From contig NTKA01000022.1 in the NCBI GenBank assembly GCA_002456975.1, positions 1-33,063 of the forward strand: a stretch of 33,063 bases of DNA, in the 5' to 3' direction. The notes under the pieces are model-generated. The model did no database searches and was not told the DNA's origin. It saw nothing but the letters and a program-made list of their open reading frames with translations. The translations under genes were made by a program, and so were the position numbers. Source of the DNA: Halieaceae bacterium MED-G27. GTDB taxonomy: Bacteria; Pseudomonadota; Gammaproteobacteria; Pseudomonadales; Halieaceae. Position 1 is the first letter of the stretch, and each line of letters begins with the position of its first letter. This document shows positions 1 to 33,063 of this stretch, in pieces.

Positions 1-229
1 GTGTGTGCTGCCATGCGGCAACGTTCGCATCGGCACCGGTAAGCCACTCATCGCCGCGTCGGAGATGCAGGTTAAGCAGGAGGGATTCCTTATCCGGCAC
101 ATTCTCGGTGTTTGGGAGCGAATGAATATCAACAAGCTCAAGCGTTTCCCGCTTTATACTCTCGAGATGTTTCATTTCTCGGTTGCACAGCGGGCAGGCG
201 CCGTCGTAGTAAAGGACGTCTTTAGTCAT
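1..229 (-). CDS. DCC-family thiol-disulfide oxidoreductase (DUF393), 5' part only
   Basis: The minus strand from the ATG at 229-227 reads open to the left edge, giving 76 residues of an N-terminus. It starts MTKDVLYYDGACPLCNREM, which is the hallmark YDGxCPLCxxE motif of the DCC (DUF393) family, with the two cysteines at residues 12 and 15. Family members are small proteins of about 120-140 residues thought to be thiol-disulfide oxidoreductases with a thioredoxin-like fold, though most are not characterised biochemically. The rest of the gene lies outside the window. The start is chosen because the motif always sits close to the N-terminus; the ribosome binding site is weak. The plus-strand open frame over the same bases has no recognisable content and is taken as a shadow. 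Confidence 0.85.
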   Translation of the reverse strand, partial: MTKDVLYYDGACPLCNREMKHLESIKRETLELVDIHSLPNTENVPDKESLLLNLHLRRGDEWLTGADANVAAWQHT

Positions 230-417
230 AAGGGAACGCTCTATGGTGAAGTGTGATGATAACCACCTAGTGACAGTAATGGATCGAGTGCTCAGTTAAT
301 GCCCAACTCCAGGGTGATAAGCTGCAGTGCACCGAATTTAGGACAAAAAGCTTTTTGGCCAAGCAGCATTAGGATTGATGTTGAGCGATTGACAGCCAAG
401 GATTACCGCACAGTTAG

Positions 418-443
418 CGCTACTCTTTTAAAGTTGAGTAGCG
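418..443. repeat. 8-bp inverted repeat, possible hairpin
   Basis: CGCTACTC (418-425) and GAGTAGCG (436-443) form a perfect 8-bp stem with a 10-nt loop. It overlaps the stop codon of the small minus-strand candidate. No T-run follows on either strand, so a rho-independent terminator is doubtful. Confidence 0.3.
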
Positions 444-641
444 GACGCAGGTCTTAGGTGTCGGAGCAGCATTTTTTGGAAAGCTTCGGATGTCGCTACG
501 TCATATTCAAGTTTATAGGTAAACGATTTTGCCTCATCGAAGCCGTGACGAATCGATGCATTGAGTTCATAACGGGGAGTGCTGGACTCAACATATGTGG
601 TTTTTTTTCCGCGCTGATGGCATTAACAGGCTAATTTTCAT
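428..641 (-). pseudogene. small hypothetical protein broken at an A8 run
   Basis: On the minus strand a frame ending at TAA (430-428) encodes a protein-like stretch of more than 50 residues, beginning near TTYVESSTPRYELNAS and ending HLRPASATQL. It has no start codon of its own. Just upstream, ATG at 641-639 opens a frame MKISLLMPSARKK that runs into a homopolymer of eight A (plus-strand T at 601-608) and then stops soon after. Removing one A would join the two into one protein of about 68 residues. This is either a real frameshift, a sequence error in the homopolymer, or a chance open frame. I recognise no family. The amino-acid composition is ordinary for a soluble protein, which is the main reason for listing it. 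Confidence 0.35.
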
Positions 642-768
642 CGAAATTTCATAATTATTTACCACTTGGATAGGCGTTTATTTTCCCGCAATCCTAGTTA
701 CACTATCTCGCTGTGAGTACCCACTTACAAGCGTCTCTGCTTGCAATAGGCTGGTCTAAGGCTCCGTC

Positions 769-951
769 ATGCTAAGTCGGGGTCGGTGCCGAGGTACGAC
801 CCTTATTGAACTGCTGGTAGCAGTGGCGGTTATCGCTATTCTCTCATCACTTGCCGTCCCCAGTTTCGTCTCAATGATCGAGAATCGTCGTTTAAAATTA
901 GTTGCTGATACCGTGATTTCCGACATGCGAGCAGCTTTGGATCCTTACTGA
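769..951 (+). pseudogene. type IV prepilin / GspH-FimT-like N-terminal fragment
   Basis: The 60-residue frame carries a classic prepilin leader: a short basic start MLSRGRCRG, cleavage after the glycine, then TTLIELLVAVAVIAILSSLA, the hydrophobic helix with the conserved glutamate at mature position 5. The following NRRLKLVADTVISDMRAA resembles the next segment of GspH/FimT minor pseudopilins. Those proteins are normally about 150-180 residues, so roughly two thirds is missing; the frame stops at 951 and no continuation is visible downstream in any plus frame. The last part overlaps the 3' end of the minus-strand dioxygenase frame. I read it as a truncated remnant. A functional 60-residue pseudopilin is less likely because the globular domain is absent. 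Confidence 0.6.
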
Positions 952-2041
952 GTGCAATAAACGGACGAGCAGTCGCGGCATTGGCAAGCAATGCGGCTGC
1001 CTTTGCGTGCTCATTGCGTTGTGTGGCCAGAGCGCTCAGAAAATACGACACATCGAAATTAGCCCCGGCTTCTTTGGCTAGCTCCTCCAAGAGGGATTGG
1101 GCTCTCGGGAAGTCTCTAGTACCTAATGCGTTTTCCACTTCAGCCATTGAGGGGGCTGACTCCGACGTCGCTGTGGCGTTGACACGTCGTGCATAGCTTT
1201 TCAGGATTTGAGCTTGCGTCGCACGCCCTTGTCCCTCAAGACGAGACGCGGCGTACATCAACCGCTCTGGGATAACAGTTGTCGACCGTTTTCCTGACTC
1301 GAGAACGCTGGTACAGGCAGCTAAATTTGCTCTTAATCGATAGCGCATCATTAGCCGCTGGCTGCCGTCCGCCAATGCGGTGCGGCCGTGTAACACTTTG
1401 TGATTGTTGATAATGAGTGTTTCACCCTGCTCAAGTCGAAAGGAGCGCATCTCTGACAGGTTGATAATTGCCGAGTCCAAAGCTGAGAGGGCCTTTATTT
1501 GCTGTTCTGATAGCGAGGCTCCGAGTTCCAAACTGCGCTCTAGTTGCTTTCGGTAGTAGCTGATGCGAGTTTCGCCACTACTTGGATCGGTCTCTAAAAT
1601 AGGCTTGGGTTGATGTCCTAGAGGCCAGATCGGTCTTCGTAGCAACGCTATTGTGTCTGTGTTGAGCGTCGATAGAAGCTCATCGACAATCACCATCTGT
1701 GTTTCGCCACCAAGATCATCGGGGCGAGCCATACCAAATATAACAATGGAATGGGGGTTTTCTTGTTGACTTGAATCGGTATGGGGCTCCAACGCGACCG
1801 TAGTGCGACTGTATCGTGTCACGGCGTCTTGTACAGAGGAGGCTTTGGGGTTGACGGTGACCCTCGTGGCTCCTAACCGAGATGGCAGGTCATCGCTTCG
1901 GGCTCCAATTCATGTCAATGCAAAGGCAATGGCACTAGCTTCCTGCCAGGAGGCATAGTCCCTTGTGGGCGGGAGAACCGCGTAGTAGGGAAACGTCGTC
2001 AGGGCGTCAAGCATTTCTCGTGATTTTGCGAGAATATCCAT
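836..2041 (-). pseudogene. TauD/TfdA-type Fe(II)/2-oxoglutarate dioxygenase with in-frame stop
   Basis: From ATG 2041-2039 the frame runs 43 residues to an in-frame TGA (1912-1910) and then continues open to 836. An internal start at 1822 would give 328 residues but would lose the first part of the fold, beginning only 13 residues before the iron-binding motif. Counted from that internal Met, the facial triad is visible as HTD (H14, D16) and the distal His in NNHKVLHGR (H145), followed by arginines in QRLMMRYRLR where this family binds 2-oxoglutarate. Residues of about 200-310 look like a helical, TPR-like tail, unusual for the family. The last ~30 residues read antisense through the prepilin fragment and look random. 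The premature stop and the abnormal 3' junction suggest a decayed gene; the substrate cannot be deduced. Upstream, HMG-CoA reductase is on the same strand. Confidence 0.7.
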
Positions 2042-2104
2042 GTTCGTAGCCTAGCTCAGAATGGGCTCAATGCGTAATAGTGGTGTGGGCGTGACTACCA
2101 TTCG

Positions 2105-2133
2105 AAAAAATTTGTCGTCGCCTAAAGGGCGAC
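2105..2133 (-). terminator. possible terminator after the HMG-CoA reductase gene
   Basis: GTCGCC (2117-2122) and GGCGAC (2128-2133) form a 6-bp GC-rich stem with a 5-nt loop. Read on the minus strand it is followed after six bases by a run of T (plus-strand A at 2105-2110). It lies 30 bases beyond the reductase stop codon. The gap between stem and T-run weakens the call. Confidence 0.45.
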
Positions 2134-2162
2134 TGTTCGTACGGCCACTAGATCCACGATTT

Positions 2163-3359
2163 TTATCGATTTCTACCCAAGCGCTCGTGAGCATCGACCC
2201 ATTCGTTGGTGCGAGTCACTTTATCCACCCGAGTCGCAGCCGCAAGTGACAGTTCCCCTGCCACTACAAGCCCCGCTGCGATCTCGCAAAGCTTCAATGC
2301 TTTGTCTTTGCCGTAGCAGCCCATCATCTTAAGGCACTCACTTTGTGTAGGCAGATTAGTGCCGCCACCGTAGCTCGCCATAATGATCGAGGGGAGGGTA
2401 ATCGAGAAGTAGTGATCACCGTCTCTGGTCATCCGTTGATACACGGTGCACTGATTCGATTCGCCGATATTGGCCAGATCTTGGCCGGTCGCGAGATACA
2501 GTGCGGCCAAACCATTAGCCGGGTGACTGGCGTTGTTCGAGCTGTTGGTCAGAAAACCAGACAGGGTGGTGATTTGATAGCCGTACTGCATCTGCTCGGG
2601 GGTAATCCGAAGGTTGTCCATCAACACCTTGCGCGGAATCGTAAGTTCCGCCGTAACCCGGCGACCACGCCCTTTCAACATGTTGACCGAGGAGGTTTTC
2701 TTCTCAGTGTCGAAGTTACCCGACAACATGTAGTTTTTAAGCGGCCCCGGATAGTTCTTCTGGATCCACTCACAAGCAAAAAATGTCGCTCGACTGGTCA
2801 TATTCTGACCGGCAGCGTCGCCTGTAGAGTAATCGAAACGACAGGCCACAAAGTTATGGACGTGATAGTTCTCGATCTCTAGCAGTTTACCAACAGAGGT
2901 CGTGCTCTCTGCTTTTTCCTTGATCTCATCAAAGTTAGCCCGTAGCCACAGCTGGAAGTCTCGAGCTTCTCTCGCATCGTTAAAAATGAAGAGCGGCGCG
3001 CGTTGCATCGATTCAGCAGAGACCGTGGTCTTAACGCCACCAGATTCCCGAATGACCTTCATACCGCGGTTGTAGCTCGCAAGCATCGTGCCTTCGACAG
3101 TCGCCATAGGCACGTAAAACTCCCCTTGAGCGTGTTCACCGTCAACCAGTAGCGGGCCCGCAACGCCGATAGGTACCTGCGCTACACCCCAGATGTTTTC
3201 GATGTTGCCCTCCATAACGTGAGGGTCGTATGAAAACTGCTTACTGTGGTGTAGCTCGACACCGGTTTGAGCTTCGATGAATGCCTGTCGGTCGGCGATA
3301 ATCTCTGGACTGTAATCGTCTTCCCGTGAGCGGGGTATTTTAGGCCCTTGTTCGCTCAC
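2163..3359 (-). CDS. Hydroxymethylglutaryl-CoA reductase, soluble class I-like
   Basis: 398 residues. HMG-CoA reductase makes mevalonate from HMG-CoA with NADPH. The catalytic residues line up with the human enzyme: Glu89 in ATVEGT, Lys220 in DTEKK, Asp294 in ATGQDLA and His391 in DAHERLGRNR. Substrate and cofactor motifs are ENIWGVAQVPIGVAGPL (54-70), DAAGQNMTS (181-189) and GGGTNLPTQSE (331-341). No membrane segments are present, so the enzyme is cytosolic. The motifs resemble class I (eukaryote/archaeal-type) rather than the class II enzymes typical of Pseudomonas mevalonii and Gram-positive bacteria; this is by eye. The gene follows a nitronate monooxygenase-family gene with a 2-nt gap, so the two are almost surely co-transcribed. 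No other mevalonate-pathway gene is in the window, so biosynthetic or catabolic use cannot be decided. Confidence 0.93.
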   Translation of the reverse strand: MSEQGPKIPRSREDDYSPEIIADRQAFIEAQTGVELHHSKQFSYDPHVMEGNIENIWGVAQVPIGVAGPLLVDGEHAQGEFYVPMATVEGTMLASYNRGMKVIRESGGVKTTVSAESMQRAPLFIFNDAREARDFQLWLRANFDEIKEKAESTTSVGKLLEIENYHVHNFVACRFDYSTGDAAGQNMTSRATFFACEWIQKNYPGPLKNYMLSGNFDTEKKTSSVNMLKGRGRRVTAELTIPRKVLMDNLRITPEQMQYGYQITTLSGFLTNSSNNASHPANGLAALYLATGQDLANIGESNQCTVYQRMTRDGDHYFSITLPSIIMASYGGGTNLPTQSECLKMMGCYGKDKALKLCEIAAGLVVAGELSLAAATRVDKVTRTNEWVDAHERLGRNR

Positions 3360-3361
3360 AG

Positions 3362-4321
3362 TTAGAGAATCCTTGCCTTCGCCGCCTTGTATTGCTCAAC
3401 CAGTGTCGCGATGTACTCGCCAGCAGTTTCGCGTGCTTTCACCGCACCAATTCCCTGACCTGAACCCCAAATGTCTTTCCACGCTTTCGCGTCGGTGTTA
3501 CCGCCCGAGCCAAAGTCCATTTTGGTCGGGTCGCTTTCGGGCAGGTTATTCGGGTCGAGACCCGCATTCTCGATTGAAGGTTTCAAGTAATTGCCGTGAA
3601 CGCCTGTAAAGAGGCTGCTATACACGATGTCATCTGCGCCACAGTCAACGATTGCCTGCTTGTAGCCGTCATCGGCGTTTGCTTCCTCGGTGGCGATAAA
3701 CGCTGAGCCAATGTAGCCCATATCGGCGCCCATGGCCTGAGCGGCAAGGACTGAATCACCTGTGGCCATCGAGCCAGACAGGAGCAGCGGGCCATCGAAC
3801 CACTCACGGATCTCCTGGATCAAGGCAAATGGCGAGAGTTGGCCTGCGTGACCACCTGCACCCGCTGCCACCGCGATAAGACCGTCAGCGCCTTTGCTGA
3901 TCGCGCTCTTTGCGAAGCGGTTGTTGATAATGTCGTGGAGGACGATACCACCCCAGCCATGCACTTGGTCATTTACCCACTGCTTAGCACCGAGCGAGGT
4001 GATGATGATAGGTACTTCGTACTTCTCGCACATGTCCATATCGTACTTTAGGCGGGCATTCGAGCCGTGAACGATCTGGTTTACCGCAAAAGGCGCCGCC
4101 TTATTATTAGGGTTGTTCTTGTCGTGATCCTTAAGCTCCGAAGTGATTCGATCGAGCCACTCTTCGAGCACGGGCTCAGGACGCGCGTTTAACGCGGGGA
4201 AGGAGCCAATCACACCGGCTTTGCATTGCGCGATGACGAGATCGGGATTCGAGATGATGAATAGCGGTGAGCCAATCACTGGTATCGACAGATTATCTTT
4301 CAGAATTGCGGGTACGGCCAT
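3362..4321 (-). CDS. Nitronate monooxygenase / 2-nitropropane dioxygenase-family flavoprotein
   Basis: 319 residues from the chosen start. The protein has a TIM-barrel flavoenzyme pattern of the NPD family: an N-terminal NLSIPVIGSPLFIISNP substrate/FMN region, VPIIITSLG, the GLIAVAAGAGGHAGQ segment with the active-site His region (class I nitronate monooxygenases), then LLLSGSMATGDSVLAAQAMGAD and GYIGSAFIATEEA for phosphate binding. A longer open frame begins at 4357, but ATG 4321 (MAVPAILKD) has a GGAG box seven bases upstream and is preferred. Such enzymes oxidise alkyl nitronates; many relatives are only annotated by homology and some are enoyl reductase-like. First gene of a probable two-gene unit with HMG-CoA reductase; why the two travel together is unknown. 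Confidence 0.85.
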   Translation of the reverse strand: MAVPAILKDNLSIPVIGSPLFIISNPDLVIAQCKAGVIGSFPALNARPEPVLEEWLDRITSELKDHDKNNPNNKAAPFAVNQIVHGSNARLKYDMDMCEKYEVPIIITSLGAKQWVNDQVHGWGGIVLHDIINNRFAKSAISKGADGLIAVAAGAGGHAGQLSPFALIQEIREWFDGPLLLSGSMATGDSVLAAQAMGADMGYIGSAFIATEEANADDGYKQAIVDCGADDIVYSSLFTGVHGNYLKPSIENAGLDPNNLPESDPTKMDFGSGGNTDAKAWKDIWGSGQGIGAVKARETAGEYIATLVEQYKAAKARIL

Positions 4322-4494
4322 GTGAGTCTCCAAGTAATGCTGGATTAGGTGTCGCAAACGACAGACGTAAAATTTCGGCGTTTGAACTTACAGTATGTTT
4401 TTTTTACCAGCAAGCAAACGCGCTATCTTTACGCGTGTTCATCATCATTCAGCCCGTGCATAATGTAGTCACAATGACATCGATGTAGTGCCCC
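4322..4494. promoter_or_regulatory. divergent intergenic region between the NPD-family gene and gspA
   Basis: 173 bases separate two genes that face away from each other, so both promoters must lie here. The middle (about 4390-4440) is the most AT-rich part. I cannot assign convincing -35/-10 pairs. The gspA-like start at 4495 lacks a clear Shine-Dalgarno sequence, whereas the minus-strand gene has GGAG. Confidence 0.4.
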
Positions 4495-6237
4495 ATGTAC
4501 CACCAACACTTTGGACTGAGCGACGCGCCTTTTTCGATTGCGGTTAATCCCCGGTATCTCTTTATGAGCCAACGCCACCGGGACGCGCTGGCTCACCTGT
4601 TATACGGTGTTGGGGGCGGTGGGGGATTCATATTGCTCACGGGTGAAGTGGGTACCGGTAAGACCACTATCAATCGGTGTTTACTCGAGCAACTTCCCGA
4701 TACCACCGATCTCGCAATTATCTTGAATCCCGCGCTCAGTGCGGTCGAATTGCTCGCAACGGCATGCGATGAGCTTCAAATCTCATACCCCGAGGGTGCA
4801 GAGAGCCTCAAGGTATTGACCGATGCGTTGCATCGCTACCTACTTGATAATCATGATGCCGGCCGACGCACAGTCCTGATGATCGATGAGGCACAGCATC
4901 TAGACTTCGATGTGCTCGAACAAATTCGACTGCTAACGAACCTCGAAACCAACGACGAGAAGCTGTTACAGATTATCTTGATCGGTCAGCCTGAGCTCAC
5001 TGAGAAATTGGCTCGACCCGAGTTGAGACAGCTGAATCAGCGCATTACCGCGCGCTATAACTTACAGCCTTTGGATCGAGGTGAAACCGCTGCTTATATC
5101 CGGCACCGGCTCGATATTGCCGGGCTAAAGGGCGGACAGACGCTGTTTTCCGACGCCGCAGTCAAAGAGGTGCATCGCATTACCCGAGGCATTCCGCGGC
5201 TCATCAATGTTCTCTGCGATCGCAGTTTATTGGGCGCCTACGGGAAGAAAATGGCTCAGGTGAACCCCAAGCTCGTGAAGGAGGCATCATCTGAGGTATT
5301 CGGTCAAGAATCACAGTCGAACGCTTCGAGTGTCTGGCTGCCCGCGCTTGCTGCTGTGATTGTGGCTATTGCGTTGGGTTTACTTGCGCTGCGAGGCGCC
5401 GAGACTACAGAGCCCGAGCTGGCTGTTGTCGATAGCAATCAATCGGAGCAGGGCGGCTCGCCCCTTCCCGCTAACCCGATGTCAGTCGGTGAAGTGCCCG
5501 TGCAACTGGAGCGCGCATCAAACAACGAACCAGCGCCGCAGCCCGGTGGGAGTGACGGTGGTAGTTCCTTGAAGCCTACAAGCGCTGAGTTAACAGCTAC
5601 TTCTCCATCAGTGCCAATGCCAGAGCCGAATTGGCTTTTTTCAGCGATGGATGGGGAAGCATTGCTGTGGCGCGTTGCCAGTGATTTGAATCAGCCCACG
5701 TCGGTTTGCCCTGCGCTTACGGGGTCGGCCATACAGTGCACGATGACCCAGACTGATGTGTTCGATGACATTGTCGGATTAGGGCGTCCGGTATTGCTTG
5801 AGATGGTGTCGCCCGATCGTTTTTCTGCCACGACATTGCTGCTGGGGTTCGATGGTATTGAGGCATTGGTGTGGTCAGACCGCGGCTTAGTGCGGGTGAC
5901 AGCTGGAGAATTAGCGTCCGCGTGGAGTGGTGGGTATCGCTACTTATGGCGTGCGCCAGAGGGCTGGGATGGAGCACTGTCTGTTGGTAGTTTAGGCGCT
6001 CCTGTTACGTCGGTTGCGAACATGTTTGCCACGCTCGATGGTCGAGAACTGCGGCCGCAGGCGGTCTTTAGTGAGCTGTTGGCAGAGCGCGTTCGTCTGT
6101 TCCAGGAGTCTGAGGGGCTCGTTGCCGATGGCGTGGTGGGAGAAAAAACACTGCTGAGACTCATGGATAGGCTGGGTGAGGGGCTCGATCAGAACCGCGC
6201 GCTCGCTCGTGTTCAAGCCTGGGAGGTGGATCGATAA
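4495..6237 (+). CDS. gspA: GspA/ExeA-type AAA ATPase with peptidoglycan-binding domain
   Basis: 580 residues. The N-terminal AAA domain begins with the family signature MYHQHFGLSDAPFSIAVNPR and has Walker A GEVGTGKTT (50-58), Walker B TVLMIDEAQ with Asp131-Glu132, and sensor region ILIGQPEL. A single membrane helix lies at about 281-299. After a low-complexity periplasmic linker (about 305-365) comes a C39-peptidase-like/globular region and, near 525-555, a peptidoglycan-binding type 1 motif (LFQESEGLVADGVVGEKTLLRL region). In Aeromonas ExeA and its partner ExeB help the type II secretion outer-membrane secretin pass or assemble across peptidoglycan. The stop overlaps the start of the next gene (TAATG), so translation is coupled. 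The rest of the secretion cluster is not in the window. Confidence 0.9.
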   Translation: MYHQHFGLSDAPFSIAVNPRYLFMSQRHRDALAHLLYGVGGGGGFILLTGEVGTGKTTINRCLLEQLPDTTDLAIILNPALSAVELLATACDELQISYPEGAESLKVLTDALHRYLLDNHDAGRRTVLMIDEAQHLDFDVLEQIRLLTNLETNDEKLLQIILIGQPELTEKLARPELRQLNQRITARYNLQPLDRGETAAYIRHRLDIAGLKGGQTLFSDAAVKEVHRITRGIPRLINVLCDRSLLGAYGKKMAQVNPKLVKEASSEVFGQESQSNASSVWLPALAAVIVAIALGLLALRGAETTEPELAVVDSNQSEQGGSPLPANPMSVGEVPVQLERASNNEPAPQPGGSDGGSSLKPTSAELTATSPSVPMPEPNWLFSAMDGEALLWRVASDLNQPTSVCPALTGSAIQCTMTQTDVFDDIVGLGRPVLLEMVSPDRFSATTLLLGFDGIEALVWSDRGLVRVTAGELASAWSGGYRYLWRAPEGWDGALSVGSLGAPVTSVANMFATLDGRELRPQAVFSELLAERVRLFQESEGLVADGVVGEKTLLRLMDRLGEGLDQNRALARVQAWEVDR

Positions 6238-7136
6238 TGTCGATGATCCTCGATGCGATTAAGCGGTCCAAGGAAAGCGAGACCGCCACCGATGGGGTGC
6301 CCTCGGTCGATACCGAGCATTATGTACCGAGCGAGTTGAATTCACGCCTGCCATGGGTTATCGCAGCGGTCAGTGTGGCTTTATTGCTTGTTGTTTTGCT
6401 TTGGCAAGTATTTGCGCCCGATGAAACAACAAAGACCGCAATGAGTGGCAAGCAAAAATTAGCGATGGATGAGGTCAGGAATGAAACCTCAGTGACGCCA
6501 TCCAGCACTCCCGAGGTGGTCGAGCCAGTGAGTGCCCGGGAGGGCACGGCACCAAGCGCCGCTTCGGCTGCTTCAACTGCGTCTTCAGCGGTAGCAGCTG
6601 CGACTGCAGATGATCCACCAAGTGTCGATATTCGGATTCCCGACATACCCGTTGAGACCGTGGTGACAGAGTTGCCGGCTCGCACAGTCAACACCTCGGG
6701 GGATGACGAGCGGCTCAGCGCCTTATATGCAGCGATGAATCAAGAGGAGTCATCTCTGCAAACGGAGCCGGAAATCGCGAGGCCGGAAGGTGTTTCAGAA
6801 GCCGTGAGGCAACCCGAAGAACCGCGGATCGATTTTGTGGAAATTCTCGAGCGCGCTCAGCGGGAAATTGGCAGCACCCCCCTCGTGGAAAGTTCGGTTC
6901 CGATGCTGGATTCGTTGTCCCAACAGACCAAGGATCAGATCCCGTCATTGATTTACAATGAACACGACTATCAGGAGTTAGGGGAGTCTAGCGTCCTGAT
7001 GAATGGCCAAACTGTCAGGGAAAATCAGCGAGTAGGGCCCTTTGTTCTGGTGGAAATACTCCCAGACAGCGCCATCCTCAGATGGCGTGATATCGAGTTC
7101 CGTCTCCGATCGCGGAATAGCTGGATTAACCTATAA
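6237..7136 (+). CDS. gspB: GspB-type general secretion pathway protein
   Basis: 299 residues. It opens MSMILDAIKRSKESE, the cytoplasmic signature of GspB/ExeB proteins, then a membrane helix at about 39-58, a long acidic, Ala/Thr/Pro-rich periplasmic linker (about 60-215), and the conserved C-terminal domain with IYNEHDYQELGESSVLMNGQ and the closing beta-rich segment ending NSWINL. The known partner is GspA, encoded directly upstream with a one-base overlap. GspAB assist secretin assembly in type II secretion. The secreted glucanases in the second half of the window are plausible cargo, but that is inference. It converges on the next gene with no bases between the two stop codons. Confidence 0.88.
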   Translation: MSMILDAIKRSKESETATDGVPSVDTEHYVPSELNSRLPWVIAAVSVALLLVVLLWQVFAPDETTKTAMSGKQKLAMDEVRNETSVTPSSTPEVVEPVSAREGTAPSAASAASTASSAVAAATADDPPSVDIRIPDIPVETVVTELPARTVNTSGDDERLSALYAAMNQEESSLQTEPEIARPEGVSEAVRQPEEPRIDFVEILERAQREIGSTPLVESSVPMLDSLSQQTKDQIPSLIYNEHDYQELGESSVLMNGQTVRENQRVGPFVLVEILPDSAILRWRDIEFRLRSRNSWINL

Positions 7137-8165
7137 TCAGGGTGCGGGGTTAGGGATTGCTCGCTGTATCGCCTCGATTCCTTTCAAGACATCGCTACTC
7201 AGTGTGACATCTAAACTATCGATGTTCATTTTGAGCTGCTCCAAGCTGGTAGCGCCGATGATGTTCGATAGCACGAATGGACGGCTATTCACGAAGGCGA
7301 GTGCCATATGGGTAGGATTGATGCCGTACTCCTCCGCCAGCTGACAATACTGCTCCGCCGCCGTCCAGGTCTCTTCAGACTCGTAGCGGGTGAAGCGCTC
7401 GAACACTGCCATGCGGGATCCCTCGGGACGAGCGCCGTTTCGATACTTACCGGTAAGAAGACCCATGGCCAACGGGGAGTAGGCGAGCAAGCCCACGTCT
7501 TCACGGTGCGATACCTCCGCCATGGCAATTTCGTAGGTTCGATTCAACAAGCTATAAGGGTTCTGTACACTCTCGACGCGCGGCAATCCCTCGGTCTTAG
7601 CGAGCTCGAGAAAGCGCATCGTCCCCCAGGGGGATTCGTTAGACAGACCAACGGCGCGGATCTTTCCCTGCGAGAACAGGTCTTGAAGCGCACGCAATGT
7701 TTCCTCGATCGGAGTTTCAGGATGGTCTCGGTGCATGTAGCCACGCTGTCCGAAAAAGTTGGAGTAACGATCGGGCCAGTGTAGTTGGTAGAGATCAATG
7801 ATCTCGGTTTGAAGCCGCCGGAGACTGCCCTCACAGGCTTCAATAATATGTTCCTTTTTGAGCCGTGGGCCGCCTCGCAAATAGGTGAACTCAGGCGATG
7901 GCCCGGTTGCCTTTGTGGCGAGAACCCAGTTGTCTCGTGACCCTGTTTTCTTGAACCAGGTACCGATGTATTCCTCAGTGCGGCCTTGCGTTTCCTTGCG
8001 GGGCGGCACTGGATACATCTCAGCCGCGTCGATCATGGTGATGCCACGCTCCATCGCGTAGTCGATTTGTGCGTGTGCTTCCGATTCCGTATTCTGTTGG
8101 CCCCAGGTCATGCTCCCGAGGCATATTTTTGAAACGGCCCGGCCGCTGATCGTGCTGATTGTCAC
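7137..8165 (-). CDS. tas: NADP(H)-dependent aldo-keto reductase, Tas-like
   Basis: 342 residues with an (alpha/beta)8 aldo-keto reductase pattern. The stretch IDAAEMYPVPPRKETQGRT is nearly diagnostic of the E. coli Tas subfamily. The catalytic tetrad is visible as Asp46, Tyr51, Lys85 (LATKATGPS) and His129 (YQLHWPDRY). C-terminal cofactor-binding motif IIGATSLEQLKMNI is present. Length matches Tas (346). The start is GTG at 8165-8163, overlapping the TGA of the alkaline phosphatase gene upstream (GTGA), so the two are translated as a unit. Physiological substrates of Tas proteins are not known; E. coli tas suppresses a tyrosine auxotroph. The 3' end abuts gspB from the opposite direction with no spacer. 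Confidence 0.88.
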   Translation of the reverse strand: MTISTISGRAVSKICLGSMTWGQQNTESEAHAQIDYAMERGITMIDAAEMYPVPPRKETQGRTEEYIGTWFKKTGSRDNWVLATKATGPSPEFTYLRGGPRLKKEHIIEACEGSLRRLQTEIIDLYQLHWPDRYSNFFGQRGYMHRDHPETPIEETLRALQDLFSQGKIRAVGLSNESPWGTMRFLELAKTEGLPRVESVQNPYSLLNRTYEIAMAEVSHREDVGLLAYSPLAMGLLTGKYRNGARPEGSRMAVFERFTRYESEETWTAAEQYCQLAEEYGINPTHMALAFVNSRPFVLSNIIGATSLEQLKMNIDSLDVTLSSDVLKGIEAIQRAIPNPAP

Positions 8166-9544
8166 TTGCTTAGCTCCAGGTAGTTCATCATCGCGTGGTA
8201 CAGGTCTCGCTGGGTCATAAAAGGTTCAACAACCGATTGAGCAGCGTCGTTACCATACAGCGGCACATGCGCCCCCGTATGCTCCTCTGAATTCATATTG
8301 TTGGTCGCATAATTGACGCGCATCACATGTCCCTCGCGCGTCTCAATCCTTGCGATACGCCCGGGGCTGTAAATGGGTACCGGTGCGTTGCGATAAAGGC
8401 TTGGTTCGGCAACGATTTGTGCCGCGTGGGCATGGTCAGCCGTAACAATAACCAACGTATCCGGATTGGTCTCGGCGTACTCTAGCGATACCGCCAGCGC
8501 TTCCTCGAGTTGCTCGATTTCGCCGATGGAGCCGCAACTGTCCCTGGCATGACTTTTTTTGTCGATCGATGCCGATTCGATCATGAGGAAAAAGCCGTTT
8601 GGGTTGTCTTGGGAGAGCTTGGCTATCGCCATTTCTGACATCAATTCGAGCGAGGGCGTGTCGCCGTAATCGGGATTGGCTTCACAGCGCATAATGTCGG
8701 GTGGTGTCGCCGAGCCCAGGTACCGATGGATGTAGTTCAGAAAGCTTCGTTTAACAGGTTCCGCGACGCGCCCATCGGTGCCTTGCCATCGCACTTCCAA
8801 TGTGGACTCGTCAAATAAACCAAACAGGGGCGCATCACCGCCGGGGTAATCGAGCAGCTCGTCACCGGTTAGAGCGACGTACGTTCCTCTATCTTTCGCT
8901 CGATCGAGGGCGCTGGTTCCTTGCTCATCAGCGATCACAAAGTGTTGCAGACCACCACCAAGCGCCACATCGACAGGGCCCTCCGCTAACTGCTCTGCTA
9001 TTGATCCCAAACCGCCATTGATCTTGGCATCCTGAGGGCAACCGGGAAGCTGCATACCGTACTTTTCGGTACCAAATACCGATACTGGATCTTCACAACT
9101 CCTGACTGTTACGTGCGCTGCAAACGCTGCTGGCGTGGCATCGGTAATCGATGCGGTTGTAACCAATCCCGTGCGAAGACCCGCTTTGGCAGCACTTTCG
9201 AGCACGGTTTCCTGATCCTGATCCGCTGCATCGACGCCGATGCGACCGATCTGACTTATGGTGCCGGTCGCAATGCTAGTGGCTGTATTTGCAGAGTCGG
9301 CCACGTAGAGTCGGTTACCGTCGGCATCAACGGTCTCGACTTGCACGGCGGCACGCACCGGCATGGTATCGAGTAGCAGATGCCCACTTTGTCCTTTCAA
9401 ATAGTTTCTGCCCATGGTCACGTGCTGGTCATCGAAGCCATCGCCGATGATAAGAATGACTGATTTGGGACCTGCGATAGCGAGCTGCGTGGTGAGCGCA
9501 AAAATAGCGGTTGCGGTGAGTGCGAGATAGCGAGTGAATGTCAT
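8162..9544 (-). CDS. Secreted alkaline phosphatase (PhoA family)
   Basis: 460 residues. A signal peptide of about 24 residues (hydrophobic core, cleavage after AIA) targets it to the periplasm. Metal and nucleophile motifs of the PhoA family follow: IIGDGFDD (Asp35), VADSANTATSIATG with nucleophile Ser84, ESASIDKKSHARD for the Mg/Zn site, IVTADHAHAAQ and EHTGAHVPLYG near the C-terminus for zinc. The enzyme hydrolyses phosphomonoesters to release phosphate. Asn follows the Ser-Ala pair where many relatives have Ala or Gly. The stop overlaps the GTG start of the aldo-keto reductase. No Pho box was recognised upstream. Confidence 0.9.
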   Translation of the reverse strand: MTFTRYLALTATAIFALTTQLAIAGPKSVILIIGDGFDDQHVTMGRNYLKGQSGHLLLDTMPVRAAVQVETVDADGNRLYVADSANTATSIATGTISQIGRIGVDAADQDQETVLESAAKAGLRTGLVTTASITDATPAAFAAHVTVRSCEDPVSVFGTEKYGMQLPGCPQDAKINGGLGSIAEQLAEGPVDVALGGGLQHFVIADEQGTSALDRAKDRGTYVALTGDELLDYPGGDAPLFGLFDESTLEVRWQGTDGRVAEPVKRSFLNYIHRYLGSATPPDIMRCEANPDYGDTPSLELMSEMAIAKLSQDNPNGFFLMIESASIDKKSHARDSCGSIGEIEQLEEALAVSLEYAETNPDTLVIVTADHAHAAQIVAEPSLYRNAPVPIYSPGRIARIETREGHVMRVNYATNNMNSEEHTGAHVPLYGNDAAQSVVEPFMTQRDLYHAMMNYLELSK

Positions 9545-9709
9545 GATATTCCTGCGGTCAGCTGAGTATTTTATGTAGCGCGGAGCCTAGCGCGAAATGA
9601 GGATGTCGAGAAGCTCGTCGAGATGAACTTTTCCTTAAGAAGGCTAACGCGCGACACCTCAGCGGTGTTGTGTAAAAATGCGCGGCGAATTTTTATCTGA
9701 GGGGCTGTC
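9545..9709. promoter_or_regulatory. divergent intergenic region between alkaline phosphatase and ammonium transporter
   Basis: 165 bases hold the promoters of two nutrient-acquisition genes (phosphate and nitrogen) that face away from each other. The transporter side carries the palindrome described separately at 9654-9668 and a GAGG Shine-Dalgarno box just before its GTG start. I could not assign a convincing Pho box or a sigma-54 promoter by eye. Confidence 0.5.
9654..9668. promoter_or_regulatory. ACACC-N5-GGTGT palindrome, possible NtrC-type site
   Basis: A perfect ACACC/GGTGT inverted repeat with five bases between lies 41 bases before the ammonium transporter start. The spacing and core match the known NtrC operator pattern TGCACC-N5-GGTGCA apart from the outer bases. 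NtrC control of amt genes is well known. However, an NtrC enhancer usually sits further upstream of a sigma-54 promoter, and no clear GG-N10-GC promoter is seen here. Confidence 0.3.
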
Positions 9710-11023
9710 GTGAACTTAACTCGTTTTTATCAAAAGTCTGCTGTTGGAATGGCACTCGCCTTATTTGCGACGCCTGTATTGGCGGATAATGCCGATAGTG
9801 GCAATACCGCATGGATGCTGAGCGCTACAGCTCTTGTACTGTTCATGACGATTCCTGGTCTGTCGCTGTTCTACGCGGGCTTGGTGCGGGCCAAGAACGT
9901 TTTATCCGTGCTGATGCAGTGTTTTGCTATCACAGGTCTGATGTCGCTGCTTTGGTTCTTCGCTGGCTACTCGATTGCCTTCGGCTCTTCTGGTGTTGAG
10001 GCGGGTCCGTGGCTTGGAGACATGGGTAATGTATTCCTCGCGAATGTCAGTATAGACAGTGTGCGCAATGGCATACCTGAGACCTTGTTCGTCATGTTTC
10101 AAATGACCTTCGCGGTGATTACACCGGCGCTTATCGTCGGCGGTTTCGCCGAGCGAATGAAGTTTTCGGCCATGTTGCTGTTCAGTGCCGCATGGATGTT
10201 GTTGGTGTATGCACCCGTCTGTCACTGGGTCTGGGGTGGCGGTTGGCTGGGGTCGATGGGCCTACAGGATTTCGCCGGCGGCACCGTGGTTCACGTCACC
10301 GCTGGTGTCGCTGCGCTGGTCGCCGCTGTCATGATGGGACCGCGACGCGGCTTCGGACAAACGGCCATGCCGCCGCATAATCTCACGATGACAGTAACCG
10401 GTGCGGGCATGCTCTGGGTAGGCTGGTTTGGATTCAATGCGGGATCGGCTCTGGCCGCCGATAACAGCGCGACCATGGCAATGCTGGTTACTCACCTATC
10501 GGCTGCCGCCGGATCATTAGCATGGATGGCTATGGAATGGGTTCGCCATGGCAAGCCGTCGGTTCTTGGGATTGTCACCGGTATGGTTGCAGGCTTGGGG
10601 ACGATAACACCTGCATCGGGATCCGTTGGGCCCGCGGCCGCGGTAATCATCGGTCTTACCGCTGGAGTTGTTTGCTATTTCGCGACCATCACCTTGAAAA
10701 ATCGTCTCAACATCGACGACAGTCTGGACGTTTTCCCCGTACATGGCGTCGGTGGCGCCCTGGGCACAATCCTTGCCGGTATCTTCTGTGCGCCCGCGTT
10801 GGGACTGTTTTCGGGGAATGGCTTTTCCGATGGCGTATCTAGCATTGCGGGCCAGCTTTACGTGCAAACGTTCGGTGTGGTCGTGACTTTCGTGTTTGCT
10901 TTAGTAGCCAGTTGGATTTTGTTGAAGTTGGTCGATGGTTTGATCGGACTCCGAGTCGATGATGACGAGGAGACAGAAGGCCTCGATCTCATCCTTCACG
11001 ATGAAAGAGGTTACGATTTATAG
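9710..11023 (+). CDS. amt: Ammonium transporter (Amt family)
   Basis: 437 residues. A cleavable signal-like N-terminus (about 1-25) is followed by eleven predicted membrane helices, as in E. coli AmtB. Amt hallmarks are GLSLFYAGLVRAKNVLS (50-66), the DFAGGTVVHVTAG signature (187-199), GWFGFNAGS, and the pore twin histidines His172 (APVCHWVWGG) and His345 (FPVHGVGGALG). The start is GTG with a GAGG box upstream. The protein imports ammonium across the inner membrane. The usual partner glnK is not adjacent. The gene converges on the exopolyphosphatase gene with nine bases between. Confidence 0.95.
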   Translation: MNLTRFYQKSAVGMALALFATPVLADNADSGNTAWMLSATALVLFMTIPGLSLFYAGLVRAKNVLSVLMQCFAITGLMSLLWFFAGYSIAFGSSGVEAGPWLGDMGNVFLANVSIDSVRNGIPETLFVMFQMTFAVITPALIVGGFAERMKFSAMLLFSAAWMLLVYAPVCHWVWGGGWLGSMGLQDFAGGTVVHVTAGVAALVAAVMMGPRRGFGQTAMPPHNLTMTVTGAGMLWVGWFGFNAGSALAADNSATMAMLVTHLSAAAGSLAWMAMEWVRHGKPSVLGIVTGMVAGLGTITPASGSVGPAAAVIIGLTAGVVCYFATITLKNRLNIDDSLDVFPVHGVGGALGTILAGIFCAPALGLFSGNGFSDGVSSIAGQLYVQTFGVVVTFVFALVASWILLKLVDGLIGLRVDDDEETEGLDLILHDERGYDL

Positions 11024-11032
11024 TGGCGTCGA

Positions 11033-12574
11033 TTAGCTGGGGGTAGAGCCGCGAGTGAGCTCGAGCTTTACCCCGAGTTTTTTGAAGGACGCTTTGGATT
11101 CAACAATTTCCCAAATGGTAAGCGGGTTGTCGTAACGCCACAGGTCAGGAAATGTCAGCTTTAATCTATGCTTCTTCGCCTTGGCGTTAAAATCTTCAAC
11201 GACGCTCAATACGGGTGCGTGTTTTAAGATTACGGCGAGCCGAAGCAGCACGACCATGCGAGCGGCTTTTTCGCGTTTTTTGGATGGCAGGTGATCGAAT
11301 AGGTGATCAGGAATCTTTCCTCGATGACCTCGCAGTAATCGGCTCATCAATTCCTGATCTCCTTGAGAAAAACCAGGCAGATCTGAGTTTTCTATCAGGT
11401 ATGCGGAGTGTCGATTGTAGTGTTTCTGTGCAATTCCGACGCCGATTTCGTGCAGGCGACCCGCCCAGCCCAATAGATCGATATCATTCTCGGAAAGCTT
11501 CCAAGGTTTGGCCACTGATTCTCCTAGGTGCCGGGCGTAGTGAGCGACGAGGTCAGCGACTTCGTGGTCTGCATGATATCGGGTCAACATGGCCTGAACC
11601 GTTCGCTCTCGGACGTCCTCGTGACTCAAGCGCCCTAGCAGGTCGTAAATCACTCCCTCGCGCAAAGCACCTGAGGATGTTCTGAGTGTGTCGATATCTA
11701 GCCCATCAAAGATGGCCAGCGCGATAGCGACACCGGCAGTGATGACAGACTTGCGTCTATCACTCAAGCCTTCCAAATCTATGGCATCAACGTGCTGAAA
11801 TTTGATTAGCTTTTTACGCAGTTCTTTTAACGAGCGATGGTTGATCCCTTCATCGGACCAACCCTCAGCGATAGCCAAATGTTCGATAGCCTGAAGCGTC
11901 CCCGATGAGCCGACAGCCTCTTCCCAGCGCCCCTTCTTGAAGTTCCGTCGGATGTGTGACACCTCAACACGTGCTCGATCGTAGGCTCGCTTAAAATTTT
12001 CTTTGGTAATACTGCCGTCTGGAAAGAAGGCATCGGAGTAGCTGACGCAGCCAAGCTGCAGACTTTCTAGGCGTTTTGTTTCAAACCGGCGACCGATAAT
12101 AAACTCTGTGCTACCGCCGCCAATGTCGATTACTAGTCGTTCTAACTGATCATCTGCCAGTGTATGGGCTACGCCGAGATAGACTAGGCGAGCCTCCTCA
12201 TGGCCATAGATAACGTCGACTGGCGTTCCAAGAATGTCCTCTGCGGGATCTGTGAATTCGTGCCGATTCCAGGCCTGTCTCAGTGCATTCGTTCCCACGG
12301 CGCGAAGTTGGTCGGGTTTCACGCGCTCTATCAATTGCTGAAATCGCTCTAGGCAGGCTAGGCCACGGGCAATCGAGTCGGGATGTAACTGGTGATCGGA
12401 AAGATTCTTACCGAGCTGAACTTTTTCAGCCAGAACCTCGATGGGTCGCAACTCGCCGTGCTCCAGTCTGGCAATGATGAGATGGAATGAGTTACTGCCG
12501 ATATCGATGGCAGCGAAAATTGACGCCGCCTCCACGGATGGACTCGAGAGAAGCACAGTGTTGCTAGCAGTCAC
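11033..12574 (-). CDS. ppx: Exopolyphosphatase / guanosine pentaphosphate phosphatase (Ppx/GppA)
   Basis: 513 residues of the ASKHA phosphatase family. The phosphate-binding loop AAIDIGSNSFHLIIA (about 21-35), AVGTNALRQA, catalytic-Glu region IYGHEEARLVYLG and second loop VIDIGGGSTEFIIG are all present. The C-terminal half is the helical HD-like domain (HADHEVADLVAHYARHLG-type region about 325-470). Length agrees with E. coli Ppx (513) more than GppA (494), so polyphosphate hydrolysis is the better guess, but sequence alone does not separate them. No polyphosphate kinase gene is adjacent. It lies 131 bases downstream of the GH3 gene on the same strand and converges on amt. Confidence 0.9.
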   Translation of the reverse strand: MTASNTVLLSSPSVEAASIFAAIDIGSNSFHLIIARLEHGELRPIEVLAEKVQLGKNLSDHQLHPDSIARGLACLERFQQLIERVKPDQLRAVGTNALRQAWNRHEFTDPAEDILGTPVDVIYGHEEARLVYLGVAHTLADDQLERLVIDIGGGSTEFIIGRRFETKRLESLQLGCVSYSDAFFPDGSITKENFKRAYDRARVEVSHIRRNFKKGRWEEAVGSSGTLQAIEHLAIAEGWSDEGINHRSLKELRKKLIKFQHVDAIDLEGLSDRRKSVITAGVAIALAIFDGLDIDTLRTSSGALREGVIYDLLGRLSHEDVRERTVQAMLTRYHADHEVADLVAHYARHLGESVAKPWKLSENDIDLLGWAGRLHEIGVGIAQKHYNRHSAYLIENSDLPGFSQGDQELMSRLLRGHRGKIPDHLFDHLPSKKREKAARMVVLLRLAVILKHAPVLSVVEDFNAKAKKHRLKLTFPDLWRYDNPLTIWEIVESKASFKKLGVKLELTRGSTPS

Positions 12575-12640
12575 TTAGTTAATGCTCGTGCTGGGATTCG
12601 TGAAGAGTAACTCATCTTAGCGCCTACTTGGGACATTGCC

Positions 12641-12682
12641 ATGTTGGCTGATTGCATAATGTCATTTGATTGTTGCCAACAT
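12641..12682. repeat. 8-bp inverted repeat between GH3 and ppx
   Basis: ATGTTGGC (12641-12648) and GCCAACAT (12675-12682) are perfect inverted copies separated by 26 bases, in the 131-base gap between the GH3 stop and the ppx start. No T-run follows on the minus strand, so it is not a good rho-independent terminator; it could be an operator or a long-loop hairpin. Confidence 0.3.
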
Positions 12683-12705
12683 CCACAATGAGTAACCGAC
12701 TGTAT

Positions 12706-15459
12706 TCAGGGCTCGAATCGAACATCATCGATTCGAAACTGGGTCCCGTTGTGATCTCTCGCCCAGATGACTAGACCGGTGTTTACCCGCGTGATGTCTA
12801 ACCCGGTATTCGTAAATGTGGACATGGGTACCCGAGCTGTTTGCCATTGGCTTGTCGGTTGAGTGGTTAGATCTATGTGCTGCGATGAGCAAGGGTAGAC
12901 GCAATCTAGCTTAACTTGGTAATCGTCGGGGCCTGTCAGGTGCTTCAGGTCAAAGACGAGGTTTCCTTGTGCATACCCGCTAAGGTCTTGAGGCCAAAAC
13001 GTTTCAAAGAACACCGCGGCATAGTCGAATGGGGATTCATGCCGGATTTCGAGGACAGATCCCCGCTGATCATCAATCACCCATTCCCAGCTGATGCTGT
13101 CGCATGCCAAGCCACCGTCGTTACTACACACATAGTAGCTGGGCGCGTCGAACGCGCTGATGCCTCGTTCAAAAATGGGCTCTACCGCGCCATCTCTGAG
13201 CACCCAGAACGGAGTCTCTGCGGGTCCCGAGGTGTCACCACCATCTGGGAATGTTGCTTCCACGATGCCACTGTCGGGGTTCAAAGGATCTTCCGTTAGC
13301 AGGGGAAGCGTCGCTGAATCGCTGTAGGACAGACCATAGCCCTTGGCAAACAGGTGAGCCGCCACCGGGAGTTCTGCATTCAAGTGATTGACTGCCGCGC
13401 CGGGCCAGGTGAAGGGCAGTCGACCCTCAAAGTCACTGTCATCGGTTGCGAACAACACATCAGCAATGCCAGCGGCTTCGGTGCCAGGTAACCAGGCAGC
13501 GATAAACGCATCTGATAGGTTGAGCTCAGGATTGACGAACATTGGTCTGCCGCTAATGAAGACGGTAATGACTGGAATCCCTTGTTCGCGGAGCGTTTGC
13601 ACGCCATTGAGATGTTCTGCACCCCCACCAGACCAATCGAGATTGCTGCGATCGCCTTGACCCTCGGCGTATGGACTCTCGGAGACCACGACGATGACAG
13701 CATCAGGTAGGGTTTGATAGTTACCTATAACCGAATATTCGAGGGTGCCACCACCTGCAGCCAACACGGTTTCCAATGCCTGCTTGATCGATGTACTTCC
13801 CGGGAAGTCCGCGTTGCTGGTATCGGTCCCTTGCCAAGTCACAGACCAACCACCGGATTGGAAGGGCACACTGTCAGCGGCAGCACCGATAAGCAAAACC
13901 TTCATATCGCTTGTGAGTGGTAGTGCTGAGTCGTTATTTTTTAGGAGCACCTGCGAACGCCTGACAGCCTCGCGAGCAATTGCCCGGTGCTCGGTGCTCC
14001 CAACGACGGCAACAGGCTGGCGCGCCGGGTCAAACGACTGCTGCAACATACCGAGCTTCTGCTTCAACTCAATAATTCGGGTTACCGCCTCATCGATGCG
14101 CGCTTCGCTCACCTCGCCACGAATGACCTGATCGATCAGGGTCGTTCTGAAGTCACGCCAAGCGTAGGGCACCATCACCATATCGATGCCAGCATTAATC
14201 GCTTGGGCGCAGCTAGTATCGGAGCAGCCAGCCACCTGACCGATACCATTCCAGTCGCTGATGACCATGCCGCGAAACGCCATTTGGTCACGGAGTACAC
14301 CCTCCAGCAGGGTTTGTGATCCGTGAACTTTGGCACCATTCCAGCTGTTGAACGTTGCCATGACAGTATCGACATCGGCTTCAAACGTGCCCAAAAAGCC
14401 CGAGCCGTGCTCGTCTAGTAGCTGATCGAGTGGCATGTTTGTCTCGCCTTGATCGGTTCCGCGCGCGGTACCACCGTCACCGATGAAGTGTTTTGCGGTC
14501 GCGGCAATACCCTGCGATTCAATGCCTTCCACCATGGCGGCTGCGTACTCGCGGACTAGAGTTGGGTCTTCTGAATAGCTCTCATAGGTCCGACCCCAAC
14601 GATAGTCTTTGGCCTGCGCGACTGTGGGAGCAAAGGTCCAATCGATGCCCGTGGCACCTACCTCCGCTGCAGTCGCGACACCAATCTGTCGGATAAGATC
14701 AGGGTCATTGATTGCCCCAAGCCCGATGTTGTGCGGAAATATTGTCGCGCCGCGGACATTATTGTGGCCATGCACTGCATCGGTGCCCCAAATGATAGGG
14801 ATGCCAATAGAGTTAGAAGACGTCTTTACCGAGGCTTCTCGCAAATCTCTGGCGAAGGCGAGCCAGTCAGAGACGGGCGCAGCGCGATTGCCACCGGGGT
14901 AGCTGCCGCCACCGCTCAATACGCTACCAATGCCGAAGGCCGTGATCTCCTGCAAGGTGATCGAGCCGATCTCGGTCTGAATCATTTGACCCACTTTTTG
15001 CTCGAGCGTCATATTCGCGACAATGTGGTGCGCGGGCGATATCCAAAGATTAAAAGTCTCGCCGTACGGAGTGGGATCCGCATTATCTCCGACACCATCA
15101 TTATCCGAGTCTGATTGCTCTTGCGCGTCCAATGGAAAGGCATCAGCAAGGTCCTGAACGCCGTCATTATCATCATCAAAATCTGCATTGTTCCCGATAC
15201 CATCCCCATCGGTATCGGTCGTCTCGCTTCGATCAGTGGGAAAGGCGTCTAGTGCGTTTCGAACACCGTCAAAATCCGTATCAATGAGCAGATAACTCAG
15301 CCACAGGGGACGTTTGGTGGCATCCTCCTCGGAGGTCGCGGCCGTGGCGGCTGGTAGCATTACTAGCACAAGGACAATGAGCGAGACTACTAGAGCAAGG
15401 CGTTGCCCGATTTCGAATATCGCTTTACTGTCTGAATGTCCGGTCGGTAATACCCGCAA
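12706..15459 (-). CDS. Secreted GH3 beta-glucosidase with thrombospondin type 3 repeats
   Basis: 917 residues. A long signal peptide (hydrophobic 22-40, ending near AATA) is followed by calcium-binding type 3 repeats at about 58-135 (DTDGDGIGNNADFDDDNDG and similar). The GH3 catalytic region spans about 140-690: WGTDAVHGHNNV, GIDWTFAPTVA, KHFIGDGGT, and GMVISDWNGIG with probable nucleophile Asp402, then the alpha/beta sandwich with LLKNNDSALPL and SGRPM. A C-terminal beta-sandwich domain (about 735-917, DCVYPCSSQ) resembles the tail of marine ExoP-type exo-1,3/1,4-beta-glucanases. It should remove terminal glucose from beta-glucan oligosaccharides in the periplasm or outside. The paralogue at 29762 lacks the calcium repeats and is a lipoprotein. 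Confidence 0.92.
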   Translation of the reverse strand: MRVLPTGHSDSKAIFEIGQRLALVVSLIVLVLVMLPAATAATSEEDATKRPLWLSYLLIDTDFDGVRNALDAFPTDRSETTDTDGDGIGNNADFDDDNDGVQDLADAFPLDAQEQSDSDNDGVGDNADPTPYGETFNLWISPAHHIVANMTLEQKVGQMIQTEIGSITLQEITAFGIGSVLSGGGSYPGGNRAAPVSDWLAFARDLREASVKTSSNSIGIPIIWGTDAVHGHNNVRGATIFPHNIGLGAINDPDLIRQIGVATAAEVGATGIDWTFAPTVAQAKDYRWGRTYESYSEDPTLVREYAAAMVEGIESQGIAATAKHFIGDGGTARGTDQGETNMPLDQLLDEHGSGFLGTFEADVDTVMATFNSWNGAKVHGSQTLLEGVLRDQMAFRGMVISDWNGIGQVAGCSDTSCAQAINAGIDMVMVPYAWRDFRTTLIDQVIRGEVSEARIDEAVTRIIELKQKLGMLQQSFDPARQPVAVVGSTEHRAIAREAVRRSQVLLKNNDSALPLTSDMKVLLIGAAADSVPFQSGGWSVTWQGTDTSNADFPGSTSIKQALETVLAAGGGTLEYSVIGNYQTLPDAVIVVVSESPYAEGQGDRSNLDWSGGGAEHLNGVQTLREQGIPVITVFISGRPMFVNPELNLSDAFIAAWLPGTEAAGIADVLFATDDSDFEGRLPFTWPGAAVNHLNAELPVAAHLFAKGYGLSYSDSATLPLLTEDPLNPDSGIVEATFPDGGDTSGPAETPFWVLRDGAVEPIFERGISAFDAPSYYVCSNDGGLACDSISWEWVIDDQRGSVLEIRHESPFDYAAVFFETFWPQDLSGYAQGNLVFDLKHLTGPDDYQVKLDCVYPCSSQHIDLTTQPTSQWQTARVPMSTFTNTGLDITRVNTGLVIWARDHNGTQFRIDDVRFEP

Positions 15460-15765
15460 CTAAGATTCCTCCCATGTAGCCCCGTTGAGTGGCTGAGCAG
15501 TGCCGATCATTTGGAATGTCGGCCTGCTGCGAATGCTAATCTACCTAGGTGACGCGCGCACTCCGTTTTGAGGAGTGAGCTTATCCCTTCAGTAACTCAC
15601 GAATGTTCTACAAGCGGCGCCGGCTAGCAAGTAAAATCGGCTGGGTTGGTCCAAACCGCGGATAACAGTGCAGTCACCCTGTAGCCGGTCAGGCTTTGTT
15701 TTTCAGGATCACATGCCATAATCCCCGCGCAGCATTGATGCAGACGCGCCATAACGAGGGATCTT
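15460..15765. promoter_or_regulatory. divergent intergenic region, GH3 and 3-hydroxyacyl-CoA dehydrogenase
   Basis: 306 bases without a gene, containing promoters for both directions. CACTCC (15559-15564) and GGAGTG (15572-15577) form a 6-bp stem with a 7-base loop. A CATAAT (about 15716) upstream of the dehydrogenase may be its -10 box, and GAGG precedes its ATG. A GCAGTC hexamer near 15669 matches the element repeated in the receptor/GH3 divergent region, but a hexamer can recur by chance. Confidence 0.4.
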
Positions 15766-17061
15766 ATGTCTAACGAGAACAATTCAAACCCAGTAGCTGA
15801 TTATCTGACGCAAGCAGCAGCAGACGCTTGGGATATCAGAGGGCTTGCTGACGGTACGACCACCAGAGATATTAAAAAGGTAGGCATCATCGGTGCGGGC
15901 ACAATGGGTGGCGGTATCTCCATGAATTTCGCATCGATCGGATTCCCCGTGACGATCGTCGAGACTCAACAGGAAGCCCTCGACAGGGGACTTACGCGGA
16001 TCCGGGGCAATTACCAGCGAAGCGCTGATCGTGGCCGATTTCCGGCCTCCGAGGTTGACGTTTGTATGGGCCAGTATTCACCAGCGCTAGATATGTCTGC
16101 ACTGTCGGACTGCGATCTGATTATCGAAGCGGTGTTTGAGGATATGGACATCAAAAAGTCGGTATTTGAGACGCTCGATAAGGTCGCTAAGCCGGGTGCG
16201 ATTCTCGCGACCAATACCTCAGCGCTAAATATCGACGAGATTGCAGCTGTAACCTCGCGACCCGAAGACGTCATCGGATTGCACTTTTTCTCGCCTGCGA
16301 ATGTCATGCGGCTCCTTGAGATAGTGCGGGCAGAGAAAACTAGTGACGACGTGGTAGCGACATCGGTCGAGGTGGCGAAAAAGATTAATAAAGTGGCGGT
16401 GCTAGTGGGTGTTTGCCCAGGCTTCGTTGGGAACCGAATCTTGTTCGCGCGGCAGTACCAAGCTAATCGCCTCGTGTATCAGGGCGTCATGCCCTGGGAT
16501 ATCGACGCTGCGTTCAACGAATTTGGATTCAAAATGGGTCCGTTTCAAATGTCCGATTTAGCGGGTCTGGATATCGGTTGGCGACCGGGTGCCAACACGG
16601 CAAACCCCATCCGAGATCGCCTGTGCGAGCTGGATCGGCGAGGCCAGAAAACTGGGGCCGGCTATTACGACTATGACGATAGTCGGAAGCCGCAGCCCTC
16701 CGAGGTGACAGCTAAGATAATCGAGGAAGTAACCGGTGCCGAGCGTTCTCAGATGGCGGCTGACGACATCATTGATCAGTGCGTTGTGCCGATGATCAAT
16801 GAAGCTTTAGCTATCATGGAAGAAAACAAAGCTCAGCGTGCGTCGGATATCGATATAGTGTGGATCAATGGGTACGGTTGGCCGATTGACAAGGGCGGCG
16901 TCATGTACTTCGCCGACAGCCTCGGTGCACAGCGCGTTGTAGAGGTGATGGAGCGACTAGCCGCAGACGATGATACCATTCGTATTTCGCCTAAATTGTA
17001 CGAGTTGCTCGAGACTGGAACACGGTTCGTCGATGTCGATACAGGGGGCTTAAAAGTATAG
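15766..17061 (+). CDS. 3-hydroxyacyl-CoA dehydrogenase (FadB dehydrogenase-type, no hydratase domain)
   Basis: 431 residues. The NAD-binding Rossmann motif is [14 protein letters not shown] (38-51), followed by [27 protein letters not shown] and [17 protein letters not shown] with the catalytic pair His173-Glu185, then [10 protein letters not shown]-terminal dimerisation-type domain repeats to the end. It oxidises 3-hydroxyacyl-CoA to 3-oxoacyl-CoA in beta-oxidation. The protein matches the middle and C-terminal part of multifunctional FadB/FadJ but has no crotonase domain; only about 37 residues precede the Rossmann motif. The start has GAGG eight bases upstream. It is followed 40 bases later by the histidine kinase gene; a link to the glucan locus is not evident. 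Confidence 0.92.
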
Positions 17062-17101
17062 CGAGTCAGGTGTGACTTATATCTCGGTGGTAGCGGCATA
17101 G

Positions 17102-18259
17102 ATGGCGGTTGATCATCCAGCAGCAGGAGAAAGTAGGGCCGTCCCCGCGATTTTCGCTGAGACAGTCAACGACTCGGATCGCCTGTTTTGGCTCCTCAAT
17201 ATTGGTGGTTGGGCTGGCCTGTGCGTGGTCAACTACGTGAGTCTCTCGCTCCCGTACGACCAAGTCGATGTCAACTACATCGCACACAACATACTGCAGT
17301 CTGTGTTGGGCATCATTTTATCTGTTCCGCTGCGCAGAGCATTCCGCTCGACTTGGGACTGGTCGCTAACCAATCGTGTGATCGTTGCGAGCTTCCTTGT
17401 TTTATTGACCGCTACCGTTTGGACTGTTTTACGGCTTGCTTTGTTTCTCGAAATTACGGACGAAGAGGGGCTCTGGGGAGATTTCGGTGGCTGGCTATTT
17501 ACATCACTCTTCGTATTCCTAACTTGGGTGGCGCTCTACCACGGCGTTAAATTCGCGCGATTGCTCGCTCGCGAGCGCGAGTCGTTACTGGTATTGGAGG
17601 CCGGGCGGCGTCAAGAGGCGTTCAAGCTGGTATCCGCTGAATCCGCTGCGCGAGAGGCCCAGTTGAAACTGTTGCGCTATCAACTCAACCCCCACTTTCT
17701 GTTTAATACCCTGAATTCTATTGCGGGGCTAATCGGAGCCAAGCGATCGGATGACGCGCAGACGATGTTGGCGGAGCTGTCTACGTTTTTGAGGTTCTCG
17801 CTCGAGTCTGATCGAAATTTGACCATTTCTTTGCGAGATGAAATCGAGGCTCTGGACCTCTACTTACGGATTGAGCAGATTCGTTTTACTGATCGATTGA
17901 CCGTAGATCAATATATCGACCCTCGGACTCTGGGTATGTCGGTACCTAGTTTGATTCTCCAGCCGCTGGTCGAAAATGCGATCAAGCATGCGATTGCCGG
18001 TGCCGAACTCGGTGGAAGTGTTACGATCTCGGCGAGACTGCAGCGCGATAAGCTTGTGTTGACCGTAGAAGACAGCGGTATTGGTAAGGAAGATATCGTT
18101 ACCGAGGTGCCGGACTTATTTACAAAGCCCGGCTTCGGGCTGCGCAGCACGGCAGAGCGTTTGGAAAATCTCTACGGCGAAGACTTTAGCTTTAATGCGT
18201 CAAAGTCGCCGTTGGGAGGTTTGCGGATAGAATTACACTTACCGCAAGTGGGTGGATAG
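17102..18259 (+). CDS. LytS/YehU-type sensor histidine kinase (HisKA_7TM-less, four-helix membrane sensor)
   Basis: 385 residues. About four membrane helices occupy residues 30-150 (INIGGWAGLCVVNYV, VLGIILSVPL, VIVASFLVLLTATVW, LFTSLFVFLTWVAL). A short coiled segment leads to the His_kinase domain with the phospho-acceptor His198 in LRYQLNPHFLFNTLNS, characteristic of the LytS class. The ATPase domain has the N-box LVENAIKHA and the G-box VEDSGIG. The stop is two bases before the start of the LytTR response regulator, so the pair forms one signalling system. There is no obvious ligand-binding domain outside the membrane, so the signal is probably membrane-borne or detected within the membrane. 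Confidence 0.92.
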   Translation: MAVDHPAAGESRAVPAIFAETVNDSDRLFWLLNIGGWAGLCVVNYVSLSLPYDQVDVNYIAHNILQSVLGIILSVPLRRAFRSTWDWSLTNRVIVASFLVLLTATVWTVLRLALFLEITDEEGLWGDFGGWLFTSLFVFLTWVALYHGVKFARLLARERESLLVLEAGRRQEAFKLVSAESAAREAQLKLLRYQLNPHFLFNTLNSIAGLIGAKRSDDAQTMLAELSTFLRFSLESDRNLTISLRDEIEALDLYLRIEQIRFTDRLTVDQYIDPRTLGMSVPSLILQPLVENAIKHAIAGAELGGSVTISARLQRDKLVLTVEDSGIGKEDIVTEVPDLFTKPGFGLRSTAERLENLYGEDFSFNASKSPLGGLRIELHLPQVGG

Positions 18260-18261
18260 TA

Positions 18262-19047
18262 ATGAACGACCTTTGCGTTTTATTGGTGGATGACGAGCCA
18301 TTAGCACTGGACTACATGTCGGAACTTCTGTCGACGGTTGAGGGCATCGAGATAGTCGGGCGTTGCCGCAGTGGTCGAGAGGCGCTCGCCGTCTTGCAAA
18401 CAGAATCCGTGGATCTCATGTTTCTGGACATTCAAATGCCGGGGCTGAGCGGCTTCGATGTGGTCAAACGGGTACAAAGCGACATTACACCGGTGGTGGT
18501 GTTCGCGACCGCTTTTGATGAATTTGCAGTGAAAGCGTTTGAAGCCAATGCAGTTGATTATCTACTAAAGCCCTTCGAAGCGAGCCGGGTGAAGGAGGCC
18601 GTCGATCGCGCGCGATCGCGTTTGATTTCGGCGGCTGTGCAATCGGGTAAAGATGCTGCGGTGGCAGCGGTAGCGGGGCTCGAGGGTCGTGATCGGCGTC
18701 TGAACCAATCCGTCAGCAGCGAGCGTCCAGCTCGGCTCCCGATCAAGGATGGTCCCCATACTCACCTTGTCGAATTGAAGGATATTGATTGGATCGATGC
18801 CGCCGGCGATTACATGTGTGTCCACGCGAGCAATGAGACTTATATCCTTCGGTCGACTATGAAAGAGCTGGAGAAGAAGCTCAGCGAGGAGTTTGTCCGG
18901 ATTCATCGCTCGACAATCGTAAACCTCAATAAGGTTCGTTCGGTCGATGCAATTCCAAAAGGTGAGTGCCTGCTCCATCTCGACGATGAAGTGACCCTGA
19001 AGGTCAGCCGAAACTACCGCTCCGCCGTCCAGAACCTCATGAGTTAA
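18262..19047 (+). CDS. LytTR-family DNA-binding response regulator
   Basis: 261 residues. The N-terminal receiver domain has the acidic pair Asp10-Asp11, phospho-acceptor Asp56 (LMFLDIQMPG), the conserved Thr/Ala switch region VVFATAFDEFA, and Lys in LLKPFEA. A linker of about 40 residues leads to a LytTR DNA-binding domain (about 160-260) with DIDWIDAAGDYMCVHA, RSTMKELEKKL and FVRIHRSTIVNLNKV. Regulators of this type bind imperfect direct repeats. Its gene is coupled to the sensor kinase and lies just before the GH16 gene, so control of the glucan enzymes is plausible but not shown. Confidence 0.93.
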   Translation: MNDLCVLLVDDEPLALDYMSELLSTVEGIEIVGRCRSGREALAVLQTESVDLMFLDIQMPGLSGFDVVKRVQSDITPVVVFATAFDEFAVKAFEANAVDYLLKPFEASRVKEAVDRARSRLISAAVQSGKDAAVAAVAGLEGRDRRLNQSVSSERPARLPIKDGPHTHLVELKDIDWIDAAGDYMCVHASNETYILRSTMKELEKKLSEEFVRIHRSTIVNLNKVRSVDAIPKGECLLHLDDEVTLKVSRNYRSAVQNLMS

Positions 19048-19180
19048 GCCCCTTTTTAGGGGGTTCCCACTTGTCTTGTCATGAGTCCCTATCGTCGCGT
19101 TTGCCTTAAGCGTCGCGGCCTGATGTGGGATAAACCGCAGTAATTAATTTCAATAATTTTTATGACCTGTGGGGTTACTC
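19048..19180 (+). promoter_or_regulatory. upstream region of the GH16 gene
   Basis: 133 bases between the regulator stop and the GH16 start. A small CCCC-TTTTTA-GGGG hairpin (19049-19062) lies directly after the regulator stop but lacks a following T-run. AT-rich sequence at 19140-19162 is the best place for the GH16 promoter. I see no exact pair of direct repeats to name as a LytTR site. Confidence 0.35.
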
Positions 19181-22100
19181 ATGATTGACCGTTTGTATCG
19201 TCGGAGCCGGTATCTTAGCTTGGCAGCTTCCATCGCATTGTTGAGCGCTTGCGGGGGCGGTGGCAGCGCGAACTCTGTCGAGGTCGAGCCATTTTATGTA
19301 GACCAAGCTGAAGAATGGGAATTGGTTTGGAGCGACGAATTCGACGGCGCGACGGTCGATTCTGCTAACTGGACCTTTCAGGAAGGCGATGGGAGCGAGT
19401 ACGGCCTTCCGGGCTGGGGTAATAACGAGCTTCAGTACTATGAAGCTGACAATGCCTCGATACAAACGGTCAATGATGCGAGCGCCCTCGTTATCGCCGC
19501 AGAGCAAGAAACCGTCGGTAATAAACAGTATACCTCAGCGCGAATGCGCTCGATCGACAAGTTCGACTTCAAATACGGCCGTGTCGAGATTCGCGCCAAA
19601 GCAGCGCCCGGTGAGGGCATGTGGTCATCAGTCTGGATGATGCCATCCGATGATATCTACGGTACTTGGGCCGCAGGTGGTGAGGTAGACATCATGGAGG
19701 TAGTCAATGCCGGTACGGATCGCCAGACCGTATTTTTGGCCGCTCATCACGGGTTTTCATCGCCTCTTAACCAAATCATAAGCGAGCCTGCTGACGTCAA
19801 TGACGCGAGCGATTGGCACACCTATGCACTGGAGTGGAGCGGCGACTACCTGCGGTGGTTTGTTGACGGTGTTCATTTGCAGACGGTCGATAAGGACGCT
19901 TACTACAGTTACTACTATAAAAACGAGTTTGAAGGATACGCTCTAGCGGCCGACCCCGCAGCACCTTTTAATCAGGACTTTCATTTGATTGTTAACTTGG
20001 CGGTCGGTGGTATCGGGCCCGGTGTTCCGCTCGACCCTTCGGCGGTGCCGGGTGAAATGGCCGTTGACTACATTCGCGTTTTCCGTTGTACCGCAGGTGG
20101 TGAAAACGGTGTTGGTTGTAATAGTAAAGCGGATCGTTACCTCGAGTCGCCAGAGGTAACTCCACCTGAGGTGAACGTCAATCCGATCTATGTGGACGCA
20201 GCGGGTCCGCTTACCTGGGATTTCCTCACGGGCGAGGTAACGCGTGATTTGATGTTGGCCGTAGGGTACGACAACAACGGAGCGATGTCGGTCTCTGAAG
20301 TCGCAGTCGACGGGCGAGGCAATGTCATCGATGTTATGACCACCATGGGTGGTAACGTTGTGATCCACGCTGCGGATGGCGAGGTCTTAGATGTTTTCGG
20401 CCATCGCGGGGGCGGTGAACTAAAGTTTGATATGTACATTGACAGTGCGATGACCGCTCCGTTCAGCTCGGTGGCGATCAAGATGGATAGCGGCTTTCCA
20501 GCGCTCGGTTCGGTTGACATTTCGCTCGCGGAGCTTCCTAAGGACGAATGGTTTTCCTACAGCGTCTCCATAAGCGACTTGTTAGACAACCCCGGTGAGG
20601 CGCCGTTGGCGCTCGGTGCCGTAATGAATGTATTCGTTATTGAACCGAGTAATGCGGCCCATATCCAACTCGATAACATTTCGTTGGTATGCGGCACTCC
20701 CTACACCGACGGGTGCGGTATCGCTGCTCCGGTACAAGAAACTGATGCTGCTGTGGTAACAGTGTTAGATGACAACGGTGAAGCTGGGTCAGCCTGGTCG
20801 CCGGGGATCTGTGCCGTTTCGTCCGAAGACTGGGGGACTGATTACTGCAGTGGCTCGACCACGAACCAAGTGACTTGGTCTGTGATGCCGTCAGGAGATG
20901 CCGACATCGGTACAGCGATCGAGGTGAATTTTGCGGCAGGAGAGGGGGCAGCCTGGTTTATCGTCTCTGATGTGGGTTTGAATCTCTCTACTTTCCGGAC
21001 AGCTGGTTCATTGCGGTTTGATATGAATATTCCAGAAGCCACAGCGGCTAAGGGCCTGATCTACAAGGTCGAGAGCGTATTCCCTAATGGCACCGGTCGC
21101 ATCGACCTGGATCTCACTGGCTATACGCCCGGTACTTGGCAGTCTTTTGATATTCCGGTCAGCGAGCTATTGGCGTCTACCGCTGCCGCATCGGATGAGT
21201 TCAATCCTGGTGGACCATTGGATATCGAAAGAGTAAAAGCCGGAATTGTGATTTCACCGATAGGGGAACAGGAAGGCGACTCATTCACGATCGCGAATGT
21301 TCGCTACGAGCGAGATGCGCAAGAGGCTACAGAGGATACCGGCATCTTGGGTACATGGATGGTCGAGCCGGGCGTTAATACGATCGGCATCGGACCAACT
21401 CCATTCGATGTGCAGTGGTGGAGCAACACGGAGGGTGTTAACACCGAACGTGCTTGTTTCTTCGATGACCAGTATATTTTTGGTCGCGATGGATCATTTA
21501 CCAACGTACTCGGAGACACGACTTGGATTGAGGGCTGGCAGGCCTCCGAAGAAGGCGCCGATATATGTGGTACCCCCGTGGCGCCACACGATGGAAGCGT
21601 CGAGGCGACCTTTGAGTTCGATGAGGAAGCGGAAATGCTGACGCTTTACGGCAAAGGCGCTTACATGGGACTGCCTAAGACCGTCAATGGCGCAGAGTTG
21701 GCGTCGCCAGACGCAGCGCCAGAGAGCACTGTGTACTCGGCGTATCTATCAGATGATCGCACGTCGCTTGACTTGGTAATTGAAGCGTTGCCTACCAACT
21801 TCTGGACCTACCAGTTTGTGAAGACTGCGGAGCCACCACCCCCGTCAATCATGCTAGGTACTTGGGTAACGTCGACCGAGGTGGGTACCCTCGGTGTTGG
21901 TCCCGCGGAGTTCGACACCCAATGGTTTAACAACACAGACGTAATCAACGATGAGCGAGCCTGCTTCTTCGACGATGAGTTTACGTTTGGCGCCGATGGC
22001 ACATTGACGATCGATCAACAGGGCGAAACCTGGATTGAGGGATGGCAGAACTCAAGCGAGGGGGCGGATATCTGTGGCACTCCCGTCGCGCCACACGATG

Positions 22101-22840
22101 GTGCCGGTGACTTTATGTGGTCGCACGATCAAGAGGCCGGAGAACTGACCTTGATGGGACAAGGCGCTTACTTGGGACTTCCCAAGGTGACTAATGCCGG
22201 TGAGACTGCGTCGCCAGAGCAAGCTCCAGAGACTGTTACATACAATCTTTACGATAATGACGACGGAACCGTCACCGTGACCATTCAGACACAGGATTCA
22301 GGTAACTGGTGGCAGCACAAGATGGTGAAGGTTGCTGAGTTGCCTGGCGAATCACCGATCGCTGGGTCGTGGTATCTGTCGACCGAGATTGGATCAATGG
22401 GGGTCGGCCCAGCCGAATTCGATACGCAATGGTTCAACAATACGGCGGTCATTAACGATGAGCGTGCTTGTTGGTTCGACGATGCGTACATTTTTGGTGC
22501 CGACGGCAGCTTTGCAATTGACCAGCAGAGCGAAACGTGGATCGAGGGTTGGCAGGGTTCTGACGAAGGTGCAGATATATGCGGTACTCCGGTCGCTCCC
22601 CACGACGGCTCTGCAGCAACGCATGTCTATGATGCTGACGCAGAGACCCTAACGCTTCAGGGCGCAGGTGCGTATATCGGCCTATCGAAGGTGACCAACT
22701 CTGGTGAGTTGGCCACCCCGGATGCTGCTCCAGCGGAGTTGGTGTACAACGCTTACCTCAGCGAAGACCAGCGCACCTTGACCCTGACGATCCAGACGAC
22801 TGATACAGGTAATTGGTGGCAGTTCGTATTGGTTCGATAA
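19181..22840 (+). CDS. Lipoprotein GH16 endo-beta-1,3-glucanase (laminarinase-like), multimodular
   Basis: 1,219 residues from ATG 19181; a GTG 12 bases earlier is less likely because GGGG sits well placed before the ATG. A type II signal ends with lipobox LLSAC at Cys24, followed by a glycine run that suggests surface or outer-membrane anchoring. The GH16 domain (about 40-305) has WSDEFDG, GWGNNELQYY and the catalytic motif EVDIME with nucleophile Glu168, Asp170 and acid/base Glu173, in the laminarinase/beta-glucanase form. Two beta-sandwich, carbohydrate-binding-like modules follow (about 335-508 and 530-715). Then come three tandem modules of 169, 169 and about 158 residues, listed separately. 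Expected action is internal cleavage of beta-1,3-glucan such as laminarin. A strong terminator follows. It is the largest and most modular enzyme of the locus. Confidence 0.93.
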   Translation: MIDRLYRRSRYLSLAASIALLSACGGGGSANSVEVEPFYVDQAEEWELVWSDEFDGATVDSANWTFQEGDGSEYGLPGWGNNELQYYEADNASIQTVNDASALVIAAEQETVGNKQYTSARMRSIDKFDFKYGRVEIRAKAAPGEGMWSSVWMMPSDDIYGTWAAGGEVDIMEVVNAGTDRQTVFLAAHHGFSSPLNQIISEPADVNDASDWHTYALEWSGDYLRWFVDGVHLQTVDKDAYYSYYYKNEFEGYALAADPAAPFNQDFHLIVNLAVGGIGPGVPLDPSAVPGEMAVDYIRVFRCTAGGENGVGCNSKADRYLESPEVTPPEVNVNPIYVDAAGPLTWDFLTGEVTRDLMLAVGYDNNGAMSVSEVAVDGRGNVIDVMTTMGGNVVIHAADGEVLDVFGHRGGGELKFDMYIDSAMTAPFSSVAIKMDSGFPALGSVDISLAELPKDEWFSYSVSISDLLDNPGEAPLALGAVMNVFVIEPSNAAHIQLDNISLVCGTPYTDGCGIAAPVQETDAAVVTVLDDNGEAGSAWSPGICAVSSEDWGTDYCSGSTTNQVTWSVMPSGDADIGTAIEVNFAAGEGAAWFIVSDVGLNLSTFRTAGSLRFDMNIPEATAAKGLIYKVESVFPNGTGRIDLDLTGYTPGTWQSFDIPVSELLASTAAASDEFNPGGPLDIERVKAGIVISPIGEQEGDSFTIANVRYERDAQEATEDTGILGTWMVEPGVNTIGIGPTPFDVQWWSNTEGVNTERACFFDDQYIFGRDGSFTNVLGDTTWIEGWQASEEGADICGTPVAPHDGSVEATFEFDEEAEMLTLYGKGAYMGLPKTVNGAELASPDAAPESTVYSAYLSDDRTSLDLVIEALPTNFWTYQFVKTAEPPPPSIMLGTWVTSTEVGTLGVGPAEFDTQWFNNTDVINDERACFFDDEFTFGADGTLTIDQQGETWIEGWQNSSEGADICGTPVAPHDGAGDFMWSHDQEAGELTLMGQGAYLGLPKVTNAGETASPEQAPETVTYNLYDNDDGTVTVTIQTQDSGNWWQHKMVKVAELPGESPIAGSWYLSTEIGSMGVGPAEFDTQWFNNTAVINDERACWFDDAYIFGADGSFAIDQQSETWIEGWQGSDEGADICGTPVAPHDGSAATHVYDADAETLTLQGAGAYIGLSKVTNSGELATPDAAPAELVYNAYLSEDQRTLTLTIQTTDTGNWWQFVLVR
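21350..21856 (+). repeat. GH16 C-terminal module 1 (169 residues)
   Basis: The first of three tandem copies inside the GH16 protein. It begins GTWMVEPGVNTIGIGP and carries the shared core TTWIEGWQ, ICGTPVAPHDG and KGAYMGLPK. Two cysteines (ERACFF and ADICGT) are conserved in all copies and probably form a disulfide. It is the most divergent copy, with WWSNTEGVNTERAC where the others have WFNNT-VINDERAC. Confidence 0.85.
21857..22363 (+). repeat. GH16 C-terminal module 2 (169 residues)
   Basis: Second copy, starting exactly 507 bases after the first. It has GVGPAEFDTQWFNNT, INDERACFFDD, ETWIEGWQNS, ADICGTPVAPHDG and QGAYLGLPKVTN. It is closest to module 3 at the protein level, while many codons differ at third positions, so the duplication is not recent. 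Confidence 0.85.
22364..22837 (+). repeat. GH16 C-terminal module 3 (about 158 residues)
   Basis: Third copy, again 507 bases after the previous start, ending with the protein itself (NWWQFVLVR). It keeps GVGPAEFDTQWFNNT, ERACWFDD, ETWIEGWQGS, ADICGTPVAPHDG and AGAYIGLSKVTN. From memory, domains with this core occur in surface glycan-binding proteins of marine Bacteroidetes; the sequence alone does not assign a function. Confidence 0.85.
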
Positions 22841-22862
22841 GACTACAGCGCAACCAATTAAG

Positions 22863-22890
22863 AACCGGACCTAGAGTCCGGTTTTTTTTT
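22863..22890 (+). terminator. rho-independent terminator after the GH16 gene
   Basis: AACCGGAC (22863-22870) and GTCCGGTT (22876-22883) form a perfect 8-bp stem with a 5-base loop, followed by an unbroken T-run to 22890. It lies 23 bases after the GH16 stop. This is the clearest terminator of the window. Confidence 0.93.
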
Positions 22891-23012
22891 GACTTATCGC
22901 CTCCGTTTACTTTGTGCTCGGGCTACTTCGCCCACGGTTATGAGAAACTGGTGCAGCGTCCCGTGGATTACACATAACGTGGGCCAAAGGGAATGCTCCC
23001 GTCTTGATTTAC

Positions 23013-24500
23013 TTAAACTTTTGCGTGCGCCATCAGCTGCTTTATGTAGTCAGCATGTCGAGGTAAGCCAGCGACAGTGTTTTCTACATTATCGCGAATA
23101 CCCTGCATGAATTTGTCGAGCGATGGCTCGCCCTGTCCTGCCGCAATGTTGTGAAAGGCGGTGGGAGTCACTCCCTGCCCCAACATCACTTGAACCCAAG
23201 AATTCTCAGTAAAAATATCGTCTTGAGCTTGGAAGATTCGGCCTGTCTTCTTAAATAACTCCATCCTATGCGAGAGAGTGTCTGGTAGGGCCATATTTCG
23301 GCAATGATCCCAAAACGGATCGCCATAGCGTTCATTGGCTGCGTAATGGAGCACAATGAAATCTCTAATGTACTCAGCTTCAGATCTTATTCTCAGGTTG
23401 TATTCTTTTATCGTGCTCTTTTCGATCACAGGATCCGGGAACATCAAGAGCAACCACATAATACCATTTTGAATCATATGGATACTGGTGGATTCAAGCG
23501 GCTCAATAAAGCCACTTGCTAAACCCAAAGCCACGCAGTTTCGGTTCCAATACTGTCTGCGTTGCCCAGTCACAAACTTTATGGGACGAGGCTCGATGAT
23601 TAGCTTTTCGGGAACATTCGCAACCAGTGTGTCGCGTGCATCGTCATCGCTCATGAATTCGTTGCTATAAACGATGCCGTTACCAGCACGGTGCTGCAGT
23701 GGAATTCGCCACTGCCAACCCACTTTATGGGCAATCGCCCTAGTGTAAGGCTTTGGATGCTCCCCCAGCTCGCTTTGCACCGCCCATGCGCGATTAGCAG
23801 GTAGCCAATGCGTCCAATCGTCGTAGGTCCCGTTTAGCGCCGCGCCTGACAATAAGGCTCTGAAACCCGTGCAATCGATGAATAGGTCGCCTTCGACGGT
23901 GCTGTCGCCGTCGTTGATATCAAGCGATGCAATATCGCCATCGTCGCTCAGATTCACGCTTGAGATTTTTCCCTCAACTCGCGTAACGCCGGCACTTTCG
24001 GCGAGTCCCCTGAGGTAACGCCCGTATTTAGTCGCATCGAGGTGATAGGCATAGTTCAAGCGCTGCTGACTACTGATGGCAAATTTCTCTTCCTGAGCGG
24101 CCTTCAGTTCAGCGCAATAGTCACCATACTCCCCTGCAATCCCGAGCTCACGAGCTCGCAGCCAGAAATGATGGAATCCAGCGGCCCACGACCCCTTGCC
24201 CGTCTCTCCGAATGAGTGAATGTAGGATTCGCCCGATACTCGCCAGTTTTCAAACTGTATCCCTAGTTTAAAAGTACCACTGGTCAACTTGATAAAGTCG
24301 GGCTCGGGTATTTGCAGCATTCGATTGATAGTCAGTATTGAAGGAATGGTGGCTTCGCCGACCCCGACAGTGCCTATATCCTCTGACTCGATAAGCGTGA
24401 TCGAGAGCGGTCTAGCGACAAGCCTCGAGAGTGCCGCTGCTGCCATCCAGCCTGCGGTGCCCCCTCCTGCAATCACTACTTTTTCGATGGACTTTTGCAT
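23013..24500 (-). CDS. Flavin-dependent halogenase (tryptophan halogenase family)
   Basis: 495 residues. The FAD-binding motif GGGTAGWMAAAAL is at 12-24, followed by the family motif VGVGEATIPSIL. The catalytic lysine equivalent to PrnA Lys79 is seen in TFKLGIQFENW, and the second halogenase signature WxWxIP is present as GWQWRIP. EPLESTSIHMIQ near residue 345 supplies the conserved glutamate. All residues for HOCl/chloramine-type halogenation therefore appear intact, in contrast to mere monooxygenase relatives. The enzyme needs a flavin reductase, which is not adjacent. It is the third gene of a packed run SapC-cupin-halogenase downstream of the TonB-dependent receptor. Substrate is unknown; free tryptophan is only one possibility. 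Related genes next to TonB receptors are common in marine and freshwater proteobacteria. Confidence 0.92.
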   Translation of the reverse strand: MQKSIEKVVIAGGGTAGWMAAAALSRLVARPLSITLIESEDIGTVGVGEATIPSILTINRMLQIPEPDFIKLTSGTFKLGIQFENWRVSGESYIHSFGETGKGSWAAGFHHFWLRARELGIAGEYGDYCAELKAAQEEKFAISSQQRLNYAYHLDATKYGRYLRGLAESAGVTRVEGKISSVNLSDDGDIASLDINDGDSTVEGDLFIDCTGFRALLSGAALNGTYDDWTHWLPANRAWAVQSELGEHPKPYTRAIAHKVGWQWRIPLQHRAGNGIVYSNEFMSDDDARDTLVANVPEKLIIEPRPIKFVTGQRRQYWNRNCVALGLASGFIEPLESTSIHMIQNGIMWLLLMFPDPVIEKSTIKEYNLRIRSEAEYIRDFIVLHYAANERYGDPFWDHCRNMALPDTLSHRMELFKKTGRIFQAQDDIFTENSWVQVMLGQGVTPTAFHNIAAGQGEPSLDKFMQGIRDNVENTVAGLPRHADYIKQLMAHAKV

Positions 24501-24513
24501 AAGCGCTTGTGCC

Positions 24514-25521
24514 TCAGTGCGTTAAAGTTCGCTGCAGGTGGTTCCGCAGTCGTTGCGCTATATCTTGATTATTACTGTCAAAGCTAGCTGCAATGGCCTC
24601 AGGCATATGAGCTAAATGCTCATCATCGTCAGCGAAGATATAATGGTTGAAAAAGTTTTTCATGGCATCGCGCTGAGCTTTTGGCAAACACCGGACACTC
24701 ATCAAGGCGTGTTTCAAGGCGTCAATGGGTGAGCCATTGACAGGACTAAGCTCGTGCCACCAATAATTGATCAACCCATTGATCGGGTCGAGTCCTTCAA
24801 CGTGATGCCACCAGAGACTTGGTATGTACACGGCATCGCCCGGTTCCAGTTCAACAGTGAGTAGGGCCTTTTCGGCCTCCGCGAATCTCGGGAAGCGAGC
24901 GTAGTCAGGGTTATTAAAATCGACCATGCTTATAGGCTGCCCAGCAGGTGTGAAATCGAGCGGCCCGATATACAAATTCTCAATTTGTTCTGGAGGCGCC
25001 AAAGTGAACCTACGCCTTCCAAAGATGCAGCAGGCGATATTCCTGGGGAAGTCGAAATGTGCCGAAATACGGCTTCTGTTCCCCAGCCATAAGCTTGTGG
25101 TTAGGTTGGGTAACACGGACCCAAGAGGGTTTGCCCTGGTAAACCCAGGTAGCCATTGGTCAACGTCGGTTGAGCCCACATAAATGCCGGGCGGCTCTGC
25201 AGTATGCCTATTCGTTAGTAACTGCTCGATGACTTGCGGCAGCGATGTTTCCAAAGATAAAAAGTTGAAGCCGGATAGGCTGTCGTCATAGAAAAAACGA
25301 CCGCGATGCTCCGGTTCCGCGATAATAGTGCTGACGGGCTTTTGTTGATAGAACGAAAGTAATCCGCGGAGTGATTCCTCGAGGCTGTTTTCAGCTGCTT
25401 GAACGATCGGCCAATTCTCCACGAAGCCACGGGCTACCCACGGAGCGTCTGAAGTCAGCAACCCTTCAGGTAAGTCTTGCTGATGTGTGACAACAATTTC
25501 GTCTATGGCTCTTTCAGTCAT
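24514..25521 (-). CDS. Cupin_8 / JmjC-like Fe(II)/2-oxoglutarate oxygenase
   Basis: 335 residues. The core carries the metal-binding HxD in SAHFDFPRN (His155, Asp157) and the distal His in PSLWWHHVEG (about 239), as in cupin_8/FIH-like JmjC oxygenases; LEPGDAVYIP is the typical strand before it. Such proteins hydroxylate protein or small-molecule targets, or, in related sets, tRNA. The ATG at 25521-25519 overlaps the SapC stop as TGATG; a GTG three bases earlier is also possible. It is 13 bases upstream of the halogenase gene. Together they suggest a common modification route, but the target is unknown. Confidence 0.87.
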   Translation of the reverse strand: MTERAIDEIVVTHQQDLPEGLLTSDAPWVARGFVENWPIVQAAENSLEESLRGLLSFYQQKPVSTIIAEPEHRGRFFYDDSLSGFNFLSLETSLPQVIEQLLTNRHTAEPPGIYVGSTDVDQWLPGFTRANPLGSVLPNLTTSLWLGNRSRISAHFDFPRNIACCIFGRRRFTLAPPEQIENLYIGPLDFTPAGQPISMVDFNNPDYARFPRFAEAEKALLTVELEPGDAVYIPSLWWHHVEGLDPINGLINYWWHELSPVNGSPIDALKHALMSVRCLPKAQRDAMKNFFNHYIFADDDEHLAHMPEAIAASFDSNNQDIAQRLRNHLQRTLTH

Positions 25522-26252
25522 CACGACACCAATGAATTTTCCATCATCCGCTGATTCTTGAGGTTGATAAGTCGCTTCATCTGCGACATCGAAGCGACCA
25601 TCATGTAAGCAGGGAGGAGAAAGCCCTGCTGCTGAAGGTCTGTGACGACCGAGTCATCGGCACTTTGCAGTTTTTCGTCGTCGATCGCATGTAGACCGGT
25701 TAGATCTATTCGTTTCTCGTCTGGCAGTGGTATCTGAAAATTGATGGGCGTGATCAACTCATGTTTCGTTAGGGTTTGGGTAAAGGCTCCTGCTGTTTTA
25801 AGCCCTTGGTGAATACCTTCGAGCATCGTGGCCAGCCGCTCTAAATAAGAAGTCGTAGAGCCATCTTCGTTAAACAGGGCGAACCCGTGATCTTTATTCA
25901 CGTTGGGATGGTCCAGATTAATGGCGACATAGCGCTCTTCGTCGCTACCTTCGGCCGGTGGGTCTTGTCCGATAAGCAGTGGCCCGCGCTGAATCATCAT
26001 AGGCACGTAAGGCGTCTGCCATTGGTTTTGACCGATACATAGATTTTCTCCAGCTTGAACACCAAATAGCGCGATTGGGTGATACGCGCCATCTGTTTTG
26101 TTTCGGGTAAACAGCAGTGGAAAGCACGCCTGCAGTGCCCGCATTTCGCCGAGGACTATGGGGGCATAAGTATCCTCAGCAAATTCATTGGGGTTTTGCA
26201 GGATCTTCAGCTCGCCGTGATCTCGAGCGTTTAACTTCTGAACATTTGCCAT
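25521..26252 (-). CDS. SapC family protein
   Basis: 243 residues matching the SapC family, with VPIVLGEM-like APIVLGEMRALQACFPLLF, HPIALFGVQAGENL, GQNQWQTPYVPMMIQRGPLLIG and the C-terminal VASMSQMKRLINLK region. SapC was first named in a Campylobacter S-layer cluster, but its biochemical role in proteobacteria is unknown; it often accompanies TonB-dependent receptors, cupin_8 proteins and halogenases. No signal peptide is seen, so it is likely cytoplasmic. No good Shine-Dalgarno precedes the ATG. It is 123 bases downstream of the receptor gene with a terminator between, and it overlaps the cupin gene. Confidence 0.85.
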   Translation of the reverse strand: MANVQKLNARDHGELKILQNPNEFAEDTYAPIVLGEMRALQACFPLLFTRNKTDGAYHPIALFGVQAGENLCIGQNQWQTPYVPMMIQRGPLLIGQDPPAEGSDEERYVAINLDHPNVNKDHGFALFNEDGSTTSYLERLATMLEGIHQGLKTAGAFTQTLTKHELITPINFQIPLPDEKRIDLTGLHAIDDEKLQSADDSVVTDLQQQGFLLPAYMMVASMSQMKRLINLKNQRMMENSLVS

Positions 26253-26325
26253 GACTAATGATAATTAATTGGGCTTTCAAATGTGCAAGCACGTCCAATT
26301 TATTTCCGGACTCTTTATTAATACT

Positions 26326-26352
26326 AAAAAAAAGCCGCCTTTAAGGCGGCTT
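26326..26352 (-). terminator. rho-independent terminator after the TonB-dependent receptor gene
   Basis: AAGCCGCC (26332-26339) and GGCGGCTT (26345-26352) form an 8-bp GC-rich stem with a short loop; on the minus strand it is followed by a T-run (plus-strand A at 26326-26333). It lies 24 bases past the receptor stop and before the SapC start, so the downstream trio would be expressed by read-through or from its own promoter. Confidence 0.9.
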
Positions 26353-26375
26353 AGATACACTGCGGTATCACTTTC

Positions 26376-29348
26376 TCAGAAAGCGTATCGGAACCCGACA
26401 TTAAACCGCGCCCCTTGTTGACCAGCGGCATAGACCTGATACCAACTTCTAGCATACGAACGGAAGGTGTTGTTCGTCATGTTAATACCTTCAGCAAAGA
26501 CCGTGAAGTTATCCGTTAGCTCGTAGGTTACGTTGGCATCCCACTGCTCGTAAGCCCTTACATAGGAGGGCTGAATGGGGTTACCGGTAAAGTACTCATC
26601 GCGCCAGTTGTACGCTACCCGAGTTTGGAATCCATATTTGTCATAAAACAGGATTACGTTTCGAGTATCACTCAGGCCACCCAGAGCGTTTTGCGCTGCA
26701 TCGGACGAATTATCGTATTCTGCCGAACCGCTCGCGAAAGTCGCGTTAGCAATGAAGCCAAAGCCGGTATCACCAAAGTTGTGCTGCCATGCTAACTCAA
26801 AGCCATCGATACTCTCGAGACGATCACTGTTGGTGACTGTATTGATGTTCACTCTAATCGGATTATCTCGACCTACCACACCATAGATGGCGTCGTTTGC
26901 CGGATCTACACCCGGAGCATTAGCGTAGTTGTCGAAGATGTACTGACGAATATCACCGTTTGAGGGTATCTCGCCCGTATCCGCTTCGAGGGCCGCAGCA
27001 GCTTCCTGATAGAGCGGACCTAAACCTGGGTGCACCAAGTTCTCGTCGTAAACCACATCCTCTACAGAGCTCGCGCCGATCCAGTTGGCCACTTCCTTAT
27101 CAAAGTAACCGACAGAAATATAGCTCGCGTCGCCATAGTAGTACTCTAACGATAGATCGATATTATCTGCTTCGTAAGGCAGCAAGCCAGGGTTTCCGTA
27201 ATCAACCGAAATATTGCCCTGAACCCCGCGGGTTACTGGAATGTAAAGCGGAACCGAGGGGACGCCTTTTAAGGATCCAAAGCCGGCTCGCGCGATCGTC
27301 TGGCTTACCGCGGCTCGGAAAACCAAGTCATCAGTAAGCTCGATGTCAAAATCAAGCGATGGCAGCATGTGGTCATAACTTCCTGTCAATCCGGTAGATC
27401 GCGTTTTTGAGCCCTGAAGCACAACGAACTCGTTGCCTCCGGACCAGGAAATTCCTTCATAAGTTGGGATAATCGAATAAGAAGTCACTTCGGTTTCTTC
27501 GTATCGAACACCACCACGGACGGTGTAGGGCATATCGAAAGCCACCCCTTGGTAGCTTACCTGCAGGTAGGCCGCGTCGGTATTTTCCTCAAACTCATCT
27601 TCACCGTTATTTGGCTCCCACTGATTGCAAAACGCGTTGCCGCAGCTACCGTTGAGATTTTCGTTGTTGCCGTAAATCTGGCCGTAATACAGTGGGTTAT
27701 TCGGGTTCAGCGAGTTGAGATAAAGTGCTCGCTCAATCAAGTCGCCTAGGTCAGCCATAAAGAACTGTGTAGCGATCTGATGACCACCAGCCAGTGCGTT
27801 GAAAACGCCCTCAAGTGACGCAGGTACGGCAATATCAGCAACGCTGCCATAAGCTGTGGTATCCGCGCTGGACCATTTGTCACGCTGTACCAATGATGCC
27901 GCCGAGTAGTTGTCCACTTCCGTGCGCGACAAACCAAAGTTAACTTGGAGGTCTTCAGACACGTCAAACGTGCCGTCAAATTGTGCTTGCCCAAGTGTCA
28001 TGTCGGCCCAGTTGTTCGTGAATTTGCTGCCTGAGATGTGAAGATCATCAGGAGACAAGGGCTCTGCCAATTGTACGCTTAGGACGGGAACTTCATTGCT
28101 GAAGTCTGTGCTCGCAATCTCTCGACCATACACAGACATAGCGACTTGGGCGTAGCTGCCATACCGTCCACTCGGTGACGATTTTGCCGTTGACTCATGA
28201 ACGTCGAGGCTTAGACTGAGCCGGTCGGTTGCATCCCATTCGAGATTGAAGCCGATAGACTCTCTCTCGTTCAGTGATGCATCTTCAAATGTGCCCATTA
28301 CGAAGTCTGGCTGGTTGAAGCTTTCGGTGTAGATTACCGGTGATGCCACGTTGTCTACAGTTGTCCAACTGCCTTCTTCGCGGATCTGACCGTAATAGGT
28401 GCCTACTGAGTTCCCAGTGTGAGTCAAATCCAGCTCAGCCATCGTGTAATCAAGCGTTGCCGTCAATGAATCGATCGGGCGCCATTGCATGGTTACCTGG
28501 GCGTTTTCCCGCACTCTCACATATTCGTCTAGAGCGTAGGTGTTTTCGCGAGGTACGGCTGGGATCGCATCCCCAGTCGGCGCATTGATGTTGGTACCGT
28601 TATCTGGAATGCCCGGGAATTCGGTCCATGAGCTGGTTCTTCCTGAAGCCTCGCCAGAGTGCCGCTCTTGGTAGGATCCGGTCACTGCTATACCAACGGT
28701 ATCGTCAAGGAATGTTTGGGAGAACAGAACTGCAATCTCAGGCGTTACGTCATCCCCTGAGCGGGAGCTCTTATCGCGAACGCCTTTTGCGCTCAGCGTG
28801 AAATTAGTACCGGGTCGATCTAGGGGCTTCGCAGTCAGTACGTTTATGGTTGCACCAATGCCACCGGTTGGGATATCTGACTGCGCTGTCTTGTAGACCT
28901 CGACGCCAGACACTGCTTCTGACGCAATATCACCAAAGTCAAACGAGCGACCGAAGCCACTGTGGGTCGGCATTTGACGGCCGTTCAAGGTCACCAGATT
29001 GAAGTCAGCTCCGAAACCACGGACTGTAACTCGAGCGCCTTCGCCACGAGTTCTATCGATTGCAACGCCGGTGATCCGCTGTAGCGCTTCGGCTAAGTTA
29101 GTATCGGGGAAGTCGCCGATATCTTCAGCAGTAATCGCATCAACAACGCCCGTGGCGTCGCGCTTGGTGTCCATTGCGCGCTTCAGGCTCGAACGGATAC
29201 CGGTAACAACGATTTCTTCCATGACCTGGTCATTAGCGCTCTCTGACTCCTGAGCGACTGCAGGAATGGCAGTCACAGCACCCAGTGCCATCGATACCGC
29301 GAGAGACACACGCTTTTTAGCAAACAAGTGACGATCCATGCTTGGCAT
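26376..29348 (-). CDS. TonB-dependent outer-membrane receptor
   Basis: 990 residues. The signal peptide ends near AVA at about residue 32. A TonB-box-like EEIVVTGIRSS follows (about 44-54), then the plug domain with DAITAEDIGDFPDTNLAEAL, GVAIDRTRGEGARVTVRG and LVTLNGRQMP, and a long 22-strand-type beta-barrel ending in the terminal aromatic FRYAF. The layout is that of the TonB-Xanth-Caul receptors used for oligosaccharide uptake in Xanthomonas, Caulobacter and marine gammaproteobacteria. In this locus the likely ligand is a beta-glucan oligosaccharide. MPSMDR allows a start at 29348 or 29339; GGGG is only two bases from the first and eleven from the second. It is divergent from the GH3 lipoprotein gene. 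Confidence 0.94.
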   Translation of the reverse strand: MPSMDRHLFAKKRVSLAVSMALGAVTAIPAVAQESESANDQVMEEIVVTGIRSSLKRAMDTKRDATGVVDAITAEDIGDFPDTNLAEALQRITGVAIDRTRGEGARVTVRGFGADFNLVTLNGRQMPTHSGFGRSFDFGDIASEAVSGVEVYKTAQSDIPTGGIGATINVLTAKPLDRPGTNFTLSAKGVRDKSSRSGDDVTPEIAVLFSQTFLDDTVGIAVTGSYQERHSGEASGRTSSWTEFPGIPDNGTNINAPTGDAIPAVPRENTYALDEYVRVRENAQVTMQWRPIDSLTATLDYTMAELDLTHTGNSVGTYYGQIREEGSWTTVDNVASPVIYTESFNQPDFVMGTFEDASLNERESIGFNLEWDATDRLSLSLDVHESTAKSSPSGRYGSYAQVAMSVYGREIASTDFSNEVPVLSVQLAEPLSPDDLHISGSKFTNNWADMTLGQAQFDGTFDVSEDLQVNFGLSRTEVDNYSAASLVQRDKWSSADTTAYGSVADIAVPASLEGVFNALAGGHQIATQFFMADLGDLIERALYLNSLNPNNPLYYGQIYGNNENLNGSCGNAFCNQWEPNNGEDEFEENTDAAYLQVSYQGVAFDMPYTVRGGVRYEETEVTSYSIIPTYEGISWSGGNEFVVLQGSKTRSTGLTGSYDHMLPSLDFDIELTDDLVFRAAVSQTIARAGFGSLKGVPSVPLYIPVTRGVQGNISVDYGNPGLLPYEADNIDLSLEYYYGDASYISVGYFDKEVANWIGASSVEDVVYDENLVHPGLGPLYQEAAAALEADTGEIPSNGDIRQYIFDNYANAPGVDPANDAIYGVVGRDNPIRVNINTVTNSDRLESIDGFELAWQHNFGDTGFGFIANATFASGSAEYDNSSDAAQNALGGLSDTRNVILFYDKYGFQTRVAYNWRDEYFTGNPIQPSYVRAYEQWDANVTYELTDNFTVFAEGINMTNNTFRSYARSWYQVYAAGQQGARFNVGFRYAF

Positions 29349-29761
29349 AACCCCGACTATTTATTAGTTAGTAAATTTGGTTAGACGCTAACATCCCACG
29401 AGCGGTCCCGGTAGGGAATGGGGTTGAGACAAGGTGGGATATGAGTGCGGTAAAAGGGAAGGCAGGTTTGGGGCTCGGGAATACCGCGTCAATCCAGCCA
29501 AAAATCAGCAGTCGTTTGTTAAAAACTGCAATGAATTAAATTGCTCAGATGTCGTTGTATCTCAGCAGTCCCGACTGCCGTGGTGTGAGCACCGGTTGTC
29601 GCAAATAGGGTGATTGCAGTTTATGTTTGCGGCTACGGTGGCAGCTTGAAGTAGAAATAAATTGTGCCCGTCGAGTGACTATTCGTTGCAAAAACAACGG
29701 AATAAGAAAAGCGGTAGTACTCACCATGACTGGGGACCAATTGATAAAAGGAATGGCAACC
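29349..29761. promoter_or_regulatory. divergent regulatory region, TonB receptor and GH3
   Basis: 413 bases without a clear gene between two divergent genes of the locus; the open frame that precedes the GH3 start here is judged non-coding because it lies before the signal peptide. The region holds repeated GCAGT/ACTGC half-sites (listed separately), an ATCCCAC / GTGGGAT pair at about 29392 and 29432, and the AAAGGA ribosome binding site of the GH3 gene (29746-29751). AT-rich blocks at 29515-29545 and 29650-29715 are candidates for promoters. Confidence 0.5.
29507..29578. promoter_or_regulatory. clustered GCAGTC inverted repeats, candidate operator
   Basis: Two inverted repeats sit close together. 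GCAGT (29508-29512) pairs with ACTGC (29525-29529), and GCAGTC (29565-29570) pairs with GACTGC (29573-29578) across two bases. The first and third half-sites share the heptamer AGCAGTC, 57 bases apart. They lie between the receptor and GH3 starts, where a shared operator is expected. The regulator is not known; both palindromes could also be chance. Confidence 0.3.
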
Positions 29762-32275
29762 ATGCCGCTAGGTTTGAATCGCTCATACCGCAATTTTACT
29801 CTCCTAATCACCTGCGTTGCAGCACTGGCTGCCTGCCATCAGCCCTCTGAGGACACTAATTCAAACGGCAGCAACCCGGCACTGGCTTGTGCGTTTGCAT
29901 TGGCGCCCAGCGACGACAGCAGTGGTTGCGTGGCCAGTATCGTATCCAGCCTTTCGCCAGAGCAAAAAATAGGGCAAATGATTCAGGGCGAGATTCGTGA
30001 CGTTACGCCTGAGGATGTCAGGGATTTCTATCTGGGTAGCGTACTGAACGGTGGCGGCGGTTTCCCGAGTAATGACAAGTACTCCACCGTCTCGGATTGG
30101 GTGCAACTGGCGGATGATTATTACAACGCGTCACTGGACACCTCGACCGGCGGCGCTGGCATCCCGATTGTCTGGGGTACTGACGCCGTTCACGGGCACA
30201 ACAACGTCATGGGGGCGACGCTCTTTCCGCATAACGTTGGGTTGGGTGCTACTCGCGATACTGAATTAGTCAGTCGGATCATTGGTGCTACAGCTCGAGA
30301 GGTTAAAGCTACCGGTATCGATTGGATTTTCGCGCCCACAGTCGCCGTGGCAAAAGATTTTCGATGGGGCCGGACCTACGAGTCGTTTAGCTCTGACCCA
30401 GAGATAGCGGCGAGCTTCGTTGCTCCAGTGGTGAGAGCCATGCAGGCCGAGGGAGTCGCCTCTACAGCAAAGCATTTTATCGGGGATGGAGGAACACTCC
30501 GAGGTGATGATCGCGGTGAGACTACATTGCCATTGGATCAGCTAGTCGACATTCACGGCCGAGGCTACGTCGAAGCGATCAATGAGGATGTCATGAGTGT
30601 TATGGCCTCATTCAATAGCTGGTACGGCGACAAAATCCATGGCAGTAAAGCAATTCTGACCGATCTACTGCGGGATGAAATGGGTTTCGGCGGCATGGTG
30701 GTCAGCGACTGGAATGGAATTGGCGAGGTCCTGGGCTGCACCAATGACGACTGTGCCAAGGCAGTCAATGCCGGTATCGACATGATTATGGCGCCGGCGG
30801 ACTGGAAGCCCCTGTACTACAACCTATTGGAGCAGGTTAAATCGGGTGAGATCTCTATCGACCGAATTGACGAAGCTGTCAGTCGAATTTTGGTGATGAA
30901 AATTCGGGCGGGTTTGTTTTCCCGGGGCGAGCCTTCATCTTTTGCGCAGGGATTTAGAGATCAAATTGGCAACCCGGAGCATCGAGCCATTGCGCGGGAA
31001 GCTGTTCGAAAGTCGCAAGTGCTACTTAAAAACGAGGGCCAGTTGTTGCCGCTAAATCCCAAGGGCACCTACCTCATAGCTGGCCCGGGTGCAGATGACA
31101 TCGGTATGCAGAGTGGTGGTTGGTCAGTGAGTTGGCAGGGCACTGGGAACTCAAATCGTGACTTCCCCGGCGGCACATCGATTCTTCAGGGCCTACAGGC
31201 ACAGATTGATGTTGCAGGCGGGCAGATAACCACCGACCCATCCGCCGAGGTTGATGCCGCCATAATAGTATTCGGTGAAACTCCCTATGCCGAGATGCAA
31301 GGCGATATTTATTCGCTCGAGTGGCTATCGATGCGAGGTGAAAAGGCGTTGGTGAACTCTCTGGTAGCTCGCGATGTTCCTGTGGTGTCGTTGTTTCTGA
31401 CGGGGCGTCCGATGTGGGTCAACGATTTGTTAAACGACTCCCAAGCGTTTGTCGTCAGCTGGTTACCGGGCTCAGAAGGGGCTGGTGTTGCCGATGTGTT
31501 ACTGAGCGATGCAGATGGCAGTGTGCAATTTGATTTCACAGGGCGACTACCGATGCCTTGGCCTAACCTCGACGTGAACGCGGAGAATCGAGACTTACCG
31601 GTCGATGACTTCATTTTCCCACTGGGTTTTGGGCTTTCGGTTGATGACGAGGTGGCCTGGGCGATGCTGTCTGAAACCACCATCGGCGCTGATAACAGCC
31701 TCGATCAGGAAATTTTCAACGGCGGCCCCCGTGGGCCTTGGAAGCTCTATGTCGGGGACGACAGCGATTGGGCGGTGGATGCCTCATCGAGCCGATCGAG
31801 CTCTTCTACGGGAAGCGTTGTTGTCGAGGCCATTGACCGCGTCGTGCAAGAGGACTCGCGCCGCGTGACATTTACCGGGGACGGGACCAATGTGTCTCAG
31901 GTTTATTTCCAGTCCGAGTATCCGACTGATCTGACCGAGCTTAACGAGGCGGGCGGTGCACTGGTGATTGATTATCGTGTGGTTGAGCAACCTACCGAGC
32001 TGGTCGAGCTACGTATGGATTGTAAGTACCCCTGCTCGGGTAGCACTCGGTTCACCAAGGTGCTGAGCGACTCCGCGCTTGGGCAGTGGACACAAAAAGC
32101 CATCCCAGTCGCTTGTTTTGAGCAGGCAGGCACCAACTTGGCAGGGGTTGAAACCGCGTTCGTCATGGCGACCAAAGGGTCGCTGACTATCGAGATCTCC
32201 AATATCGCACTTTCTACAACGCCCTCGATCAAGGCAGGTGTGTCCTGTGCTGATATGGTGAACGATAATTTGTAG
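29762..32275 (+). CDS. Lipoprotein GH3 beta-glucosidase
   Basis: 837 residues from ATG 29762, chosen because AAAGGA lies ten bases upstream and the frame then opens directly with a type II signal ending LAACH; ATG 29753 is nearly as good. GH3 motifs are WGTDAVHGHNNV, GIDWIFAPTVA, KHFIGDGGT and GGMVVSDWNGIG with probable nucleophile Asp316, then LLKNEGQLLPL, SGGWSVSWQGT and TGRPMW in the second domain. A C-terminal beta-sandwich (about 640-820, DCKYPCSG) matches the tail of the other GH3. It should release glucose from beta-linked oligosaccharides, anchored in the outer membrane or periplasm. The symporter gene follows after 45 bases, probably in one transcript. Confidence 0.92.
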   Translation: MPLGLNRSYRNFTLLITCVAALAACHQPSEDTNSNGSNPALACAFALAPSDDSSGCVASIVSSLSPEQKIGQMIQGEIRDVTPEDVRDFYLGSVLNGGGGFPSNDKYSTVSDWVQLADDYYNASLDTSTGGAGIPIVWGTDAVHGHNNVMGATLFPHNVGLGATRDTELVSRIIGATAREVKATGIDWIFAPTVAVAKDFRWGRTYESFSSDPEIAASFVAPVVRAMQAEGVASTAKHFIGDGGTLRGDDRGETTLPLDQLVDIHGRGYVEAINEDVMSVMASFNSWYGDKIHGSKAILTDLLRDEMGFGGMVVSDWNGIGEVLGCTNDDCAKAVNAGIDMIMAPADWKPLYYNLLEQVKSGEISIDRIDEAVSRILVMKIRAGLFSRGEPSSFAQGFRDQIGNPEHRAIAREAVRKSQVLLKNEGQLLPLNPKGTYLIAGPGADDIGMQSGGWSVSWQGTGNSNRDFPGGTSILQGLQAQIDVAGGQITTDPSAEVDAAIIVFGETPYAEMQGDIYSLEWLSMRGEKALVNSLVARDVPVVSLFLTGRPMWVNDLLNDSQAFVVSWLPGSEGAGVADVLLSDADGSVQFDFTGRLPMPWPNLDVNAENRDLPVDDFIFPLGFGLSVDDEVAWAMLSETTIGADNSLDQEIFNGGPRGPWKLYVGDDSDWAVDASSSRSSSSTGSVVVEAIDRVVQEDSRRVTFTGDGTNVSQVYFQSEYPTDLTELNEAGGALVIDYRVVEQPTELVELRMDCKYPCSGSTRFTKVLSDSALGQWTQKAIPVACFEQAGTNLAGVETAFVMATKGSLTIEISNIALSTTPSIKAGVSCADMVNDNL

Positions 32276-32320
32276 ATTGCTCAGAAGCCAATAAATCAAT
32301 AACAACGAGGAACAACACTA

Positions 32321-33063
32321 ATGACAAGTATCGACGTTGCAATTGTCGCGCTTTACGCTGTGCTCCTGTTTGGATTCGCGCAGTGGGTCTCACGTGATAA
32401 CGGTCAGGACAAGACCACCGAGGATTATTTTCTGGCCGGTCGTACCCTGCCATGGTGGGCTATCGGCGCCTCATTGATTGCGGCAAACATCTCGGCTGAG
32501 CAGATCATAGGTCAGTCAGGACAGGGCTTTGTCGTTGGTCTCGCGATCGCCGCTTATGAATGGCAGGCGGCGATTGTCTTGTTGATTGTTGCTAAGTATT
32601 TTCTGCCGATTTTCTTAAAGCGCGAAATCTACACGATGCCGCAGTTTCTCCAGACCCGATATGGCTCGGGTGTGAAGTCACTGATGTCGTTCTATTGGAT
32701 CGTGCTTTACACCGCAGTGAACCTAACAGCCGTTTTGTGGCTTGGTGGACTGGCGATTGAAAGCCTGACGGGTGTGGACGTTTTCGTCGCTATGTGCGGT
32801 CTAGCGGCGTTTGCGGTCTTGTACTCGCTCTACGGAGGATTAAAGGCGGTTGCCCTCACGGATATCATTCAAGTAGTCATTCTCATTCTTGGTGGTTTTG
32901 CCATCACCTGGCTTGCCCTCGATGCAGTGGGGCTGGGTGAGGGCGCTATCGCTGGCTTGCAACGCTTGAGAGAGGAAGTGCCGGGTCACTTCGTCATGAT
33001 TCTCGACAGCTCCAATCCTTCCTACAGTAATTTGCCTGGTATCTGGACCTTGCTGGGCGGGCT
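32321..33063 (+). CDS. Sodium:solute symporter (SSS family), 5' part
   Basis: ATG 32321 opens a frame of 247 codons to the right edge. The N-terminus MTSIDVAIVALYAVLLFGF is the first membrane helix; DYFLAGRTLPWWAIGASLIAAN is the SSS family signature, followed by NISAEQIIGQSGQGF and several more helices (AIVLLIVAKYFLPIF, WIVLYTAVNLTAVLW, LYSLYGGLKAVALTDIIQ). These fit the glucose/galactose-type (SglT) branch of sodium symporters, common in marine glucan loci. GAGG lies eleven bases before the start. As the last gene of the visible locus it would take up glucose released by the GH3 enzymes. The C-terminal half is outside the window. Confidence 0.9.
   Translation, partial: MTSIDVAIVALYAVLLFGFAQWVSRDNGQDKTTEDYFLAGRTLPWWAIGASLIAANISAEQIIGQSGQGFVVGLAIAAYEWQAAIVLLIVAKYFLPIFLKREIYTMPQFLQTRYGSGVKSLMSFYWIVLYTAVNLTAVLWLGGLAIESLTGVDVFVAMCGLAAFAVLYSLYGGLKAVALTDIIQVVILILGGFAITWLALDAVGLGEGAIAGLQRLREEVPGHFVMILDSSNPSYSNLPGIWTLLGG

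Follow-up and report, generated by a model that had tools for sequence, protein, structure and literature searches.

The genes for a flavin-dependent halogenase (FDH1), a cupin_8 (JmjC) oxygenase and a SapC family protein lie behind the gene for one class of TonB-dependent receptor (TBDR). Their order is mostly the same, and their divergence keeps pace with that of the receptor. The set is a receptor-bound cassette with the order TBDR-[FDH2]-SapC-cupin_8-FDH1-[DUF6445], which FDH2, a second PF04820 protein, joins in most relatives and DUF6445 in some. The reading favoured here, with a probability of roughly 0.4, is that the trio is a maturation cassette, which would halogenate and hydroxylate the receptor chain encoded by the preceding gene in the cytoplasm, before its export.

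The locus and its proteins

The window (the whole stretch of DNA analysed, 33,063 nt) belongs to a 2.02 Mb genome that is 75% complete. Its receptor gene (26376..29348, minus strand; 990 aa) is of the TIGR01782 (Xanthomonas/Caulobacter) class (613.7 bits, cut-off 310), and the Pfam profiles for plug (PF07715) and barrel (PF00593) both match it. Behind it, also on the minus strand, come SapC (25521..26252; 243 aa; PF07277, 190.2 bits, cut-off 28.9), the cupin_8/JmjC protein, an FIH-like 2-oxoglutarate oxygenase (24514..25524; 336 aa; PF13621, 216 bits, cut-off 27.4), and FDH1, a canonical halogenase of the Xcc4156/BrvH type (23013..24500; 495 aa; PF04820, 608.3 bits, cut-off 21). The flanking genes are on the plus strand. 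On one side is a GH16 (19169..22840; PF00722) with three similar repeats at its C-terminus and an ExDxxE motif at residues 172-177, which we take to be laminarinase-like; on the other are a GH3 with an Exop_C domain (29627..32275; PF00933, PF01915, PF18559) and a symporter truncated by the contig end (32321..33061; open ORF), presumably of SSS type as recognised by eye, whose phmmer matches in relatives are 487-526 aa long and adjoin the same GH3. Receptor, GH16, GH3 and sugar transporter are thus all present, by profile or phmmer, as a beta-glucan locus. The first-pass annotation had placed the receptor and trio on one strand between the GH16 and the GH3/symporter pair, and the ORFs and Pfam/TIGR profiles bear this out, with all four genes intact. 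Its description of the spacing as overlaps or 13-base gaps is right for SapC/cupin_8 (a 4-base overlap) and cupin_8/FDH1 (13 bases), but the receptor and SapC are 123 bases apart; a hairpin search of the sequence found a terminator-like hairpin and T-run in this gap (26332..26352, minus strand).

Genes in this and other loci were called from greedy ORFs with HMMs or single seeds taken from the study's own proteins, so an absent gene is weaker evidence than a present one. The labels GH97, GH13, GH43, SSS and FucP reflect recognition of single seeds, and LacI, MFS, GH1 and DUF6445 have one Pfam-checked member each.

The motifs GGGTAG (from residue 12), TFKLGIQFENW (with K78), WQWRIP (at 262) and EPLESTSIH can be read directly in FDH1. 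The earlier observation that it keeps the Lys, WQWRIP and the FAD motif stands: K78 and the W262-P267 motif (W262, W264, I266, P267) are invariant in an 11-member alignment, as are E333, E336, S337 and T338, and FDH1 aligns to PDB 6Y1W (Xcc4156) with 53% identity over 488 residues. Its nearest solved structures are, in order, Xcc4156, 9LUQ and BrvH. The cupin_8 protein was likewise said to keep HFD and a distal His; H156-x-D158 and H240 are indeed invariant in 19 of 19 aligned sequences, as is R171. Its best PDB matches by profile are to FIH (E 9e-30) and next to JMJD5, both of them JmjC protein hydroxylases, and R171 aligns with a Lys of FIH that we take to be its 2-oxoglutarate residue. For SapC a confident AlphaFold2 model was obtained (pLDDT 96.3), with no PDB fold match at E<=0.001 in Foldseek (best E 0.26) and no sequence relative in the PDB; since Foldseek matched it to no PDB fold, the idea that SapC conceals a known enzyme fold was set aside. 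By eye no signal peptide is seen at the N-termini of the trio, so FDH1, cupin_8 and SapC are probably cytoplasmic.

Distribution and divergence of the cassette

Loci were collected starting both from the halogenase and from the receptor. The halogenase-first survey covers the best 80 of 583 FDH1 relatives confirmed in a scan of genome contigs, and is biased to close FDH1 relatives for that reason. Among the 69 of these 80 loci with enough upstream room (11 lack it), a TBDR is present in 64 and missing from five, in agreement with the first-pass statement that the set recurs next to TonB receptors; cupin_8 is found in 60, SapC in 57 and FDH2 in 47, and all four occur together in 41. DUF6445 (PF20043) lies directly behind FDH1 in 13 of the 80. 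An attempt to identify DUF6445 by sequence search of the PDB gave weak TAL-repeat matches and weaker ones (E 6e-5 up), which were taken as spurious. The receptor-first survey comprised 59 receptor places. Six with under 6.5 kb of downstream sequence were not counted; the remaining 53 either carry FDH1 or are followed by 6.5 kb or more. FDH1 is behind 43 of these 53 receptors and any cassette gene behind 46.

Wider surveys, in which the host's own genome is always counted, give lower bounds, since few candidates per genome were scored (three receptors and six halogenases for the order, three and five for the class, and two receptors in the receptor-first survey). The order was sampled with 245 genomes: at least 27 have window-like receptors (E<=1e-70) and at least 37 have PF04820 matches (E<=1e-40). 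Once the split rows of four receptors had been joined manually, 40 places with a window-like receptor were counted, and in at least 33 of these a PF04820 match lies no more than about 12 kb away. For 276 genomes of the class, the numbers with such receptors and such matches are at least nine and at least 15. In the genus, 22 of 37 genomes have SapC. Among 14 control genomes that of Caulobacter vibrioides, a laboratory model, alone matches SapC, and it is matched by PF13621 and PF04820 (E<=1e-40) too, at family level. Taking the best 80 of 583 with the same-genus loci, the arrangement recurs in Alpha-, Beta- and Gammaproteobacteria, which argues that it is not due to chance; hosts among the best 80 include Alteromonas, Shewanella, Colwellia, Duganella, Massilia, Lysobacter, Sphingomonas and Pseudoxanthomonas. 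Seven genomes (G090, G118, G167, G220, G245, G282, G654) have two receptors, each with its own FDH1 cassette.

Within the genus, 19 of 21 cassettes have FDH2 before SapC, interrupted in one locus (L025), and it is missing from the window locus, L030 and L039 among the same-genus loci; the window trio is thus a reduced tetrad. Spacing is tight, with median gaps across cassettes of -4 bases for SapC-cupin_8, 12 for cupin_8-FDH1, 8 for FDH2-SapC and 109.5 for TBDR-FDH2. Such short gaps within the cassette leave little room there for a separate peptide gene.

Whether the trio goes with particular receptor subclasses and with glucanases had been raised by the first-pass annotation, and the answer differs for the two: in the loci surveyed the full trio stands behind one receptor class and behind no unrelated receptors, but its co-occurrence with glucanases is patchy. 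At least 38 of the best 80 of 583 halogenase-first loci have GH3 or GH16 by the narrow seeds used, and 12 have both, with GH1, GH94 or no CAZyme recognised by these seeds in others. In the contig pieces examined for the same genus, 17 of 21 cassettes have GH3 or GH16. At one further locus (L148) a receptor lies between GH3 and GH16 without the set. Eight genomes together have 21 receptors that exceed the TIGR01782 cut-off, 13 of them next to a cassette gene and eight not. Halogenase-family genes also accompany other receptors of the TIGR01782 class without SapC or cupin_8, for example beside GH97/GH13-like genes (L046, L048).

Co-divergence was compared by Mantel correlation. In the 26 loci with all genes, TBDR distances correlate with those of FDH1 at 0.91, cupin_8 at 0.87, SapC at 0.82 and FDH2 at 0.71, against 0.42 for TBDR-GH3 and 0.33 for FDH1-GH3; GH3 correlations in this set range from 0.29 to 0.44, values that may be lowered by mixing of paralogues, since the best-scoring GH3 copy per locus was used. 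None of 500 permutations reached any of the observed values, GH3 included. Dropping the requirement for FDH2 (35 loci) gives 0.90 for TBDR-FDH1, 0.79 for both SapC and cupin_8, and 0.38 for GH3. With the largest set available per pair, the values are 0.78 for FDH1 (99 loci), 0.70 for SapC (80), 0.68 for cupin_8 (87), 0.67 for FDH2 (66) and 0.31 for GH3 (38). Cassette divergence mirrors the receptor more than it does GH3, which marks a unit and not contact; inheritance as an operon could by itself account for both the co-linkage and the mirrored divergence, without contact between the proteins.

The hairpin behind the receptor gene is not peculiar to the window. Behind 113 of 143 cassette receptors a terminator-like site lies no more than 150 bases away (14.6 expected from block shuffles), and 104 of 145 TBDR-to-cassette gaps contain one (7.2 expected), against three of the 349, much shorter, gaps within cassettes; many of the loci are related, so that these counts are not independent. 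Sites of this kind also follow 10 of 23 receptors with another same-strand gene within 400 bases and six of nine with an opposite-strand gene next. Over the window's 7-kb stretch as a whole they are not above chance (5 vs 6.1 expected), and it is conserved position that counts here, not overall abundance. On our reading the hairpin would damp the output of the enzyme genes to below that of the receptor; that they have a promoter of their own downstream of it is equally possible, and the TBDR-SapC gap has one weak sigma-70-like match.

A possible role in receptor maturation

If the cassette serves receptor maturation, its enzymes would act on the receptor chain after translation, in the cytoplasm and prior to export. 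FDH1 would halogenate an exposed Trp (or Tyr), a residue nearby would be hydroxylated by the FIH-like oxygenase, and SapC would hold or present the chain. The hairpin would keep the enzymes well under the receptor in amount, and such scarcity would fit catalysts working on an abundant substrate. Modified aromatics at the outer mouth might tune glycan binding, or might shield the receptor from phages, bacteriocins or oxidation. A role of this kind would explain why one genome can have several receptors with their own cassettes, why there is little room for a separate peptide gene, why a protein-hydroxylase-like enzyme is paired with the halogenase, and why a homologue is weakly active on free indole. 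The first-pass annotation had suggested a ligand, a peptide or the receptor itself as the substrate, rather than free tryptophan. Since the set belongs to the receptor, the last of these is the favoured part, and the exclusion of free Trp agrees with the papers on Xcc4156 and BrvH, which halogenate indoles and not free Trp (PMC5945002, PMC7336383).

The best single candidate target is W492, to be taken as a lead and not a finding. The AlphaFold2 model of the receptor (pLDDT 83.4) has a TonB receptor as its best Foldseek match (E 1.5e-29), and the predicted secondary-structure string, from which all residue placements were made, puts W492 two residues past a strand, at the end read as the outer rim. 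In receptor alignments with duplicate proteins removed beforehand, Trp occupies this column in 92 of 93 cassette-type receptors with FDH1 and in all 43 receptor-first ones with FDH1, compared with one of seven FDH2-SapC-only and one of four cassette-free relatives; of 137 receptors, six for which the downstream sequence was shorter than 6.5 kb did not enter the yes/no counts, except that one of them (L152) was restored as "none", its genome having no PF04820 match. Trp is missing in six of 10 receptors with FDH1 alone, and is kept in seven of 10 without an adjacent FDH1, six of these seven having no cassette gene at all. One receptor that keeps W492 (L200) is from a genome, 97% complete (G664), with a single PF04820 match, FDH2-like by score. 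Four other genomes (G226, G586, G684, G638) have 5 to 17 PF04820 matches each, and these proteins could act in trans on W492 receptors; a fifth (G603) has 21, and its receptor (L197) has SapC and cupin_8 only. Among relatives in genomes without a PF04820 match, L151 and L152 lack the Trp, and in L165 the column is occupied by a Trp whose sequence surroundings differ.

Other columns do as well. A783, E342, W635, W915 and T202 score like W492 in the column ranking, and a filter for residues kept with FDH1 (with or without cupin_8) and rare otherwise passes D137, G397, W492, A783 and Y988. In a tree, most FDH1-cassette receptors fall into a single clade, which brings the link between W492 and FDH1 close to one event. 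This tree, the equal-scoring columns and the receptor-first counter-examples led us to reject the view that W492 is a proven target. Two further candidates were rejected. At column 318 there is Tyr in the window and L039, neither with FDH2, and Trp in 67 of 68 receptors with both halogenases; as an FDH2 target W318 fails because, among the 33 further FDH1 receptors that lack FDH2, 24 have the Trp all the same. A residue specific to cupin_8 was sought as well, and the only column, F749, is also kept by FDH2-SapC-only and cassette-free receptors.

There is a serious chance, somewhat below even, that the conserved Trp of the rim, W492 among them, simply stack against sugars in the usual way and that the cassette acts elsewhere, a view compatible with the other readings. 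Columns 241, 318 (Tyr in the window), 492, 635 and 915 have Trp in at least 90% of 38 receptors, and all five columns are at strand ends assigned to the outer side by predicted secondary structure; moreover, Trp 241 and 318 are common without the set too (55% and 75% of 20 receptors), and W492 is itself kept in most of the receptors without an adjacent FDH1. Against this, W492 alone of the five Trp columns is among those that pass the filter for FDH1 presence and rarity otherwise.

It seems rather unlikely that the product or substrate of the cassette is a small molecule, aromatic or peptide in nature, which the receptor exports, imports or senses. FDH1-type enzymes do halogenate free indoles in vitro (PMC5945002, PMC7336383), and LacI-type regulators and sugar transporters are found in many of the loci. 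However, no recurring biosynthetic gene beyond the oxidative enzymes was seen in the clusters inspected, there is little space for a precursor gene within the cassette, and two receptors with their own cassettes in each of seven genomes would be odd for a shared product. Indole turnover by BrvH is also so low that its authors doubt that indole is the substrate (PMC5945002).

Less probable again is that the flavoproteins are monooxygenases or redox sensors acting on the receptor or a partner, in the manner of QhpG, or are mainly chaperones. QhpG modifies a Trp of a peptide, and its profile does match FDH1, weakly and under the cut-off (33 bits vs 240). In FDH2, WxWxI[GA] (102 of 114 distinct sequences of at least 450 aa) and EPxEA[ST] (111 of 114) replace WxWxIP and EPxEST, with the loose Lys pattern in 100 of 114. 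Its nearest solved structures are 2PYX and 9LTB; these differences from FDH1 make FDH2 a second, distinct enzyme, and perhaps a non-halogenase. Against this reading, the FDH1 homologues BrvH and Xcc4156 halogenate indoles (PMC5945002, PMC7336383). Moreover, of 161 distinct FDH1 sequences of at least 450 aa, WxWxIP is kept in 158, EPxEST in 159 and the loose Lys pattern in 147.

A role in dealing with aromatic or halogenated compounds found alongside algal glucan, also suggested in the first-pass annotation, is very improbable, for although the set lies within a beta-glucan locus in the genus and the habitat is inferred to be marine, glucanases are patchy even among the best 80 of 583 halogenase-first loci, co-divergence with GH3 is weak, the set is missing from one receptor flanked by GH3 and GH16, and it is also found in Duganella, Massilia, Lysobacter and Sphingomonas, mostly non-marine genera; glucan-specific halogen chemistry was set aside on these grounds.

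Relation to known systems

In a literature search covering few subscription journals, no paper was found that treats SapC together with a halogenase, and none with SapC, tryptophan halogenase and TonB-dependent receptor together. Neither "TonB" nor "SapC" occurs in the main text of the Xcc4156 and BrvH papers (PMC5945002, PMC7336383), nor do TonB, SapC or cupin in that of PMC8269204. Co-mentions of "tryptophan halogenase" with "TonB-dependent", and of halogenase with Caulobacter and TonB, do exist in the literature. A peptide substrate has already been proposed for the Xcc4156 and BrvH group (PMC5945002, PMC7336383). To this older idea the present work adds a quantified link to the receptor, as well as FDH2, DUF6445, the hairpin and a model of SapC.

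BrvH/Xcc4156-type enzymes attract study as biocatalysts, and the survey narrows the hunt for their substrate to the co-encoded receptor, so that the question is now a direct one: either the receptor bears a halogen or it does not. A broader proposal, put forward tentatively and with the odds against it, is that widespread outer-membrane nutrient receptors may be halogenated, and hydroxylated, by dedicated sets, with SapC as a presenter of new fold, and that this may be the native function of the BrvH/Xcc4156 group. Enzymatic halogenation of the receptor, if true, would to our knowledge be the first case for a membrane transporter, and protein halogenation would become a routine step in building nutrient receptors. 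Should the receptor reading prove false, the cassette would still need explaining, because its tie to the receptor is strong.

The window resembles CUT loci and PULs, in which TonB receptors occur with CAZymes, in having a TBDR, GH16, GH3 and a sugar symporter; it differs in the added halogenase cassette, which tracks the receptor more than the CAZymes. The cupin_8 protein shares the HxD...H residues of FIH and JMJD5, with an Arg matching the FIH Lys, but unlike them it is bacterial and in an operon with a receptor. Xcc4156 (6Y1W, Xanthomonas campestris) and BrvH (6FRL) are of the same halogenase type as FDH1 and have the same motifs. A precedent for the proposed maturation of the receptor is given by MibH, SrpI and MppI, flavin-dependent halogenases that, according to PMC12615548, act on ribosomal peptides (on Trp in the case of MibH and SrpI), MibH requiring prior hydroxylation of proline. 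Those substrates are small RiPP precursors, whereas the sole recognised co-encoded chain here is an outer-membrane receptor of 990 aa.

FDH2, DUF6445 and the receptor

The second, non-canonical PF04820 protein, FDH2, is present in 19 of 21 same-genus cassettes. It is missing from the window, where the gap between the TonB-dependent receptor and SapC spans 26253-26375, and from two loci of relatives, L030 and L039. Comparison of the receptors shows that A157S, W318Y and an altered G493 are common to the window and L039. At the other end of the cassette, a DUF6445 gene (PF20043; look-up of the family yielded neither a structure nor a function) immediately follows FDH1, the canonical halogenase, in L092, L103, L109, L110, L112-L115, L122, L133, L134, L136, L138, L145, L155, and L164.

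SapC and halogenase genes outside the cassette

SapC genes are also found on their own, in L014, L018, L027, L040, and L043. No halogenase or receptor was called near these copies, which suggests that SapC has a more general role. By eye, the stand-alone gene adjoins a tuf-like gene in L027 and a valS-like gene in L018.

PF04820 matches reach 21 in G603 and 17 in G638, two genomes of the order-level sample, counting a few short ones; this is an unusual expansion of halogenase-family genes. Genome G000 has a second full-length halogenase in L044 (G000:C20, about 9631-11202). Beside it, judged by eye, are genes resembling those for alcohol dehydrogenase and for a GcvT-like protein. Neither a TonB receptor nor a cassette gene was called within the 18 kb examined, and from its sequence context this halogenase looks like an orphan.

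The GH16 region and a cassette-free counterpart

The window GH16 ends in three similar C-terminal repeats (21350-22840; starts at 21350, 21857, and 22364), spaced 169 residues apart. Immediately upstream of GH16, at 17102-19047, a PF06580 histidine kinase is paired with a LytTR response regulator, and the two may act as the glucan sensor; genes of nearly identical size adjoin GH16 in the same-genus loci L020-L022 and L039.

Locus L148 (G251:C81) has a receptor of the window receptor's class between GH16 and GH3, with no cassette genes near it. This receptor is without W492, the Trp considered a possible FDH1 target, and the genome carries halogenases elsewhere. L148 is a natural comparison locus for the cassette-bearing receptors.
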